From the NCBI GenBank assembly GCA_019637295.1, contig JAHBVX010000001.1:285501-349500 (forward strand): 64,000 bases of DNA, given 5' to 3'. Below, piece by piece: positions 1 through 64,000 of the stretch. A model generated the notes under the pieces. The model made no database searches. It saw only the letters and a list, made by a program, of their open reading frames with translations, and was not told where the DNA came from. The DNA is from Polyangiaceae bacterium (GTDB lineage Bacteria; Myxococcota_A; Polyangia; Polyangiales; Polyangiaceae). Position 1 is the stretch's first letter, and each line of letters opens with the position of its first letter. Position numbers and translations under genes: made by a program.

Positions 1-225
1 CCGACGACGGTCAAGGTGGGCACGGTGGAGTGCCGGCAGAAGACTTGCCTCCTCGAGATCGTCCACCCCGACGAGCACACCTTCTTGCCGACACGCAAAG
101 TGCTCGCACGCCAGGTCTATCTTGTCGTGAAGCAGCAAGGCCACGACTGTGTGATGGCCCAACACGGGTGGCCGAACCCCGACGGCTCGATGACCGAACG
201 CGTGTACTTCGAGTACCAGCGCTGA
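1..225 (+). CDS. C-terminal end of a hypothetical protein (5' truncated by window edge)
   Basis: The first 74 codons in frame 1 are open up to the TGA at 223-225, with no stop upstream inside the window, so this is the tail of a gene that begins before base 1. The fragment has two Cys early on and an aromatic, Glu- and Arg-rich end. No recognisable domain is visible. It is followed by about 185 bp without a gene before the radical SAM operon and shows no coupling to it. Confidence 0.55.
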   Translation, partial: PTTVKVGTVECRQKTCLLEIVHPDEHTFLPTRKVLARQVYLVVKQQGHDCVMAQHGWPNPDGSMTERVYFEYQR

Positions 226-410
226 GCACCTCAGGGACGACCGTTCTTCTTCGACACGAGCTGCCCCCAAGTGACGGGGCCGTAGTGCGGTCGGCGGGTA
301 GGGCGCGCCCTGCCGTTCCCGCGCCGGGCAAAACCTAGGCTCGAGACTCGCCCAAGCCAGCAACCGGGTCGTGCGGCAATGGCGGGTCTGTGGCAAGATC
401 CGCGAGCCCA

Positions 411-2075
411 ATGACACGTTCCCCGCGGCTCGCGCTGCTCTCCATCGATCCGGCGACGAACGACCCGTCGGTGGCGCACCTCGCGTTCAGCTACGGCATC
501 CGGCGTTTGGAGGCGTCCGTCCGCAGTTGCCCAACACTGCAGGACGTCGAGACGCAAGTGATCGACCTTCGTACGGCCGAGCCGGAAGCGTTCATGGCGG
601 AGCTCGAGGCCTTCCGTCCCACGATGATCGGAGCCTCGCTGTACGTCTGGTCGATGAAGCCGTTCTGGGAGATCGCCGCCCGCGTCAAAGCGTGGGACGC
701 CTCCATCCCGTTCATCGCCGGGGGCCCCAACGCTCGGCTCTCGGTCTTTCGTCTGCCGCACTATCGCCCGATGGCCTCGGTGCTGGACGCGATAGTGCAG
801 GGCGAAGGTGAGGGCGTGATTCGCGAGCTCGTCCAAGCGCATCGAGACGGCGACTGGAAGACCGCGCCCGGTCTGTTCGTCTCGGACGGCAAGAACTTCC
901 ACGGCACGGGGCCGGTCGAGCGTCCCGATCTGAACGCGTATCCGTCCCCCTACCACCTGTCGCTCGCGCCGCGAGGCACCACGGGTTACCTCGAGACCTT
1001 CCGCGGCTGTCCCATCAACTGCACCTTCTGCCAGTGGGGTGCCGAGCGCGCCGACCGCGTCTTCTCCGTGCCTTACCTCGTCCGTCAGCTCGAGGGGCTG
1101 CGGGATGCCGACGTGCCCCACGTCCTGTGCTGCGATGCGGGGTTGAACCTGAACCCGCGCGCCTTCCGCAACTTGCTCGCAGCCGAGGCGCAGGTCGGCT
1201 TCCTGCGGCAGGTTCCGTTCGACGGTCATCTGTATCCGACGTTCCTCACGGACGAACATCTCTCGCTGATCACGCAGTTCGGGCGCGCGGAGATGAAGAT
1301 CGGGATACAAAGCTTCAACGCCCAGGTGCTCCGCCGGCTCGGTCGTCCCTTCGACATCGAGCGGTTCGAGCGGGTTCTCCGCGTGCTGCGCGAACACATC
1401 CGCATCGATCTCGAGCTGATGATCGGGCTGCCCGGCGATACGCCGGAGTCGTTCCGAGAGACGTTCCACCGCGCCATCGAGCTAGGGGACACCGTGCGGG
1501 TCTTTCGCACGCTGGTGCTGCCGGACGCGCTGCTCGATCGCGCCGACCCCAGCATGCAGCTCGACTTCGACCCCGAGACCTTCCTGATGCGCTCGTGTGC
1601 GGGCTGGAGCGAGGAACAGCTCGCTCGCGAGCTCGATCACGTGGCCGAGGTAGCCCGCACCCACAGCAAGCCCTCGGTCACGGACACCTACGTCGAGTTC
1701 GCCACCTACCACAGCGACGTGCCGCACCGACCAGGCCAAGCGCGCATCGACCTTCCTGCGGAGCGTGGTGTGGTGCCCGTCGAGGTCGAGATCGTCGAGC
1801 GGCTACGGATGGCGGTGGATGCTGGGGTGCAGGGCTGGTCGCTGCGCGTCGTTCGCAACCAGGTGGATGGCGTCTATTTCGACCTCGACATGCCCGGCGG
1901 CCGCATCTCGCTGCACGCGTCCAGACGCCGAGATGGCGCACGGTACTTCGAAGATCGGGATGGGGTGGCCTACGTCCATCGTGGCCCGGTCGAGCGCGAG
2001 CAGACCGTTGCCTTGAGGCACGTCATCGATCTGGTGCACGGGGACGCTCGCCGGCTGGTGACCGAGGGTGGCTAG
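411..2075 (+). CDS. B12-binding-domain radical SAM protein, paralog 1 of 3
   Basis: This 554-residue protein has an N-terminal Rossmann-like region of the cobalamin-binding type (about residues 5-125, ending in an AGGPNAR segment). A radical SAM core follows with C200-x3-C204-x2-C207 (CPINCTFC) to bind the [4Fe-4S] cluster. The classical DxHxxG base-off motif is not visible, as in many class B enzymes. Such enzymes typically methylate or rearrange unactivated carbons, but the substrate here is unknown. I chose the ATG at 411 over an in-frame GTG at 390 because the protein then begins MTRS, like paralog 3. The stop overlaps the next start by 8 nt, so the two are translationally coupled. It is the first gene of the six-gene operon. 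Confidence 0.85.
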   Translation: MTRSPRLALLSIDPATNDPSVAHLAFSYGIRRLEASVRSCPTLQDVETQVIDLRTAEPEAFMAELEAFRPTMIGASLYVWSMKPFWEIAARVKAWDASIPFIAGGPNARLSVFRLPHYRPMASVLDAIVQGEGEGVIRELVQAHRDGDWKTAPGLFVSDGKNFHGTGPVERPDLNAYPSPYHLSLAPRGTTGYLETFRGCPINCTFCQWGAERADRVFSVPYLVRQLEGLRDADVPHVLCCDAGLNLNPRAFRNLLAAEAQVGFLRQVPFDGHLYPTFLTDEHLSLITQFGRAEMKIGIQSFNAQVLRRLGRPFDIERFERVLRVLREHIRIDLELMIGLPGDTPESFRETFHRAIELGDTVRVFRTLVLPDALLDRADPSMQLDFDPETFLMRSCAGWSEEQLARELDHVAEVARTHSKPSVTDTYVEFATYHSDVPHRPGQARIDLPAERGVVPVEVEIVERLRMAVDAGVQGWSLRVVRNQVDGVYFDLDMPGGRISLHASRRRDGARYFEDRDGVAYVHRGPVEREQTVALRHVIDLVHGDARRLVTEGG

Positions 2076-3732
2076 CGCACAGGCCTTCCGTTCTCCCCGC
2101 TTGGCGCTGGTCTCGATCGATCTCGAAGCCAGCTCGGACTGGGAAGATCCGATCGCCGATCTGGTGTCGTTCAACTACGGGCTCAAGAAGCTCGAGGCCT
2201 CCGTCCGAGCGTGCCCGGAGCTCGTGGACGTGGAGACCCGGGTCATCAGCCTGGGCACGAAGGAGCCGGAGGCCTTCCTCGCGGAGCTCGAGGCCTTTCG
2301 TCCGTCTATCGTCGCCCTGTCCCTCTACGTCTGGTCGATCGGACCGCTGCAGGAGCTCGCCGCGCGCATCAAGGCCTGGGATCCCGAGGTGCGACTCATC
2401 GTGGGCGGGCCGCACGCTCGGGCGTCGGTCTTCAGTCTGCGCCCCTACCAGGGGCTGGCGCGCTCGGTCGACGCCGCGGTCGCCGGCGAAGGGGAGCAGG
2501 TCCTGCGCGACATCGTGCGCCTGCATCAGGGGGAGGCGTGGCGTGAGCTGGCGGGTCTCTGGCTTCCGGGCCCGCTGGGCTGGCGCTCGACCGGTCCGCT
2601 GCCGCGTCCCGAGCTCGACGCCTACCCGTCGCCTTACCAGCTCGGGACGGCGCCCCACGGAGCGACGGGCTACCTGGAGACCTTTCGCGGCTGTCCCATC
2701 CACTGCAGCTTCTGCCAGTGGGGCGAGCAGGCGTCCGATCGCGTGCACTCCGCCGAGTACCTGAGGTCCCATTTGATCGGCATGCGCGAGCGTGCGGTGC
2801 CCAACGTGTTCGTCCTGGATGCCGCGTTCAACCTCAGCCCGCGGGCCTTTCGCGCGCTCGCGGAGGCCGAGCGCGAGGTCGGCGTCTTGCGCCACACTCG
2901 CGTCCACGGGCACCTGTACCCGACGCTGCTCACCGAGGAGCATGTCGAGCTGCTCGCGTCCTTCGGGCACGCGCAGCTGAGCGTGGGCGTTCAGAGCCTC
3001 GACCCCAAGGTCTTGGCCCGCCTCGGCCGGCCCTTCGACCTCGCGCGGTTTCACCGCGTGCTCGACGCCCTACGAACGCGCTTCGAGATCACGCTCGAAC
3101 TCATGCTCGGTCTGCCGGGTGACGACCCTGCTTCGTTCCGGGAGACGTTCGAGCGTACCGTTTCCCTCGCGGACAACGTGCGCGTATTCAAGACACTGGT
3201 GCTGCCGGACGCGTTGCTCGACCGCGCCGACGTCGGAATGAACATCGACTTCGACCCGGAGACCTTCCTGCTGCGGTCGTGCACCGGCTGGACCGCGGAC
3301 ACACTGCGGCGAGAGTTCGAGCATGTGGCGCGCGTGGCCGAGGAGAACCACAACGCCGTCGTCAAGGAGGCGTGGGTCGGCTTTCACACCTACGACGCGC
3401 GCCGCGACCCGAGCGCGTTCGGCGAGCGGGCCGTGCCCGACGGCGCCCTCGATCGCCTGCGTCACAGCCTCGGAATGCGCGCTCCGGGCTGGCACTTGCG
3501 CGCAATACGCGGCGGCGATCGCGGGCTCTGGTTCGAGCTCGAGACCCCCGGGGGCGAGGTCGTGCTCGAGGCCGTCGCGACGGTGGTCGGCAGGCCGCGC
3601 TTCGTGGAGCGCGAAGGGGTCAGCTACTCACATCGCGGAGCCCTGGACCGGAAGTATGCTCCGGGTCTCGTGAACGTCATCGACGTCGTGCATCACGACG
3701 CCGCCTCGCTGGTCGCGGTGCGCGATGCTTGA
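2068..3732 (+). CDS. B12-binding-domain radical SAM protein, paralog 2 of 3
   Basis: This 554-residue protein is a clear paralog of the genes at 411 and 6779, colinear along its full length. It has a Rossmann-type N-terminal half with a GGPHARASVF segment, then C209-x3-C213-x2-C216 (CPIHCSFC) followed by QWG. The GTG start at 2068 overlaps the upstream stop by 8 nt, and its own stop overlaps the next gene by 8 nt. The C-terminal third (about residues 400-554) holds a conserved HxYxxxxxR-rich domain shared by all three paralogs and probably specific to this family. Three full-length paralogs in one operon suggest successive modifications of one scaffold, or enzymes acting as partners. That is inference; the reaction is unknown. 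Confidence 0.85.
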   Translation: MASAQAFRSPRLALVSIDLEASSDWEDPIADLVSFNYGLKKLEASVRACPELVDVETRVISLGTKEPEAFLAELEAFRPSIVALSLYVWSIGPLQELAARIKAWDPEVRLIVGGPHARASVFSLRPYQGLARSVDAAVAGEGEQVLRDIVRLHQGEAWRELAGLWLPGPLGWRSTGPLPRPELDAYPSPYQLGTAPHGATGYLETFRGCPIHCSFCQWGEQASDRVHSAEYLRSHLIGMRERAVPNVFVLDAAFNLSPRAFRALAEAEREVGVLRHTRVHGHLYPTLLTEEHVELLASFGHAQLSVGVQSLDPKVLARLGRPFDLARFHRVLDALRTRFEITLELMLGLPGDDPASFRETFERTVSLADNVRVFKTLVLPDALLDRADVGMNIDFDPETFLLRSCTGWTADTLRREFEHVARVAEENHNAVVKEAWVGFHTYDARRDPSAFGERAVPDGALDRLRHSLGMRAPGWHLRAIRGGDRGLWFELETPGGEVVLEAVATVVGRPRFVEREGVSYSHRGALDRKYAPGLVNVIDVVHHDAASLVAVRDA

Positions 3733-4471
3733 GCACGCCCACCCCATCGCCGAGCGCGGCTTCGCGGTGTTCGAGCGGGCCTGGACGGACGCGGAGGTGG
3801 AGCGGCTCCGCGCTGCGATCGTCGCGAGCGTCGAGTCGCGCGACGGCCCGCCGCTGTGGGCGCGCGAGAACACCCCGCTCGACCCTCGCACCATCGTCAC
3901 CCCGACGGGCCTGACCTTCCCGTCGCTGCTGGAGGAGCACCCGGAGCTCTCGGACGTCGTGCTCAAGCCGAGCGTGGTCGAGTCGCTGCGTGGCGTCTTG
4001 GGCGAAGGCATGCGCCTCGAGTTGGTGGGCGCGGTGGTGAGCGACGCGTCCCGGCCGTTCTTCGCCTGGCACAGCCACATCGGTGGGGTCCCGGACAGCG
4101 AGTATCGTCGCACGGGCTGGCCACGGGTCACGAAGGTCGAGCGGGTGTTCACGCTGCTGTACCTGGACGACGTCGATGACCAGTCAGGCGTGCTGCTCGT
4201 TCGACCGCGCACTGTGGGTGAACCCACCCCTCCTCCGGAGGACCCGGAGCTGGAGGCATGGAGTGAGCAGGTCGAGCTCCGCTTGGCGCGCGGCTCCCTC
4301 GTCGCGCTCGAGCAGTGCACCTGGCACGCGGCCCGGGCGATGCGACGCGACGGGCTTCGCATCTTCGTCGGTTGTTACTTTCGAGCTGCAGGTCTGCCCG
4401 CGCCCTCCTGGAGCGACCCGACCCTCTCGGCGCACGCCCCCGCGAGCCCACTGCTCTCTTCGGTGTTGTGA
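3725..4471 (+). CDS. Phytanoyl-CoA dioxygenase (PhyH)-like protein with H-x-H metal motif
   Basis: This 248-residue protein matches the PhyH type of Fe(II)/2-oxoglutarate oxygenase in layout. A first metal motif (WHSH, His116 and His118) is followed 83 residues later by a distal His201 (CTWHAA), with Arg212 in the place that binds the 2-oxoglutarate carboxylate. The family normally has H-x-D or H-x-E, and here the acidic ligand position is His. The same change occurs in the other three domains of this operon, so it is a lineage feature and not an error. The ATG overlaps the upstream radical SAM gene by 8 nt and its TGA shares one base with the next ATG. A substrate cannot be inferred. Confidence 0.8.
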   Translation: MLEHAHPIAERGFAVFERAWTDAEVERLRAAIVASVESRDGPPLWARENTPLDPRTIVTPTGLTFPSLLEEHPELSDVVLKPSVVESLRGVLGEGMRLELVGAVVSDASRPFFAWHSHIGGVPDSEYRRTGWPRVTKVERVFTLLYLDDVDDQSGVLLVRPRTVGEPTPPPEDPELEAWSEQVELRLARGSLVALEQCTWHAARAMRRDGLRIFVGCYFRAAGLPAPSWSDPTLSAHAPASPLLSSVL

Positions 4472-6015
4472 TGGACCTCGACGACGCACGCAGTCGGTTC
4501 TTGGCAGACGGCTACCTCGTCTTCGAGCGCGCATTCCCAGACCAGGCGGTCGATACCCTGCGCGGGATCGTGTGCGAGCTGATGGCGGAGCTCGCGCCCA
4601 CCACGCTCTACTCCGAGCGTTCCCAGCCGGGAACCATCGTACCAACGCTGGCCGGGCTGACTTTCTATCGGCTCTTGGTCCAGCGGCCCGAGGTGGCGCC
4701 GCTGATGTTCGACGAGCAAGTCCTGCGAGTGATACGGGCGATCCTTGGTCCCGACGTGGTGCTCGAGGCAGCGGGCGCGATCGTCAGCGATCGCGAGCGT
4801 CCCTTCGTGGAGTGGCACACCCACCTCGACGGGGGCGGGGACGGTCGCTATCGACGTCTGGGTTGGCCTCGCATCGACGCCCCGAGACGACTGCTTTCAC
4901 TGCTGTACCTGGACGATCTTCGGGACGGCGGTGGTGCTCTTCGCGTGCACCCCAGGCGCGCCGGGGCGTCCACGGCGCCGCCGCACGATCTGGACTCGCG
5001 GGACTGGCCGGGGCAGGTCGAGCTCGCGCTGCCGCGAGGCTCCCTCGTGCTGCTCGACGAGTGCACCTGGCACGCGGCGCCGCCCACCTCCAGACCAGGG
5101 CTTCGCGTGCATCTCGGCAGCTACTATCGAGCCGGCTCTGCGCCGGCGTCCCAGTTCGCGGATCCGACCCTGGGTGACCTGCCAAAGGCGGCTCCGGCGC
5201 TGGCGTCCCTCATAGGACTAGACGCTGCTCCGAGCGGAGTCGGTCACGCGCGCGAGCTACGCGAGCGGGGCTACTGCGTGCTCGAGAACGCCTGGTCCCG
5301 CGAGGAGGTGACACGGCTACGAGAGGGCGTGGAAGAGAGCGTGCGGCGTGCCGCTCTCGGGCGGATGTGGTCGGAGGTGCCCGAGGGAGACGAGGTGATG
5401 GTGACGGCCAGCGGCGTGGTCATCACTCGCTTCTTCGCCCAGCACCCCGATCTCGCCGAGCTGCTCATCAAGCCCGAGGTCGTCGCGGTGCTCCGCGAGG
5501 CGTTCGACGGGCCGGTCGCGCTCGAGACCGCCGTCGCTGGCGTGAGCGACGCTTCGCGCCCCTTCGTTCGCTGGCACACGCACATCGGCGGGCTCGACGA
5601 TGGGGAGCACCGAGAGGGCCCGGCAGGACGCGGCGACAGCGCCAGCGTCCATTGGCCGCACCTGGAGCGCATCGAGCGAGTCGGTACGCTGCTGTATCTC
5701 GACGAGCTAGACGACGAGACCGGGCCGCTCCTCGTGTACCCGAGGGCCGTCGGCGATCCGACCGCCCCACCGCACCCGTCGACGGGTACGCACTGGGACG
5801 GGGAGGTAGCGCTCCGGGCGGCACCGGGCACACTCGTCATCCTGGAGCAGTGCACGTGGCACGCGGCCGAGCGCATGAGCCGGTCGGGACATCGCAGCTG
5901 GATTGGCTGCTACTATCGGCCGGCGGCGCTGCCCGCTCCTCGCTGGGTCGATGAGTCACTGCGCGCGCTCGCGTCCCGAGCCGCGGCGCTCGAGTCGGTT
6001 CTAGGAGAGCCATGA
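4471..6015 (+). CDS. Tandem fusion of two PhyH-like oxygenase domains
   Basis: This 514-residue protein consists of two consecutive PhyH-like domains. Domain 1 has His116-x-His118 (WHTHLDGG) and His201; domain 2 has His369-x-His371 (WHTHIGG) and His464. Each has an Arg 12-15 residues after the distal His and the same end motif around GxYYR. Each domain is about the length of the single-domain neighbours, so it is a fusion or tandem duplication with both metal sites kept. I chose the ATG at 4471 because it overlaps the previous stop (TGATG); the frame is open further upstream, but that stretch lies inside the previous gene. The next gene starts within its stop (ATGA). Paired domains could act on two positions of one substrate. 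Confidence 0.82.
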   Translation: MDLDDARSRFLADGYLVFERAFPDQAVDTLRGIVCELMAELAPTTLYSERSQPGTIVPTLAGLTFYRLLVQRPEVAPLMFDEQVLRVIRAILGPDVVLEAAGAIVSDRERPFVEWHTHLDGGGDGRYRRLGWPRIDAPRRLLSLLYLDDLRDGGGALRVHPRRAGASTAPPHDLDSRDWPGQVELALPRGSLVLLDECTWHAAPPTSRPGLRVHLGSYYRAGSAPASQFADPTLGDLPKAAPALASLIGLDAAPSGVGHARELRERGYCVLENAWSREEVTRLREGVEESVRRAALGRMWSEVPEGDEVMVTASGVVITRFFAQHPDLAELLIKPEVVAVLREAFDGPVALETAVAGVSDASRPFVRWHTHIGGLDDGEHREGPAGRGDSASVHWPHLERIERVGTLLYLDELDDETGPLLVYPRAVGDPTAPPHPSTGTHWDGEVALRAAPGTLVILEQCTWHAAERMSRSGHRSWIGCYYRPAALPAPRWVDESLRALASRAAALESVLGEP

Positions 6016-6782
6016 GCGCCGCCATCGATCCGGCGAAGCACGCGCGAGAGCTGCTCGAGCAAGGGTTCTCCGTGTTCGAGCGCGTGTGGTCCGACGCGGA
6101 GGTCGAGCGTTTGCGCCAGGCCATCGGCGACTGCCTCGCGGCGACGACCCCCCCGCGACTGTGGTCCGAGCGCGACGTTCGTCTCGGCGACTCGGTGGTC
6201 ATCAACTACACCGGTGTCGTGTTCTACCGGCTCCTGATGGAGCACCCGCAGATCACGGAGCTGCTCCTCAAGCCGAGCGTGGTGGAGTCGCTGCGTGGCG
6301 CGCTCGGACGGGACATGCGGCTGGAGATCGTGGGCGGGGTCGCGACGGACGAGACCCGCCCGTTCTTCCACTGGCACACGCACATCGGAGGCTTCGACGA
6401 CGGCAAGTATCAGAGCCACGGCGGCTGGCCCGCGATCACCAGCGCACAGCGGGTGACGACGTTGCTGTACCTCGATGACATCGACGACGACGGAGGACTC
6501 TTTCTGGTCTACCCTCGGGCCGTGGGCGACCCCACCGCGCCGCCGCAGGATCCGGCTGCCTGGCCCTGGCAGGGACAAGTGGAGATCCGGGTACCCAAGG
6601 GCTCGCTGGTGGCCATCGAGCAGTGCACCTGGCACACGGCGCTACCGATGCGCAGGCCGGGCCTGAGGATGTTCTTGGGTTGCTCGTTTCGGGCCGAGGG
6701 TGTGCCCCCTCCCGCGTGGGTCGATCCCGAGCTCACGGAGCTTGCCCGCCGCTGCCCGCTCATCGCGTCGGTGGTCGCGTGA
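6012..6782 (+). CDS. PhyH-like oxygenase with H-x-H metal motif
   Basis: This 256-residue protein is the fourth PhyH-like domain of the operon. It has His122-x-His124 (WHTHIGG), distal His208 (CTWHTA) and a downstream Arg in GLRMF at the usual 2-oxoglutarate-binding spacing. It is most similar by eye to the second domain of the preceding fusion and to the 3725 protein. The ATG overlaps the preceding TGA (ATGA), and its own TGA overlaps the GTG of the third radical SAM gene (GTGA). Either oxygenase or non-oxygenase activity is possible because the acidic ligand is replaced; the fold assignment is much safer than the chemistry. Confidence 0.82.
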   Translation: MSAAIDPAKHARELLEQGFSVFERVWSDAEVERLRQAIGDCLAATTPPRLWSERDVRLGDSVVINYTGVVFYRLLMEHPQITELLLKPSVVESLRGALGRDMRLEIVGGVATDETRPFFHWHTHIGGFDDGKYQSHGGWPAITSAQRVTTLLYLDDIDDDGGLFLVYPRAVGDPTAPPQDPAAWPWQGQVEIRVPKGSLVAIEQCTWHTALPMRRPGLRMFLGCSFRAEGVPPPAWVDPELTELARRCPLIASVVA

Positions 6783-8440
6783 CGCGCTCGAGACGCGTGG
6801 CCTTCGTGTCGATCGATCCCACGTGGGAGGATCCGAGCGGCGAGTTCGTGCCCTTCACCTACGCCGTGCGCAAGCTCGAGGCTTCACTTCGCAGCGCCCC
6901 GGATCTCGCAGACGTGGAGACGCGGATCATCGATTTGCAGACCGCAGATCCCGAGGCCTTCTTGGAAGAGATCCGCAGCTTCCGGCCAACCCTGATCGCG
7001 GCGTCCCTCTACTTGTGGTCCATCGGTGCCTTTCAGGAGCTCGCCCGCCGGGTGCGAGCGTGGGATCCGAGCGTCCGCATCGTGGCGGGCGGGCCCCACG
7101 CGCGCGCCTCCGTGTTCAACCTGCCGAACTACCGGGACCTCCGCGCGCTGCTCGACGCCGCGGTGACCGGCGAGGGAGAGGAGATCTTGCGCGACATAGT
7201 GCGCACGCATCTCGAGAACGGTTGGACGAAGCTGCCGGGGCTCACCGTGCCGTCGCCTCTTGGTTGGAGGAGCACTGGCCCACTCGAACGACCGGTGCTC
7301 GACGCCTACCCCTCGCCCTACCACATCGACACCGCGCCACCGCGAACGACGGGCTACATCGAGACCTTCCGAGGTTGCCCCATTCACTGCTCCTTCTGCC
7401 AGTGGGGGGAGCAGCGAGCCGATCGCGTGCACTCGGCGGAGTACCTCGCAGCGCACCTCGAGGGCCTGCGGCGAGCCGAGGTCCCCAATGTGTTCTTCAT
7501 CGACGCGGCGTTCAACCTGAGCCCCCGCGCGTTCCGCGCGCTCGTCGAGGCGGAAGCGCAGGTGAAGTTCCTCGCGCAGACGACGATCCACGGCCACATC
7601 TACCCCACTTTTCTCAAGGACGAGCACCTCGAGCTGCTCACCTCCGCCGGAAAGGCGCAGGTCAGCATCGGCATCCAGAGCTTCAGCCCCTCTGTGCTCC
7701 ATCGCTTGGGCCGGCCCTTCGATCTCGAGCGCTTCGAGCGAGTGCTCGCCGCCATGCGCGGGCGCATCCCCATCGATCTGGAGCTGATGCTCGGGCTGCC
7801 CGGCGACGATCCGCGAGCGTTTCACGACACCTTCGAGCGCGCCGTGGAGCTCGCCGACACCATCCGAGTGTTCAAGACCCTCGTGCTCCCCGACGCGCTG
7901 CTCGATCGTGCGGACGCGTCGCTGGCCATCGACTTCGATCCCGAGACGTTCCTGCTGCGCTCCTGCGCGGGCTGGCGCGCGGAGGACATCGACCGGGAGT
8001 TCGAGCACGTACAGCGGGTCGCCCTCGCGCATGATCGAGTCACGCTGGGCGAGACCTGGGTCGGCTTCGGCGTGCGTCGCGACAGCCCGGTACAGGCGCC
8101 ACGTCGGGAGGGGATCGAGACGATGCTCGAGCGAGGTGTGCCTGCAGTGCCGATCGAGGTCATCGAGCAGCTGCGCCGCGCCGTCGCGGCGTCCGCCGAG
8201 GGCTGGCGCTTGCGCACGGTTCGACACCACGTCACGGGGCTCGAGTTCGATCTGGACGCGCCCAGCGGCCGGGTCCTCCTGGAGGCGTTCCCGCTGCGGC
8301 CGGGCGCGAAGTGGTTCGCCGCTCGCGACGGAGTTGCTTACTCCTACCGCGGCGAGGTCGGCCCGCACCACTTCGACGCGCTCCAGGGCGTCGTGGACCT
8401 GGTGCACGGGCAGAGCGTGTCGCTCATCGCCGGGGGCTGA
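6779..8440 (+). CDS. B12-binding-domain radical SAM protein, paralog 3 of 3
   Basis: This 553-residue protein is the last gene of the operon and a full-length paralog of the genes at 411 and 2068. It has a Rossmann-type N-terminal region with GGPHARASVF, then C200-x3-C204-x2-C207 (CPIHCSFC) followed by QWGEQ, and the shared C-terminal domain. The GTG at 6779 is preferred because it overlaps the previous stop and gives MTRSRR, matching paralog 1. The frame stays open upstream, but only as a shadow of the oxygenase gene. A perfect 10-bp hairpin begins at the base after the stop codon, which marks the operon end. Confidence 0.85.
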   Translation: MTRSRRVAFVSIDPTWEDPSGEFVPFTYAVRKLEASLRSAPDLADVETRIIDLQTADPEAFLEEIRSFRPTLIAASLYLWSIGAFQELARRVRAWDPSVRIVAGGPHARASVFNLPNYRDLRALLDAAVTGEGEEILRDIVRTHLENGWTKLPGLTVPSPLGWRSTGPLERPVLDAYPSPYHIDTAPPRTTGYIETFRGCPIHCSFCQWGEQRADRVHSAEYLAAHLEGLRRAEVPNVFFIDAAFNLSPRAFRALVEAEAQVKFLAQTTIHGHIYPTFLKDEHLELLTSAGKAQVSIGIQSFSPSVLHRLGRPFDLERFERVLAAMRGRIPIDLELMLGLPGDDPRAFHDTFERAVELADTIRVFKTLVLPDALLDRADASLAIDFDPETFLLRSCAGWRAEDIDREFEHVQRVALAHDRVTLGETWVGFGVRRDSPVQAPRREGIETMLERGVPAVPIEVIEQLRRAVAASAEGWRLRTVRHHVTGLEFDLDAPSGRVLLEAFPLRPGAKWFAARDGVAYSYRGEVGPHHFDALQGVVDLVHGQSVSLIAGG

Positions 8441-8466
8441 AGTTGCGCAATCGGGCTTGCGCAACT
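8441..8466 (+). terminator. Perfect 10-bp inverted repeat directly after the radical SAM operon
   Basis: AGTTGCGCAA at 8441-8450 pairs perfectly with TTGCGCAACT at 8457-8466 across a 6-nt loop. It starts at the base after the stop codon of the last operon gene. There is no long U-tract, so it may act as a Rho-assisted terminator or as a 3' end stabiliser. A partial extra TTGCGCA follows, which could allow an alternative fold. Confidence 0.6.
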
Positions 8467-8572
8467 TGCGCACCTCGCTCGCCACACCTGAGCAAATTCC
8501 GCGACATGTGGCCCTGACCTCGCGAGCACGCATCCTGCAAGGATGGCCGGCGTGCCCATCTCGGAGGTCCTC

Positions 8573-10057
8573 GTGAAACGCCCCTTGCCCCTGGTCGCGC
8601 TGCCGTTGTTGCTCCTGTTGCTGTTGTGCTCGTCCTGCACCGGGGATCCGGCGGCCGAGCTCGGCGGGCACGGAGACTGCGAGGGAGAGGTGGCGGCGAC
8701 GGTCAGCCAAGGCTTGAGCACGATCAACTGCAGCGAGTCGACCGCGACCGGGTACCAGAATGGCAATCCGTTCACCATCACCGTCGTGAAGGTGGACGGC
8801 AAGCCCGTCGAGAAGGCGACGGCGAACGCGTACTACGTCATGGCCCAGGCCGCCGCCGCCGCAGGCGTGCACATCCAGGTCATCAGCGGCTTTCGCACCA
8901 TGTCGGAGCAGCAGTACCTGTACAACTGCTACCAGTGCGGCTGCTGCAACAACGGCAACCTGGCTGCCAAACCTGGCTACAGCAACCACCAGAGCGGGCA
9001 CGCGCTGGATCTGAACACCTCGAGCGGCGGCGTGTTGAACTGGCTCAACAACAACGGAGCCAAGTACGGCTTCAAGCGCACGGTACCGAGTGAAGCCTGG
9101 CACTGGGAGTGGTGGGGCGGGGGACCGGGAGGCGGACCCTGCGGCGGCGGCTCGGCGGGCGGCAACTGCGTCGAGAACTGCGGAAAGTTCGGCTGCGGGT
9201 GCGTGAACGGCGAGTGCAGCGGCGGCTTCTGCCCAGGCACGGGGTGCAGCGCGACGCAGACCAGCAACTGTGCGGCGTATGGCTGTGGCTGCGAGACCGG
9301 CAAGTGCAGCGGCGGGTTCTGCGAGGGTACCGGTTGCACGGCCAAGCAGACCAACGACTGCGCGGCGTACGGCTGCGGCTGCGTGGACGGCAAGTGCAGC
9401 GGTGGGTTCTGCGAGGGCACCGGTTGCACGGCGAAGCAGACCAACGACTGTGCCGCGTTCGGCTGCAACTGCGTGGACGGCAAGTGCAACGGTGGGTTCT
9501 GCGAGGGTACCGGTTGCACGGCCAAGGAGGTCACGGACTGTGGCAAGTTCGGCTGCGGCTGCGTAGACCACCAGTGCAGCGGCGGGATCGGCTGCGGCAG
9601 CAAGGGCAATGGCTGCACGGCCAAGGAGATCACGGACTGCGGCAAGTTTGGCTGCGACTGCTACGACCACCAGTGCACCGGCGGCGCTTGCTCGCCGCCG
9701 AGCGGCAGCGGAGGCGCGGGCAGCGGCAGCGCGGGCAGCGGCAGCGGAGGCGCGAGCAGCGGAGGCGCGGGCAGCGGCAGCGGAGGAGCGAGCAGCGGCA
9801 GCGGCGGAGCGAGCGGCGCGGCTGGCGCGGGAGCTGCGGGTGCCGATCCGACGGGCAGCGGTGGAGGCGGGGCGGGAGCTACGAGCGGTGCGCCCGGCAA
9901 GGCGCCGGCGCGTGGCGCGGCCCTCCCCGGCGAGGACTCGGGCTGCGCGTGTCGTGCGAGCGGCACCTCGCGCGCGCGCTCGCCCTGGGCGCTCGCCGCG
10001 CTCGCGCTCGCTTGGAGCCTGCGCAGGCGCCGGAGGGCTGCCCACTCCGTCGGATAG
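8573..10057 (+). CDS. Secreted M15 (VanY-like) peptidase with six Cys-rich repeats and MYXO-CTERM tail
   Basis: This 494-residue exported protein starts at a GTG preceded by GGAGGT with 4-nt spacing; an in-frame ATG at 8543 lacks such a site. A signal peptide with a lipobox-like Cys is followed by a peptidase M15/VanY domain. The SGFR motif, the zinc motif SNHQSGHALD (His139, Asp146) and EAWHW (Glu174, His177) are all present, so it should cleave D-Ala-containing peptidoglycan stems. Six Cys-rich repeats of about 30 residues (core CGCxxGxCSGGFC) follow at about residues 190-375, then a Ser/Gly linker. The tail is a Cys-x-Cys, a hydrophobic segment and an Arg cluster, the MYXO-CTERM layout that is cleaved and anchored by a myxosortase. 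The product is probably a cell-surface wall hydrolase. Confidence 0.85.
   Translation: MKRPLPLVALPLLLLLLLCSSCTGDPAAELGGHGDCEGEVAATVSQGLSTINCSESTATGYQNGNPFTITVVKVDGKPVEKATANAYYVMAQAAAAAGVHIQVISGFRTMSEQQYLYNCYQCGCCNNGNLAAKPGYSNHQSGHALDLNTSSGGVLNWLNNNGAKYGFKRTVPSEAWHWEWWGGGPGGGPCGGGSAGGNCVENCGKFGCGCVNGECSGGFCPGTGCSATQTSNCAAYGCGCETGKCSGGFCEGTGCTAKQTNDCAAYGCGCVDGKCSGGFCEGTGCTAKQTNDCAAFGCNCVDGKCNGGFCEGTGCTAKEVTDCGKFGCGCVDHQCSGGIGCGSKGNGCTAKEITDCGKFGCDCYDHQCTGGACSPPSGSGGAGSGSAGSGSGGASSGGAGSGSGGASSGSGGASGAAGAGAAGADPTGSGGGGAGATSGAPGKAPARGAALPGEDSGCACRASGTSRARSPWALAALALAWSLRRRRRAAHSVG
9174..9690 (+). repeat. In-gene tandem repeats encoding six Cys-rich modules
   Basis: Units of about 90 bp repeat within the M15 peptidase gene. 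The middle copies are nearly identical at the DNA level (for example around 9295-9385, 9385-9475 and 9475-9535), while the first and last are more diverged. Each encodes a 30-residue module with five or six Cys. The pattern suggests recent unit expansion by recombination. Confidence 0.75.
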
Positions 10058-10072
10058 GAGAGTCTCACCTCG

Positions 10073-11401
10073 ATGTCACCGCGCCGCACCGACACCCTGC
10101 TGCTCTTGACCTGCGCCATGATCGGCGTCGCCTGCGGCTCGGAGCCTGGCGGGGTGGCGAGCAACCGCGACCTGGACTCGGATGGCGCGGTGGGTCTACC
10201 CCACGACGGCCAGACACCGAGCCACGACGCGCCAACCCTGGGCGACGCTGGCGTCAGTGTCGACGCCGCCGCGGAGCCCGACGCGGTGGCCACTGCCCCC
10301 GACGCGGGTCCGGGCCCTGATGCGGGACAGCCGGATCCGAACTACACGGTGGACGGCTGCTTCCGCTGGTTCGGCGCCTCGAAGAGCGGCGCGCTGCAGG
10401 CCGCGCTCGACCAGCATGCGTGCGTGGAGGTTCAGGCCGGGACCTTCGTGCTCAGCGGTCCCGTGTACGCCAAACCGGGCAAGACGCTGCGTGGCGTCAG
10501 CGCCGCCGCGTCAGTCCTGGTCGCGAGCGCGTCGTGGAACTTCGGCTGTTGCGACGCGATGATCAGCGACACGTTGCCCGGCAACCCGGCGCAGAGCCCT
10601 TTCACGGTGCAGCGCCTCACGCTCGATGGCGCCGGTGTGGCGACGTACAACGTCTGTTGCCGTGGCTACACCGTCGAAGACACGATCCTGAAGCGCTCAC
10701 GCTGTTCGGCGATTGGTGCCGTCGGTGCGGGCGTGGTCGCACGCAAGAACCAGATGCTCGACTCCGCCAAGCCTACGAGTGTGCCAGGCAAGGGCCAGGT
10801 CACCTGCGCGACTGGGAACTTCGGTGGGGTCCTCGAGGGAGCCGCCATCTACTCCGAAGGCAAGGCCAGCAACTACGGGACGCTGATCGAGGACAACGTG
10901 ATCACGGGCTCCTTCGGTCCGGCCCTGGACATCAACGGCGCGTGGGGCGGGACGTTTCGCAAGAACGTCGTGTCGGGTAACACGAGTTGGGCGGCGGTGA
11001 GTCTCTACGGCGCCAGCCAGTGGCTCATCGAAGACAACCACATCAGCCATCCCGCCCATCAGCCGCCTCAGCCGTATCACCCGTACTGCGCCACGGGACC
11101 GGCGGGCGGCAACTCGGCCGGGATCTTCTTGTGTCAGGACACGGACAAGGACAGTCTGGTCACGAACGACAACGTGATTCGCAACAACAAGTCATCGTTC
11201 TACGGCATCTTGTCGGTCGGTGCGGACGAGATCCAGCCGTACCTTGCGCCGCGCAACAATACCTTTCAGAACAACGACGTGTTCGGCTCCCACGTCGGGT
11301 GTGCGGACGACTTCAAGGTGGGTCAGTGGTTCAGCGACAAGAACACCTGGACGGGCAACAACTGCGCCGGCTCCCCCAACACGGGGCCAATCACCTTCTG
11401 A
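10073..11401 (+). CDS. Secreted lipoprotein with right-handed beta-helix repeats
   Basis: This 442-residue protein has an N-terminal signal peptide ending near GVAC (Cys21) and then a Pro/Asp/Ala-rich linker. A large domain with regularly spaced Asn-Asn and IEDN-type turns follows (IEDNVITG, IEDNHISH, NDNVIRNN, NTFQNNDVF). That spacing is typical of pectate-lyase-like right-handed beta-helix proteins that bind or cleave polysaccharide. No catalytic triad is obvious, so a binding role is equally possible. The ATG at 10073 lies shortly after a GGAGAG element. The stop is adjacent to the next coding region, so the three genes from here to 12638 may form a unit. Confidence 0.7.
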   Translation: MSPRRTDTLLLLTCAMIGVACGSEPGGVASNRDLDSDGAVGLPHDGQTPSHDAPTLGDAGVSVDAAAEPDAVATAPDAGPGPDAGQPDPNYTVDGCFRWFGASKSGALQAALDQHACVEVQAGTFVLSGPVYAKPGKTLRGVSAAASVLVASASWNFGCCDAMISDTLPGNPAQSPFTVQRLTLDGAGVATYNVCCRGYTVEDTILKRSRCSAIGAVGAGVVARKNQMLDSAKPTSVPGKGQVTCATGNFGGVLEGAAIYSEGKASNYGTLIEDNVITGSFGPALDINGAWGGTFRKNVVSGNTSWAAVSLYGASQWLIEDNHISHPAHQPPQPYHPYCATGPAGGNSAGIFLCQDTDKDSLVTNDNVIRNNKSSFYGILSVGADEIQPYLAPRNNTFQNNDVFGSHVGCADDFKVGQWFSDKNTWTGNNCAGSPNTGPITF

Positions 11402-12021
11402 CGCGCGCCTGCGTCGTGCTGACGCTGGCGCTCACGGCTTGTACCTCCGGCGGGTTCGGCCTGGTGCCGAGCTACCCCTACGTGGAGGATCGCTCCCTCG
11501 CGCTGGTGGATGAGACGTTGACCCTGCGGGTGCGCGAGGACCGCACGGTCCGTGTAGAAGCGCTCTTCGAGTTCGTGGCGGTCGGAAGCCCGAAGTCGCG
11601 GGTCGCGACCTTCCCCATCGGCGGGCCCCGCGGGACTGCGCACGGCTTCCTGGCGGAGCTCGCCGGAGCCGAGCCCGAGCGGCTTCCCGTCGCGCTGGGC
11701 ACGGGCGGGGCGCTTCCCTTCGGCGACCCCGTGGAGTCCTGGGACATCTGGCTCGATGGCGACGCGCTCGCGCGTCACGATGGCCGACTTCGGGTGACCT
11801 ACGAGCAGCGCGGCTCCGGGCGGTTCAGCTACGTCCTGAAGTCCGGCGCCTACTGGTGCGGCCCGATCGCGCGGCTCGAGGTCGTGATCGACGATCCGCA
11901 CCGCAACTTGCTGGCCGTCATCGTGGAGGGCGAGCGAGCCGAGGTTCGCGGCCGCTCTCGCCTGCGCCATGTATTGCGCGACGTGGAGCCGCGGTCTGGG
12001 GTAGAGTTGCTGTTCGAGTGA
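11398..12021 (+). CDS. Hypothetical lipoprotein (start codon uncertain)
   Basis: The protein has about 207 residues. The frame carries a convincing lipoprotein signal (TRACVVLTLALTAC) immediately after the previous stop. No ATG, GTG or TTG sits in front of it at the right place. A CTG at 11398 overlapping the TGA gives a normal signal peptide, while the first conventional start, GTG at 11416, leaves only eight residues before the lipobox Cys. A GTG near 11322 inside the previous gene is a third option. The mature part is beta-rich with no known domain visible. The gene ends in GTGA, coupling it to the next one. Confidence 0.55.
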   Translation: MTRACVVLTLALTACTSGGFGLVPSYPYVEDRSLALVDETLTLRVREDRTVRVEALFEFVAVGSPKSRVATFPIGGPRGTAHGFLAELAGAEPERLPVALGTGGALPFGDPVESWDIWLDGDALARHDGRLRVTYEQRGSGRFSYVLKSGAYWCGPIARLEVVIDDPHRNLLAVIVEGERAEVRGRSRLRHVLRDVEPRSGVELLFE

Positions 12022-12638
12022 AAGTTCGAACCCTGGGTGTGTTGGCTGCGGCTCTCTGGCTGCCGGCCCCTGCGCTTGCAGACGCGGGCCCGAAGATTGA
12101 CGACTCGCTGTGGCTACCCATGGGGTTGAACCTCGGCTACTCGCTGAACCCGGATCCGGCTCCGAACGGCTTGCTGATCGGGCCGGAGATCAGCTTCGTC
12201 TACCTCGATCGAACCGGGTACTGGGGTGGTGTGTACACGGATCTGCTGCACGACACGGGCCCCGAGCAGTGGCGCTTCAGCGGGGGGCTAGAAGGGGGTG
12301 TGGCGATCTTCGGGATGGACGTCGGCTACGTCGGCGCCAGCGGGGACGAGTGGCAGCATGGCCTGCGTGGACGCCTGCTCATCTCGCTGGCTGCGATTCA
12401 CCTGTACGGCGGGGTTGGCACCCTCTTCCAACAGCCCGACGCGGTCACCTACGGCGAGCTCGGCGTGCTGCTCAAGTTCCCGCTCCAGCTGTGGCAGACC
12501 GAGTCGCGCCGGCCCTGGATGAATCGACCCCCGCCGGACCCACCTCCTCCACCGCCACCCCCCGATCAAGGCGCGCCCTACGCTCCACCGCCGCCGTACG
12601 CGCAGCCACCGTCGTACGCCGAGCCACCACCGAACTGA
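12018..12638 (+). CDS. Secreted hypothetical protein with proline-rich tail
   Basis: This 206-residue protein starts at a GTG overlapping the upstream stop (GTGA) and has a clear signal peptide with an ALA-DA cleavage site near residue 22. The middle is Gly/aromatic-rich with alternating beta-strand character, such as the GVYTDLL and LEGGVAIFGMDVGYVGAS segments. That looks like a small outer-membrane barrel. The last 45 residues are Pro-rich (PPPDPPPPPP then PPYA repeats), like periplasm- or wall-spanning tails in myxobacterial envelope proteins. No enzymatic motif is visible. Confidence 0.65.
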   Translation: MKVRTLGVLAAALWLPAPALADAGPKIDDSLWLPMGLNLGYSLNPDPAPNGLLIGPEISFVYLDRTGYWGGVYTDLLHDTGPEQWRFSGGLEGGVAIFGMDVGYVGASGDEWQHGLRGRLLISLAAIHLYGGVGTLFQQPDAVTYGELGVLLKFPLQLWQTESRRPWMNRPPPDPPPPPPPPDQGAPYAPPPPYAQPPSYAEPPPN

Positions 12639-12657
12639 ATCGCTGTACTCTGCGCGG

Positions 12658-13935
12658 GTGTCTCCGGATGCCGACGCGCTCTCCGCTCTCGAGCCGACGC
12701 TGGCGCGCGCCAGGGCCGCGATCCGGTCGCTGGGGCAGGACGCCGACGAGAGCCCCGCCTGGCGGCGGGACCTCGAAGTTTTGTTCGGCGCGAGCGCGCT
12801 CCGCTGGCTGCTCGACGTGCGGCGTCGGCCTGGTAGCGGAGGAAGCCACGAGCTCGAGGTCACGCTGGGCAGGGAGGCGGAGTCCACCAGCTTGCGGCTC
12901 GTTCCGTTCGGACACCACGAGCGACCCTTCGCGGAGACCAAGCGCCTCTCGCTGGTGCAGCGCGATGGAGGGGAGTTGTCCGACGCGTTCGGTCGCGAAC
13001 TCGAGAGCATTCGCCACCGAGTGCAGGCCTCGGAGGCGACTGGAGTGGCCGACGCGTTGCTCGCGCGCCTCGACGCGCGGACGCTTCCGGATCCGGACGA
13101 GGTGCGCGAGCTCGCGTCGCTGCCGGACCTCGAGGATCCCGAGCAGCGCGCCGTGAGCGTGATGCTGCCCGAGTACGCTCGCCACTACGGCGAGCGACCC
13201 CGCATCCTGGAGCGTCGCTTCGCGGAGTTCACGGTCGTCTCTGTCGCCTTCTCCGACGCACACCTGTCAGACGATGGCTCGTTCTTCACGCTGCCACCTT
13301 CGCTGCGTGTGGACGCACCTTCTCTCTTGTACCTGCGGCGGTTGGGGTTCGGCTGGAACGAGCGTGGCGTGGTGCGCCAGGTGCCGCTGCCCTCTCACCT
13401 CGAGCGCGTGCTCCGAGGCTCCGACCTCGGCGGGTTCGGGATGCGCCCTCGCATCGTCTCGCTGCCAACCATGGCTGCGTTCGATCGGCGTTGGCTCGCG
13501 TCGAGCACGCACGCCGTGTTGCCCATCAATCTTGGCTCGCGCGCCTTCTACCTTCGTCACGCGTGGCGCTACGTGCCGCGGCTCACGCGTCGTCCCCGGT
13601 CGGTGGGCTGGCTGGCCAGTCACTTCACGATCTTGGCGCATGACCTGGGCGTGCACGCCTTGCCCGTCCACCTACTGCCGAGCTCCGTGTTGCTCGAGCT
13701 GGGTCGTCGCATCCGCGCGTCCTGGGCGAAGACCCGCTGGCGTGCGCTGCGGCCGCCTCGCCCGCTGCTCTCGTTCTACGACACGGATCTGCATCTGTAC
13801 GCCCGGGCGGCGTGGTCCGAGGTAGAGAGCGTGAGCGAGCTGCCCGCCGCCTTGTGCCAACCGTCGCGTTTGGCCCAGCTCACCGCGCAGCTCGAGTCAC
13901 GGCTGCGAGAGGCCGCCGCGGCCCCGGCGACTTAG
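12658..13935 (+). CDS. Protein of unknown function, homolog of the 21476-22672 product
   Basis: This 425-residue protein starts at GTG 12658, with no signal peptide or membrane segments. I do not recognise the family, but the second half aligns by eye with the minus-strand protein at 21476-22672. Both have a LGFGW or LGFGF segment, then a stretch of about 30 residues ending in an aromatic/Arg-rich motif, then HDLGVHALPVH or HDMATHGMAYH and a helix of the form LLxELxRRIR. Conserved His and Asp in the HDxxxHxxxxH segment could be catalytic or metal-binding. The gene is convergent with the TPR gene, overlapping it by 4 nt. The homolog sits at the other edge of the same radical SAM neighbourhood. 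Confidence 0.6.
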   Translation: MSPDADALSALEPTLARARAAIRSLGQDADESPAWRRDLEVLFGASALRWLLDVRRRPGSGGSHELEVTLGREAESTSLRLVPFGHHERPFAETKRLSLVQRDGGELSDAFGRELESIRHRVQASEATGVADALLARLDARTLPDPDEVRELASLPDLEDPEQRAVSVMLPEYARHYGERPRILERRFAEFTVVSVAFSDAHLSDDGSFFTLPPSLRVDAPSLLYLRRLGFGWNERGVVRQVPLPSHLERVLRGSDLGGFGMRPRIVSLPTMAAFDRRWLASSTHAVLPINLGSRAFYLRHAWRYVPRLTRRPRSVGWLASHFTILAHDLGVHALPVHLLPSSVLLELGRRIRASWAKTRWRALRPPRPLLSFYDTDLHLYARAAWSEVESVSELPAALCQPSRLAQLTAQLESRLREAAAAPAT

Positions 13936-15893
13936 CCTGAAGGTCGGCTCCCAGCGAGCTGCAAGAGCTCGCTCTTGGCGCGGTCGAGCAGCCGCGCGCG
14001 CCAAGCCGCGGGGTCGTGGTGCGCGCCGCTCGTCACCAGGCGGAGGCGCCCCGCGGGCGTGAAGTAGGTCACGCAGCTCGACGAGCGATTGCCGCGCATC
14101 ATCTCGAGCGCGCCTCGGAGCACTTCGCCGCGATTGGCGGCGCTCGGCACCTGGTCGAACACCTCCAGCCCCAGCGAGCCGGCCGCGTCCGACATCAGCG
14201 CCGGCGCCGTGTAGAGCAGGTGGGCGAACGCGTCGAGCGCGGCCTCGTCATCGCCCGCGTCCATGAGCGCGAGCGCCAGGTTGACGCGCGCCCCAACGCG
14301 GTGCGGGTGGCTCGCGACCGCGCGCCGAAGATCGTCGAGCGCGAGGTCCGTGTGACCGAGCCGGCGATGAGCCTCCCCGCGGTAGGCGTAGACCGCCGGC
14401 CCCGTCGTGCCGTGCATGCGTTCTATACCGAGCGCACAGATCGCGAGCGCGGCGCGCGGGTTGCCCTCCAGGCTCTCGACCCCGCACAGCCCGATGTAGG
14501 CCCAGCGGGTCTCCGGCTCGAGCGCGATGGCTCGTTCGAGATCTGCGCGCGCCTCACCCAGACGCCCCAGCCAGAGCATCAGCTCGCCTCGGTGCGCGAA
14601 GGCCAAGGCCGCCTCGGGCTGCTCCTCGATGATGGAGTCGAGCTCTCGCTCGGCGACCTCGGGCGGAGCGATGCGGATCAACTCCAGCGCCTGTCGACAG
14701 CGGTGTCGCAGTCCGGCGCGCTCCGAGAGGCGCGCGCAGTCCGAGTTCACGCGGCGCGTAGCGAGCTCGGAGCGATTCCCAGAGAGGCGCTCGAGGGCAA
14801 GAGCAAGTACGGGCAAGACTTCGTTCGGCGCGCAGCCGTCGAGCACGCAGGTGGACTCGGGTGTCAGCTCCTGTAGCGCGGGTAGCACCTCGGTGAACGC
14901 GCCGCGTGGCAAGAAACTGAGAGGATTCTGGGTGGCGCGCTGCATCAGGCGCAGCAGCCACACCGACGGGAGGTATCGGTCCGAGCTCGCGAGCGCCGCG
15001 GTGGCGCTGCGGTCGAACTGCTCCAAGCGCCCGGTGCGTAGAGAGGCCTCGGCTCGCAATGCCTGGCACTCGGTGTCGCTCGGGTCGTCGTGGCACAGCA
15101 CCGCGAGCAGCGCTTCGGCGGCGTCATAGCGCGCTTCGACGACCGCGAGCGCCGCCAGGAGCCTCTTTCCGTCGCGCTCAGCCGCGTGCTGCTCCGCGAC
15201 GCGCCGGGCCTCGGCGAGGTCGCCGGACCACAGCGCCAGGCGTCCGAGCTCGACACGAGCGGCCCTGTTGCCCTCGGTCGCGAGGTCACCCAATAGCGCG
15301 CGATAGGTCGCGATGGCGCCTGCGTCGAGGGCGATGTGCGCCGCTTGCAGCCGGGCGGCCGGGCTCGAGTCGAGGGCCAGCGCCGAGCGCGCCAGCGCCA
15401 TGGCCTCGTCGCGCCGGTCCAGACGGCACAGCAGGCGCGCGACGGAGAAACCGAGCTCTGGCTCCTCGGGCAGCAGCTCCAGCAGCGAGAGCCCGTGCTC
15501 GGCAGCGCGTGCGTACCAGCGCGCCTGTCCGCACAGCTTCAAGAGCCAGGCCAGCGCTCGGGTGTCCCTCGGCTCGCTGCTCAGGATGCGCTCGGCGAGC
15601 TCGCGAGCGTCCTGGCCGAAACCAACGGCGTCTGCGGCGGCCAGGGCGTGGTCGAGCGCACGCCTTCGGAGCGACGGTGACAGCTCCGCCGCTCGCTGCA
15701 TCAACAGCAGGCCGCGCTCGAAGTCCGACAGCGCCAGGGCGAGCTGCCCCGCCACCAGCGTCAAGCCCGCCGAGTCCTGCGCGAGCACCAGGACTCGCGC
15801 CAGCTCCACCCGCGCTACATCGAGTCGGCCGTCCCGTGCCGCGGCGATGCAGCGCAGCGCGAGCGTGTGCCCGTCGCGCGGCAGCTCCGTCAC
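13932..15893 (-). CDS. Tetratricopeptide-repeat protein
   Basis: This 653-residue, almost entirely helical Ala/Leu/Arg-rich protein is built of degenerate TPR units through most of its length. Recognisable ones include AYRGEAHRRLGHTDLALDDL and ALAFAHRGELMLWLGRLGEA in the C-terminal half. It has no signal peptide or catalytic motif, so a scaffold role is likely. I chose the GTG at 15893 because it overlaps the stop of the upstream radical SAM gene (GTGA), although the open frame extends to 16274 as an antisense-like shadow. It is the third gene of the minus-strand unit 18123-13932. Confidence 0.7.
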   Translation of the reverse strand: MTELPRDGHTLALRCIAAARDGRLDVARVELARVLVLAQDSAGLTLVAGQLALALSDFERGLLLMQRAAELSPSLRRRALDHALAAADAVGFGQDARELAERILSSEPRDTRALAWLLKLCGQARWYARAAEHGLSLLELLPEEPELGFSVARLLCRLDRRDEAMALARSALALDSSPAARLQAAHIALDAGAIATYRALLGDLATEGNRAARVELGRLALWSGDLAEARRVAEQHAAERDGKRLLAALAVVEARYDAAEALLAVLCHDDPSDTECQALRAEASLRTGRLEQFDRSATAALASSDRYLPSVWLLRLMQRATQNPLSFLPRGAFTEVLPALQELTPESTCVLDGCAPNEVLPVLALALERLSGNRSELATRRVNSDCARLSERAGLRHRCRQALELIRIAPPEVAERELDSIIEEQPEAALAFAHRGELMLWLGRLGEARADLERAIALEPETRWAYIGLCGVESLEGNPRAALAICALGIERMHGTTGPAVYAYRGEAHRRLGHTDLALDDLRRAVASHPHRVGARVNLALALMDAGDDEAALDAFAHLLYTAPALMSDAAGSLGLEVFDQVPSAANRGEVLRGALEMMRGNRSSSCVTYFTPAGRLRLVTSGAHHDPAAWRARLLDRAKSELLQLAGSRPSG

Positions 15894-17053
15894 CGGGGCC
15901 CTCGCAACTCGGGGGGGAGCTCGCCCGCCCACACCCCGACGCCCCGCGCTGCCAGGGCCTGCGCGAGGGCCGCGCGCCGCTCTGCCTGCCAACTCGACGC
16001 TCGCATGTGCTCGAAGCGAGGGTCGTCGAAGTCGCGCTCGGCGCCCTGCACGCCGTGCAGCACGTCGATGCTCACTGAATCGACGACCTCTGCCAGCGCG
16101 CTCGCCAGCGCCTCCACGTCGTCCGAGAGCACCGGCTGTAGGACGGCGAAGGTACGTACGCCGCGCGATCTCAGCAGCGCGAGCGTGGCCAGGCGCTCGG
16201 GGATGCTCGCAGCGCGGGGCTCGAAGTGACGGCGCACCGCGTCGTCCTCGGTGGGCACGGAGAACCCGACCCACGCATTGGCCATGCTCGCGAGCAGCTC
16301 CATGTCATCCACCAGGGCTGCCGAGCGGGTGAGGACCAGCACCGGACGTCCGCGCGCCTCGCTGCGCACGACCTCGAGACAGCCGCGAGTGACGCGATGA
16401 CGTCGCTCCACGGCCTGGTAGGGATCGCTCACGATGGGACAGAACTTGATGGGGTGCAGCGGAGCCGTGCTCAGCTCTGCCGCCAGGATCTCGGCTGCGT
16501 TGATCCGCACGTCCACGTACGAGCCCCATGGGACCTCCGGCAGGCGCGCGAGCGTACGCGAGACCGCGACGTGCGAGTGGGCGTAGCAGAAGCGACAGCC
16601 GATCAAGCAGCCGACGTACGGGCTGACGCTGAAGTAGCGAGCGTCCGGCGTGCCCGCGGGCTCGAGCAAACGCGCGACCCGCACCTCGCGGACCTTCGCG
16701 GAAGACTCGGCATCAGCGCCGTGGGGAGCGGCGTCGCGGAGCGCGCGGAGCGCGGTCTCCTCGTTCGGAGCGATGACGTCGACCAGCGCGCGGCAGAGTG
16801 ACACGCCCAGCGCGGCGTCCACCGGCGCTGACGTGCTGGAGCGATACGACAGCGCGAGTCGGGAGCTCTGCGCCGCGCTCGGGCGCGTGGGCTCCCGGGG
16901 CGCGATCTCGACGTGGACTTCGTGCTCGCCAACCTGCAGCGTCAGGCGCGGACCGAGCTCCGTAGAGATGCCGAGCAGGCGGACCCCGGGCGTGATCTCC
17001 TCCCCGAGCCGGGCGGGCGCGACCAACGCGAGCAGGAAGTCGTCCAGCGTCAT
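15890..17053 (-). CDS. SPL-like radical SAM protein
   Basis: This 387-residue protein has a radical SAM motif at C149-x3-C153-x2-C156 (CLIGCRFC) followed by YAHSHV. It also has the KFCPIVSDPYQAVE and VLVLTRS segments typical of the spore-photoproduct-lyase-like family (Rv2578c type). The N-terminal 120 residues form an extra domain not seen in the short family members. The ATG at 17053 overlaps the upstream TGA (ATGA), and its own stop overlaps the TPR gene (GTGA). Co-translation with an unknown protein and a TPR scaffold suggests one complex or pathway. The substrate is unknown; DNA-lesion repair is a possibility by family but is not specifically supported. Confidence 0.75.
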   Translation of the reverse strand: MTLDDFLLALVAPARLGEEITPGVRLLGISTELGPRLTLQVGEHEVHVEIAPREPTRPSAAQSSRLALSYRSSTSAPVDAALGVSLCRALVDVIAPNEETALRALRDAAPHGADAESSAKVREVRVARLLEPAGTPDARYFSVSPYVGCLIGCRFCYAHSHVAVSRTLARLPEVPWGSYVDVRINAAEILAAELSTAPLHPIKFCPIVSDPYQAVERRHRVTRGCLEVVRSEARGRPVLVLTRSAALVDDMELLASMANAWVGFSVPTEDDAVRRHFEPRAASIPERLATLALLRSRGVRTFAVLQPVLSDDVEALASALAEVVDSVSIDVLHGVQGAERDFDDPRFEHMRASSWQAERRAALAQALAARGVGVWAGELPPELRGPR

Positions 17054-18123
17054 GGCTCGTCCTCGACCCGCCGCCAGGGCGCGGGAGGCGACGACCAGTC
17101 CCGGGGCTGGCCGGTGCGCTCGGCGTCGGCCACGCGTTGCCGCGCCCAAGCGCCCAGGGTCGTGAGCGCTTGGGCATCCGAGTGACCTGCTCGAGCGCGA
17201 AAGGACAACGCATGGCGGTCGCTGCGAGTGAACGCGCGCGGTGACAGTTCGTTGGGCTCGACGTGCAGACCGACTTCAGCGTCGTCCGTCGCGAAGATGG
17301 CCACCGGCCGGAGCTCGACCGGCGGGGCAGCGCCTACGGGCTTGGCGTAGACCGTGACCGAGCCGTCCGGGCTCCAGCCGATCTGCCGCACGGCGCCAGG
17401 CGCGAAGGGCATGGCGCGGGACAGCTCGCCGAAGGCGAGTCCCGTGAGGTCCTGCAGTAGCTCGTCGGCGCGCTCTTGACCGTCGGGAGGCACCGCGACG
17501 AACACGGCGCGCGTCGTCGTCGTCGCGCCGAACACGTCCGAGGAGCGCACCCAGCCAGCGGCCGGCGCGAAGCCGGCGAGCGCCTCCGGCACGCCCGACA
17601 CCCCGAGCGCCGCGAAGCTGCGCCGCTGATGGTAGAGCTTGCGAACGACCCGCGCGCGCTCGACGTTGAGCCCGATCACCTCCGCTTGCCCGAGCCCGGC
17701 CGAATCGAGCGCCGTGAGCAGCTCCTCACGCAGCGACTGCGCAGCGTCCGACGCGTTGGCGTAGAGCTTGAGCGCCGGGCTGTCGCCTCCGACATCCCAG
17801 CCCACGATCAACGGCAGCCTGAGGCGCTCGACCGCCTGCAGCAGCCGCTCGCACTCGGGCGCCCAGCGCAGCCCCAGCGCGCTCGCCACCCGCTCGGCCG
17901 CCGTGCGAGTCGAGCGCTCCAGCATCATGCGCCCGGCCCGCACCCCGCCACTCGGCGTCCAGCGCACGGACGCCTCGGGCGAGGCCGAGTCCGCGATGAG
18001 CTCCACCAGCTCGTCCGCCAGACGCCGCGCGGCCTCGGGTGGGAGCGCGGGAAGCAGCGCTCGGCAGAGGTCCTGTGCGGGGATCACCCGGCACAGCGTA
18101 TCGCGTGGCGTCGAGCGCCGCAC
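17050..18123 (-). CDS. Hypothetical protein in a radical SAM unit
   Basis: This 357-residue cytoplasmic protein is unrecognised. Strand-rich segments of the form hxxGWDxxGxxPxLKLYAN and QIGWSPDGSVTVYAKP alternate with helices. This loosely recalls the repeated strand pattern of ABBA prenyltransferase folds, a weak resemblance I would not annotate from. The start is either ATG 18123 or GTG 18087. It is the first gene of the minus-strand unit with the SPL-like radical SAM and TPR genes, and it is divergent from the 18182 gene across a 58-bp gap that must hold both promoters. Confidence 0.55.
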   Translation of the reverse strand: MRRSTPRDTLCRVIPAQDLCRALLPALPPEAARRLADELVELIADSASPEASVRWTPSGGVRAGRMMLERSTRTAAERVASALGLRWAPECERLLQAVERLRLPLIVGWDVGGDSPALKLYANASDAAQSLREELLTALDSAGLGQAEVIGLNVERARVVRKLYHQRRSFAALGVSGVPEALAGFAPAAGWVRSSDVFGATTTTRAVFVAVPPDGQERADELLQDLTGLAFGELSRAMPFAPGAVRQIGWSPDGSVTVYAKPVGAAPPVELRPVAIFATDDAEVGLHVEPNELSPRAFTRSDRHALSFRARAGHSDAQALTTLGAWARQRVADAERTGQPRDWSSPPAPWRRVEDEP

Positions 18124-18181
18124 CTACGACCTCGGGCGTCTCGACGGCGCCGCGAGTCTCGGTCAAGCTGCCGAACGCCCC

Positions 18182-19075
18182 GTGACCGCGACGTACCTCG
18201 ATCCGAATGTGCTGGAGCCGCTAGCCTTGCTGCCGGCCGCCGAGGCGGATCGCCATTTCGACTACTGCCTCGAGCCCTACCGGCCGCGACGCCCCTGGTC
18301 GGGCAAGCTGCGCGCGGAGAACCTGCTCTGGCACTCGCTCCTCGTCGCGCGGCAGCGCGCCACGTGGCGCGCGCTGCTCGAGGCCGTGCAGCGGCACGTC
18401 GGCAAGGATCTGACCGTGTGGGGCGTGAAGTGGGACGGCGAGCGGCTGTGGTGGGAGCTGTACTTCTACGACCCGCGCAAGGAGTCAGCCCGCGCTACCA
18501 TCGCGTCGCTCACCGAGGCGCTGGCGCCGTGGCTCAGGCTCGGGCCTCGGGTGCCCGAGACGGTGCCCTACATGATGTTCAGCTTCGATCTGTCCGCCGC
18601 GGCGAGCGCGAGCGGCGAGGTCACCGCGCTGAACCTGTACCTGACCGGCGAGCAGGCCCACGCCGGACGCTCCTATCGAGTGACCGACGCCGGCGCGGAG
18701 CTCGAGAACACGTATCGCTTCATGGAGCCCAAGCGCAACATCGACGAAGTGCTGCCCCTGATCGAGGCCAGTGTGTTCGTGGACTACAGCGCCCGTGAAC
18801 GGCTCAAGGACGTGCTCTTCCCGGTGCTGTTTGCCTGCAAGAAGGTGTGCATCTCGAAGAAGCGCGATCGGGACGCCATCTATTTTTCTGGCATCGCGGT
18901 GGACCAGCTGCTGTGGTTCCTGCGGCGATTCGCCTACCCAGTCCCGCTCGTGAGCTTCGTGGAGCGTCATCAGGAGCAGTTCGAGCACTTGTTCTTCGAC
19001 GTGGGCATCGACTACCGAACGGACGCGAGCGGCCGCATCGTCTACCCCAAGACCAGCTACTACGGGACGCTCTGA
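18182..19075 (+). CDS. Hypothetical protein coupled to a radical SAM gene
   Basis: This 297-residue protein starts at GTG 18182; the frame is open further upstream only as antisense shadow. It contains WGVKWDGERLWWELYFYDP, a second strand pair ending in ALNLYLTG, and a C-terminal DVGIDYRTDASGRIVYP segment. These repeated strand-turn-strand elements separated by helices echo the neighbouring minus-strand unknown (17050-18123). No catalytic motif is evident. Its TGA shares a base with the ATG of the radical SAM gene (TGATG), so the two are almost certainly made together. Confidence 0.6.
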   Translation: MTATYLDPNVLEPLALLPAAEADRHFDYCLEPYRPRRPWSGKLRAENLLWHSLLVARQRATWRALLEAVQRHVGKDLTVWGVKWDGERLWWELYFYDPRKESARATIASLTEALAPWLRLGPRVPETVPYMMFSFDLSAAASASGEVTALNLYLTGEQAHAGRSYRVTDAGAELENTYRFMEPKRNIDEVLPLIEASVFVDYSARERLKDVLFPVLFACKKVCISKKRDRDAIYFSGIAVDQLLWFLRRFAYPVPLVSFVERHQEQFEHLFFDVGIDYRTDASGRIVYPKTSYYGTL

Positions 19076-20424
19076 TGCACAGCTACAAGGGTCGCTTCGA
19101 GCCGACGCGCTTCGAAGATCTCACCGTGACCGTGGACTTCCACTGCCACAGCGCTTGCCGCTTCTGCATCGTGCAAGAGGGCATGAATCGCTTCAAGGGC
19201 GTGCCCTTCGAGACCTTCCAGCGCGCGGTGGACGACAACCAGAAGGAGCTGCGCTACCGGCGCGTCACCTTCACCGGAGGGGAGGTCACCCTCGAGGCGC
19301 GCCTGTTCGACTACATCCGCCATGCGCGGGAGTCGGGCACCTTCGAGCATCTGCGCCTGCAGACCAACGGCCGCCTGCTCGCGGACATGAGCTTCGCTCG
19401 GCGCCTCGTGGACGCAGGGATCGACGAGTTCTTCGTGTCCCTGCACGGCCACGACGCGGAGACCCAGGACTACATCTCTCAGCGCCCCGGCAGCTTCGAC
19501 CAGGCCATGCGAGGCATGGAGAACCTGGTGTCCCTCGGCGTATGTCTCATGACCAACACCGTGCTGACCACGCTCAACCAGCCCCACCTCGCGCAGATCG
19601 TCGAGACCGTGCGGCGCTTCTCCCCGACGCGCATGGAGTTCTGGAACTACCTGCCGATGGAAGATCACGCGGACGAGCGGGGCCTCATCTCTCCCCTCGC
19701 GGAGCTCGGGCCGTCGCTGCGGGCGGCCCTCGACCGCGCCGAGCAGCTGGGCATCGAGACCGCGGTCAAGTACGTGCCGCGCTGTGTGCTCGGCAGCCAC
19801 GCGCGCGCACAGGACAACACCCAGCCGGACGTCGTGATCGCCGAGGTGTTCTACGATCTCTACCCCAAGTTCTCGTGCCTGTACGAAGCCAAGTGCGAGT
19901 ACGCCGAGACGTGCCTGGGTCTGCACCACGCCTACATCGAGAAGCTCGGCTGGGAGCCGGAGCTGCTCGTGCCTTATCCTCGCAGCACGCCCTGGGCGGA
20001 GCCCGAGTACGGCCCCTGGGTGGGGTCGGATCAACCGGGGCGGGGTAGCGCTCCCGCCACGGATCACCCCGACTGGGCGCGCCTCGTGGCCGGTGTGGCT
20101 GAGCGCCACGGCGCCCAGCTCGCCGAGGTCGTCCTGCAGCGGCGCGCCTGCTTGTTTCGCTTCGAACAGGGCGACGGCGGGGTCGATCTGGTGGTGACGG
20201 CCCGCAGCGAAGCCGGTCCCGCGCTCGCGCGCAGCCGCTCCTTCAACGTGCACTACCGCAACGCCCGTGGCTCCGACACAGACGGGCTCCGGCCACTCGT
20301 GACGGACGCCGTCGCGGCCATCGTCGAGCGCGACCAAGGAGAGATGCTGCTGGACCAGCGCAAGGGCCTGGTGGGCGATCAGGCCGTGCGAACGCGACCG
20401 AAGCGGTCAGGGCCGCCTGGCTGA
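19075..20424 (+). CDS. Radical SAM protein with C-terminal SPASM/twitch-like cysteines
   Basis: This 449-residue protein has C24-x3-C28-x2-C31 (CHSACRFC), the FTGGE SAM-binding motif at about residues 66-70, and the QTNGR segment near 96-100. Further cysteines at 237, 268, 274 and 280, with C-x5-C-x5-C spacing, resemble an auxiliary-cluster domain as in peptide-modifying radical SAM enzymes. The last 130 residues are an extra domain. The ATG overlaps the upstream stop. A Cys-rich lipoprotein starts 8 nt downstream after a GAGGA site embedded in this gene's stop, so they are co-transcribed. Peptide modification is a hypothesis; the family is otherwise unidentified. Confidence 0.75.
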   Translation: MHSYKGRFEPTRFEDLTVTVDFHCHSACRFCIVQEGMNRFKGVPFETFQRAVDDNQKELRYRRVTFTGGEVTLEARLFDYIRHARESGTFEHLRLQTNGRLLADMSFARRLVDAGIDEFFVSLHGHDAETQDYISQRPGSFDQAMRGMENLVSLGVCLMTNTVLTTLNQPHLAQIVETVRRFSPTRMEFWNYLPMEDHADERGLISPLAELGPSLRAALDRAEQLGIETAVKYVPRCVLGSHARAQDNTQPDVVIAEVFYDLYPKFSCLYEAKCEYAETCLGLHHAYIEKLGWEPELLVPYPRSTPWAEPEYGPWVGSDQPGRGSAPATDHPDWARLVAGVAERHGAQLAEVVLQRRACLFRFEQGDGGVDLVVTARSEAGPALARSRSFNVHYRNARGSDTDGLRPLVTDAVAAIVERDQGEMLLDQRKGLVGDQAVRTRPKRSGPPG

Positions 20425-20432
20425 GGATCATC

Positions 20433-20810
20433 GTGGCTCGAGTGACAAACCCCGTCATCGCCTTCTTGTTCGCCCAGAGCGTCATCGGCTGCGGCACCGT
20501 TGAGCGTGACGCCGAGCTGACCGACGCCGGCGTGGAAGGTGGAGCCCAGAGCGATGCGCCAGCCCTGACCAAGTGTAACGGTTGTCTAGCGCTGAAGGGA
20601 GGGGCGAGCGCCCACCCTTGCCCGGGCGCGAAGGAGCAACTGGGGCTGCTGAACGGATGCCTGTGTGAGCAGTGCCCAATGTGTTCCATCTTCTGTCCGA
20701 CCGTGCAGGGACCCGTCACCGACGAGTGTCGCGACTGCGCCTTGGATCCTCCCGCGTGCAGGGAGCTCGGCGCGGCCTGCAACGCTGACACGCGTCACTA
20801 CGACGAGTAG
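20433..20810 (+). CDS. Small Cys-rich lipoprotein
   Basis: This 125-residue protein begins at GTG 20433, preceded by GAGGA that overlaps the stop of the radical SAM gene. Its signal peptide has a lipobox ending in VIGC (Cys20). The mature part has twelve more Cys, mostly in CxC or CxxC arrangements (CNGC, CLCEQCPMC, CRDC), with no known domain. Immediate coupling to a radical SAM enzyme with extra cluster-binding cysteines makes it a candidate partner or substrate, but it could simply be a disulfide-rich surface protein. The gene converges on the RRM gene with a shared hairpin between them. Confidence 0.65.
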   Translation: MARVTNPVIAFLFAQSVIGCGTVERDAELTDAGVEGGAQSDAPALTKCNGCLALKGGASAHPCPGAKEQLGLLNGCLCEQCPMCSIFCPTVQGPVTDECRDCALDPPACRELGAACNADTRHYDE

Positions 20811-20851
20811 CGGCGACGGGCAGCTCGGGCTCTTCGCGCCCACAAAACGAC

Positions 20852-20888
20852 CGCGGGCAGCGAGGCATCTCTGCGCTCGCCGCCCGCG
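20852..20888. terminator. Hairpin between convergent lipoprotein and RRM genes
   Basis: Positions 20852-20864 pair with 20876-20888 in a 13-bp GC-rich stem with one mismatch and an 11-nt loop. The hairpin lies in the 100-bp gap between two convergent genes, so it can serve as a bidirectional terminator. Confidence 0.6.
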
Positions 20889-20911
20889 AAGCCCCCCGGT
20901 GTTCTACTGGC

Positions 20912-21229
20912 TTACCAGCGGCCGCCGCCGCCGCCGCCGCCACGGCCACCACGGCCGCCGCCGCCGCCGCCGCCGCGGTTCTGTCGCTCCTCGGCCTCGT
21001 TGACCTTGAGCGCGCGGCCGTCGAGCATCGCGCCGTTCATTTCGGCGATGGCTTTCTGCGCCGCCTCGGCGGAGCCCATCGTGACGAAACCAAAGCCGCG
21101 CGACTGACCCGTCTCGCGGTCCGAGACGACGTGCACGTCGGTGATCTCACCGAACGCTGAAAAGGCCTGGCGAACGCTGTCGGTGTCCGCGTTGAAGGAG
21201 AGGTTGCCAACGTAAAGACGGTTACCCAT
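20912..21229 (-). CDS. Gly-rich RRM RNA-binding protein
   Basis: This 105-residue protein has one RNA recognition motif. RNP-2 is LYVGNL at residues 4-9 and RNP-1 is RGFGFVTM near residues 44-51. A C-terminal tail of about 20 residues of Gly and Arg follows. It matches the small single-RRM proteins of myxobacteria and cyanobacteria, which are often cold-induced and act on mRNA. The ATG at 21229 begins exactly where RRM homology begins; the open frame upstream is untranslated leader. That 245-nt leader contains an inverted repeat 20 nt before the start (see 21250-21283), suggesting post-transcriptional control. Confidence 0.88.
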   Translation of the reverse strand: MGNRLYVGNLSFNADTDSVRQAFSAFGEITDVHVVSDRETGQSRGFGFVTMGSAEAAQKAIAEMNGAMLDGRALKVNEAEERQNRGGGGGGGRGGRGGGGGGGRW

Positions 21230-21249
21230 GATTGATCTCGATTCGTGTC

Positions 21250-21283
21250 TCGGCTCGAAAGTCCTGCCTTCCAATCGAGCCGA
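21250..21283 (-). promoter_or_regulatory. Perfect 9-bp inverted repeat in the leader of the RRM gene
   Basis: TCGGCTCGA at 21250-21258 and TCGAGCCGA at 21275-21283 form a perfect 9-bp stem with a 16-nt loop, ending 20 nt upstream of the RRM start codon. In the transcript it would lie next to the ribosome site, where an RNA-binding product could act on its own mRNA. Its function is inferred from position only. Confidence 0.45.
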
Positions 21284-21475
21284 AGAATCGGAGGAGGGCG
21301 CGAGAAAACCTCGCTCACATCGTTGCCGCTTGCAGCGACCTCCGCGATCCCAAACACGTCGAGAGAGCGTCGTCGTCGTTACCGGTGACTCAGTGACGGG
21401 GCGGAACTTAGTCCCCTCCGGCCCAAGTGCAAAGGGAATCGGAGGTTTCTCGCGAACTCCCCAGCCAAGCCTCAC

Positions 21476-22672
21476 TCAAAGTATTGAAACTGTGGAACTT
21501 CTTCGGGCAGACCCTCGGGCCCCCAGCTCCACCAGCGCCCGCTCGAGGCCCGCGACCTTGCTCTCGAGCCCGTGAGCGAATGCGTCGGGACTGTCGAGGG
21601 TCCGCCACACCTCCCAGCAGGACCGCGTCACGGCGCCCTCGAAGAAGTCGGCGACCGCGGCGGGCGCCTCGGGTCCACCGCGCCGGAGCAACCGGCGCGC
21701 GCGCTCGCTGAGCAGTGACCAGATGCCGGCCGGTATGGCGTGGTAGGCCATGCCGTGGGTCGCCATGTCGTGGGAGAGCATGCCGACGTCCACCGGGTTG
21801 AGCGAGAAGAGTCTCGAGCGCCGCAGCACGTAGTGCGCCATGACGGACCAGCGTGGCGCGAGCAGCACGGGGAACGCGTCCTGCTCCACCAGACTCGTGA
21901 CCCACGCCCGAGCGCTCACCGAGCCGCCTCTGCCGCGATGCATGGCGAAGCGCAAGGGGGCCGCGCCAGACCGCCGACCGCGCGAGCGGTCGTAGGTGTG
22001 TGGGGTCGGCACGGTTCGCGCGAAGCCGGCGGTGAATCCGAAACCGAGCGCTGCGAAGTAGCTCCGGAACACGCGCCGCCGGTGCAGGCGGTGTGGCAAT
22101 GGGTACACCGCACCGGACGGAGGGACCAGGCGGCTCACCGGCGCTGGGTAGTGAATCGAGAGCCCGGGCGCGGCGAGGACGCGTCGCGCGGTGGGACGTG
22201 CGGCGTAGAGCAGTTCGAAATTCTTCGCGTCGGCGGCGAGTAAGCGATGGTCGGGATCGCTCTGCAGCGAGGCGGCCTCGACGCGGCTCTCCGCCAGCAC
22301 CTCTTCGAGCAGATCGGCGTCGGTGGCCTCCGTGGTCGCCCACCGCCGTACGGCGCCCGCTCCACTTCGGGCGAGGCTCGCCGCCAGCGCGGCGCACGCT
22401 GCGGTGCCGGCGTGCCTCTCGGAAGGGGGGACCCAGCTCACCTCGAGACCGGCACCGGACGCGCTCGACGGTCCCGCGCCGGCAGGACCCACTTCGAGGC
22501 GCAGCAGGCGCCGTTGCTCGTCGGCGAGCTCGACGGTCAACGCGCCGCGGGTTTCATGGGGGTGGATGTCCCGCAAGCGGTAGTCCCCCACCACCGCGTG
22601 ATCCAGCCTCCACTCGGGACCGAGCAGCGCGTGGAGCCGGCGCGGCGTGAGCTTCTCGACGGACAGCGACAT
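21476..22672 (-). CDS. Protein of unknown function, homolog of the 12658-13935 product
   Basis: This 398-residue protein starts at ATG 22672 (MSLSVEKL); the longer open frame to 23227 is only shadow of the toxin-antitoxin genes. The family is unknown. It shares with the 12658 product the LGFGF segment, a conserved middle ending in a FSLNP-like turn, and HDMATHGMAYH against HDLGVHALPVH. There is no signal peptide or transmembrane helix. The stop lies at the start of the RRM leader, so it could share regulation with that gene in neither direction. It is divergent from the HepT/MntA pair across about 75 bp. Confidence 0.6.
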   Translation of the reverse strand: MSLSVEKLTPRRLHALLGPEWRLDHAVVGDYRLRDIHPHETRGALTVELADEQRRLLRLEVGPAGAGPSSASGAGLEVSWVPPSERHAGTAACAALAASLARSGAGAVRRWATTEATDADLLEEVLAESRVEAASLQSDPDHRLLAADAKNFELLYAARPTARRVLAAPGLSIHYPAPVSRLVPPSGAVYPLPHRLHRRRVFRSYFAALGFGFTAGFARTVPTPHTYDRSRGRRSGAAPLRFAMHRGRGGSVSARAWVTSLVEQDAFPVLLAPRWSVMAHYVLRRSRLFSLNPVDVGMLSHDMATHGMAYHAIPAGIWSLLSERARRLLRRGGPEAPAAVADFFEGAVTRSCWEVWRTLDSPDAFAHGLESKVAGLERALVELGARGSARRSSTVSIL

Positions 22673-22746
22673 CCTCGGTGCTGGGCGGGAGCGTAGCAGA
22701 CGCCGCGCTCGATCTCTCTCGGGTTCGGTTCTGTTAGAGTGCCCCG

Positions 22747-23223
22747 GTGAGCAGCGAGCAAGCCCTGTCCGCGGAGGTCGAAGGAGCCCTCGCCGCCGCT
22801 GCACGGGCTTGGCCCGAGGCCGAGCTGCTGATGCTCTTTGGCTCTGCGTCGCGAGGGCGAATGGGTCCGGGCTCGGACGTGGACCTGTTGGTGAGGGTGA
22901 CGCGGGGGAGCGAGGTTGACCCCGAAGCGCGGGAACGCTTCCTGGAGCAAGCCGTCCGCGCCACAGGGCGGGAAGTGGATCTCGTGATCGAGAGCCCGTC
23001 CACCTCGGTGATCCTACGCCGCGAGGTGGCTGCGCGAGGGCGACCGCTGTTCGAACGCTATGCCAATTCGGCGCGGTGCTTTCGGGTCGAGGCCGTCGCC
23101 GCATACGTCGAGCTGGAACCCCAACTTCGCAAGATTGGCGAGGCGATTCGGGCCCGCGCCGTTCGTGACGGCGAGGCCGCGCGTAAGAGGCTCGAGCTGC
23201 GGGAGGCTCGAGGTGGTGGATGA
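22747..23223 (+). CDS. mntA: MntA-like minimal nucleotidyltransferase antitoxin
   Basis: This 158-residue protein has the minimal nucleotidyltransferase signature GS-x10-D-x-D: Gly32, Ser33, Asp44 and Asp46, with a third Asp78 in GREVDLV. In type VII toxin-antitoxin systems this enzyme AMPylates the HEPN toxin to silence it. The GTG start at 22747 has no clear Shine-Dalgarno site. The gene overlaps the following HEPN gene by 11 nt, the usual coupled order for this system. A residual 60-residue C-terminal helix region is present beyond the core fold. Confidence 0.85.
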   Translation: MSSEQALSAEVEGALAAAARAWPEAELLMLFGSASRGRMGPGSDVDLLVRVTRGSEVDPEARERFLEQAVRATGREVDLVIESPSTSVILRREVAARGRPLFERYANSARCFRVEAVAAYVELEPQLRKIGEAIRARAVRDGEAARKRLELREARGGG

Positions 23224-23623
23224 ACATCTGATCGAGCAGCGGCTCGGCGCGATTCGTGACCGGGTCGACCGCGTCGCGCAGCTCTTGCCCTCCGAGCGCA
23301 CGACCTTCCTGTCCGATCGCTCCGCCCAGGAGCTCGTCGCGTTCAACCTATTCGTGGCGTTTCAGGACGCACTCGACCTCGCGGGACACGTGATCGCCGA
23401 TCGCGGGCTCGAACTTCCTACGACCGCTCGAGAGCACTTCGAGATCCTCGCTCGCGCCCGAGTATTGTCGCCGACGGTGGCGTCCGCCATGGCCGGTTGC
23501 GTGGGGCTGCGCAACCTGATTGCCCACGCCTACGGTAGCCTCGACCTGGCTCGACTGTACGACGAGCTGCCTGCCGGGAGGGACGCGCTGCTGGCGTTCT
23601 GCGGTGAGATCGCCGCGCTGTGA
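23213..23623 (+). CDS. hepT: HepT-like HEPN ribonuclease toxin
   Basis: This 136-residue helical protein has the HEPN active motif R-x4-H-x-Y at Arg100, His105 and Tyr107 (RNLIAHAY), complete and apparently active. The HepT family cleaves RNA or tRNA and is neutralised by MntA-mediated AMPylation at the Tyr. The start is GTG 23213 or GTG 23216; both overlap the antitoxin gene. With the preceding gene it forms a complete type VII pair. No recombinase or att site flanks it in the sequence. Confidence 0.85.
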   Translation: MVDEHLIEQRLGAIRDRVDRVAQLLPSERTTFLSDRSAQELVAFNLFVAFQDALDLAGHVIADRGLELPTTAREHFEILARARVLSPTVASAMAGCVGLRNLIAHAYGSLDLARLYDELPAGRDALLAFCGEIAAL

Positions 23624-23711
23624 GGTGCGCCGCTTCGCAGCTTCGAGATGGGGCGCCCAGACCGATCGACGGATGACCGCGCGGCGCTGGGCGCGCTACC
23701 GTCGTCCGGCC

Positions 23712-25307
23712 ATGAACGCCCCGCTCGCCCGCGCGCTCCTCGTCCTCTTGCTGCTCGCGCTGCCCGCCGTGGCGCGGGCGCAGGCGCCCCGAGAGGCGCC
23801 GCCCCCCGAGGACCTCGATCGCTCCACACCCCAAGCCTCCTTGGAGTTCTTCCTGGACGCGACCAGCCGGGGTCGCTTCGACGACGCTGCTCGCGTGCTC
23901 GATCTGCGTCACCTGTCGGCCGCGGAGCGCGCGCGGCGTGGACCCGAGCTCGCGCGCCAGCTTCGCTACGTCCTGGATCGCAAGCTGCGTATCGATCTGG
24001 CGGATGTGTCGCGGGACCCGGCGGGTAACCCAGCTGACGGGCCCTTCACCGACACCATCGGCGAGATCGTGACCAGCGGCACCAAGCTGTCCATCAAGCT
24101 GCAGCGGATCCCCTCGCCGCCCGGGACTGCGTGGGTGTTCTCGCGCTCCACCGTGCAGGTGATCGACGAGCTGTACGCCGTGCATGGACCGGGCTGGGTG
24201 GGAGAGCGGCTGCCGCCGTGGTCGCACCGCATCGGCTTCATGCACATGGCGTTGTGGCAGTGGCTGGCCATCGCGCTGGGCGCCATCGCTGCCTGGCTCT
24301 CCGCCGTGCTCCTCACGTTCTTGCTGTTGTTCGTGGGCAAGCGCGTCGCCGCGCGCACGACGAACACCCTGGACGACTCCATCGTGGCCCACGCGCGCGG
24401 TCCGCTGCGCTTGATGTTCACGCTGCTGCTGGTGCGCATCGCGATCGAGCCCCTGCGTCTCTCGCTCGCGGCACAGGAAGACGTCGCTCAGCTGCTGACC
24501 ACCGGCGCCATCCTGGGGCTGACCTGGGGCGTGATGCGGGTGCTACACGCCGTGGGCGACTGGCTGGTGGCGGGCCTCGCGGTGCCGGAGGGTCCGAACG
24601 CAGAGGTCGTGCGCCACGGGCAGCGAACGCGCATGAAGGTCGCGCGTCAGGCCCTCAACGCCGTGGTGGCCTTCGTGGGCGTCAGCATCGCGCTCACCCA
24701 GTTCGAGCTGGTGCGCAAGGTCGGCGTGTCGCTGCTCGCGTCCGCCGGGTTGGTGGGCGTCGTCTTGGGCATCGCGGCCCAGAAGTCGATCGCCAATTTG
24801 GTCGCAGGGCTCCAGCTCCTGATCGCTCAGCCCATTCGCATCGGGGATCGGGTGCAGCTCTCCGGGGACGTGGGCTGGATCGAAGAGATCACGCTCACCT
24901 ACGTGACCATGAAGACCTGGGACGGACGCCGTCGGGTGTTTCCCATCACGTACTTCATCGAGAATCAGTTCGACAACTGGACCAAGACCTCGCCGCAGAA
25001 GATCGCGTCCATCCTGGTGCACGCCGACTACCGCGCGCCGGTGGCGGAGCTGCGCACCCGCGCAAAGGCCCTGGTCGAGGGCGATCCGGACTGGGACGGG
25101 TCCGTGTGCGACTTGGTCGTGACCGAAGCGGGCGAGCGAACCATCACGCTCCGCGTGACGGCGTCGGCTGCGGATGGCGCGAGCGCCTTCGCGCTGTCGT
25201 GTCGGGTGCGCGAGGCGCTGGTCGCCGCGCTGTGCGAGCTCGACGGCGGGGAGCACCTGCCGCGCACGCGCGTCGAGCGTGAGCCCGAAGCAGGGCAAGA
25301 GCGCTGA
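23712..25307 (+). CDS. MscS-family mechanosensitive channel
   Basis: This 531-residue protein has an N-terminal signal peptide (LPAVARA cleavage region) and a periplasmic domain of about 150 residues. Several transmembrane helices follow from about residue 180. The MscS pore helix and beta domain are recognisable in GVVLGIAAQKSIANLVAGL and then IRIGDRVQLSG and FIENQFDNWT. It should gate on membrane tension and release solutes on osmotic downshock. The ATG at 23712 gives the signal peptide; the frame is open upstream but non-coding. The gene converges on the kinase at 25466, and a dispersed repeat with two hairpins lies between them. Confidence 0.88.
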   Translation: MNAPLARALLVLLLLALPAVARAQAPREAPPPEDLDRSTPQASLEFFLDATSRGRFDDAARVLDLRHLSAAERARRGPELARQLRYVLDRKLRIDLADVSRDPAGNPADGPFTDTIGEIVTSGTKLSIKLQRIPSPPGTAWVFSRSTVQVIDELYAVHGPGWVGERLPPWSHRIGFMHMALWQWLAIALGAIAAWLSAVLLTFLLLFVGKRVAARTTNTLDDSIVAHARGPLRLMFTLLLVRIAIEPLRLSLAAQEDVAQLLTTGAILGLTWGVMRVLHAVGDWLVAGLAVPEGPNAEVVRHGQRTRMKVARQALNAVVAFVGVSIALTQFELVRKVGVSLLASAGLVGVVLGIAAQKSIANLVAGLQLLIAQPIRIGDRVQLSGDVGWIEEITLTYVTMKTWDGRRRVFPITYFIENQFDNWTKTSPQKIASILVHADYRAPVAELRTRAKALVEGDPDWDGSVCDLVVTEAGERTITLRVTASAADGASAFALSCRVREALVAALCELDGGEHLPRTRVEREPEAGQER

Positions 25308-25390
25308 AGGGCCGTCAGGAACTGACCCAGTTCGCGCCGGCGGAGCCGGCCCGCGTGGGGTGGGGCCCCGACGAACTCACTTCGGCGGGG

Positions 25391-25412
25391 CGGGGAGGCG
25401 CGTGCCTCCCCG
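25391..25412. terminator. 9-bp GC hairpin between convergent genes
   Basis: Positions 25391-25399 pair perfectly with 25404-25412 with a 4-nt loop (GGGGAGGC against GCCTCCCC, plus one flanking pair). It sits between the convergent MscS and kinase genes within repeat A and is a strong terminator candidate for both strands. Confidence 0.6.
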
Positions 25413-25425
25413 GTGAAGGCATGAA

Positions 25426-25451
25426 AGAGCTGTCGATTACTCGACAGCTCT
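25426..25451. terminator. 11-bp perfect inverted repeat between convergent genes
   Basis: AGAGCTGTCGA at 25426-25436 and TCGACAGCTCT at 25441-25451 form a perfect 11-bp stem with the loop TTAC. It ends 15 nt before the stop of the kinase gene at 25466, so it probably terminates that gene or forms a double terminator with the hairpin at 25391. Confidence 0.65.
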
Positions 25452-25465
25452 CGAGCGGCGACGGA

Positions 25466-26632
25466 CTACTCGGTCGCCTCGATCGTGCCCTTGGGCGCCG
25501 AGAGCGCGTCGGCTTGCCCGGCCTTCCAGCCGGCGACCAAGCGCAGCGCGCCCCAGGACACGGCGACCCCCACGGTGAACGCGACGGCGTAGCGGAGCAA
25601 GTCGTAGCTCACCGACCGGAGCGTGGCCTTCTGCTTCGGCGGCGGCGCGGGCAGGGGCACTGGTCCGCGCGGTGACGGCAGGTAAGTCGCTGGCGCCGCG
25701 GCGGGCGGCTCCAGCAAGCGAGCCGCATCCGCCCGGCCGAACACGGGCTCCCAGAGCAGAACGCCCCGCGCGCTCGCGAAGGGCAACAGCGCCTGACCCA
25801 GCTCGAACACGCTGGCGAAGCGCGCCCGCGGCTCGAGCGCCATCGCCCGCAGGACGACCTGCTCGAAGGCCTGGGGCAGATCGGGCTCGTGGTGGCGCGG
25901 CGGCGGGAAGTCGCCGTGCGAGATCGCGTACATCAGCGACATGAACGAGTCCGCGCGGTGCGCGAACGGTCGAACGCCCGTGGCGGCCTCGTACAAGATC
26001 ACGCCCAGCGCGTACTGATCGCTGCGCGCGTCGAGATCGTGCTCGCCGCGGGCCAGCTCGGGGGAGGCGTAGTGGGGCGAGCCCAAGAAGCTCGAGCTGC
26101 CGCTGCGGGTCACCTCGCCAGGGTCCTCGAGCACGTGCGAGATCCCGAAGTCGAGCACCTTGGGCTGGGTCTCGCCGGACCACGAGCGCGACAGCAGGAT
26201 GTTGGCGGGCTTGAGATCCCGGTGCACCACGCCTTGCTGATGGGCCGCGTTCACCGCGGCGGCGACGGGCAGCATGAGGTCCACCAGGTGGTCCAGCGCG
26301 AGCTTCTTCTCGCGCTTGAGCAGATCCGAGAGGCTGTCGCCCTCGAGGTACTCCATCACCAGGCAGGGCAAGCCGTCGATCACGCCGACGTCCGTCACGT
26401 CCACGACGTTGGGGTGCCGAATCAGCGAGGCGACCTTGCCCTCGCGCAGGAAGCGTCCGAGCACGACCTCGTTGTCCGAGTGTTCGCGCCGGAGCGTCTT
26501 CATCGCGACCCGCTTGTTCAGGCCCGTGTGGGTGGCCTCGTACACCTCTCCCATGCCGCCGGCGCCAATGCGGCGCTCGATGACGTACTGCCCGAGGGTC
26601 ATCCCGGGGGTGAGATCGGCGGGGTGTTTCAA
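25466..26632 (-). CDS. Ser/Thr protein kinase with C-terminal membrane anchor
   Basis: This 388-residue kinase of the Pkn2/PknB class has all core motifs: Gly loop GAGGMGEV at about residues 23-30, VAMK lysine near 44, HRDLKPAN catalytic loop near 138, DFG near 160 and SPE near 188. A single transmembrane helix close to the C-terminus (AVAFTVGVAVSWGAL) anchors it, leaving only a short tail outside. No sensor domain is present. It lies 30 bp from the TraB-family gene on the same strand, so they may be co-transcribed. Confidence 0.9.
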   Translation of the reverse strand: MKHPADLTPGMTLGQYVIERRIGAGGMGEVYEATHTGLNKRVAMKTLRREHSDNEVVLGRFLREGKVASLIRHPNVVDVTDVGVIDGLPCLVMEYLEGDSLSDLLKREKKLALDHLVDLMLPVAAAVNAAHQQGVVHRDLKPANILLSRSWSGETQPKVLDFGISHVLEDPGEVTRSGSSSFLGSPHYASPELARGEHDLDARSDQYALGVILYEAATGVRPFAHRADSFMSLMYAISHGDFPPPRHHEPDLPQAFEQVVLRAMALEPRARFASVFELGQALLPFASARGVLLWEPVFGRADAARLLEPPAAAPATYLPSPRGPVPLPAPPPKQKATLRSVSYDLLRYAVAFTVGVAVSWGALRLVAGWKAGQADALSAPKGTIEATE

Positions 26633-26662
26633 GCGCCCGGGATGGTAGAGCGCCGAGCGACG

Positions 26663-27847
26663 TCAGAGCAAGCTGACCACCCAAGAGGCGCCGACCCACG
26701 CGCCGAGCGCCGAGCCCAGCGTGGTCATGATGAACACGAGCAATACCCGCGTGACGCCGTTGCGGTACCAGCCGCGCAGCGTTGCCGCGTCTTCCGCCAC
26801 CCGCTCGGTCTCCTCCACCGTGGGTTTGCGCAGCCACGCCTCCACCAATCCGGAGACCATGCCGGCTCCGATCGTCGGGTTCAGCGAGGTGATGGGTGAG
26901 GCGACGAAGGCCGTCACGATCGTCAGCGGCTTGGCGCCGGCGAGCACGGCGAACAGGCCAGCGGCGACGGCGTTGGGGATGATCCAAGCGTAGAGCATCT
27001 GCTCCAGGCTCTCCCCGGAGTGTTTGGACGCGCCGTACGCGAAGGCCAACAGCACGATGGCCGGAATGACCCACTTGAGCGCGGCCGTGACGCGGGACGG
27101 GGGAGGCAGCACCGACAACGCGTCTCGATCCACGGGCTGCCCGCGGCCCTTCAGCATGCCTCGCACGTGGCCGGCGCCCACGACGGCGACGATGCGCTTG
27201 CCCGACGCGCCCTCGACGCTGGACATGAGCCACTGGTCACGCTCGTCGATCAGCGGCGTCTTCAGCTCGGGCATGGCCTTGGCGAGCTCGTCCAGCATCT
27301 CTCCGATGGTGTCGCGATCCTTGAGCGACTCGATCTGCTCCTCGGAGATCTCCTGCGCCATGAAGGGTGCGCTGAACATCAGGCCGGTGATCTTCAGCTT
27401 GTCGACGAAGCGCAGGCTGCGCCAGGTGCGCCGCAGGGTGATCTGGATGTCGCGATCCGCGAGCACCACTTCGGCGCCGACGCTCTTGGCGCCCTCGATG
27501 GCCGCCTTCATCTCCGCCCCGGGCTCGATCCCGAGGCGCGCGCCCATCTTGCGCTGGTAGGCGGACAGCCCCACGGTCGCCGCCAAGAACAGCACCTTGT
27601 TCTCGCGGATGACCTTGAACAGATCCAGCTTACGCCACCGCGAAGCGTCCATGAGCGCCTCGTGTCGCTGCGCGTCGAGCTCCACGCACACCACGTCGGG
27701 CTTCTCCTCGGCGATTACCCGCCGCACCTCGTCCACGCTCTTGTGGGAGACGTGCGCCGTGCCGATGATGATGATCTCGCGGCCAGCTTCGCGGAGCCGC
27801 GTCACGGTCTCGCTCTCGCGGCTGGGCTCGGCGCTCGATTCGCTCAC
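26663..27847 (-). CDS. TraB/PrgY-family membrane protein
   Basis: This 394-residue protein has the TraB family start: GTAHVSHKSVDEV at about residues 32-45, CVELDAQRH, and a later GAGHVRGM. The C-terminal third holds several transmembrane helices, with the family's SPITSLNPTIGAGMV motif. The biochemical role of bacterial TraB proteins is poorly defined; a metalloprotease-like EreA/TIKI fold has been proposed for the clan. I chose GTG 27847, although no Shine-Dalgarno site precedes it and a GTG about 16 codons further in is an alternative. It is divergent from the aminotransferase gene at 27941. Confidence 0.8.
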   Translation of the reverse strand: MSESSAEPSRESETVTRLREAGREIIIIGTAHVSHKSVDEVRRVIAEEKPDVVCVELDAQRHEALMDASRWRKLDLFKVIRENKVLFLAATVGLSAYQRKMGARLGIEPGAEMKAAIEGAKSVGAEVVLADRDIQITLRRTWRSLRFVDKLKITGLMFSAPFMAQEISEEQIESLKDRDTIGEMLDELAKAMPELKTPLIDERDQWLMSSVEGASGKRIVAVVGAGHVRGMLKGRGQPVDRDALSVLPPPSRVTAALKWVIPAIVLLAFAYGASKHSGESLEQMLYAWIIPNAVAAGLFAVLAGAKPLTIVTAFVASPITSLNPTIGAGMVSGLVEAWLRKPTVEETERVAEDAATLRGWYRNGVTRVLLVFIMTTLGSALGAWVGASWVVSLL

Positions 27848-27940
27848 GGGGGGTGAAGGGATAGAGCCGGACGGGCCCCGAGGGAAGGTGGATCGAGTCA
27901 ACCCGCGTCGTCGGGCCCCGTGACGCAGTATCCTGCCAGG

Positions 27941-29092
27941 ATGTGGTCCGAGCGGAGCGCCGTGGACGCGCGAGAGAACCGGGTCAGTCGTGCGCTCCGG
28001 GAGGCCCGCGCCTGCGGCCGGCGGGTGCTCGATCTGACCGTGAGCAACCCCACCACCTCGGGGCTGCCCTACGACCTCGAGGGTCTGTCCGTGGCCCTGC
28101 GCGACGCGGGCACGGCGCCCTACCGACCCGAGCCGCTCGGACTCGCGAGCGCGCGCGAGGCCGTCGCCCGGGAGCTCTCCGCTGGCGGTCCGCCGCTGTC
28201 CGCCGACGACGTGCTGCTCACCTCGAGCACCAGCGAGGCCTACGGTTTCGCGTTCAAGCTGCTGTGCGATCCCGGGGATCGTGTGCTCGTCCCGGAGCCG
28301 AGCTATCCGCTGCTCTCGCACCTCGCTCGGCTCGAGAGCGTCGAGCTGGTGCCCTATCGCTTGCGCTACGACGGCGCGTGGCATGTGGACCGAACCACGC
28401 TTCGGATCGACAGCCGTACCCGCGCCGTCGTCATCATCAATCCCAACAACCCCACGGGTCACTTCATCGATCGAGGGGATCTCGCGGCCATCGAAGCATT
28501 GGGGCTACCGCTCATCGCGGACGAGGTGTTCGCGTCGTATCCTCTGAACACGAGTTCGCGGGACGTGCGAGCGGCGCGCGTCGCGGGCAGCGTGCTGTCG
28601 CTGACGCTCGGTGGCCTGTCAAAGCTCGCGGGTCTGCCCCAGCTCAAGTGCGCTTGGCTCGGGCTCGCCGGGCCACCTGCGCAGGTCGCGGTGGCGCGCG
28701 AGCGGCTCGAGCTGATCGCCGACACCTACCTCTCGGTGTCGACCCCAGTTCAGGTTGCGTTGCCCCGACTGCTCGAGTCGAAGGACGTGACCGCCGGGGC
28801 GATCCGCGAGCGCATCCGCGAGAACCTCGAGGCCCTGCAGCGCGGCTTGGCCGGCAGCGCCGCGTCGGTTCTCCACGTGGGCGGGGGTTGGACCGCGGTG
28901 CTCCAGCTCCCGGACACGCTGGAGGACGAGGCCTGGGTGCTCGCCCTGCTCCTGGCCGACGTCTGGGTCCAACCGGGGTTTCTCTATGACTTCGAGCACC
29001 CGAGCTACGTGGTGGTGAGCCTGCTCACGCCGTCCGAGACCCTCCAGGAAGGGGTGGGGTGTCTGGTTCGGGTCGTCGGCGACCGAGCCTGA
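27941..29092 (+). CDS. PLP-dependent aminotransferase, class I/II
   Basis: This 383-residue fold-type I aminotransferase has the LTVSNPTTSGLPY N-terminal motif and the SSTSEAYGFAFKLL cofactor region. NPNNPTG lies near residue 168, ADEVFASY near 190, and the catalytic Lys in GGLSKLAGLPQLK near 223. The donor or acceptor cannot be specified. ATG 27941 is preferred over GTG 27920 because the family begins near WSERSAVDxxxN. It has its own divergent promoter region shared with the TraB gene and no operon partner. Confidence 0.85.
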   Translation: MWSERSAVDARENRVSRALREARACGRRVLDLTVSNPTTSGLPYDLEGLSVALRDAGTAPYRPEPLGLASAREAVARELSAGGPPLSADDVLLTSSTSEAYGFAFKLLCDPGDRVLVPEPSYPLLSHLARLESVELVPYRLRYDGAWHVDRTTLRIDSRTRAVVIINPNNPTGHFIDRGDLAAIEALGLPLIADEVFASYPLNTSSRDVRAARVAGSVLSLTLGGLSKLAGLPQLKCAWLGLAGPPAQVAVARERLELIADTYLSVSTPVQVALPRLLESKDVTAGAIRERIRENLEALQRGLAGSAASVLHVGGGWTAVLQLPDTLEDEAWVLALLLADVWVQPGFLYDFEHPSYVVVSLLTPSETLQEGVGCLVRVVGDRA

Positions 29093-29220
29093 GTCCACGG
29101 GCGTTCAGTGACCGGAACGGATTGCATCGCCCCCGGCTTCTCGTCATGCTCTCGGCGCGGCGCGTTCATTGCTTGTGGGCGCCACGAGTGTGCCAAGTGG
29201 CACGCTCCCGGGAGACCATC

Positions 29221-31245
29221 GTGAAGTCGTTCAATCGCGTCCTACTCGTCTGCGCTTCGGGGTTTCTTGCAGCTTGCGGTGCACGCGATGGCTTCTACGA
29301 GCCCTGCGAGGGAGATCAGTGCGGCGTTGGGGGAGTGGGCGCCACGGGCGCCGTGGGCGGCGTCGGCGCGTCCGGAGGCTTCGGGGGCGTGGGCGGCACC
29401 GGAGCGGCAGGTGGCGGCGGCATCGGCGGCTTCGGCGGTGCCGGGAGCGGCGGCATCGGCGCCTCGGGTGGCTTCGGTGGAGGCGGCTTCGGCGGCACCG
29501 GTGGTGGCACCGCGAGCTGCTGCGCGCCTCACCCGTTCCCGAGCTGCGAGAACCCCGCCATCGCCGCCTGTGTGTGCGCGGTCGACGCGTTCTGCTGCAA
29601 CGTGGAGTGGGACGGCCTGTGCGTCCAAGAGGTCGAGTCGCTCGGCTGCGGCACCTGTGGGGGCACCGGTGGCGCGGGCGGCGTCGGTGGCTTCGGCGGC
29701 TTTGGCGGGACGGGCGGCTTCGGCGGCTTTGGCGGGACGGGCGGCTTCGGCGGCTTTGGCGGGACGGGCGGCATCGGCGGCATCGGCGGCATCGGCGGCA
29801 TCGGCGGCTTTGGAGGGACCGGCGGCTTCGGTGGCATCGGCGGCTTCGGCGGGACGGGTGGCGTCGGCGGCTTCGGTGGCACGGGCGGCGTCGGCGGCTT
29901 CGGTGGCACGGGCGGCGTCGGCGGCGTCGGCGGCTTCGGTGGCACGGGCGGCGTCGGCGGCTTCGGTGGCACGGGCGGCGTCGGCGGCACGGGCGGCGTC
30001 GGCGGCACGGGCGGCGTCGGCGGAACGGGTGGCATCGGCGGCACCGGCGGAGTTGGCGGGACGGGCGGCGTCGGTGGCACCGGCGGCGCAGGCGGCAGCG
30101 GCGGGTCGGGTGGCAACTGCTCCATCGGCGATTGCGATGGTGACGGCTGGACCGTCGCCGATGGCGACTGTTGCGACGTCCCCGGACCCTGCAGCGTCAC
30201 CCCCGAGCTCGTGAACCCAGGCGCGATCGAGTACGTGGGTAACGCCGTCGATGACGACTGCGACGGTTTGTTCGACGAGGTCGATCCACCCTGCGACAAC
30301 CAGGTCACCTCCACCAACCCGAGCGATCCGCTCGACTATGCGCGCGCGATGGACCTGTGCCAGGTGACGCAGGAGGTGGTGCCGATCAAGGATCGCAAGT
30401 GGGGTCTGATCTCCGGCAAGCTCTCGCTGGCCAACGGCAGCGGCGCGCCGAACCCGGTCGGTCACGCGGTGCGCCCGAAGTTCGGAAGCTCCATCTTCCC
30501 GCTCAAGGGTCAGCGCCTCGCGATCTTCTCGACCGGCGCTGCTGCAGCGCCGTCGGACACGAACCCGTCGTACACGGCGTTCCAACCCGGGCGCGACAAC
30601 CAGCGACAGAGCGGCTTCCCTGCGGATTGGCTGGCGGCCAACGGCGGCATGCTGCCGAACTCACCGGGCTGCCCAGGCCCGACCGGCAACACGGCCAACG
30701 ATCCGGTGATGCTCACGCTGCGCCTTCGCGTGCCCACCAATGCTCGCTCCTTCAGCTTCAACTCGTTCTTCTCGTCGGCCGAGTTCCCGGAGTACGTGTG
30801 CACGGCCTTCAACGACTTCTACGTGGCGTTGCTCGACTCGGGCGCGACCACGAACCCGAAGGACAAGAACCTCGCCGTGTACATCGCGCCGAACTTCCAG
30901 CGCTACCCGATCAGCGTGAACCTGTCGTTCGGCACCAACCTGTTCGCCGTCTGCAAGCCCGGGCCCACCGGCTGCGCGGGCGGTACGCCGAGCACGTCCA
31001 CGTGTGTGTCCGGACCGTCGCTCCTCGCGGGCACGGGGCTCGACGCCGTCACCGGAGGCTGCGGCGCCAGCGATCTGATGGGCGGCGGCACCGGCTGGCT
31101 GACCACCGCAGGCAACGTGGTCCCCGGCGAGATCATGGAGGTGCGCATCGCCGTCTGGGACACGAGCGACCACGTCTTCGACTCCCTAGTGCTGCTCGAC
31201 AACTGGATGTGGAACTTGAGCCCGGCCTCGCCCGGCACTCGCTGA
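29221..31245 (+). CDS. Surface lipoprotein with Gly-rich repeats, MopE-type metal motif and choice-of-anchor L domain
   Basis: This 674-residue protein starts at GTG 29221, just after a GGGAGA element. The lipobox is FLAAC. Layout: a Gly-rich region, a short Cys-rich insert (29520-29650), a long tract of GG-x-GG units (29657-30113), then a MopE-like motif with GDCDGDGW and GNAVDDDCDG, which is known to bind metal in MopE. The last 300 residues form a choice-of-anchor L-type domain with FFSSAEFPEY, FNDFYVALLDSG and FDSLVLLDNW. It is probably outer-membrane- or matrix-bound. The tract is low-complexity and may vary in length between strains. Confidence 0.8.
   Translation: MKSFNRVLLVCASGFLAACGARDGFYEPCEGDQCGVGGVGATGAVGGVGASGGFGGVGGTGAAGGGGIGGFGGAGSGGIGASGGFGGGGFGGTGGGTASCCAPHPFPSCENPAIAACVCAVDAFCCNVEWDGLCVQEVESLGCGTCGGTGGAGGVGGFGGFGGTGGFGGFGGTGGFGGFGGTGGIGGIGGIGGIGGFGGTGGFGGIGGFGGTGGVGGFGGTGGVGGFGGTGGVGGVGGFGGTGGVGGFGGTGGVGGTGGVGGTGGVGGTGGIGGTGGVGGTGGVGGTGGAGGSGGSGGNCSIGDCDGDGWTVADGDCCDVPGPCSVTPELVNPGAIEYVGNAVDDDCDGLFDEVDPPCDNQVTSTNPSDPLDYARAMDLCQVTQEVVPIKDRKWGLISGKLSLANGSGAPNPVGHAVRPKFGSSIFPLKGQRLAIFSTGAAAAPSDTNPSYTAFQPGRDNQRQSGFPADWLAANGGMLPNSPGCPGPTGNTANDPVMLTLRLRVPTNARSFSFNSFFSSAEFPEYVCTAFNDFYVALLDSGATTNPKDKNLAVYIAPNFQRYPISVNLSFGTNLFAVCKPGPTGCAGGTPSTSTCVSGPSLLAGTGLDAVTGGCGASDLMGGGTGWLTTAGNVVPGEIMEVRIAVWDTSDHVFDSLVLLDNWMWNLSPASPGTR
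29657..30113 (+). repeat. Gly-coding minisatellite
   Basis: Tandem units of 9 to 30 bp encode GG(F/V/I/T)-type motifs. Three near-identical 30-bp units begin at about 29689, then come short GGCATCGGC 9-bp units, then 27-bp units around 29857-29990. The tract is in frame with the host lipoprotein throughout, so unit gain or loss would alter its length without a frameshift. It is not a CRISPR array; there are no unique spacers. Confidence 0.8.
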
Positions 31246-31255
31246 CCCGCCGCGC

Positions 31256-31594
31256 TCAGAGATCGAGGACGAGTCTCAGCTTCTCGTCGAGGCGCGCCAG
31301 CGTGCTGGGGCGGAGCCGGCCGACCCTGCCCGCCGCGAGGCGATCGAGGAGAGTGATCTGAAGCTGGCTCGGGATCGCTACGTGGTCCTCCTCCGCTCCT
31401 GCCTCCGCAGCGGTCACGCGAACCGCCAGGGAACGCGGAGCGGCGTTGGGATCCGTGTCGAGCGGAACGACCAGCGTCGTGGGGAGCGCCGAGTTCAGCG
31501 CGTCCGCTTGGACGACGACCACCCGCTCGCCGGAGCGTTCGCTGCCGAATCCCAGACGCCGCTTGACGCGCAAGACGTCTCCGCGCTCAGCCAT
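31256..31594 (-). CDS. PemK/MazF-family endoribonuclease toxin
   Basis: This 112-residue protein has the PemK/MazF barrel start RGDVLRVKRR, then GERVVVVQADALN and TTLVVPL, and a C-terminal segment LGRLRPSTLARLDEKL-like typical of the family. Such toxins cut mRNA at short sequence motifs. It overlaps the antitoxin by 8 nt and is downstream of it. Its stop is 10 bp from the end of the 29221 gene on the opposite strand. Confidence 0.85.
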   Translation of the reverse strand: MAERGDVLRVKRRLGFGSERSGERVVVVQADALNSALPTTLVVPLDTDPNAAPRSLAVRVTAAEAGAEEDHVAIPSQLQITLLDRLAAGRVGRLRPSTLARLDEKLRLVLDL

Positions 31595-31820
31595 TGATTC
31601 GCTCGAGCGCCTCGGCGATCTCGATCATGCGCTGCCGAATTTGGGGCGTCATTTCCGAGGAGACCCGCTCGTAGAACTCGGCGCGCTCGGCCATCCCCAG
31701 GCCGCGGAGAAAGAGCTCTCGAGCGACCTCGGTCTCGGTCCTCCCCAGCCGCTTGGCCACTGCCCGCAGCCGCCTACGGGCCTCTTCCGGCACGTTGAGG
31801 TTGATTCGCTCCAGCGCCAT
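31587..31820 (-). CDS. Ribbon-helix-helix-type antitoxin of a PemK/MazF pair
   Basis: This 77-residue protein begins MALERINLNVPEEARRRLRAVA, with a beta strand followed by helices typical of ribbon-helix-helix DNA-binding antitoxins. A more acidic, helical C-terminal half should wrap the toxin. It lies first in the two-gene operon and overlaps the toxin by 8 nt. Three GGAT(A/G) elements exactly 12 nt apart just upstream (31830-31858) are a likely autoregulatory operator. Confidence 0.8.
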   Translation of the reverse strand: MALERINLNVPEEARRRLRAVAKRLGRTETEVARELFLRGLGMAERAEFYERVSSEMTPQIRQRMIEIAEALERING

Positions 31821-31829
31821 CCTGAATGA

Positions 31830-31858
31830 GGATACATTACGGGATGCGAAATGGGATG
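31830..31858. promoter_or_regulatory. Putative antitoxin operator: three GGATR elements with 12-nt period
   Basis: GGATA at 31830 and GGATG at 31842 and 31854 recur with exact 12-nt spacing in the relatively AT-rich stretch before the antitoxin start at 31820. Regular direct repeats of this length suit cooperative binding of RHH dimers. A -10-like TAATGT lies on the minus strand within it. The assignment rests on spacing and position. Confidence 0.5.
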
Positions 31859-31933
31859 TCCACGGGTACCCGGTGGCCGTCCCCCGCGCCTGGGCGGAGC
31901 GCGCTCGACCCGCCGGTGGTATCCTGCGACTCG

Positions 31934-33163
31934 ATGGCTCAGCTCAACCCCGCTCTCGCCACCACCTGCGCCGCCGTCCTCCTCGCCGCCTGCTCATCCT
32001 CACCGGGCGAGGGGCCGCCGAATCCACAGTTCCACGGTGCGGGTGGCAAGGGCGCGGGCAGCGGGCTCGGGGGGGAGGGTTCGGGAGGCGACGCCGGATA
32101 CGGGGGCTCGGCCGCGGACGCGGGGTACGGCGGCGAGGCGGGCTGGGGCGGCGCAGCCAACGGCACGGGCTCGGGTGGAGCGGGAGCGGGCTCGGGCTCG
32201 GGTGGAGTGGGCGCCGGTAGCGGGGTCGGTGGCTCGGGTAATGGAAGCGGCGCCGGCGGCTCCGCGGCGAGTGGCTCGGGCGCCTCGAGCGGCACCGGCG
32301 CGACGAGTGGTTCCGGCGGGACCGGTGCCGGCGGCGGCGGACAGCCCGCGGATCTGACCAACACCGAGGAGATCAAGCCCTTTCGAGTCGCGCTCACGTC
32401 ATCCCATGTGTACTGGACCAGCCCGACCGAGAACGCGGTGCGCCGCGCTCCGAAGACGGGGGGCAACTCGACGCTGGTCGGCGCGAGTCAAGGTGGCGCC
32501 TGGGAGATCCGCACGGACGGCAGCCACGCGTATTGGACGGCGTCGACCGACAAAGCCGTGCGGCGCGCGCCCGTGGGCGGCGGCGCGGTGCAGAACGTGG
32601 CCACCAACCAGGCGGGTGCCAAGGGCCTGTGGCTCACCTCCGCCGACGTGCTCTGGGCGACGGGCACGAGCGTGATGCGAGTGCCCAAGGGGCTCACCTC
32701 CTCCCCTGCGCCGGTGGCGACGGGCACCGGCGTGGATCTCGTCGTGTCCGACGGCACGTACGCTTACTATCCGTCCGGAGGCGCGCTGTATCGCAAGGCG
32801 CTGACGGGCTTCGACACGCCGGAGAGCTTGACGTCGGTCAGCTCGCCCAAAGATCTCGCGATCGGCGGCGGGTATCTCTACTACAGCCACGCCGGAGGGA
32901 TTTCGCGCATTCCGGCCTCCGGCGCTGTCGAGCCCGAGGATCTCGTCATCTCGAGCTCCGCCGACAAACTCGTCCTCGACGGCGGCTACATCTACTACGG
33001 CACCGCGACGATGCTCAACCGCATCTCTTCGGCGGGGTTCGGCTACAAGATGCTGTACTTCACCTTGGTGCAGGGTATCGCGGTGGACTCGACGCACGTG
33101 TACTGGAGCGACGTGTTCGCCGTCGATCCCGGCGCCGGGAAGATCTGGCGCGCCCCGAAGTGA
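31934..33163 (+). CDS. Lipoprotein with Gly/Ser linker and beta-propeller
   Basis: This 409-residue protein starts at ATG 31934 with the lipobox VLLAAC (Cys19). A Gly/Ser/Ala linker of about 90 residues leads to six or so repeats of the form VYWTSPxxxAVRRAPKxGG and AYYPSGGALYRK. Each is an aromatic doublet followed by a basic APxxGG turn, and the regular spacing of about 40 residues suggests a six-bladed propeller. It is probably a surface binding protein, with no catalytic residues identifiable. The next gene starts 27 bp downstream. Confidence 0.75.
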   Translation: MAQLNPALATTCAAVLLAACSSSPGEGPPNPQFHGAGGKGAGSGLGGEGSGGDAGYGGSAADAGYGGEAGWGGAANGTGSGGAGAGSGSGGVGAGSGVGGSGNGSGAGGSAASGSGASSGTGATSGSGGTGAGGGGQPADLTNTEEIKPFRVALTSSHVYWTSPTENAVRRAPKTGGNSTLVGASQGGAWEIRTDGSHAYWTASTDKAVRRAPVGGGAVQNVATNQAGAKGLWLTSADVLWATGTSVMRVPKGLTSSPAPVATGTGVDLVVSDGTYAYYPSGGALYRKALTGFDTPESLTSVSSPKDLAIGGGYLYYSHAGGISRIPASGAVEPEDLVISSSADKLVLDGGYIYYGTATMLNRISSAGFGYKMLYFTLVQGIAVDSTHVYWSDVFAVDPGAGKIWRAPK

Positions 33164-33190
33164 AGGGCCGGTGCATACTGGGCGTCGCAC

Positions 33191-34226
33191 ATGCACGACG
33201 CACTCAAGTGGCTGGCCATCGTGTTCTGCCTCTCGCAGTCCGCGCTGCTCTCGGGTCTCAACCTCGCCGTGTTCAGCGTGAGCCGGCTCCGCCTCGAGGC
33301 GCACGCCAAGGCGGGTGACGCCGCCGCCGCACGCGTGCTTGCCTTCCGGCGGGACGCCAACTGGACGCTGGCGACCATCCTGTGGGGCAACGTAGCGGTG
33401 AACGTGGCACTGACTCTGCTGCTCGACTCGGCGCTGCCGGCGGTGGCCGCGTTCTTCGTGTCCACCATCGCCATCACCTTCCTGGGGGAGATCTGGCCGC
33501 AGGCCTACTTCGCGCGCAACGCGCTGCGCGTGGCCTCGCTGCTCAGCCCCGTGCTCTCGCTCTGGCGTTATCTGCTCTATCCCGTCGCCAAGCCCGTGGG
33601 GCGCATGCTCGACTGGGCGGTTGGCCCCGAGTCCATCCCCTGGTTTCGCGAGGCCGAGCTCTCGGCTGTGCTCGAGCACCACGCGACAGCGGCGGAGCAG
33701 GGGGAGGTTGGCCCGTTGGAGGCTACCGGCGCGATCAATTTCCTCGCGCTGGACGATCTACCCGTCCGAGACGAGGGCCAGCCGATCCACCCAGGCAGCG
33801 TGCTGAGCCTCGAGTTTCGCGATGGGCGTCCCGTGTTTCCAGAGATCCGGCGTGATCCCAGCGACGAGTTCTTGCGACGCGTGGCCGCCTCCGGGATGAA
33901 GTGGGTCGTGCTGCTCGACGTTGCCGGCGAGCCGCGCGGTATCATCAACGCGCACGAGCTGATCCGCCACGCGCTGTTCGAGTCCCGTGAGTTCGCCCCG
34001 CACCGCTACTGTCACTTCCCACTCGTGACTCACGATCCGGACAAGCCCCTCGGCCGTGTGCTCGGGCAGCTGACCGTTAGACGGAGTCACCCGGGCGACG
34101 ATGTGATCGATCAGGATCTGATCCTGCTGTGGTCGGCCTCCAACCGACGCATCATCACCGGCTCGGATCTGCTCGGTAGATTGCTGCGCGGCATCGCGCG
34201 CAGGAGCGCCTCCGCGCCTCCCCTCG

Positions 34227-34243
<17 letters not shown>
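33191..34243 (+). CDS. DUF21/CNNM-like membrane protein with CBS-like region
   Basis: This 350-residue protein has four or so N-terminal hydrophobic helices (about residues 5-140), including the DUF21-type FCLSQSALLSGLNLAVFSVSRLRLE region and FLGEIWPQAYFARNA. A cytoplasmic region follows at about residues 190-330, where CBS-like modules would be. This is the CorB/CNNM-related family, implicated in Mg2+ or divalent-ion transport. The CBS modules look diverged, so the transport function is uncertain. Its end overlaps the convergent MYXO-CTERM gene by 17 nt. Confidence 0.75.
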
Positions 34244-35027
<784 letters not shown>

Positions 35028-35107
35028 CTCGAGGTCCTCCGGAGGCCACGACGCTAGAGCAAACCGAGCGCGGGGTCGAGCCATCAGTCGCCCGCGAGAA
35101 GTCCGCG

Positions 35108-36829
35108 TCAGTCGCCGCGGCGTCGCATGCGGACCGACGGTATGTCGAATTTTCGCTCCACGGCTCCGACGCAGCCTGGCTGATCCCGCCGTAGATACAG
35201 CGTCCCGTGGCGAGGCAGGCGCTCCGTCGTGGGGGCACAGTAGCGCTCGTCGATCCACTGCTTCAGCTCGGGTACCGTACGCAGGGACACGTTGCCCATG
35301 CGCGCGGGTAGATCCAAAATCAGCTTGGGCGACGAGGCCTGTAGGTCCTCCAGCAGCAGCCGCCGCGAGTCGCGCGCGACGCGCTCTGGCTTCTGCTCCG
35401 CCCACGCGGGCGGCACGGTGCCCGCGACCAGCGTGGAGTAGGTGTAGCGCGCCCCGACGTGCCGCCGACACGAGATGTACAGGTCTGATTCGAAGCCCCA
35501 GATGAAGAGGCTGTCGCCATCGCTCGTGTACTTCTCGACGATGGCGCACATCGGATCGGGTCGTCCAGCCGCCCAGCCGCCCTGCCGGCGTTGGGTCACC
35601 AGCTCGCCGAGCTTCAGATGGGCGATGGTGCCCAAGGCACCAGCAAACAGCACGCCCAGCGCGAGGTGCCCGCAGGCGCGAGCCACGGGCGAGCCCCGAG
35701 CCTGAGCGAACAACGCGTGCGCCCGCATTCCGACGACCAGCGCCAGGAAGGGATAGACCAGCACGTGGTACGAGCCCCAGAAGCGCTTGGGGCTCGCGAA
35801 CGCGATGAAAGCCGCCGCCGTGCACAGCGCGAGCGTGACCTCGAGCCCGTGCGTAGCGTAGGCGCGCAGCAGCCCGCGCGGGAACGGCTCGGCCTCGAAC
35901 ACCGGCCGCACCACGCTGAATGTCACCAGCGCCACGACCACGCCCACCGGCCACGGGTTCTTGCGCGCGTACTCCGCTATCGCCTCGTGCAACGGTGTGG
36001 CAGCGACCGGCTGCATGTACACTTCCGCGTTGTACGTGAAGAACCAATACCAGAACGTGGCGAGCTCCCCGCTCAGCCAGTAGCGCAGCACGATCACCAG
36101 GGCCGGCGCGAGAAATCCGGCGAGGGACGCCAAGATGGGCGCGAGGCGGTCGCGTGTGCTCAGGCCGGGCTGCGTGAGCGCGGCGGCGAAGGTCCAGGCC
36201 AGGATCGGCGCATACAGCGGCAGCGCCGTCTGCTTGGTGAAACCCGCCAGTGAGCAGAGCACACCCGCCAGCGCCAGCCACAGCAGGCGTCCGCGGCCCG
36301 GAGGCGCGCGCATGAAGCCCGCGGTCTGCGCGACCAGCGCCAACGTGACCAGACAACCGGCGATGGGCTCCCCGTTCAGACCGAAGGCCGTGCCCGGCTC
36401 CTGAACGGCCAGCGCCAGCCAGGCCCACACGAGCGCGGCGATCGAGCCGAACAGCGGGGCGCGGGCCAGGATGCCCAAGCCCGTCATGCCGCCCAGGGTC
36501 ACCAGGCTACACAGCAGCATCAACAGGCGGGGCGCCTCCCAAGTGAAGCGACCGAAGGTCCACTGGCCGAGCGCTGCGATGAAATACAGCAGCGGTCCCC
36601 GATGGCTCGCGCCGTCCACGTAGGGCAACCAGCGGCCGTCGATCAGCCGCTCCCCGATGGCGACCGTGTAGCCGTCGTCGAAGCCGACGGGGCCGGGCCG
36701 ACGCAGGAAGAAATAGTGAAACGAGATCGCGATGACGAGCGCGGGGATCACCGGGAGCAGGGCGGTGAGCTGCGGCAGACGCTCCACCCAGCGCGACCTA
36801 GTCCCAAGCGGAGGCGAGTCATCTCCCAC
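35108..36829 (-). CDS. Glycosyltransferase family 39-like membrane protein
   Basis: This protein of about 573 residues has ten or more transmembrane helices. Near the N-terminus it has DDGYTVAIGERLIDGRWLPY and GPLLYFIAALGQ, the acidic first loop of dolichyl/polyprenyl-phosphate-dependent glycosyltransferases (GT39, ArnT-like). The C-terminal 150 residues form a soluble domain. It should transfer a sugar or amino-sugar to an acceptor outside the membrane. The start is uncertain. GTG 36829 lies inside dispersed repeat B, GTG 36787 is an alternative, and the frame is open to 36967 without homology. Confidence 0.7.
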   Translation of the reverse strand: MGDDSPPLGTRSRWVERLPQLTALLPVIPALVIAISFHYFFLRRPGPVGFDDGYTVAIGERLIDGRWLPYVDGASHRGPLLYFIAALGQWTFGRFTWEAPRLLMLLCSLVTLGGMTGLGILARAPLFGSIAALVWAWLALAVQEPGTAFGLNGEPIAGCLVTLALVAQTAGFMRAPPGRGRLLWLALAGVLCSLAGFTKQTALPLYAPILAWTFAAALTQPGLSTRDRLAPILASLAGFLAPALVIVLRYWLSGELATFWYWFFTYNAEVYMQPVAATPLHEAIAEYARKNPWPVGVVVALVTFSVVRPVFEAEPFPRGLLRAYATHGLEVTLALCTAAAFIAFASPKRFWGSYHVLVYPFLALVVGMRAHALFAQARGSPVARACGHLALGVLFAGALGTIAHLKLGELVTQRRQGGWAAGRPDPMCAIVEKYTSDGDSLFIWGFESDLYISCRRHVGARYTYSTLVAGTVPPAWAEQKPERVARDSRRLLLEDLQASSPKLILDLPARMGNVSLRTVPELKQWIDERYCAPTTERLPRHGTLYLRRDQPGCVGAVERKFDIPSVRMRRRGD

Positions 36830-36873
36830 GAGCCGTGAGCCGTGACTTAGACCATTCAGAAGCTGATGAACAG
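36813..36873. repeat. Dispersed repeat B, copy 1
   Basis: A stretch of 61 bp starting GGCGAGTCATCTCCCACGAG matches 39597-39657 with about eight mismatches and no gaps. It sits between the divergent glycosyltransferase and 37013 genes, and both copies are followed on the plus strand by a start codon and an AACAGC-type sequence (ATGAACAGC here). Confidence 0.7.
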
Positions 36874-37012
36874 CTGCACGCTGGCGCCGGGGTCGGCCTC
36901 CTGCTGCGCGCCGCCCGAGAACCAGACGGGCGGAGCTGCTCGCCAGCTCGCCCTGCAGCTCCTCCACCGTCGTACCGGAGTCGCGCCCACTGAGCTAGAC
37001 TGCGGTCCCACG

Positions 37013-37753
37013 ATGGCGTTTCGGGACGACCGGGCAGCACTGAAGGAGCGGGCCGAGGAGCTCGCGCACGGGGTCGCCGAGCGTGACGCGCGCATCGCTG
37101 CGCTCGAGCGAGAGCTGCAGCGCGCGCGGGGGCAACTCTCGGACGAGGAGCGCACCACGGCGGTCAGGCGCGCGCGCCGAGCGCCTGACCCGACGCCTGT
37201 CACGCCGGGCGTTTCCGCGCCCGACGCCGACCAGTGGGTGGTGGATGTCAGTAACGACGGAGCGACCTCGGGTCGAGTGGCCCTGGCCTTCGTGGCCCTG
37301 CTCCTCGCGGGGATTTGGCTGAATGGTCCGCAGGGCCTGCCGGTGCTCTTGCTGGTGGCCGGATTCTTCCTGACGGTCTTCCTGCCCCTGTCGGTGAAGC
37401 GTGATCTCGTGCTCGATCGTCCAACGAAGACCATCACGCCGCGTGCCCGTCTCGGCATCCGGCTCGCGGGTGCCGCGCTCGGGATGGCTCGGCTGCAGGT
37501 CGAGAACTACAAGATGATGAGCAAGACCCAAGGACTCACGGACTACGTCGCGCTGTGGCACGATGGCAAGCGCCTCCTCACCATGACGAAGGACCGGGGC
37601 GACCGGCTACTGCGCGAGATGGCACGCTACCTCGACGTCCCCATCGAACTCCACGAGCCACCCGCGGGAGCCTCGGTGCGCACGGCCCTGCCGCACCTTT
37701 GGCCGCTGCCCCTGTTCACGATCGCAGCGATCGTGACGTACTGGCTCCAGTAG
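37013..37753 (+). CDS. Hypothetical membrane protein with N-terminal coiled coil
   Basis: This 246-residue protein starts at ATG 37013. Residues 1-55 form a charged Ala/Glu/Arg-rich coiled coil (LKERAEELAHGVAERDARIAALERE). Two adjacent hydrophobic helices lie near residues 85-125 and a last one at the C-terminus. A soluble region between them has no recognisable domain. The frame is open back to 36866, where repeat B ends, but the region between has no coding signal. The role is unknown; position and topology suggest an envelope or signalling accessory protein. Confidence 0.65.
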   Translation: MAFRDDRAALKERAEELAHGVAERDARIAALERELQRARGQLSDEERTTAVRRARRAPDPTPVTPGVSAPDADQWVVDVSNDGATSGRVALAFVALLLAGIWLNGPQGLPVLLLVAGFFLTVFLPLSVKRDLVLDRPTKTITPRARLGIRLAGAALGMARLQVENYKMMSKTQGLTDYVALWHDGKRLLTMTKDRGDRLLREMARYLDVPIELHEPPAGASVRTALPHLWPLPLFTIAAIVTYWLQ

Positions 37754-37785
37754 GGCGGGCTTGGCTGAAGGTCGACGAGGTCGAC

Positions 37786-39318
37786 TCACGGGATGTAGCT
37801 CACGGTGAGCGCCATGGTGTCCGTCGCCGTCCCGGCCGGGAAGCGCATGCGTCGGGCCCGGTCAGCGAGGCAGCGGGTGAGCGGGTCGTGACCCGCGGGT
37901 GTCGCCTGCGCAGTTGCCGCCGTCACCCGCCCCGCGGGGTTGATCGTGATACGCAGCTTCACGCTCACTCGGTCCGAGCGCGCCATCGCGCGGCAACCCT
38001 CTCGCGCGGTGCCTAGCTGAGCACTGAGCGCCTGCTGGAGCGCCGCGGGTGTGCGTTCTGGTGCCACGGACGGCGACGCGTAGGGATTGCTCGGCGCCCC
38101 CGCGTGCGCGTCGCGCACGTCGCGCAACTCGAGGGGCAGCGCCGAGGGCGGATCGGGCGACGCGGATGGGTGCAGGCCCAGCACTAACCACATCACGGTG
38201 CCGCCCACCCCGAGCGCAAGGGGTAGGGCCAGCGCGTACTGCCACACCGGACGCCGGTGGGGAGCGAGCTCGCCGCGAGACGACGGCGCCGGCCGCGCCA
38301 CATCAGCGCGCGCCGCGCCGGGTGGAACGAAGGCCGCCGCCACTTCGGTGGCCAGCTCCGTGGACGCCAACGTCGGCGAAGGCGGCGACATCCGCCGCGC
38401 CACCTCCGTAGCCGCAAACGCGGGGGGAGCCGCGTGGGCCAGGGCCGCCCCCAGAGCGTGCACCGCGGCGGTCGCGTCGGAGAAGCGCGCCGCTGGATCC
38501 CGCGCGACCGCACGGGCGAACCAAGCATCGAAGGCCAGCGGGATGGCGCCTCGACGGGCGAGCGCGTCGGCGCGCGCCGTCGGCGCCGGCAGGGGCTCGT
38601 GCAGCAGCTCACGCATCAAGTGGTCGAGCACCGGTGTGGGCGCGCTCGCCGCCAACCAATAGGGCACGCCCGTGAGCATCCAGAACGCGAGCAACCCGAG
38701 AGCCCACACGTCCGTCGCCGGCCCGATGTGCGCCGAATCGCGGGCTTGCTCCGGCGCCATCCACAGGGGCGTGCCGAGCGACATGGTGTGCGTGCTCTTG
38801 GCCTCCGCTGCCACCTTCGCGATCCCGAAATCCAGGATCTTGAGGGTGTACTTGATGCCGGCCCGGCGCGGTGACGCCAGGAACACGTTCTCCGGCTTGA
38901 TGTCACGATGCACGATCCCAAGTGCGTGCGCGGCGCCGAGACCGTGACCGAGTTGTTCGAACAACTCGACGACCTCCGGTGGCGAGAAAGCACCCCGACG
39001 CGCGGCGGCGGCCGCCAGATCCTCGCCCTCGAGCAGCTCCATCACGAGCCACGGCATCCCGCTCGCGTCGTCGATGCCCGCGGACAGCACCGCGACGACG
39101 TGGTCGCTCGGGATCCGAGCGCCCACCCGCGCCTCCTGCTCGAAACGCTCACGGAGCTTCGGCGACGACACGAGGGCCGGATGCATGAGCTTGAGCGCGC
39201 GCCGCGCGCCCGTACTGAGCTGCTCGACGACGAACACCGAGCCCATGCCCCCCTCCGAGAGGGGCGCCAACACGCGGTAATCCGACGCGAAGATCGCGCC
39301 CGGTGCGAGCAGGTCCAT
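37786..39318 (-). CDS. Ser/Thr protein kinase with C-terminal TonB-like domain
   Basis: This protein of about 510 residues is a Pkn2-type kinase with an EGGMGSV Gly loop near residues 24-30, RRALKLM lysine, HRDIKPEN catalytic loop near 147, DFG near 172 and APEQAR. After it come an Ala/Pro linker, a transmembrane helix (LALPLALGVGGTVMWLVL) and a C-terminal domain of about 100 residues. The latter has VKLRITINPAGRVTAATA, the strand pattern of TonB-C/AgmX-type domains. An N-terminal kinase with an external TonB-like sensor is typical of myxobacteria. I chose ATG 39318; GTG 39378 is an alternative with 20 more residues. Confidence 0.85.
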   Translation of the reverse strand: MDLLAPGAIFASDYRVLAPLSEGGMGSVFVVEQLSTGARRALKLMHPALVSSPKLRERFEQEARVGARIPSDHVVAVLSAGIDDASGMPWLVMELLEGEDLAAAAARRGAFSPPEVVELFEQLGHGLGAAHALGIVHRDIKPENVFLASPRRAGIKYTLKILDFGIAKVAAEAKSTHTMSLGTPLWMAPEQARDSAHIGPATDVWALGLLAFWMLTGVPYWLAASAPTPVLDHLMRELLHEPLPAPTARADALARRGAIPLAFDAWFARAVARDPAARFSDATAAVHALGAALAHAAPPAFAATEVARRMSPPSPTLASTELATEVAAAFVPPGAARADVARPAPSSRGELAPHRRPVWQYALALPLALGVGGTVMWLVLGLHPSASPDPPSALPLELRDVRDAHAGAPSNPYASPSVAPERTPAALQQALSAQLGTAREGCRAMARSDRVSVKLRITINPAGRVTAATAQATPAGHDPLTRCLADRARRMRFPAGTATDTMALTVSYIP

Positions 39319-39374
39319 GAGCTCGAGATCGACGCTACCAGCTCCGTGCGTGGCGCCGCTACGTGAACCTGGCG

Positions 39375-39605
39375 TCACTCCTCCGCGCCGACGGCAGCGC
39401 TCGCAGACGCGTCGGTCTTCTCTCCGACGTCGCCGCTCAGGCTCGGGGTGACGAGCATACCTTCCAAGAGCAGGCTCTTGGGCCGGCGCTCAGCGGCCAC
39501 TTCGTAGATCTGGGCCATCCGACGCCAGTCAGCGGCCGCGACATGGCGATGAACGTACGCACTTCGCCGTGACCCTTCGGCGGGACGTGGAAGATGGCGA
39601 GTCAT
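39375..39605 (-). pseudogene. Probable remnant of a coding gene (C-terminal fragment)
   Basis: Minus-strand codons from about 39570 down to the stop at 39375 read like real coding sequence: balanced residues and GC-rich third positions, with a DWRRMAQIYEVAAERRPK segment ending in Ala/Glu. There is no signal, no proper start and no domain. It lies directly against the edge of dispersed repeat B copy 2 (39597), as if a rearrangement cut it there. It may instead be a small intact gene; a start near 39605 would lie in the repeat. Confidence 0.35.
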
Positions 39606-39657
39606 CTCCCACGAGCCGAAAGCCGTGACTTGGGCTATTCAGACGCTCGTGAACAGC
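39597..39657. repeat. Dispersed repeat B, copy 2
   Basis: This is the second copy of the 61-bp element at 36813-36873, with about eight substitutions. It overlaps the start region of the OmpA-like lipoprotein gene (GTG at 39649) and abuts the end of the gene remnant on the other strand. Similarity continues weakly past 39657. Confidence 0.7.
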
Positions 39658-40278
39658 GAGACGCTCTCTGCTCGTCGCCTCGGCCTGCTCGCGCTGGGCC
39701 TAGGCGGGTGCGTGTCGGGCTCCTCGGCGGAGCCGCCCGCCCCGTCCACGGCGGCGGTGCGCTGGATCGCCGAGCGGGCTCCGGACGAGTCGGTCGCGCG
39801 CGACGCTGACCCCGAGCGCGCGCTCGAAGCGCCGCTCGAGGCGGGCGCGCCGTGCCTCGACGAGCTTCCCCCGGGCACGGTCGCGCGCCTCTCGTGCGAT
39901 GGCGCAGCGATCCTCGTGGCTGGCGCGGTCGTCTTTCACCCCATGCGACGCGTCGCGCCGCCTGAAGAGCGAAGCAACCTGGCTGCGGTAGCCGAGGTGA
40001 TGCGAGACCACTCGGAGATCTTGCTGGTTCAGATCGAGGTGTTCACGGGCGACGACCCCGGACGGGAGCCGGACAGCGTTCGCCGAGCCTTCCGCCATAC
40101 CCAGCAACGGGCCGATGCGCTGTTTCGGCAACTCTGGCTGAGGGAGCGCATCAGCGCCGAGCGGCTCGAGCCAGTGGGGCGGGGGTACGGCGCCTCTTCG
40201 CCCAAGGGCTTCACGGCGCGGTTTCGGGTGGTCCAGCGCCGTGCTGAGGTCGATCCCGCCGCCCAATCCCAGCCGTGA
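39649..40278 (+). CDS. OmpA-like lipoprotein
   Basis: This protein of about 209 residues starts at GTG 39649, giving a signal peptide with the lipobox ALGLGGC. GTG 39625 in the repeat is an alternative. The C-terminal half (about residues 95-200) resembles an OmpA-type peptidoglycan-binding domain: strand AILVAGAVVFHP, helix LAAVAEVMRDH, strand LLVQIEVFTG, then a helix rich in Arg ending LFRQLWLRERI and SAERLEPVGRGYGASSP. Canonical residues are partly diverged, so binding is inferred. It is probably anchored in the outer membrane and binds peptidoglycan. Confidence 0.65.
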   Translation: MNSETLSARRLGLLALGLGGCVSGSSAEPPAPSTAAVRWIAERAPDESVARDADPERALEAPLEAGAPCLDELPPGTVARLSCDGAAILVAGAVVFHPMRRVAPPEERSNLAAVAEVMRDHSEILLVQIEVFTGDDPGREPDSVRRAFRHTQQRADALFRQLWLRERISAERLEPVGRGYGASSPKGFTARFRVVQRRAEVDPAAQSQP

Positions 40279-40340
40279 ACGCCGCGCGGGGCGCGCTTGT
40301 GCTTCCGTAACCCGCCGCGACCGACTAGTCTCCCGTCACG

Positions 40341-41174
40341 ATGCGACGCGCCATGGGGATCGCTCTGGCCACGCTGCTTGCGAGCGGTGCGGCCGTGGCC
40401 GAGATGCCAAGGGACTACTTCTTGAACGCGCCCTCCGCAGGGACGTTCGCGCACCTCGACGCCTACACCGTCGGCGCACAAGCCTCTCTCGAGAATCGAG
40501 CGGACCTCGAGCAGGGCATGAGCATGCTCCACACCCGGCTCTCGGGCATCGTGAGCTACCCCTACGCCGAGGGCAGCGCCAACGTGGACGTGCGGGTGTT
40601 CTTGCTCACGCTCGGCGCGAGCGCGGCGTATCGCCACGTGTACCGCGACCACACCTTCGACATCGGCGAGGATAGAACGGCCGCCGCGCGACGCGAGCGC
40701 GAGAAGAACGACGACTTCGGCTCCCAAGGCTTCGCCTACTACGAGGGGCGAGCGCGGCTCATCGTCCCGCTCGAGTCGCTGTTCCTGAGCAACCTGCTCA
40801 CGGTGCGCGAGGAGAAGCGCAACGACAACTCCTTCGACTGGTTCCACGCGACGGTCCACGACGCTGGCACCATCGTGAAGTATGAAGGCACGCTCTTCTT
40901 TCGGCATCGCGACTTCGGCGCGATCGGCCCCTACCTGCGCTACATGAGCTTTCCCCGTACCAACGACGCGGGCCGGCAGTCGCGCCGGTCCGAGGTCCAC
41001 TTCGGCGGCGTGTACGGCACGCGACCCGGGCTCATCACCCCTCGCGGCGGCAACGCGGATCTCTTCCTGCTGCAGGTCGTCGCCGCGGCGAACGACGACA
41101 TCTACGGACTGCACGCGTACAACATGCCGATCTACTTGCTGGCTGTCTACCGGGCGACGCTCGGGCTCTTCTGA
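40341..41174 (+). CDS. Hypothetical outer-membrane-like protein
   Basis: This 277-residue protein has a signal peptide (LLASGAAVAEMP) and then alternating aromatic and hydrophobic stretches that suit beta strands. The last residue is Phe (ATLGLF), as in many outer-membrane barrels. No known family is evident. Its 3' end overlaps the convergent acyltransferase gene by 28 nt. It probably belongs to an envelope cluster with the OmpA-like gene upstream, although the 62-bp gap shows no coupling. Confidence 0.55.
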   Translation: MRRAMGIALATLLASGAAVAEMPRDYFLNAPSAGTFAHLDAYTVGAQASLENRADLEQGMSMLHTRLSGIVSYPYAEGSANVDVRVFLLTLGASAAYRHVYRDHTFDIGEDRTAAARREREKNDDFGSQGFAYYEGRARLIVPLESLFLSNLLTVREEKRNDNSFDWFHATVHDAGTIVKYEGTLFFRHRDFGAIGPYLRYMSFPRTNDAGRQSRRSEVHFGGVYGTRPGLITPRGGNADLFLLQVVAAANDDIYGLHAYNMPIYLLAVYRATLGLF

Positions 41175-42202
41175 GCAGCCCCTCGCCGCGCGAGGCTCTC
41201 CCGGCCGCGTACCACGAGCAGCAATAGCAGCGTCAGCCCGAGCACGAACAGCCAGCTGCCCAGGGCGCTCCTGGGCACGACCCCCGTCGCGTCCAGCACG
41301 CCGAGCACGCACAGGTGCAGCACGTACACGAGCAACGCGTGCCGGCCGAGTGAGCGCAGCGGCGCCAGTACGCGGTGCCCACTGAGCCGCGCGGGCGAAC
41401 CCAGCGCCAGCGCGAGGGAGAGGCACAGAGGCAAGAGCAGCCCCACGCTGCCGGCCACGCTGTGATTCCAGAACGGCATGGCGACCGTGTGCGCGCCAGC
41501 GGTGCCCTTCAGCAGCGCGACGATGGCCACCTCGCCGCCGTAGTCGCGGTAGCGGGAGACGTGCGTCTGGGTCCAGTCCAGGGAGCCGAGGAGGACGATG
41601 GCGAAGGGCACGAGCACCGCGAGGGTGACGCGTCCGAGCGAGCCTACGCGCGCGACCAGCGCACCAAACGCTGCGAACGCCAGGATGGGCACCGCGCCGC
41701 CCGGACCGCCGTTGAGCCCCGACACGCTCACGCGCGCGAGCTCGAGCGCCGCGCCGAGCCCGAGCGCAGCGAGCAGCAACAGCCCGAGCAGCCGCGTCGG
41801 CCAGGGTGAGACGAGGCACGCCGCCACCGCGATGACGGAAACCCCAATCGCCTGCAAGATGCCGCTGGACGCGAGCAGGTCGGGTAGGTCGACGCCGTAC
41901 TGGAGCACGAACAGTGCGACGCTGATGCCGTACAGCGCGAGCGCGCGCCGCGCCATGCGCCCGAGCCACTGCCGCCCGGAGGGCGCCCGCGACTGACTGA
42001 GCACCAGTGAGTAACCCGCGATGAACAGGAAGCTCGCGGCGATGAAGGGTTCGATGCGCATGAACAAATCGAGTGACGCTTCAAGCGGACCGTCTCCGCG
42101 CACGCCCTGGATGCGCCGCACGTGCACGACAAACATGAGGATCACCGCGACGGCGCGGTAGACATCGAGCCCGGGCTCGGATCTTTCGGTCGACGACGGC
42201 AT
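41147..42202 (-). CDS. Membrane acyltransferase-like protein
   Basis: This 351-residue protein has about ten hydrophobic helices. It begins GLDVYRAVAVILMFVVHVRR, the opening of acyltransferase-3/OpgC and DUF1624 (HGSNAT-like) families that transfer acyl groups across a membrane. The catalytic His appears to be in VVHVRR near residue 30. A later HALLVYVLHLC segment matches the family's C-terminal helix. I chose ATG 42202 (MPSSTERSE), although the frame is open to 42241. Which family it belongs to and the acceptor are unknown. Confidence 0.65.
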   Translation of the reverse strand: MPSSTERSEPGLDVYRAVAVILMFVVHVRRIQGVRGDGPLEASLDLFMRIEPFIAASFLFIAGYSLVLSQSRAPSGRQWLGRMARRALALYGISVALFVLQYGVDLPDLLASSGILQAIGVSVIAVAACLVSPWPTRLLGLLLLAALGLGAALELARVSVSGLNGGPGGAVPILAFAAFGALVARVGSLGRVTLAVLVPFAIVLLGSLDWTQTHVSRYRDYGGEVAIVALLKGTAGAHTVAMPFWNHSVAGSVGLLLPLCLSLALALGSPARLSGHRVLAPLRSLGRHALLVYVLHLCVLGVLDATGVVPRSALGSWLFVLGLTLLLLLVVRGRESLARRGAAQKSPSVAR

Positions 42203-42234
42203 CGAGCTGCGGCGATCCGAGGTAGACTGACGCG

Positions 42235-43797
42235 GTGGCAAAGTCGACGAGAGAGTGGTCCATCACGGGTTTGGTGCTGAGCCTGCTCGCGAGCGGGTCT
42301 GTCTCGGGGTGTTCGTCGTCCGAGGGCGCGGGTGCTCCGTCGAGCGGCGGTGCTGGGGGCGGTACGGGTGGAGCCACGCTCTCGGACGGGGGTTGGGCGG
42401 CGTCTGGAGGCGCGTCGAGCGGTGGTGCCGGCGGCCTACCAGCGCTGCCATGCGACGCGGGCTTCAGCTTCTCCACCAGCCCTGCGCAGGCCGGCACCGC
42501 GTTCACCGCCAGCTACCAGCACACGGACGGCTTCGCGTACGTGGACCTGGAGGTGACGGGCCCGGGCAGTCCGGTCAGCGCGTGGGTCGGTGTGACGGGC
42601 TCGGGACCGTACACCTGGACCTGGAGCGTTAGCGGGCACGGCGCAGGCGTGCTGCAGCTCACCTTCCTGAAGGACAAGAACGGTGGCGCTGGGACGCCGG
42701 TGGCCACGTGTCAGCTCCACTCGCTGGGCGGGTCGGGCACCGGCGGGTCGGGCACCGGCGGGTCGGGCAGCGGCGGCTCCTCGAGCGGACCGCCGCCGGT
42801 GAACCGCTATGGCATGGGCTACGTGAGCGAAGGCAACGCCGCCGATCACGACCTCACCGCCAAGCTCGCCGGCCCGGGCGCCTACGTCACCGTCATCTTC
42901 GCGGACATTCACCCGGGGCGGAGCGACGCGGCGCCGAGCTGGAAGCAGTCCATCGCCGACGCCTACGCGCGCGATCTCATCCCGGTGATCCGCATGGCCC
43001 CGCCTTGGGGCGACCGTCGCGTGCGCAACATGGGCGAATCGCCGACGTCGTATCAGGCGCTCGCGCAGGCCTACAAGAACGTGATCGCGAGCCTGCCCAA
43101 GCGCGCCGAGTGGCCGCTGTACGTGCAGGTGCACAACGAGCCGAACCTCTGTTACGAGTGGGCCTGCGACAGCGGCACCCTGTCTGGAGCGCAGATCGCC
43201 GGTGAGTACGCCGCCATGCTGCGAGACGTCGCGGATGCGCTGCACTCCCTCGGCGACTCGCGGATCAAGGTCCTCAACGGCGCGCTGGCCCCGGGTGGCG
43301 TCACGAGCTGCGACTGTGCGTCTCAGAACGGCCCCCCCGGCATGTTGGCGACCACCTTCCTCGAGCACATGGCCAGCGCCGTCCCCGGGGTGTTCAACCA
43401 GATCGACGCGTTCGCGTCGCACTCGTATCCCTCCAAGGGCGACGGTTGGGGGTTCTTCTGCCCCTACGCCGAGGCCAACCCCGGCCTCCTCTTCTTCGAG
43501 AAGGAGCTGACCTCCATCGGCAAGCCCAACCTGCCGGTGCTGATCACCGAGACGGGCTGGACGATCCAGCACGAGAGCTACAACTGGAGCCGCGATCAGG
43601 TCGCCGACTTCACGGTCGACGCCCTGAAGCACGTGTGGCTCACGCATCCCAAGATCCTCGGCATCACCCCCTTCATCTTGCGCGACGGCGCTTGGGACAA
43701 GTTCGCGTGGACGGAGGTGAACGGCAACCCGTACCCGGTGTACAGCAAGGTCCGCGCTCACCGTTGCGCCCAGGCTGGCGCGCAGAATTGCAGCTGA
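42235..43797 (+). CDS. Secreted glycoside-hydrolase-like lipoprotein (clan A pattern)
   Basis: This 520-residue lipoprotein has a lipobox at about residue 26 (VSGC), a Gly/Ser linker and an Ig-like domain, then a second linker with GSGTGG repeats. The catalytic domain starts near residue 185. It contains QVHNEPNLCYEW with the acid/base Glu in NEP, and VLITETGW with the nucleophile Glu, the usual signature of (beta/alpha)8 clan GH-A enzymes. The substrate is unknown; cellulase or mannanase activities are typical. GTG 42235 gives the signal peptide. It is divergent from the acyltransferase gene. Confidence 0.75.
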   Translation: MAKSTREWSITGLVLSLLASGSVSGCSSSEGAGAPSSGGAGGGTGGATLSDGGWAASGGASSGGAGGLPALPCDAGFSFSTSPAQAGTAFTASYQHTDGFAYVDLEVTGPGSPVSAWVGVTGSGPYTWTWSVSGHGAGVLQLTFLKDKNGGAGTPVATCQLHSLGGSGTGGSGTGGSGSGGSSSGPPPVNRYGMGYVSEGNAADHDLTAKLAGPGAYVTVIFADIHPGRSDAAPSWKQSIADAYARDLIPVIRMAPPWGDRRVRNMGESPTSYQALAQAYKNVIASLPKRAEWPLYVQVHNEPNLCYEWACDSGTLSGAQIAGEYAAMLRDVADALHSLGDSRIKVLNGALAPGGVTSCDCASQNGPPGMLATTFLEHMASAVPGVFNQIDAFASHSYPSKGDGWGFFCPYAEANPGLLFFEKELTSIGKPNLPVLITETGWTIQHESYNWSRDQVADFTVDALKHVWLTHPKILGITPFILRDGAWDKFAWTEVNGNPYPVYSKVRAHRCAQAGAQNCS

Positions 43798-43865
43798 ACC
43801 GTGGCGTCCGGCCGTCGCACTGCCTGGCGATAGCCCCAGCACCGGCTCCGAGGCAGGCTCCAGCC

Positions 43866-44327
43866 ATGCTGAACCCCCGCATCGGGCTGCGGGTCTTCGC
43901 GGCACTCGTGTCCTCCCTCGCGGTGCTCGCGTCCGGCGGCTGCGGTTCCCGGAGCGCCGTCGACGACCACGGGCCGAATCCAACCGGCCTGCGCTGCGGC
44001 GAGGAGCATTGCGCGACCGCGCAGGTCTGCGTCTACTGTCCCGGCGGGCGGGCCTCGTGTCAGCCGGGAGCCGAACCCGTCCCCTGCGAAGGCGCTCTCG
44101 TCGTGGCGTGTCGCTCGAGCACCGACTGTACTCTCGGCAATCAGTGCACGCTCAGCCTGGTCGGCTTGGTCGGGTACGCCCGCTGCACGTCCCTGGACCT
44201 GCCCTGCAGTGAGCCCGCGGGCTGCCAGCGAGTCTGCGCCTCGAGCGCGGAGTGCCATCAGAGCGAGAGCTGTGGCCCCGCCATCCTGAAGTACGGTGAG
44301 GTCGAGGTGTGCCAGGGCTGGGAGTGA
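43866..44327 (+). CDS. Small Cys-rich lipoprotein
   Basis: This 153-residue protein starts at ATG 43866. Its signal peptide ends in the lipobox SGGC, and the mature chain has about sixteen Cys in irregular CxxC-like patterns. No domain is recognised; it resembles EGF- or trypsin-inhibitor-like disulfide proteins. The frame is open upstream only as antisense shadow of the glycosidase gene. Repeat A copy 2 lies directly downstream. Confidence 0.6.
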   Translation: MLNPRIGLRVFAALVSSLAVLASGGCGSRSAVDDHGPNPTGLRCGEEHCATAQVCVYCPGGRASCQPGAEPVPCEGALVVACRSSTDCTLGNQCTLSLVGLVGYARCTSLDLPCSEPAGCQRVCASSAECHQSESCGPAILKYGEVEVCQGWE

Positions 44328-44358
44328 GCCGAGGGCAGCGCGAGTGCGCCGAAGGTCT

Positions 44359-44447
44359 GTCAAGCATTGACCCAGTTCATGCCGGCGAGGCTAGCCTGCG
44401 TGGGGTGGGCCCCAACGAACTCGCTTGTTCTTCGACAGCTCTCGAGC
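44359..44447. repeat. Dispersed intergenic repeat A, short copy
   Basis: This stretch aligns with 25314-25456 for about 70 bp (both with TGACCCAGTTC, GCGTGGGGTGGG and AACGAACTC) and again for the last 16 bp (TCGACAGCTCTCGAGC). It lacks the 55-bp hairpin section found in the first copy. It lies between the lipoprotein at 43866 and the gene at 44500. Confidence 0.7.
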
Positions 44448-44499
44448 TGAACCGTCGTCTGGCTTTCTCTGCACGCCGCGGGTACGTTGGAGGAGTCCG

Positions 44500-44805
44500 A
44501 TGGTGAACGAAACGAATCCGCCCGGACCACCCGAGATGCCGCGCGGAGGCTGTCTGACTGCCTTCCTCGTGCTGATGATCGTGGCCAATGCCGGCACGGC
44601 GCTGCTGTACTTCCTCAACCCCGGGCCGATCATCGCGCAGTTTCCCCGCCTGGGCGGAGGGCTGCTCGCGCTCTTGGGCGTTGGGATGCTGCTCAACATC
44701 GTGCTGGCCACTTTGGTGTGGCAGTGGCGGCGCGTGGGCGTCTACGGCTTCATCGCGGTCGCGCTGGTCGTGTTCCCCATCAATCTCTACGTGGGATCCC
44801 ACTGA
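44500..44805 (+). CDS. Small membrane protein, unknown
   Basis: This 101-residue protein starts at ATG 44500, 5 nt after GGAGGAG, a strong ribosome site that decides against a longer frame opening at 44425. It has three hydrophobic helices (LTAFLVLMIVANAGTALL, LLALLGVGMLLNIVLATL and FIAVALVVFPINL) and nothing else recognisable. It resembles small DUF-type inner-membrane proteins of unknown role. Confidence 0.65.
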   Translation: MVNETNPPGPPEMPRGGCLTAFLVLMIVANAGTALLYFLNPGPIIAQFPRLGGGLLALLGVGMLLNIVLATLVWQWRRVGVYGFIAVALVVFPINLYVGSH

Positions 44806-44936
44806 TCCGAGCCACCGTCGGGCTCGCCGGCCCCCTGATCCTCGCGCTTCTCGTGCGGCCCAAGTGGGCTCAGTTCAGGTGAACGCACTCTGAGCTAGTC
44901 GTACGCCCAGCAGGCAGGTCGTGGCATGCTGTTCGC

Positions 44937-45905
44937 GTGCGAGTTCGCGTGGTTCGCTGTCACTCCTGCGGTGGCCCCAAGCTGCTGCCGTCGCCGTCCG
45001 CCTACGTGTACTGCGACTACTGCGGCGCCCTGTCGGACTGGGACTTCGGGGCGGCCTGTGCCAAAGGCAACGCGCTCCCGGGGCCGGCGTACGAGGCGTT
45101 GCACCGCCGACTGGCCCCGTTGATCCGAGCGGCGGTGCAGTACCAGGACGTCGCGCGCTGCAAGGCGCTCTACGGGGAGCTGTTCACGCAACACATCTAC
45201 TACTGCCCGTCGTCCTACTCGCCGCGCATCGTAGAGCCGAGCTATCGCGCGCAGTACCTCGACTACTTCACGGACATCATGACCCTGCGTGAGATCGAGC
45301 CCAACGTCGTCCGGCACACCCAGTGGCTCGACCAGCGTATCAGGGAGCTGCGTCAAGCGCAGGCCATGCAAGTCCCGGCGCTGGCCTTGGGCCCGTTTCG
45401 CTTTGCCGTGCTCGGTGCGCCCATGAACGCGCAGTTCCCCGATCAAGCGTTCTGGAACGTGTACACGGCCTTCCGCGCGCAGTATCGGGTACAGCTCCAG
45501 GCCGCCGAGGCGCACGGCGCGCTCGCCAAGTACCCGGACGACGTGAGCTTCGAGCTGCTGGAGCGGATCGGGATCTCCACCTTCGTTCAGGGTTGGCTGC
45601 CGTTCATCTCACCGGCGGCTCAGAGCGCCCTGCTGCACGACGCCAAGCTCAACGACAGCTACGTCGACGTCTCGCCGCCAGCTCTGCAGCTCCGCCGCTG
45701 CGGCGGCTGCGGCGAGCGACTCGACGTGGTGACCGGCGCTCGTCAGGTGATCTGCTTTCGCTGCGGCAACAAGGTGGATGTCCAGGGCGCCGAGTTCCCA
45801 TGCCCGGGCTGCGGCGGACCGTCGAGCGTGCCCCATCGCGCCACCGCGCACACCTGCCCCTTCTGCGGGCTTCGCTCCGAGCGCGCGTTCTCCTGGGGAA
45901 GCTGA
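44937..45905 (+). CDS. Zinc-ribbon protein, unknown
   Basis: This 322-residue soluble protein starts at GTG 44937. It has a CHSCGG then CDYCG pair at the N-terminus, and at the C-terminus three or four CxxC motifs (CGGCG, CFRCG, CPGCG, CPFCG) forming paired zinc ribbons. The middle 200 residues are helical and unrecognised. It may be a metal-stabilised adaptor or nucleic-acid-associated protein. Its stop is 4 bp from the convergent sulfatase gene. Confidence 0.6.
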   Translation: MRVRVVRCHSCGGPKLLPSPSAYVYCDYCGALSDWDFGAACAKGNALPGPAYEALHRRLAPLIRAAVQYQDVARCKALYGELFTQHIYYCPSSYSPRIVEPSYRAQYLDYFTDIMTLREIEPNVVRHTQWLDQRIRELRQAQAMQVPALALGPFRFAVLGAPMNAQFPDQAFWNVYTAFRAQYRVQLQAAEAHGALAKYPDDVSFELLERIGISTFVQGWLPFISPAAQSALLHDAKLNDSYVDVSPPALQLRRCGGCGERLDVVTGARQVICFRCGNKVDVQGAEFPCPGCGGPSSVPHRATAHTCPFCGLRSERAFSWGS

Positions 45906-45909
45906 AGCG

Positions 45910-47871
45910 CTACTTCTGCTTTCGCCCAGGCAGGCGCCCGAAGGTCTGCTTGGCGTGGTCCAGCAAGTCCCCGCAGGCGGCGGGGCCGAGATCCGTCTGT
46001 TCCAGTGGATCCACGTCGAGGTCGTAGCACTTCCAGCCCCGATCCCAGGCCCGCGCCTCGAGCTTCATGTTCTGCCGCATGAACCCCCAGTTCTCGAAGG
46101 CGCAGCTCCACACCCCCGCGCAGTTGGTCATGGGCAGGGCGCGGGTGGTGAGTTCGGGTCGGAGCAAGCTCGTGCCGAGCATCTTCTCCTTGTAGCGCGA
46201 GACCGCGGGGTCGTCCCACAGGCCCATGAGGTCCAAGATGGTCGGCGCGATGTCGACGTGGAAGGTGTAAGCGTCGCGCTTGGACGCCAGATGCTGCTCT
46301 TGCTCACTCGTCAAGATGCCGGCAGGCGCGTCGATGAAGCCCGGGACGTGTATCTCTTCGTCGAAGATGCTGAAGGTGTGTCCCATCTGACCGTGCTCCC
46401 GAAAGGCTTCTCCGTGGTCGCTCGTGTACACGATCACGGTGCGGTCGCCGAACCCGCTCTTCTGAACGTGCTCGACCATCCGGGCCACCTGCATGTCCTG
46501 CTGGTGAACTGCGTTCTGGTAGTGCCGAAAGAAGGATCCGTTCTGGTCCGGCGCCTTGCTGGTGGTGGCCGGTTGGAAGGGCTCTGGCAGCTTCGGGTCC
46601 ACGTGATACGGGTAGTGCACGTTGGACAGGTGAACTACGGCGAAGAACGGCTCGCGCAGCTCGCCGATGTGCGCGGTCACGTGATCCGCGAGCAGGTGCT
46701 CCGGGGCGCCCATGTCGAGGTCCGCCGTGGGCTCCAGCTCCGTCGCGCTCACGAACTGGCTGACCCCCAGGTTCTTCACCCACAGGCGAGCGTTGCCGAA
46801 CATCATGTTCTGGCTCGTCCAGTAGGCGGTGTCGTAGCCTGCGGCGCGCGCGTAGTCGAACAGCAAGGGCCAGGTGTGCAGCGTCTCGCGATCCTCCTGC
46901 GGCCCCACTCCGGACCACAGCACCGCCAGCGAAATGGCCGTACACGAGGCCATCGAGCGCATCTGCGTGAGCGGGAAGCGACGAGGCAGCAGTCGGTTGG
47001 TGTACTCCGTGCGTCGGCAGTTCGGGTCGGGCTCGATGCAGGTCGCGTCGGCGCGCACGCTCTCGAGGATGACCATCAGGACGTTCCGCGGCGAGCTCAG
47101 CTGTGGGGTCATCGCGGCGACCGGGAGCGACTCGCGGGCGCGTGGTCGCATCTGGTTGGATTGGTCGGTCAGGCCCAGCTGGGTACGAATCAGGCCGCCG
47201 ACCGCGTGCAGGTACAGCACGTCCGGCGTGGAGGCTTGAACGTGCCGATACTGCGTGGGGATGAAGAACGCGGCCACGAGCAGCACCGGCGCCAGCGTGC
47301 CGGCGATGCGTGCCGCGCGGGGCCTGGGTCGGATCACCCGGCGCCCGACCACGACCAGCCCGACCGCCACGAGCAACGGAGGCAGCTTCGCCCACAGGTA
47401 GTTGCCGATGTCCGCGAACAGCTGGTTGAAGACGCTATCCATGAAGTTGGACGCGAAGAGGGAGACGTCCACGTTCAGGTACGCGTTGTACTGCTGGAAG
47501 AAGTACTGCTGGCCGCCGAAGGCGAAGGTGGCCCCCAGCACGAACAACACCCCCGCGACCCAACGCAGCGCGCCCCGACGGCGGCTCGCCGCGTAGAGCA
47601 GGGCGCCCCATACCACTACGCTCTCGACCACAGCGGCCGCGTAGGTTGCTCGATACAGGCCCTCGAACTGGGCCAGGCGGTCGCCCCGCCGCGTGACGTC
47701 CTGCGCCACCGCCAGCACGGCCGGGAGGGCGAGCAGCACCGCCGCCCCGATGCGCCGCGCGCGGCGCTGGCGGGCTCGGGCGCGCCGGCGCAGCTCCGAG
47801 ACCTCCCGGGCAGCCGCCGGTTCGGCGCTGACCCGGCCCGATGCGGTATCTTCGACGTCGGCGTTCTGCAC
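45910..47871 (-). CDS. LTA-synthase-like sulfatase membrane protein
   Basis: This 653-residue protein has a basic N-terminus and five or so transmembrane helices within about residues 40-200. A periplasmic alkaline-phosphatase/sulfatase-fold domain follows. The start VLMVILESVRADATC has the metal/nucleophile region, and the metal-binding TSDHGEAFREHG motif comes later. This is the LtaS/OpgB/Cre-type layout, a phosphoglycerol or phosphoethanolamine transferase or sulfatase. The substrate is not predictable from the sequence. GTG 47871 is the start. It follows mlaE by 60 bp on the same strand, but functional coupling is unclear. Confidence 0.78.
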   Translation of the reverse strand: MQNADVEDTASGRVSAEPAAAREVSELRRRARARQRRARRIGAAVLLALPAVLAVAQDVTRRGDRLAQFEGLYRATYAAAVVESVVVWGALLYAASRRRGALRWVAGVLFVLGATFAFGGQQYFFQQYNAYLNVDVSLFASNFMDSVFNQLFADIGNYLWAKLPPLLVAVGLVVVGRRVIRPRPRAARIAGTLAPVLLVAAFFIPTQYRHVQASTPDVLYLHAVGGLIRTQLGLTDQSNQMRPRARESLPVAAMTPQLSSPRNVLMVILESVRADATCIEPDPNCRRTEYTNRLLPRRFPLTQMRSMASCTAISLAVLWSGVGPQEDRETLHTWPLLFDYARAAGYDTAYWTSQNMMFGNARLWVKNLGVSQFVSATELEPTADLDMGAPEHLLADHVTAHIGELREPFFAVVHLSNVHYPYHVDPKLPEPFQPATTSKAPDQNGSFFRHYQNAVHQQDMQVARMVEHVQKSGFGDRTVIVYTSDHGEAFREHGQMGHTFSIFDEEIHVPGFIDAPAGILTSEQEQHLASKRDAYTFHVDIAPTILDLMGLWDDPAVSRYKEKMLGTSLLRPELTTRALPMTNCAGVWSCAFENWGFMRQNMKLEARAWDRGWKCYDLDVDPLEQTDLGPAACGDLLDHAKQTFGRLPGRKQK

Positions 47872-47930
47872 GAGAGGGCCAAACTAAGCACCTCACGCCG
47901 CTCGGGACAACCCGAAGCCGCCGCGCGAGC

Positions 47931-48749
47931 TCACAGGTCCGTGAGCCAATTCGTGATGAAGTAGTTGGCGATCAGGATCGCGACCGCACTCTGCACGACG
48001 GCGCGCGTCGTGGCGATCCCCACGCCGCGCGCGCCGCCGGCGGCGTAAAAGCCTTGGTTGCAGGAGATGGCGCTGATCAAGAAGCCGAAGGTGCACGCCT
48101 TGATCTGCCCCATCCAGAAATCGTCCGTGACCAGCAGCTTCTCGGTGTTCGCGATGAAGGTCCCTGGGTCCACACCGAGCCAGTTGACCGCGACCACCCA
48201 CGCGCCGGTCATTCCCACGCAGGTGTACAGCACGCAGAGCAGTGGCGCCATCAGCACCGAGGCAAACAGGCGTGGAGCGAGCAGGTACTGCACGGGGCTG
48301 ACGCCCATGGTCACCAGCGCGTCAATCTGCTCGGTGACCCGCATGTTGCCGATCTCCGCGGCCATCGAGCTACCGGCCCGGGCGGTGACCATGAGCGCGC
48401 TGAAGACGGGGGCGATCTCACGGGTGAGCGAGATGGCCACGATGGCGCCTACGGTCCCTTCGGCGCCGAACTGGCGCAGGCTGTGGGTCATTTGCAGAGC
48501 CAACACCATGCCGCTGAAGACGCCGGTCAGCGACACGATGAAAATGGACTGCACCCCCACGAAGTCCATCGCGGAGATGAACTGGCTCAGCCGATAGGGT
48601 GGCCTGACCAGCCACCAGACGGTGCGCATGGTGAGCAGCAGGATCTGGCCCAGCGCGTCGAACAGCTTCACCGGCGGGCCGATCAAGGCCGCGACGAAGC
48701 CTTCGGGCTCTACCTTACTCGCTTCCGCCGCTGCCACCCGCGGAGTCAT
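47931..48749 (-). CDS. mlaE: MlaE-family lipid ABC transporter permease
   Basis: This 272-residue permease has five to six hydrophobic helices and the MlaE signature region FSGMVLALQMTHSLRQFG with LTREIAPVFSALMVTARAGSSMAAEIGNMRVTEQIDAL. It carries phospholipids between membranes with an ATPase (MlaF) and MCE protein (MlaD). Neither is adjacent here; downstream is a sulfatase and upstream is tsaE. ATG 48749 overlaps tsaE by 35 nt. Confidence 0.88.
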   Translation of the reverse strand: MTPRVAAAEASKVEPEGFVAALIGPPVKLFDALGQILLLTMRTVWWLVRPPYRLSQFISAMDFVGVQSIFIVSLTGVFSGMVLALQMTHSLRQFGAEGTVGAIVAISLTREIAPVFSALMVTARAGSSMAAEIGNMRVTEQIDALVTMGVSPVQYLLAPRLFASVLMAPLLCVLYTCVGMTGAWVVAVNWLGVDPGTFIANTEKLLVTDDFWMGQIKACTFGFLISAISCNQGFYAAGGARGVGIATTRAVVQSAVAILIANYFITNWLTDL

Positions 48750-49239
48750 ACGGCGCCTCGGGCGCCGGGGCTAGTTCGAGGACGCTTTGCAGGCCGAGGA
48801 GCAGCGCGCGGCTGCGAGCGCCGGTCCCGTAGAGCGCCAGCCGGCGGGGGCGCATCGACCAACGCAGAACTAGCGCGTCGCCACCGAGCACGTCCACGAA
48901 GGGCGCGCCCCACTCCACCACCACGACGGCCCCATCGTCGCGCGCGGCGTCCAGCCCGAGGTCGCGCACCTCGTCCGGGCGCTCCAGACGATACACGTCA
49001 GCGTGGACTAGCCGGGGACGGGTGGCGTGCTCCTGAACCAGCGTGAACGTCGGACTGGTCACCCGCACCCGCTCGGGCAGGCCGAGGGCTCGACACAGCG
49101 CGCGCGTGAAGAAGGTCTTGCCCGCACCCAGCTCGCCGCTGAGCACCAGCAGGTCACCTGGTTCGAGCAGTGGTCCGAGCGCGCGTGCCACGCGGATCGT
49201 GGAGCGGCGCGTGGGGAGCTCGACGACCCCGGCGTTCAC
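48715..49239 (-). CDS. tsaE: tRNA threonylcarbamoyladenosine biosynthesis ATPase TsaE
   Basis: This 174-residue protein has Walker A GELGAGKT near residues 34-41, SPTFTLVQEH, HADVYRLERPDEV and VVVVEWGAPF, all characteristic of TsaE, the ATPase partner in t6A tRNA modification. The GTG at 49239 overlaps the upstream TGA (GTGA); the frame is open upstream but is shadow of the LpoA-like gene. The C-terminal extension of about 30 residues is not conserved in typical TsaE. Confidence 0.88.
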   Translation of the reverse strand: MNAGVVELPTRRSTIRVARALGPLLEPGDLLVLSGELGAGKTFFTRALCRALGLPERVRVTSPTFTLVQEHATRPRLVHADVYRLERPDEVRDLGLDAARDDGAVVVVEWGAPFVDVLGGDALVLRWSMRPRRLALYGTGARSRALLLGLQSVLELAPAPEAPYDSAGGSGGSE

Positions 49240-51116
49240 GGCTTGCCTGCCTCGACGTTCAGCACGCCCAGCTTGCGCCCCAACCGATTGCCTCCCGAGA
49301 ACCCCTTGGCGTCGCTGGTCCATAGCGGGGCCTCCACTCGCTTCAGGCGCTCGAGCACATTGCGATGGTGCGCCGCCACCGCGTCGGGCGCGTCGGTCTC
49401 GAGGGATGGCAACTCCTGCACTGCCACTCGGCCCAGCAACGCTGCATCGTGGCCAAGCGCCGTGTACCAGGACGGGGGGCGGCCCGCGGCCGCGACATGA
49501 GCGCGCAGGCTGGCGGGCGGAGAGGCGGTAGGCACGAGCGGCAAGGACCCCGCGTGCGCGGCGATCACCCCGCGCACGCGCAGCGCTTCGCTCGAGAGCA
49601 CTCCGGCCTCCAGCCCGAGGGCGACGGTCACGTCGAGACCAGCGTTGCGGGCTTCGCGCACGACTTCGCGCGCACACGCCTCGTCCCCGAGCAGCACGAG
49701 ACCGTGGACGCGTTGTCGTTTCCACTCCAGCACGGGGAACCGCGAGCCACCCGCAGCTGCATCCGACTCGCAGCGCACCCCACCGGGTCCTACGCTGACG
49801 ATGGGCTCGAGCTGTCGCGCAGCCAGCGCGCTCATCAAGACCTCCCGCTCCGCCACCGGGTCCGACGCGACCTCGAAGCCAGCGTTGCCCAGGGCGGCGT
49901 CGTCGACGCGTGTCAACACGATCACCGGGATCCCTACCCGAGCCCCATACTTCAGCGCCTGGGTGGCGTCCTTCTCGTCGAGTCCGGCGAGCAGGACCGT
50001 CGCTCCTTCGCCGGCGAGCTGTTCGAGCGCGGTGGTGATCTCGTTCGCGGCATCGTCGGCCGTCACCAAGCCCACCGCTCCCTCTTCGGCAGCGGACCCG
50101 GGCAACCCCAGCGCACGCGTCACCCCCATGACCACCTCGGCCGACCTGCGCGACAGCGTCGTGTTTCGGGTACTGAGCACGAGGCCCACTTGTCGGCCGA
50201 GAACCCGCGGAGCGACGGTGCCGCGGGCGGCCAGCCGCATTAGCGCATTGCCCCGCTCCCCCCGGCGAATGTCCCGCGCGTCGGAAGCGAGCAAGCGACG
50301 CGCGAGTTCACTGTCCGAACGCTCGAGCGCGATACGCACCAGCCGCTCGCGCACGACTTTCAGCAACCACTCCCGCTGATTCGCCCGACTCGAGTCGGCG
50401 CCGAAGCGTTTCTCGTCTCGCTCGAGTTCGCGCATCGCAGCCTCGAGCGGCGTGGTCGGCACTTGCGTGAGATAGCGCTCGATCCGCTGGCGGATGGCCG
50501 TGGTGACGTCCGCGCGACCATCGGCGACCCACTCCAGCATGAACGCGATGGCGTCCTGGTGCCGTCGGGCCGCGAGCGCTGCCATCACGCGCTCTTCCCC
50601 GTGCAGGCTGCGCTCGTCGGGATCGATCAGCTTTCCGGCCAGCGGCTCGAGCAAGCGCAGCGCGAGCTCGGGCTCCCCGGACCGCAACAGAAGCTTCGCT
50701 TCCACCACCGCGCCGAAGTCGCGAGCCGCTCCCACCGCGGGGCGAACGTCTGCGAGCACCGCGCGGGCGCGCTCGGGGAGTCCACGCTCCGCGAGTAGCC
50801 ACGCCAGGTACACCCGCGCGACGTCGGCCTTGGGATCGCTCCGGTGCGCCCGGATGAACTCGTCGAATCGAGCCTCGAGCTCGTGCCGGCGCTCGTCCGG
50901 CAGCGCGAGCCAGCGAGCGTGGATGGCGCGAAACGCCTCCTGGGCCTGCCGGCTGCTGGCCAGGGTCGGGTCGGGTGCGTTCGGGTCCCTGCCGCCGCCC
51001 CCGCACGAGCCCGCGAGGCTGAGCACGCCGACGGCGGCCAGGGTTCGGAGGACAGGGCCGCACCATTGGGTGGAGCCTGCGCTGGCGCGCTCGCGTAAGC
51101 TCCGAGGTCGCTGCAC
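49236..51116 (-). CDS. LpoA/periplasmic-binding-like lipoprotein
   Basis: This 626-residue protein has a lipobox VLSLAGSC, then about 240 helical residues of TPR-like repeats, then a Leu-binding-protein-type fold of about 340 residues. The latter runs from VGLVLSTRNTTLS through ATVLLAGLDEKDATQALKYG and IPVIVLTRVDD. This two-domain layout matches LpoA-type penicillin-binding-protein activators; a solute-binding role is also possible. It is coupled to tsaE by GTGA. The gene is divergent from the 51126 gene with a gap of only 9 bp. Confidence 0.65.
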   Translation of the reverse strand: MQRPRSLRERASAGSTQWCGPVLRTLAAVGVLSLAGSCGGGGRDPNAPDPTLASSRQAQEAFRAIHARWLALPDERRHELEARFDEFIRAHRSDPKADVARVYLAWLLAERGLPERARAVLADVRPAVGAARDFGAVVEAKLLLRSGEPELALRLLEPLAGKLIDPDERSLHGEERVMAALAARRHQDAIAFMLEWVADGRADVTTAIRQRIERYLTQVPTTPLEAAMRELERDEKRFGADSSRANQREWLLKVVRERLVRIALERSDSELARRLLASDARDIRRGERGNALMRLAARGTVAPRVLGRQVGLVLSTRNTTLSRRSAEVVMGVTRALGLPGSAAEEGAVGLVTADDAANEITTALEQLAGEGATVLLAGLDEKDATQALKYGARVGIPVIVLTRVDDAALGNAGFEVASDPVAEREVLMSALAARQLEPIVSVGPGGVRCESDAAAGGSRFPVLEWKRQRVHGLVLLGDEACAREVVREARNAGLDVTVALGLEAGVLSSEALRVRGVIAAHAGSLPLVPTASPPASLRAHVAAAGRPPSWYTALGHDAALLGRVAVQELPSLETDAPDAVAAHHRNVLERLKRVEAPLWTSDAKGFSGGNRLGRKLGVLNVEAGKP

Positions 51117-51125
51117 GAGCGAAGC

Positions 51126-51794
51126 ATGTCACGAGCGAGCGAGTCGTCGTCAAACAATGCGCCCAGGGCAGGCCGCTTGCGCTTGGCCCTGGAGTTCACT
51201 GGCGTGGTGCCGCTCCTGGTCTACGTGCTGCTGCACTTGCTGGACCTCACTCTCGCCATCCGCGCCGAACAGGGCTTCGAGTCGATGATGGCCCGCTCGA
51301 GGTTCGAGGTCGGCTTGGAAGTCCTGCTGCTGTGGCTGCCCCTCGCGGCGCACTCGGCGCTGGGCTTGTGGCAGCTCGCGACCGAGCGGGAGAAGCGCGA
51401 GCGGTTCGGACCGAAGCGCCTCGCGCGCGCGTCGGCGCTTGTGCTGGTGGTGTTCGTGGTCGTACACGTGGCCACGCTGCGCGCGGCCCGAGCGGGGGGC
51501 TCCTTGGCCGACCAAGACGTCTTCTTCCGGCTGATCGAGCAGCTCTCGAGCACGACGTCCTTCGGCATCCCGACCTGGGCCCTCGGCTACACGCTCGGCG
51601 TCGTCGCTTTGGGGCTCCACGTGGGATTGTCCCTGCGTGCGTTTGCCGACGGCCGCGGCTGGCTCAGTCACCCGCGGCTCGGTCGCCCGGTGCGGGTGTT
51701 CACCTGGGTCTTGGGTGTGCTCCTGCTGCTCTGGGGCCTCGATGTGGTGGCCGTCTACGCGACGGGCTCCCACTTCTGGTTCGCGCCGGTGTAA
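51126..51794 (+). CDS. Succinate dehydrogenase cytochrome b558-like membrane protein
   Basis: This 222-residue integral protein has five transmembrane helices and well-placed His residues in LLHLLDLT, AAHSALGLW, VVHVATLR and GLHVGLSL. The four or so helix His are consistent with a di-heme b-type anchor of the SdhC/FrdC b558 type. No flavoprotein or iron-sulfur subunit (SdhA/SdhB) is nearby, so partners must be elsewhere. ATG 51126 starts 9 bp from the divergent lipoprotein gene. Confidence 0.65.
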   Translation: MSRASESSSNNAPRAGRLRLALEFTGVVPLLVYVLLHLLDLTLAIRAEQGFESMMARSRFEVGLEVLLLWLPLAAHSALGLWQLATEREKRERFGPKRLARASALVLVVFVVVHVATLRAARAGGSLADQDVFFRLIEQLSSTTSFGIPTWALGYTLGVVALGLHVGLSLRAFADGRGWLSHPRLGRPVRVFTWVLGVLLLLWGLDVVAVYATGSHFWFAPV

Positions 51795-51806
51795 GCCTGC
51801 TCCTCG

Positions 51807-52241
51807 ATGCTGCGCTGCTATCTGCTCGCCATGTGCTCCGGGGCGTCCCTGGACCAACACTCGAACAACGTGTCGCTCTTCAACCTCGTCGAGCAGATCA
51901 ACGTGCCCGCGGGTGCGTCACCCCCGCCCGGAGGTACCCTGCCGCTCGAGATCCACGCCTATCTTCTGGTGGACGGGGACGATCTAGGGACGTCCTTCGA
52001 GATGCGGTTTGCACTGCGCGCCGACAGCGGCCTCGAAACCTATAGCGACATCTTCAAACATCGCTCCGTAACCGCGCGATATCGCACGCGCACCCTTGGC
52101 TTGCCCGCGCCCCCAGTGCTTGGCAGTTACGAGCTTCGACTGGACCTGCGACGGGAGGGGACCGGAGAGTGGCAGCGCTCGTCGGCCGCATGGCCTCTGC
52201 TGGTGGTCGAGGCCCCCGAACAGACCCCTGTCGTTCACTGA
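51807..52241 (+). CDS. Hypothetical beta-rich protein
   Basis: This 144-residue protein starts at ATG 51807, 12 nt after the cytochrome gene, and is probably in the same transcript. Strand-like segments (SLFNLVEQI, LEIHAYLLVDGDD, YELRLDLRREG) suggest a beta sandwich. The overall pattern recalls the DUF6941 group, but I am not sure. There is no signal peptide and no catalytic motif. Confidence 0.55.
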   Translation: MLRCYLLAMCSGASLDQHSNNVSLFNLVEQINVPAGASPPPGGTLPLEIHAYLLVDGDDLGTSFEMRFALRADSGLETYSDIFKHRSVTARYRTRTLGLPAPPVLGSYELRLDLRREGTGEWQRSSAAWPLLVVEAPEQTPVVH

Positions 52242-52322
52242 TCCGTTTTCCCCTTCCCACCTTCCCATCTGAAGCTATGCTCCGCGTCGAGGGCGGTCAG
52301 AGCCGTCCATCCGTCGGACGAA

Positions 52323-52580
52323 ATGTCACCCCTTCCCGAGTCAAAGCTCCCGAGCGTCACCATCCCAGCTCCTCCCCCGGTGAGTCAGGTGGCGGAGCTC
52401 GGTCAATGGCCAGTCGAGGACGCGATCGAGACCTGGCCCGAGTCGGAGCCCCCGGAGGCGCCCACGGTCGCGCCTCCGCCCCACATCGAACTGCCCGACG
52501 AGCTGCCACCGGACAGCGACGACTTCCGCGACACCATTCCGTCCCCGCCACCGCCCGGCCCGCTCCCGACCATCAAGTGA
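52323..52580 (+). CDS. Small Pro/Glu-rich protein (possible)
   Basis: This 85-residue acidic, Pro-rich open frame starts at ATG 52323 with no signal or hydrophobic part and no Shine-Dalgarno site that I can defend. It fills most of the 380-bp gap before nadA. Low complexity makes coding status doubtful, and it may be non-coding. Confidence 0.35.
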   Translation: MSPLPESKLPSVTIPAPPPVSQVAELGQWPVEDAIETWPESEPPEAPTVAPPPHIELPDELPPDSDDFRDTIPSPPPPGPLPTIK

Positions 52581-52623
52581 GCCGCGGTCGGGTCCGTCCG
52601 TTGCGGCCTCCCAGCGCTGTCCT

Positions 52624-54096
52624 ATGAACGCCCCTGTGTCGCTCGCACCATTTCCCGCGCTCTCCATCTACCCTGATCGGTTCGAGGCGCAGGGCAGCTT
52701 CGCCGAGGCGCAGAAGGCGTTCCTCGATCCCGACCCGGCCGAGGTGAGTCGGCTCGGTGTGGCGCTGCGGGCCAGCAACGCTGGCGTCGTCGCACACTTC
52801 TACATGGACCCCGAGCTGCAGGGCGTGCTCACTCGCAGCGATTGGCCCTTCATCCACATCTCCGATTCGCTGATGATGGCGGACCGCGCCATCGAGATGG
52901 CTCAGGCGGGAGCCAAGGTAATCATCGTACTCGGCGTGGACTTCATGAGCGAGAACGTGCGAGCCATGTTGGACGCGAGCGGGTTCGCCCACGTGCCGGT
53001 CTATCGTGTGGCCGCCGTGCCGATAGGCTGTTCACTCGCGGAGTCGGCGGAGGCTCCGGCCTATGCCGCGTACCTGCGTCGCGCTAGCCAGACGCCCCGC
53101 TCGCTGCATGTCGTCTACATCAACACCAGCTTGATCACGAAGGCCTCGGCCCACGCCGTCGTACCGACCATCACGTGCACCTCGAGCAACGTGATCAAGA
53201 CCGTGCTTACGGCGTTCGCACAAGTTCCGGAGGCGCACGTCTGGTTCGGACCGGACACCTACATGGGGCAGAACCTCGAGACGCTGTTCGGCTCTCTGCC
53301 GGACCTGCCGGACGAGGTCATCGCCAAGCTTCATCCGGACCACACGCGCGAGTCCATCCGCGCTCTCTTGCCGCGGTTTCACTACTTTCAGCAAGGCACA
53401 TGCGTCGTGCACCACCTGTTCGGGGCCGAGGTCGCCGAGCGGGTCCGCACCGAATACCAGGGCGCGTTCGTGACCGCGCACCTCGAGGTGCCAGGCGAGA
53501 TGTTCGCGGTCGCGCTCGACGCCCAGCGGCAGGGGCGGGGCGTCGTGGGCTCCACGTCGGACATCCTCGGCTTCATTGCCGCGCGGGTGGAGCGTCAAGT
53601 CGCGAAGCGGGAGGGCACCACCTTGCGCTTCGTGCTCGGGACCGAGGCGGGAATGGTGACCTCGATCGTGGAGCGGGTGAGGACCACGCTGTCGCGCGCG
53701 CGGGACGCCGGTGGGCCCGAGATCGTCGTGCAGATCGTGTTTCCCGTGGCGAGCGACGCCGTCGCGGCGAGCCCCAACGCCGAGCTGGGCATCGTGCCCG
53801 GGGTCGCTGCCGGTGAAGGGTGCTCTACGGCGGGGGGCTGCGCGACGTGCCCCTACATGAAGATGAACAGCCTGGACGCGCTGCTCGCGCTGCTCGACCG
53901 CCTCCCCGCTCCTGCCGGGAGCCTCACGCCCTTCGAGCCGCGCAAGTACCTCGAGCCCGTGGCTGGGCGCACGGCCGCAGAGCTCGGGGGCGAGCCCATC
54001 CTACACATGCGTGCACTGCAGCAGAGCGGTCGCCTGCCGCCGCTCCTCGTCGACCAAGTGCTCGGAACCGCTCGGGTTCGGGCAGATACCCCGTAA
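52624..54096 (+). CDS. nadA: Quinolinate synthase
   Basis: This 490-residue NadA makes quinolinate from iminoaspartate and dihydroxyacetone phosphate in NAD synthesis. The iron-sulfur ligands are visible: a Cys in TITCTSSNV, a Cys in QQGTCVVHH, and C400-x5-C406-x2-C409, where CATCPYMKMN matches the family C-terminal motif. It is longer than E. coli NadA (about 350) through N- and C-terminal extensions, as in the long bacterial forms. nadB and nadC are not adjacent. The ATG is unambiguous. Confidence 0.9.
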   Translation: MNAPVSLAPFPALSIYPDRFEAQGSFAEAQKAFLDPDPAEVSRLGVALRASNAGVVAHFYMDPELQGVLTRSDWPFIHISDSLMMADRAIEMAQAGAKVIIVLGVDFMSENVRAMLDASGFAHVPVYRVAAVPIGCSLAESAEAPAYAAYLRRASQTPRSLHVVYINTSLITKASAHAVVPTITCTSSNVIKTVLTAFAQVPEAHVWFGPDTYMGQNLETLFGSLPDLPDEVIAKLHPDHTRESIRALLPRFHYFQQGTCVVHHLFGAEVAERVRTEYQGAFVTAHLEVPGEMFAVALDAQRQGRGVVGSTSDILGFIAARVERQVAKREGTTLRFVLGTEAGMVTSIVERVRTTLSRARDAGGPEIVVQIVFPVASDAVAASPNAELGIVPGVAAGEGCSTAGGCATCPYMKMNSLDALLALLDRLPAPAGSLTPFEPRKYLEPVAGRTAAELGGEPILHMRALQQSGRLPPLLVDQVLGTARVRADTP

Positions 54097-54216
54097 CCCC
54101 GGGGTGGACGTATGGGCGGGTAGGTCACGGTGGGGTCGAGTGGGGCCCTCTACCACTTCATTAGTAATTTCCGCGAGTTCGCCCTTGAGCCCGGGGACTC
54201 CGTCCGGCACCCTTCA

Positions 54217-54699
54217 ATGCAGGTCGTGTCTGTGCTGCGCTCAACTCTAGCCCTCGCTGTGCTGTCGTTCCCGATGGCCGCATCGGCCGAGCCCGGAGCC
54301 GAGACGACCCGGGTTCGCGCTCGCGCCGTCCTGCAGCCAGCTGGTCTGGCTGCCGGGGCGGGGCTGGTCGCGGCGCCTGAGGCCGTTCCCGCAGAGCTGG
54401 TCACGGTCCCCAGCGCCGAGGGGTTGGCCGAGGTGGAGCCCGAGACCGAGTCGCGGGCGAGGCGCAAGGCGTCCCCCCGCCGCTGTCTGGCTGCCACGTC
54501 CTGTAGCTACAAGTCACTGCTCGGCGAGCTGGTGATCACGCGGGATCTCGAGATCCCCGGCGCCGAGGGCATGGCGGTTCGCCTCTTTCCGACCTCGAGT
54601 GCCCTTGCGGGTGACGACTCCCGAGCCAAGATTGTTCTACGTCCGCGTGTCGAGGGTTCAGGCTCCGCATACGGACTCCATCTAGCCGCCCGCTTCTGA
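54217..54699 (+). CDS. Secreted hypothetical protein
   Basis: This 160-residue protein starts at ATG 54217 with a clear signal peptide (LALAVLSFPMAASA cleaved before EPGAE). The mature part is Ala/Arg/Glu-rich with a Lys/Arg-rich patch in the middle (ARRKASPRR) followed by CLAATSCSY, and no domain. The frame is open to 54130, but the signal peptide decides the start. The 120 bp after nadA hold no other gene. Confidence 0.55.
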   Translation: MQVVSVLRSTLALAVLSFPMAASAEPGAETTRVRARAVLQPAGLAAGAGLVAAPEAVPAELVTVPSAEGLAEVEPETESRARRKASPRRCLAATSCSYKSLLGELVITRDLEIPGAEGMAVRLFPTSSALAGDDSRAKIVLRPRVEGSGSAYGLHLAARF

Positions 54700-54787
54700 G
54701 CGCACCCCATCCCCAACCTCCCAAGCCACCGCGTGAGGGAGCGGGCGCTTTCTTCTTCCCCGCGGCAGGCCGCGAGTCGAAGCCTCC

Positions 54788-55774
54788 TCAGGTCTCGGGT
54801 GCTGGGTCTCCGGAGGGAACCGCGCGGGCCATGCGCTGCGCAAAGACCTCGGCGGACGTCGCCGAGCTGAGGTCCAGGGCGAAATCCGGCATCGCTGCAG
54901 GCGCGAGCTTGGCCTGCAGCTCCCGGGCTTCTCGGCCGGACAAGCCCAGCTCGGCCAGGGCCTCCGCGTCCAGGCTGGCGCGCTGCCCCTCGAGGCCGCT
55001 GTCCGTGCTCGACACGAGTCGACGAAGCGCCTGAAGCTCCATGCGCGACAGTCGCGCGCCGCACACGTCGTAGTCGAGCCACGCTTCGTAGGAGAGCGGC
55101 GCGACGCGCGCGAGCATGCCGGCCATCACGCGCCCGTACTGCTGAATCTCCCACTGCGCGTGGGGGTCCACCCGCAGCTTGAGGAAGTGCAGCAAGTTAT
55201 GGAGGTCCACCTTCCAGTACCACTGGGTATAGGTGGACAGCGGCAGGTCGATGCGGGCCAGCTCACGGGCCAGGTCGGACGACGTCATCCACTCGTACGC
55301 GCTGCGGCTTGCGTCCCGGATGGTCTGCCATCGCGTCTTGGCCTCTGCATACACCGCCGCGGAGGCGGGTGTACCGCTCCGGCCTTGGTTGTTCTGCTGG
55401 CTTTGAGTCTGTAGCTGCTCTTCGCTGGGCGTGTAGAACAGCATGGGCATCATCGAATAGCGCCCGCTGTACTCGTTGACGCTCGCGGTGCGGTGGCGGA
55501 TCCACTGCCGTGCCACGAACATGGGCATGGAGCAGTGGAACTTGAGCTCCACCATCTCGCTAGGGGTGGTGTGAAGGTGTCGTCGCAAGTAGCGGAGTAG
55601 TCCGCGCGTCTGACTGGCCTTGCGGGTTCCGTATCCGTAGCTGACGCGCGCGGCACGCTCGATGCACTCGTCAGTCCCCATGTAGTCGACCAGAGCCACG
55701 AAGCCGTGATCGAGCACCGGGAAGTACAAGCCCAAGATCTCGTCAGCGCCCGGGGAGGACGGGCGCTCAATCAT
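54788..55774 (-). CDS. thyX: Flavin-dependent thymidylate synthase
   Basis: This 328-residue ThyX makes dTMP from dUMP using FAD and methylenetetrahydrofolate. It carries the ThyX motif RHRTASVNEYSGRYS (Arg93 to Ser107), which matches RHRx7S, and the SEMVELKFHCSMPMFVARQ region before it. It is longer than minimal ThyX (about 220-250) by a C-terminal extension of about 75 residues with helical character. ATG 55774 overlaps the asd stop (ATGA), so it is co-translated with asd. Confidence 0.92.
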   Translation of the reverse strand: MIERPSSPGADEILGLYFPVLDHGFVALVDYMGTDECIERAARVSYGYGTRKASQTRGLLRYLRRHLHTTPSEMVELKFHCSMPMFVARQWIRHRTASVNEYSGRYSMMPMLFYTPSEEQLQTQSQQNNQGRSGTPASAAVYAEAKTRWQTIRDASRSAYEWMTSSDLARELARIDLPLSTYTQWYWKVDLHNLLHFLKLRVDPHAQWEIQQYGRVMAGMLARVAPLSYEAWLDYDVCGARLSRMELQALRRLVSSTDSGLEGQRASLDAEALAELGLSGREARELQAKLAPAAMPDFALDLSSATSAEVFAQRMARAVPSGDPAPET

Positions 55775-56769
55775 GTCAGTACCTCGGCGATCTGCACCGC
55801 GTTCAGGGCCGCCCCCTTGCGCAGGTTGTCCGCGACGACCCACAGATTGAGCGCGCCCGGCACTCCGAGATCGGCGCGCACGCGGCCGACGTAGACGGGG
55901 TCGGTGTCGGCCGCGGCCAAGGGCTGTGGCTCCTTGCCGGGTGCGTACTCCCCCTCCGTGAGCACGACGCCCGGCGCAGCGCGCAGCAGTTCACACGCTT
56001 CCGCGGCCGTCAGGGGACGATGAAACTGCACGTGGATGGACTCGCTGTGACCCGTCACCACTGGGACTCGGACGCAGGTCGGGGTCACCACAATCTCCGG
56101 GTCGCCCAGGATCTTGCGCGTCTCGTTGACCAACTTCAGCTCCTCCTCGGAGTAGCCGAGCTCGCCGGGTTTCCAATCGGACAGCACGTTCATCGCCATC
56201 TGGGCGGGAAAGACGCGAGCCTCGGGTTGCTCGCCGCGACCGATGCTCACCAGCTGCGCCTGCAGCTCTTCGACGGCGGCCTGACCTTTTCCGCTGGTCG
56301 CCTGGTACGTCGAGACCACGATGTGCTTGATGCGTGCCGCATCGTGCAAGGGCTTGAGCGCGACTACCATCTGTATGGTGCTGCAGTTCGGGTTGGCGAT
56401 GATGCCGAGCGGCCTCGTGAGGGCCGCTTCTGGGTTCACCTCCGGTACTACCAGGGGCACGCTCGGGTCCATGCGCCACGCACTCGAGTTGTCGATCACG
56501 ACGGCGCCGGCCTTCGCCGCGATGGGCGCATATTCGCGCGACACGGAGGCTCCCGCGCTGAACAGCGCGATGTCCACCGACGCGAAGGAGCTCGGCCCCA
56601 GCTCCTGGACCTCCACTGCCCCGTCGCCGAACGGCAGCTTCTGCCCGGCGGACCGCGCCGAGGCCAGCGCGATCAGCTTGCTGACGGGGAACCGGCGGCG
56701 CTCCAGGGTCCTCAACATCTCTCGTCCAACGGCGCCCGTTGCGCCGACCACCGCTACGACTTTGCTCAT
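55771..56769 (-). CDS. asd: Aspartate-semialdehyde dehydrogenase
   Basis: This 332-residue protein has an N-terminal VVAVVGATGAVGREM NADP-binding motif and the catalytic Cys129 in NPNCST. It makes aspartate semialdehyde, the branch point to Lys, Thr, Met and diaminopimelate. The length is typical. Its stop overlaps the thyX start, and the two form a small minus-strand operon. Confidence 0.94.
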   Translation of the reverse strand: MSKVVAVVGATGAVGREMLRTLERRRFPVSKLIALASARSAGQKLPFGDGAVEVQELGPSSFASVDIALFSAGASVSREYAPIAAKAGAVVIDNSSAWRMDPSVPLVVPEVNPEAALTRPLGIIANPNCSTIQMVVALKPLHDAARIKHIVVSTYQATSGKGQAAVEELQAQLVSIGRGEQPEARVFPAQMAMNVLSDWKPGELGYSEEELKLVNETRKILGDPEIVVTPTCVRVPVVTGHSESIHVQFHRPLTAAEACELLRAAPGVVLTEGEYAPGKEPQPLAAADTDPVYVGRVRADLGVPGALNLWVVADNLRKGAALNAVQIAEVLT

Positions 56770-56873
56770 GTTCGTCTCCGACGACTCGTGCCCGAACGGG
56801 CGGTTGTGCCTGGGGGTGGGACGCTAGGCGCGGGCCGCGCGACGCGCAAGTCACCGCCCGCCGGCCTCCGTCT

Positions 56874-57419
56874 TCACAGCAGCGAGCGCACCGCCCGCGC
56901 CAACTTCTCCTCCGCGCGCTTGCGGCGGTCTCCGCCGCCCGTCGCACCATGCGCCGCACGCACCAACTGACGCAGGTGCTGGCGATCGGCGTTCGGGTGG
57001 CTCGTGACCAGCTCGTCGAGTGCGGGTGTGCCCTCGCCGAGCAAGCGAATCACCCACACCTCGACCACTCCGCGATCCGCGACGGTTGCCGCTGACGGCA
57101 CGGTGCCGTGTAGGAGCAGGTGATCGAGCCGCACGCGAAGCTCGGTCCACGGTCCGTCACGCAGCAAATTGCGCACGAGTCGCAGCTGACGTTCTCGCGC
57201 TCGCGGGCTAGTGATGCCGCGCGCGATCGCCAGCGCCTCGGCCACGCTCTCGGTCACCTCGAGGCGCGCGAGCGCCGCGACGGGCAGCTCCACGAGGTCC
57301 TTGGCCAGCTGCAGCGTGGCGTCCTCACGAACCTTGCGCGCCCTGCGAACGTCGCTGCGCGACGTGAGGTCCTCTTCTGGCTGCTCGCCCTCGGCGGGCA
57401 CGACATACATCTTGCGCAT
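56874..57419 (-). CDS. darP: DarP/YjgA-family ribosome biogenesis protein
   Basis: This 181-residue protein of the DUF615 family has LTSRSDVRRARKVREDATLQLAKDLVELP near the N-terminus. That is the most conserved part of the family, which assists late 50S subunit assembly. A basic C-terminal helix region follows. The ATG at 57419 is preferred, although the frame is open to 57458. It is followed by about 100 bp of unused DNA before asd. Confidence 0.85.
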   Translation of the reverse strand: MRKMYVVPAEGEQPEEDLTSRSDVRRARKVREDATLQLAKDLVELPVAALARLEVTESVAEALAIARGITSPRARERQLRLVRNLLRDGPWTELRVRLDHLLLHGTVPSAATVADRGVVEVWVIRLLGEGTPALDELVTSHPNADRQHLRQLVRAAHGATGGGDRRKRAEEKLARAVRSLL

Positions 57420-57490
57420 TCGGCGGGAGTTTCGCACAAGCGGGCGGAGCGTGCCCATTGCCCCGAATTCGCGCTAGGCTGCCCCACGAG

Positions 57491-60400
57491 ATGCGCAGGT
57501 CTCGCCGTCGCTCGTGCCTGATTGGGGCGCTGCTGGCCGTCGCGAGCGGCTGCGGGAAAAACGCGCCTCCGAGCGCGGGTCCCGTCGCGAAGTCACAGGC
57601 CCGGGCTGGCGCCGGGGTGCCCGCGTTCGTCTCGCCGGGCCGCTTGTTCGCCCTACCGGACGCGGCTCGAGCCAGCCACGTTCACCTGGAGCCAGACGGA
57701 ACCCGGCGGCTGATCGTCTCGGGTATGAGGCTGCTCGAGCGTCCAAGCGGAGCGATCGAGCGAGGCGAGCAGGTCTTCCCGGCATCCCGAGCGGTGAGCG
57801 CCCGCGAGCTTCCGGAGAGGCTGGGCGGAGGTCACCTGTTCCATGCATCGACTGGAAGCTCGACCTCCCTCTGGCGTGCGAAGGAGTGGACCGGTCGGAT
57901 CGAGCCCTTCGCCAACGTGGACGTGGACGTCGAGTCCATCGTTCCTGGGTTCGACAGGCTGTACGTCTTCGATCGCCGCGCTGGCGAGGTCATCGCGCTC
58001 GATGCCGAGACCGGCAAGGCAACGGACCTCGGCTCGTTGCCCGCGGCTGCCTCCTACGGCAGCATCGCGGTCGTCGACGACTGGCTCGCTGCGGTGGACG
58101 TGCCGTATCAGGGGATCTTGGCGACCTTCGATGCGGGAGCGTCGTGGACGCGGGTGAAGTCCTTTCCCAGCTACGGCGTGTCCCTCGACGCCGGGCGCCT
58201 GGTGCTCGCCACGGCGGATGGCCGCCTGGTGCTCGACGCAGCCGGACGCCTGGCGCCCGACGCTCCGGCGGAGCGTGCACGCGGCCGCGAAGGAGCGGCC
58301 GACGACGAGGCGCCCCTCCCGCCCTCCCCTCTCGGCCGACGGCCGCTGCTGGGCGCGGTGCTGCGGGGGTTTCCGGACACACCCGACTCCGCGGTGGTCA
58401 TCCACCAGGGCGCGATAGGTCGCGTGCGACTCCGCGACGGGGCGGTGCTCGCCGTGCGTGAACGCGCGCTCCTCGCAGCCGCGACCTGCCAAGGTGTTCC
58501 GCTGGGGAGCGGTATTGGCTTCGTGTGCGGTGAAGAGCGCGGACACACCACTGTCTACGCGCTCGGGCCCAAGCTGGAACTGCGCCGCGTGCTCGAGTTC
58601 GAGCGACCACGATTCGTGGCTGCCAGTGATACGGGCAGCCTAGTCGTGCGGGGCGGCTGCGCGACCGACGCGGAGCCCACGCGCGGTGGATACTGCGTGC
58701 TCGACGCGCAGCTGAAGCGTCGTGAGATCCGGATGCAGGGTGACGTCGGGGTCGAGCGAGTAGTCGCGCTCGGAGACGGCCGGGTGGCCGTGATCGTACC
58801 ACCCAGGCTCGGTGCTCCCGGGCAGCTGACGTTGGTCGGCGCAGACGGCTCGGCCTCGTCCAAGAAGCTGAAGCTGCCCGAGGCCGAGCCCTCCACCCTC
58901 GCGCTGCTCAAGAAGGGGCTGTGGCTCGACGGCTTCGTGGAGCGCCTGCCGAACGCCAAGGCCAAGGGGGACGGGAAGAAGGGAGCTGCTGCACCAAAGG
59001 AGGGCGAGTCGACGGGCTCGTTGCTGGCGGGGTGGGTGGTTGCGGCGGGACCCTTCGTGGGAGTTCGCGTCGCGCTAGACGGCGCGGTCACGGTGGGCAA
59101 AGTAGAGAACGACATCGGCCAGTCGTTGCTCTCGGGCCCACTGGCCCTCGTGCTCGGTCGTGCGGGGCGCGGAGCCGAGACGACGGACGGCGGGTTCACC
59201 TGGCGCGACGTGGAGCTACACACGTCGCCGGCGACTGCTCGCGCCCCTGCCCTCTCGTGGGACGATCGGGAGCGAGGCTGCACGCGGGTCGGTTGCGCCT
59301 TTGGGGGTTGGTTGCGCGTCGGCTATCGCGGCTCGGACACCGACGACACCTCGGAGGACGTCGAGTCGCCGCCCCCCACCGCGCTGCCGCGCGCTGCCGG
59401 CGGTCGCTGGCAGCTGCGCTGCGCACCGACGGGCGGGTTCGTCGACCCGCCGCCGCGCTTCAGCGCGCCTGCGCCTGCCGCGAGGCCCGCATCGCGCTTC
59501 GGGCGCTTCAACCCCGTGCCCCCCGAGGAGCTGGAGTCCGCGGACTGGCACGGTTTTCTCGGCACGCCGCCGCCGCCCCGCGGCAAGCAGGACGTGGGCT
59601 TCGACTTTGGTCTCGAGCACACCTCGACCCGCGTGCGAGGTTACGTTTGGGGCCCGCGTGGCGCGAGCTGGGACCGCGTCGCCAACCTACAGTTTCGGGC
59701 TTTCGACGAGATGGCCCTGACCGACGCCGTGTGGTCGACCAGCACGTCGCGCCCACCGTTCGTGGACGCGGCCGCGGCGGCTCAGTCCTTCGGACGGGAT
59801 CCCAACATGCCAGTCTCCTGGAGCGCGTCGCTCGATGCGGAGGGCAGAGCGGGCGCGGTGCTCATCAACGCACGCGGCTCGCTGGACCTGTACTTGCTCG
59901 AAGAGAATCGGTCCCCCGTGGTGGTGCCGGATGTGTCGCGACATGGGCTCTATCAGCTCGGCGGCGTGGCGCGCGTGGGCAGCGCTTGGTACGTTGGTGG
60001 CCAACAGGGGTACAACGCGTTCCACCTGTTCCGCGTCGTGGGCAGCACGCTGGTGAGAGTCCGCCAATACCCTCTTCGTCAAGGCGGGCGCTCGGGCAAC
60101 TCGACGACGAGCACGTTGGTGCGGACCTCGAGAGCCGATGCGCTCGCCGTCTTGGTGCAAGTGCGACGAACACGTGGAGTGGCGACCTCTTGGTTCGTCT
60201 ATCCGATCGATCACGTCAGCGGGGACGCAGGCGCGCCGATCGAGCTGTCGTCGGAGCGGCTCGCCTCCTTTCCTCCAGCCTGCGAGGCGGGCGCGAGCGG
60301 CTACGTCTTGAGCGTGGAGCCGCCCGTCGACCCCTATGTGGATTTCGTGCAGGGTGCCGATGCCGTTCGACAGCGCCGCCTGACCGCGAAGCTGATCGCC

Positions 60401-60571
60401 GGCCCGGGCTCTCTGTGCACGGAGGCGCTGGCCGCAGAAGCGGACGCAGCCATGGTCGGACGATTTGCGGCCGCTGGCCCCGGGGCCTGGGCGGGGAAAT
60501 CCACCGTCACGATGGTTCTTCACGATCGAGATCGCTCGGGTCGCCGGGCCGGATTTCGCTGTGCACCCTGA
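57491..60571 (+). CDS. Large lipoprotein with Asp-box (BNR)-type repeats
   Basis: This 1026-residue protein starts at ATG 57491 with the lipobox AVASGC. Asp-box-like motifs occur in the mature part: FDAGASWTRV near residue 220 and TTDGGFTWRDV near 570. These BNR-type turns typify beta-propellers such as sialidases. The rest shows strand-rich repeats but no clear catalytic residues, so binding is as likely as hydrolysis. It is divergent from darP across 70 bp. About 370 bp without a gene follows. Confidence 0.65.
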   Translation: MRRSRRRSCLIGALLAVASGCGKNAPPSAGPVAKSQARAGAGVPAFVSPGRLFALPDAARASHVHLEPDGTRRLIVSGMRLLERPSGAIERGEQVFPASRAVSARELPERLGGGHLFHASTGSSTSLWRAKEWTGRIEPFANVDVDVESIVPGFDRLYVFDRRAGEVIALDAETGKATDLGSLPAAASYGSIAVVDDWLAAVDVPYQGILATFDAGASWTRVKSFPSYGVSLDAGRLVLATADGRLVLDAAGRLAPDAPAERARGREGAADDEAPLPPSPLGRRPLLGAVLRGFPDTPDSAVVIHQGAIGRVRLRDGAVLAVRERALLAAATCQGVPLGSGIGFVCGEERGHTTVYALGPKLELRRVLEFERPRFVAASDTGSLVVRGGCATDAEPTRGGYCVLDAQLKRREIRMQGDVGVERVVALGDGRVAVIVPPRLGAPGQLTLVGADGSASSKKLKLPEAEPSTLALLKKGLWLDGFVERLPNAKAKGDGKKGAAAPKEGESTGSLLAGWVVAAGPFVGVRVALDGAVTVGKVENDIGQSLLSGPLALVLGRAGRGAETTDGGFTWRDVELHTSPATARAPALSWDDRERGCTRVGCAFGGWLRVGYRGSDTDDTSEDVESPPPTALPRAAGGRWQLRCAPTGGFVDPPPRFSAPAPAARPASRFGRFNPVPPEELESADWHGFLGTPPPPRGKQDVGFDFGLEHTSTRVRGYVWGPRGASWDRVANLQFRAFDEMALTDAVWSTSTSRPPFVDAAAAAQSFGRDPNMPVSWSASLDAEGRAGAVLINARGSLDLYLLEENRSPVVVPDVSRHGLYQLGGVARVGSAWYVGGQQGYNAFHLFRVVGSTLVRVRQYPLRQGGRSGNSTTSTLVRTSRADALAVLVQVRRTRGVATSWFVYPIDHVSGDAGAPIELSSERLASFPPACEAGASGYVLSVEPPVDPYVDFVQGADAVRQRRLTAKLIAGPGSLCTEALAAEADAAMVGRFAAAGPGAWAGKSTVTMVLHDRDRSGRRAGFRCAP

Positions 60572-60942
60572 CCTCTGGAGGGACTCCACTAACGTGCAGT
60601 CGCATACCTCTGGCCACTTGCGAGCGCTCACATTTCAAAAGTGAAAGACACCACGGCTCAGTGAACGGTGGTCGCGCCGGGGAAGCCGCTATCTCGTCGT
60701 TTGTGTCCTGGTTACGAGGACTTGTCATTTGGCATGCGTGCTGCTAGATGGATGTTGTCCGCGTGGAGCGAGGCTGTCCCCCCCCCGGCCCCTTCACGCG
60801 GACACTTTCATTTTGTCGCCTCCCCGAGCCGGGACGAAGCCGACGCCAGTGACCAGGCGTCGCCGCGACGAGAAACAGGCTACGATGTCGCTCGCGAGGT
60901 GAGCGCGATGGCGCTGCTCGGCTCGCTGCCGGAGGAACGCCC
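60572..60942. other. Intergenic region without a recognisable gene
   Basis: No supportable open frame, RNA or repeat was seen. A frame over 60668-60946 has no coding-like composition. The stretch around 60625-60660 is relatively AT-rich with a short TTTCA-AAAG-TGAAA hairpin and may hold the promoter of the 60943 gene. Confidence 0.5.
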
Positions 60943-63813
60943 TTGAGAGCTCGTCGTTGGTGGTACTGGTTGGCGCTCGCGCCTGGCGCGCTGTTGCCGG
61001 TGGCAAGTTGCGGTGACGGCGAGGAGGGAGTGAAACCGACGCCCGACGCCGGCAACTATCCGAAGCCCGGACCAGGCGAGCTGTGTCTGTACCCGCCCGA
61101 GCCGCAGTTCGTGGAGGTTCACGCGCAGCCGCGGCGCATCGCCTTGGCTCCAGGTCAGACCCGCTCGGTCGAGTTCGTGGTCGCGCCCGACGTGTGTGTC
61201 CCGGAGATGCTCACCTTCGAGTCTGCCGACGCGGAGGTCGTCGAGGCGCCCTCCGCGCTGAAGCTCGACCTGGAGAACTCGCGCGTCAGGCTCGACCTCA
61301 CGGGAAAGACGGCTGGCGAGACGACGATCACCGCGAGCTTCCCCAAGGGTGACGGGACGTTCGCGACCGCCGTCATCGACGTGGAGGTGATGGATTCGAC
61401 CATCGCGGCCTGCACTGGGAGCGGCTCCGGCAAGGTGGATGATGGCAAGACTGTCCGCGGGAGCGGCGGCCTGGCTGGCGCGTCCATCGGCCTGCAGGCC
61501 GGCGGGACCAAGCCGAACAGCGGAAGCTACCTGTGGGGCGTACAGCCCTTCGACGTCGCGCTCGAGTGCGCCTCGGATCAGGTGCCGTCCGGATACACGA
61601 AGCTCGGACCTGCGGTCAGCTTCGTCCCGCAGGAGCTGCGCTTGCAGCGAGAGATCCCATTCTCGCTCCCCATCAACCCCGCGGCCATGCCGGACAAGGC
61701 GCGGCTGCGGCACGTGACGGTCTCGTACACCGGTCCGAGCGCGAAAGCTCCGCGGGCGGTGCCGATCGCGAATCCGAGGATCGAGAAGACCGCCACGGGC
61801 TGGGAGCTCCGGTTCATGGCGCCGTGGCTCGGCAGCTACCAAGCCATCGTCAAGAGCGACGCGGGCACGGTCGTGCGCAAGCGGCGCCTCACGCACCGCG
61901 CGATCATCGGTATCTCGATGGGCGGTGGCGGCACCGCCATGGTCGGCATGCGCCACCATGACAAGTTCGACGTGATCGCGCCGCTGGGCGGGCCGGTGGA
62001 CTGGACTTGGATGCTGGGTCACATCGAGCGCAATCACATGGCAGGGTTCCTGCCCAACGACGGAGACACTCCGCCTTCGGGTTTCGCGCCGCTCCCCGAC
62101 GCGACCTTACCCTACGAGCACGCGTCCACGTTCAACCGCTGGTGGTACGAGTACCCCAAGACCGGCAACGGCGGCAGCTTCCCACGCTCGGAGTACGTGC
62201 AGATCTTCCGGGATCTGGCGCTGATGTTCGGCAACCCCAACAGCTACAATCCGACCCCGGGAGCCGAGAACCTGCCCGCGGGCATCGATCTGAACGACAA
62301 GACGGTGGTGGGCGACCGGAACAATCGCGACTGCGCAGTCTGGGTCGACCCCATCGACTCACATCCGGACGTGGCCAAGCAGAAGGAGCTCAGCCAGAAC
62401 TGCCCGAAGGAGCGCTGCGAGTACCACGCAGTGCTCGATAACTACTTCGACGACGAGTTCAACCCCAAGGGCACCTTCCCCGTCATCACCGTCTGCGACG
62501 GCTCGCCGCAGCAGGCGGACCTGTCCCCGTACGCCAACACCTGGAGCTCGACCGGCAACGACAAGCCCCTCGAGCTCGCCTTGGCCGTGGACTACAACGC
62601 CAACGGCGTCCGAGACGAAGACGAGCCCATCCTGCGCCAAGGGCACGAGCCCTTCGACGACTTCGGCAGTGACGGGGTGCCGTCGACCGCGGAGCCCGGC
62701 TATCAGCTCGGAGTCAACGAGGACCCGGCGGGCGACGACTGGCACCCGCAGTACAACCCGGGCGGCACCGAGGGCAACTTCCGCTGGGACGAGGGCGAGC
62801 CCTTCTTGGACCATGGGCTGGATGGTGTCGCGAACACCGCGTCGAGTCCGTACGACTTCGGCGAAGGGAACGGGAAGTTCGACTACGCGCCCGGCTATCG
62901 CACCTTCCTCGAGCGCGACTCGCGCACGGTGCTCGAGCAGCTGCCCTGGGCGACCCACCCGAAGAAGTTCGACGACGCGGCGCTCGCGCGACTCGACCTG
63001 TGGACCGACGGCGGCACGCGAGACCTATTCAACTTCGCGGTGGCGGCGCAAGCGCTCGCCGGCGCTTGGGCGGCGCGAGGCCCCGTGGTCCACTACTACC
63101 ATGAGGTGCAGCACATTCCTGGGCTCAACCCGGACAATCCGAACGACTTTCGTCCGGGTCTGGTGCACTGGGACGACGTCCCGGGTGGCGTGATGTTGCG
63201 CTACGGCAAGATCGATCCCACGGACAAGGACATCCAGGGCGGGTCCGGTCAGCACGTCGGCACCGCCGACGAGATCGCGCGTCGACTGCAGACGGCGCTC
63301 TACTACATCGGCTCGCGCTGGCCGAACGCCCCGCGGACCTTCGACGAAGCCGGCGCCATCGATCCCATCCCAGGTCTCGAGGAGTGCGCGATCGGCGGCT
63401 CGTGCGACTTCGACTTCACCGACTCGCGCGGACGCAAAGGTCCGGTCAGCGTGTCGCTACCGCCGGGCTACGGTCACGTCGGCGCGAAGGACAAGCGCTA
63501 TCCGGTCATCTACCTGCTTCACGGCTACGGACAGACGCCGGAAGACCTCAAGGCTGCCATCATATTCCTCTCGAACTGGATGAACTTCGGCGGGGACTCG
63601 GCGAGCCTACGGCTAGCCAAGGCCATCGTCGTGTACGTCGATGGGCGCTGCCGACCCGGAGCGGAAGAGGCCGAGTGCATCCGAGGCACCTTCTATACGG
63701 ATAGCGTGCGCTCGAAGGGACCCAAGATGGAGGGCTGGTTCTTGGAGCTGATGGACGAGGTCGACAACCGTTACCGCACCATGCCAGAGATGGAAGTCGA
63801 CTGGGTCGAGTGA
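60943..63813 (+). CDS. Large lipoprotein, apparently circularly permuted esterase with Ca-binding-like insert
   Basis: This 956-residue protein starts at TTG 60943; the signal peptide ends in VASC. An Ig-like domain is followed at residue 325 by the esterase nucleophile elbow IGISMGG (Ser325) and MRHHDKFDVIAPLGG. Near the C-terminus (from about residue 855) it has YPVIYLLHGYGQ, IVVYVDGR and ELMDEVDNRYRT, which in esterase-D-type enzymes precede the GxSxGG motif. The order of the two halves is therefore reversed. Between them lie acidic Asp/Gly segments such as DYNANGVRDEDE that look like EF-hand or Ca sites. Catalytic Asp and His could not be placed with confidence. Confidence 0.65.
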   Translation: MRARRWWYWLALAPGALLPVASCGDGEEGVKPTPDAGNYPKPGPGELCLYPPEPQFVEVHAQPRRIALAPGQTRSVEFVVAPDVCVPEMLTFESADAEVVEAPSALKLDLENSRVRLDLTGKTAGETTITASFPKGDGTFATAVIDVEVMDSTIAACTGSGSGKVDDGKTVRGSGGLAGASIGLQAGGTKPNSGSYLWGVQPFDVALECASDQVPSGYTKLGPAVSFVPQELRLQREIPFSLPINPAAMPDKARLRHVTVSYTGPSAKAPRAVPIANPRIEKTATGWELRFMAPWLGSYQAIVKSDAGTVVRKRRLTHRAIIGISMGGGGTAMVGMRHHDKFDVIAPLGGPVDWTWMLGHIERNHMAGFLPNDGDTPPSGFAPLPDATLPYEHASTFNRWWYEYPKTGNGGSFPRSEYVQIFRDLALMFGNPNSYNPTPGAENLPAGIDLNDKTVVGDRNNRDCAVWVDPIDSHPDVAKQKELSQNCPKERCEYHAVLDNYFDDEFNPKGTFPVITVCDGSPQQADLSPYANTWSSTGNDKPLELALAVDYNANGVRDEDEPILRQGHEPFDDFGSDGVPSTAEPGYQLGVNEDPAGDDWHPQYNPGGTEGNFRWDEGEPFLDHGLDGVANTASSPYDFGEGNGKFDYAPGYRTFLERDSRTVLEQLPWATHPKKFDDAALARLDLWTDGGTRDLFNFAVAAQALAGAWAARGPVVHYYHEVQHIPGLNPDNPNDFRPGLVHWDDVPGGVMLRYGKIDPTDKDIQGGSGQHVGTADEIARRLQTALYYIGSRWPNAPRTFDEAGAIDPIPGLEECAIGGSCDFDFTDSRGRKGPVSVSLPPGYGHVGAKDKRYPVIYLLHGYGQTPEDLKAAIIFLSNWMNFGGDSASLRLAKAIVVYVDGRCRPGAEEAECIRGTFYTDSVRSKGPKMEGWFLELMDEVDNRYRTMPEMEVDWVE

Positions 63814-64000
63814 CGGAACCGGCCTGAGGCGTGGCGCCAGAGCCTCACGCTGGGTGACGGCATGGGGGGCGCGCGCCACACGGGCTCGCGAGCGGTGCGG
63901 ACATTCGCGCCCTTCTTCCTTGGTATGGCAAGTGCACAGTCGTGCACCCTTACTTTCCTGGAGCCCGCCGTCATGCGTCACCGAAATCTCCGTTCATCAC
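63814..64000. other. 3' end of window, no complete gene
   Basis: This stretch is 187 bp long. No full gene is visible; the plus-strand frame from 63831 is open and reads somewhat like coding sequence, so it could be the beginning of a further gene, but nothing can be named. No repeat or hairpin stands out. Confidence 0.4.

Follow-up and report, generated by a model that had tools for sequence, protein, structure and literature searches.

The amplified B12-binding radical SAM and PhyH operon of a Polyangiaceae bacterium belongs to a larger gene cluster, possibly for a tailored small molecule

Introduction

In the carbapenem (thienamycin-type) clusters, several B12 radical SAM enzymes and 2OG-type oxygenases act on one small molecule. 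The same two kinds of protein come together in the locus described here, in a window of 64,000 nucleotides, the whole stretch of Polyangiaceae DNA analyzed. An asparagine-synthetase-like gene, relevant to the carbapenem comparison, precedes the window and has no counterpart in the other loci searched; it was left out of the cluster, as were a 248-aa gene and a cupin gene, since iterated profiles found all three here only, among the loci searched. With the terms used, the open-access literature yielded neither a description of the cluster nor a characterized pathway with the same gene order, in line with the initial annotation, which had put the system forward as a candidate for an undescribed one.

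The B12 radical SAM proteins of the locus (RS1–RS3) have their best NCBIfam matches in the KedN5-type and TIGR04013 enzymes, with which they share the B12-binding and Radical_SAM domains and the CxxxCxxC motif. They differ in carrying an extra C-terminal domain, which we call AD, and in scoring 73–89 bits where the cut-offs are 700 and 251, and thus are not members of either family. PhyH 2OG oxygenases such as SnoK, SptF, EctD and PHYH come up in the PDB as weak relatives by profile, SnoK being the best at E 5.9e-7; their distal His and Arg are kept in the PhyH family of the cluster, whereas HxD is replaced in most of its members. Finally, one protein encoded downstream has the same predicted fold as the PT-barrel prenyltransferases AmbP1, DMATS, CymD and PagF, but differs from them in sequence (7–14% identity).

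Organization of the operon

All six operon genes are found on the + strand at 411–8440 of the window:

411..2075, +: RS1, B12-binding radical SAM with C-terminal AD (about residues 455–552); PF04055 52.8 bits, PF02310 35.1 bits; CPINCTFC
2068..3732, +: RS2, B12-binding radical SAM with C-terminal AD; PF04055 59.5 bits, PF02310 42.9 bits; CPIHCSFC
3725..4471, +: PhyH1; PF05721 22.1 bits against a cut-off of 22; motif WHSHIGG ... TWH ... R
4471..6015, +: PhyH2, two fused PhyH domains, WHTHLDG in the first and WHTHIGG in the second; PF05721 48.9 bits on the second half
6012..6782, +: PhyH3; PF05721 22.9 bits; motif WHTHIGG
6779..8440, +: RS3, B12-binding radical SAM with C-terminal AD; PF04055 61.4 bits, PF02310 49.3 bits; CPIHCSFC
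8440..8467, +: hairpin 3' of RS3; 11-bp perfect stem, 6-nt loop

Gene coordinates and Pfam bear out the initial annotation in its description of six genes that overlap by 1, 4 or 8 nt and encode three paralogous radical SAM proteins as well as four PhyH-like domains, and likewise its statement that none of the six is an NRPS/PKS gene or a transporter. The overlaps are, in order, 8, 8, 1, 4 and 4 nt, that between PhyH1 and PhyH2 becoming 4 nt if the start is the GTG at 4468. Five of the proteins were scanned against PHROGs (RS2 was left out), without a match. The hairpin said to close the operon does exist; having no T run and being only moderately better than shuffled sequence (z −2.0, with 5 of 200 shuffles equally good), it does not clearly qualify as an intrinsic terminator.

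The Radical_SAM domain and the N-terminal B12-binding domain (PF02310) exceed the Pfam cut-off in all three RS proteins, each of which has the CxxxCxxC motif that had been noted; the DxHxxG motif is absent from their B12-binding domains. Among the best 25 of the 30–32 NCBIfam matches per protein, none reaches its curated cut-off. A genome search finds RS1–RS3 to be the only paralogs of their kind in this genome, so that a scatter of unlinked copies is not seen, and RS3 is the nearest of the three to the homologs in genomes G206 and G144.

The PhyH proteins and their metal site

The Pfam PhyH cut-off is passed by PhyH1 and PhyH3 (both barely), by the second half of PhyH2 and by two PhyH genes that precede the window. 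Taken alone, the first half of PhyH2 has just a below-cut-off match to 2OG-FeII_Oxy_3 (25.7 against 27), and is assigned by its 41% identity to PhyH1. A PhyH profile run on the whole genome gives six matches, all within 11.5 kb (contig C1, 280762–292279), the two upstream genes included.

The HxD...H triad is missing, in either register, from five of these six domains, the sole domain with HxD being the first half of PhyH2 (HLD). In the family alignment, the position of the HxD carboxylate is occupied by G in 21 of 27 sequences and by D in 6, with the distal His conserved in all 27 and an Arg in 26; by analogy, this Arg may be the 2OG-binding residue. The initial annotation had supposed that the PhyH enzymes hydroxylate, which cannot be taken for granted, as at least three of the four operon PhyH domains are without the canonical HxD. 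Their sequences would fit either a three-His site or a halogenase-like HxG site, depending on the register. In all five MAFFT modes, 8 of 12 HQD sequences align their His with the invariant one and the other 4 fail to, leaving the register ambiguous; hhalign favors H-x-H, and the seven alignments printed by HMMER comprise one H-x-G, four H-x-H and two split cases. A working natural three-His PhyH would be a surprise, given that changing D to H in prolyl 4-hydroxylase reportedly left no detectable activity (PMC2767507). WelO5-like genes near alphaproteobacterial homologs were considered as a demonstration of halogenation and rejected, since the three examined carry HFD, a hydroxylase-type motif.

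Extent and conservation of the cluster

The six-gene operon is not the system in full: it forms the amplified portion of a larger cluster, whose conserved linkage reaches past the upstream edge of the window and, downstream, as far as about 22.7 kb. The downstream members are:

12658..13935, +: conserved cluster protein, no Pfam family; homologs also in the clusters of G206, G144, G211 and L003
15890..17053, −: radical SAM protein of a third kind, SplB-like by eye, with N-terminal AD; PF04055 36.7 bits; CLIGCRFC; homologs in G206, G211 and G289
17050..18123, −: protein with C-terminal AD; its G206 and G314 homologs are flanked by the genes for the B12 enzyme and the PT-fold protein
18182..19075, +: PT-barrel (aromatic prenyltransferase-fold) protein, by predicted fold; single copy in the genome
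19075..20424, +: RS4, MoaA-like radical SAM protein with C-terminal AD; PF04055 69 bits
21476..22672, −: paralog of the 12658 protein, no Pfam family

The 12658 and 21476 proteins fall into the same family in a profile search seeded with both, and match identical proteins in G206, G144 and L003.

Relatives join single homologs of the operon genes with five of the downstream window genes, which encode the PT-barrel protein, the MoaA-like and SplB-like radical SAM proteins and two proteins of no recognized kind. The most complete case is G206, of another family, where eight contiguous homologs run in the order PhyH, RS4, PT-fold, 17050, B12 radical SAM, PhyH, 15890, 12658; genes one to seven share a strand, with overlaps at five of the six junctions between them (starts from a home-made gene caller). 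The operon half and the downstream half share a locus in G206, G144, L003, G314, G051, G172 and G211, and in G366, G351 and G182 they lie on separate contigs or at a distance of about 25 kb or more. In all, 30 of 34 copies of the PT-fold gene adjoin an RS4-type gene, a type that makes up 65 of all 1058 genes. In G244, of the same genus, the PT-fold gene and RS4-type genes occur, and the threshold applied yields no B12 enzyme. Related loci also carry Rieske, methyltransferase, Trp_halogenase or WelO5-like genes, which are typical tailoring enzymes (10 chosen proteins were scanned).

That the radical SAM and PhyH proteins act together, as had been proposed, finds support in two observations. A PhyH gene of the same type lies within three genes of the RS3 homolog (47–64% identical) in 10 of 11 other genomes, the sole miss being G355, where the gene is divided between two contigs. 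Furthermore, B12-binding, Radical_SAM and PhyH domains form a single chain in four proteins that are more distant and all come from the same genus, which makes joint action well supported. In these fusions the B12 enzyme is only 34–36% identical to RS3 and the PhyH domain is of the HxD type; coming from a single genus, they probably represent one event. One further protein fuses RS4, PhyH and amidohydrolase.

The PT-barrel protein and the shared domain AD

No Pfam family matches the 18182 protein, and Trp_DMAT has no match in this genome. Its AlphaFold2 model (pLDDT 92.7) matches AmbP1 in Foldseek at E 9.5e-7, with TM 0.39–0.49 for the ten best, and in VIA the 50 rows listed are all prenyltransferases (Z 12.7 across 245 residues, with an rmsd of 4.2). 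These model comparisons indicate a PT-barrel fold. Prenyl transfer itself is a prediction; K, E and Y positions are conserved in the family. A profile of the family also drew 33 PDB chains by sequence to E 1; the two matches shown are short and were taken as chance. By name, the 33 are envelope-glycoprotein pieces or designed relatives, plus one Gag-Pol chain.

AD, of about 100 residues and with no Pfam family, is common to the B12 enzymes, both other radical SAM proteins, one PhyH protein and the 17050 protein. When each family was left out of training in turn, at least one of its proteins outscored every one of 593 unrelated genes, and the AD of the 17050 protein was recovered by profiles trained without it. 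Structure searches give no clear match for its fold (best Foldseek E 0.044, best VIA Z 6.8). AD is not exclusive to the cluster: of the 240 genomes of the class, at least 57 contain it (20 candidates scored per genome), and it is not tied to the pathway, since in G443 and G485 the only match is on a 15890-type protein. Another match, at C1:708237, scored E 3.5e-6 when held out and served as a training row in the later class-wide count; the gene looks by eye like a glycosyltransferase and matches nothing in Pfam.

Function of the cluster

The explanation that we somewhat favor is that the operon supplies amplified tailoring functions within a small-molecule cluster of about 27 kb, whose product would be a prenylated aromatic compound, C-alkylated by B12 radical SAM enzymes and oxidized or halogenated by PhyH proteins. 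The PT-barrel protein would probably prenylate, or at least bind, an aromatic starter; each B12 radical SAM enzyme may alkylate (most likely methylate) or rearrange one unactivated carbon, alkylation being suggested by the superfamily; and the PhyH partners would oxidize or halogenate carbons of the same intermediate. The MoaA-like and SplB-like proteins could add further radical steps, with AD possibly tethering the radical SAM proteins, one PhyH and the 17050 protein to a common substrate, carrier or partner.

Indiacen as the product is not supported, as G172, a probable Sandaracinus, harbors a distinct Trp_DMAT gene at another site, and B12 alkylation is not required for indiacens. They are described as prenyl indoles of S. 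amylolyticus (PMC9306752).

A RiPP pathway, in which the radical SAM, PhyH and PT-fold proteins modify a short genome-encoded peptide recognized through AD, seems to us unlikely. B12 radical SAM enzymes, MoaA-like maturases and PT-barrel enzymes are all known from RiPP pathways, the peptide prenyltransferases PagF and PatF are among the VIA rows for the PT-fold protein, and RS4 is nearest to the HxsC4 and HxsC maturase models of NCBIfam, far under their cut-offs. However, when small ORFs (22–160 aa, outside longer genes, at most 9 kb from core genes) were compared by BLASTP across 25 loci, leaving out the Methylobacterium pairs of L016–L022, just five weak pairs emerged, none between two core Polyangia loci. 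The lack of a Pfam family for AD, and the occurrence of B12 and RS4-type enzymes without AD in other phyla, also speak against a RiPP pathway.

Slightly less probable again is that a core lipid, a quinone or a macromolecule (protein, tRNA, cofactor) is modified rather than a secondary metabolite. Lipids and proteins are also methylated by B12 radical SAM enzymes, models for HpnR and the MCR methylase match the RS proteins, far under cut-off, and the operon is free of NRPS/PKS and transporter genes. Against this stands a patchy spread: 24 of the 377 genomes from the phylum have an RS3 homolog (E ≤ 1e-45) and 25 of the 240 from the class have the PT-fold protein, own genome included, both counts being lower bounds because few candidates were scored per genome. 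The idea of two independent things, an amplified radical SAM/PhyH operon and an unrelated downstream set, may draw on the several genes without evident link between 8.5 and 12.6 kb here and on the three genomes with separated halves, but is improbable in view of the shared loci listed above and the presence of AD in both halves.

Implications

The favored small-molecule reading predicts an undescribed metabolite class in Polyangia, and a single-copy version of the cluster is probably present in the culturable genus Sandaracinus. The analysis also brings to light natural PhyH proteins that lack the HxD carboxylate, and suggests a testable role for AD as a domain attached to several enzyme types. 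Going further, we tentatively suggest, as a possibility to be held with some doubt, a new class of natural-product pathway whose radical SAM, PhyH and PT-barrel enzymes are organized by AD, together with a PhyH lineage that, after loss of its metal-binding carboxylate, would be either an HxG halogenase or an HxH...H oxygenase family; the HxG site, if true, would mean a new family of halogenases.

The operon and its paralogs

Gene calls, Pfam matches and a motif scan bear out the six-gene operon at 411-8440, together with the gene overlaps and sequence motifs ascribed to it in the initial annotation. The B12-binding and Radical_SAM domains of its three radical SAM paralogs, RS1, RS2 and RS3, score above the Pfam cut-offs (none of the NCBIfam B12 radical SAM models is at cut-off among the matches listed), RS2 and RS3 share 53% and 56% identity with RS1, and identity to PhyH1 is 41, 46 and 54% in the other PhyH-like oxygenase domains. 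The hairpin said to close the operon exists, but it lacks a T run, and its stability exceeds that of shuffles only moderately.

RS1-RS3 are the only B12-binding radical SAM proteins of their kind in the whole genome (34/34 candidates scored), the next-best match to RS3 having an E-value of 2.7e-17 and 32% identity. A PhyH profile built from the four operon domains finds six places genome-wide, all within C1:280762-292279 (60/60 candidates scored). These are the operon domains and a tandem pair of genes lying upstream of the window, in the extracted locus L001:

L001:10217-11029, upstream tandem PhyH gene, found with the PhyH profile
L001:11026-12114, upstream tandem PhyH gene, found with the PhyH profile

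There are 64 Radical_SAM matches across the genome (G000), some of them tightly grouped at C20:96-104 kb and at C21:78-99 kb. After the operon, positions 8543-10057 encode a secreted-looking protein with Cys-rich repeats and, by eye, a VanY-like stretch. Upstream of the window, the entry L001:4559-7735 has an asparagine-synthetase-like protein that starts MAAIAGFVG, without Cys at position 2; genes for a 248-aa protein and then a cupin follow, and none of the three has a match in the other loci searched.

The operon as part of a larger cluster

With three candidates per genome scored, an RS3 homolog at E<=1e-45 is present in at least 24 of 377 genomes of the phylum, our own included, and three copies of the RS3-type gene in our own only; G355 has two partial matches, on two contigs. 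Closer RS3 homologs (47-64% identity) were available from 11 other genomes, ten from the phylum-wide search plus L003 (Sandaracinaceae), which with L004 (Enhygromyxa) is nearest among the named relatives and suggests that the phylum is Myxococcota and the class Polyangia. A PhyH of the same type lies within three genes of the homolog in 10 of these 11, the one miss being G355, where the B12 enzyme gene is split between contigs. At loci with more distant B12 homologs, this PhyH type was found within three genes in none.

Eight contiguous genes in G206 encode a PhyH, a MoaA-like radical SAM (RS4), a predicted PT-barrel prenyltransferase fold (PT-fold) protein, a homolog of our 17050 protein, a B12 radical SAM, a PhyH, a homolog of our SplB-like radical SAM at 15890, and a homolog of our 12658 protein. 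Homologs of the downstream G206 genes sit at 12.7-22.7 kb, thus the window holds both halves of the cluster. The operon had been proposed as a candidate for an undescribed system; its genes and overlaps are real, but it is part of a larger cluster that takes in the upstream PhyH genes and the downstream G206-type genes.

Phylogenetically, RS1-RS3 group with proteins of G206, G144 and L003 (support 92/98, under the tool's starred level), which suggests that they arose by duplication inside that lineage; the tree does not settle the branching order among the three. The related proteins at 12658-13935 and 21476-22672 have a conserved HDxxxHxxxxH-like stretch, seen by eye, and are cluster-linked in relatives; this family may be a new metalloenzyme.

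A predicted prenyltransferase beside RS4

Pfam has no match for the 297-aa protein encoded at 18182-19075. Its AlphaFold2 model (21 sequences; pLDDT 92.7) gave ten Foldseek matches at E<=0.001, all prenyltransferases, with AmbP1 first (9.5e-7), and prenyltransferases took all 50 of the 50 best rows with VIA (Z 12.7, rmsd 4.2, 245 residues). The gene is single-copy in our genome. With 10 candidates scored per genome, at least 25 of the 240 genomes of the class, ours among them, encode the protein, which alphaproteobacterial and planctomycete loci have as well. An RS4-type radical SAM immediately adjoins the PT-fold gene in 30 of 34 copies examined, RS4-type genes overall making up 65 of the 1058 genes of these loci. 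Three of the other copies (L007, L015, L018) stand at one end of the run of called genes in their locus; in the fourth (L010) one gene lies between. A Trp_DMAT prenyltransferase is encoded at G144:C7:152328-153095 (L175), ~38 kb from the G144 B12 enzyme gene.

Four alphaproteobacterial loci (L013, L021, L019, L010) carry B12 radical SAMs, in tandem in the first three, an RS4-type radical SAM and a PT-fold protein, along with varying sets of Trp_halogenase, SapC, WelO5-like (HFD) or methyltransferase genes. They represent another cluster type, for which a targeted query of the open-access literature gave nothing.

A domain shared among the radical SAM proteins

The stretch of ~100 residues that ends RS1-RS3 also forms the C-terminus of RS4, of one upstream PhyH and of the 17050 protein; in the 15890 radical SAM it is N-terminal. 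This domain (AD) has no Pfam family and no clear relative among solved structures; its model is alpha-beta5-alpha (pLDDT 95.3). The first AD profile (A5) recovered its seven training copies in our genome, plus C1:708237, which lay outside its training set (E 3.5e-6), and one match at E 0.25. As a guard against drift of iterated searches, each family was left out in turn and compared with the best of 593 unrelated genes. All were recovered above it, namely the B12 enzymes, RS4, 15890, the PhyH copy and a second B12 radical SAM type, with 17, 6, 4, 1 and 1 proteins (the last out of five) at E<0.01, a coherence check rather than a blind test, as the rows were picked by the iterated search. The 17050 family, outside these rows, scores down to 1e-8. 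Among 15 profile-profile pairs of six families, seven reach 50% or more (RSB-PhyH 98%, 17050-15890 93%) and eight are under 30% (RS4-RSB 4%). The 12658/21476 family reaches 1.4% at most, so AD is not established there.

At least 57 of the 240 genomes of the class have AD. Of 34 carriers in 21 loci, 27 are matched by the radical SAM profile for B12, RS4 or 15890 proteins, another two by Pfam Radical_SAM, and one by a U32 peptidase family. Therefore AD is largely a domain associated with radical SAM proteins and no hallmark of this cluster. G377 (L154-L158) has eleven AD matches; several of the proteins concerned are radical SAM proteins and one is of the U32 family. L093:10183-11673, far from the cluster, encodes a 496-aa protein with an N-terminal AD and no Pfam match.

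The PhyH metal site

The PhyH family follows the pattern W-[H/E]-x-H-x-[G/D]-G ... [T]WH ... R. The second His never varies in the 27 sequences compared; 24 of them also have His at the first position, where 3 have Glu, and two places beyond the invariant His 21 carry Gly and 6 carry Asp. Our own six domains read HSHIG, HTHLD, HTHIG, HTHIG, HSHVG and HSHIG. We lean towards H-x-[G/D] as the metal motif, given the invariance of its His and the Asp kept by six members. All five MAFFT modes place the His of 8 of 12 HQD relatives on the invariant His, with the Asp of those eight at the G/D position in four of the modes, and align the other 4 with H-x-H. The rival reading is an all-His site; hhalign favours the H-x-H register, as do four of seven printed HMMER alignments (one gives H-x-G, two are split). 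The D414H variant of prolyl 4-hydroxylase is inactive (PMC2767507). Under the favoured H-x-[G/D] register, most of the family would be halogenase-like and a minority hydroxylase-like.

Fusions and a proposed pathway

The strongest evidence that the B12 radical SAM and PhyH types would act on one molecule comes from fusions. B12-binding, Radical_SAM and PhyH domains form a single polypeptide in four genomes of one genus (G004, G157, G049, G059), probably one event; the B12 enzymes are just 34-36% identical to RS3 and the PhyH part has HQD. An HQD PhyH directly follows the B12 enzyme (37-38% identity) in G289 and G337, and G432 has an RS4-type radical SAM fused to PhyH and an amidohydrolase.

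Queries of the open-access literature aimed at the cluster found no description of it. Linked genes in other loci (Rieske, methyltransferases, Trp_halogenase, WelO5-like with HFD) fit with small-molecule tailoring, and a set of three B12 enzymes with six PhyH domains suggests modification at several positions or in successive steps. Fold and family are the basis for inferring alkylation, prenylation and the substrate. It is most likely that a small aromatic molecule, possibly Trp-derived, would be prenylated first and then worked on by the radical SAM and PhyH enzymes.
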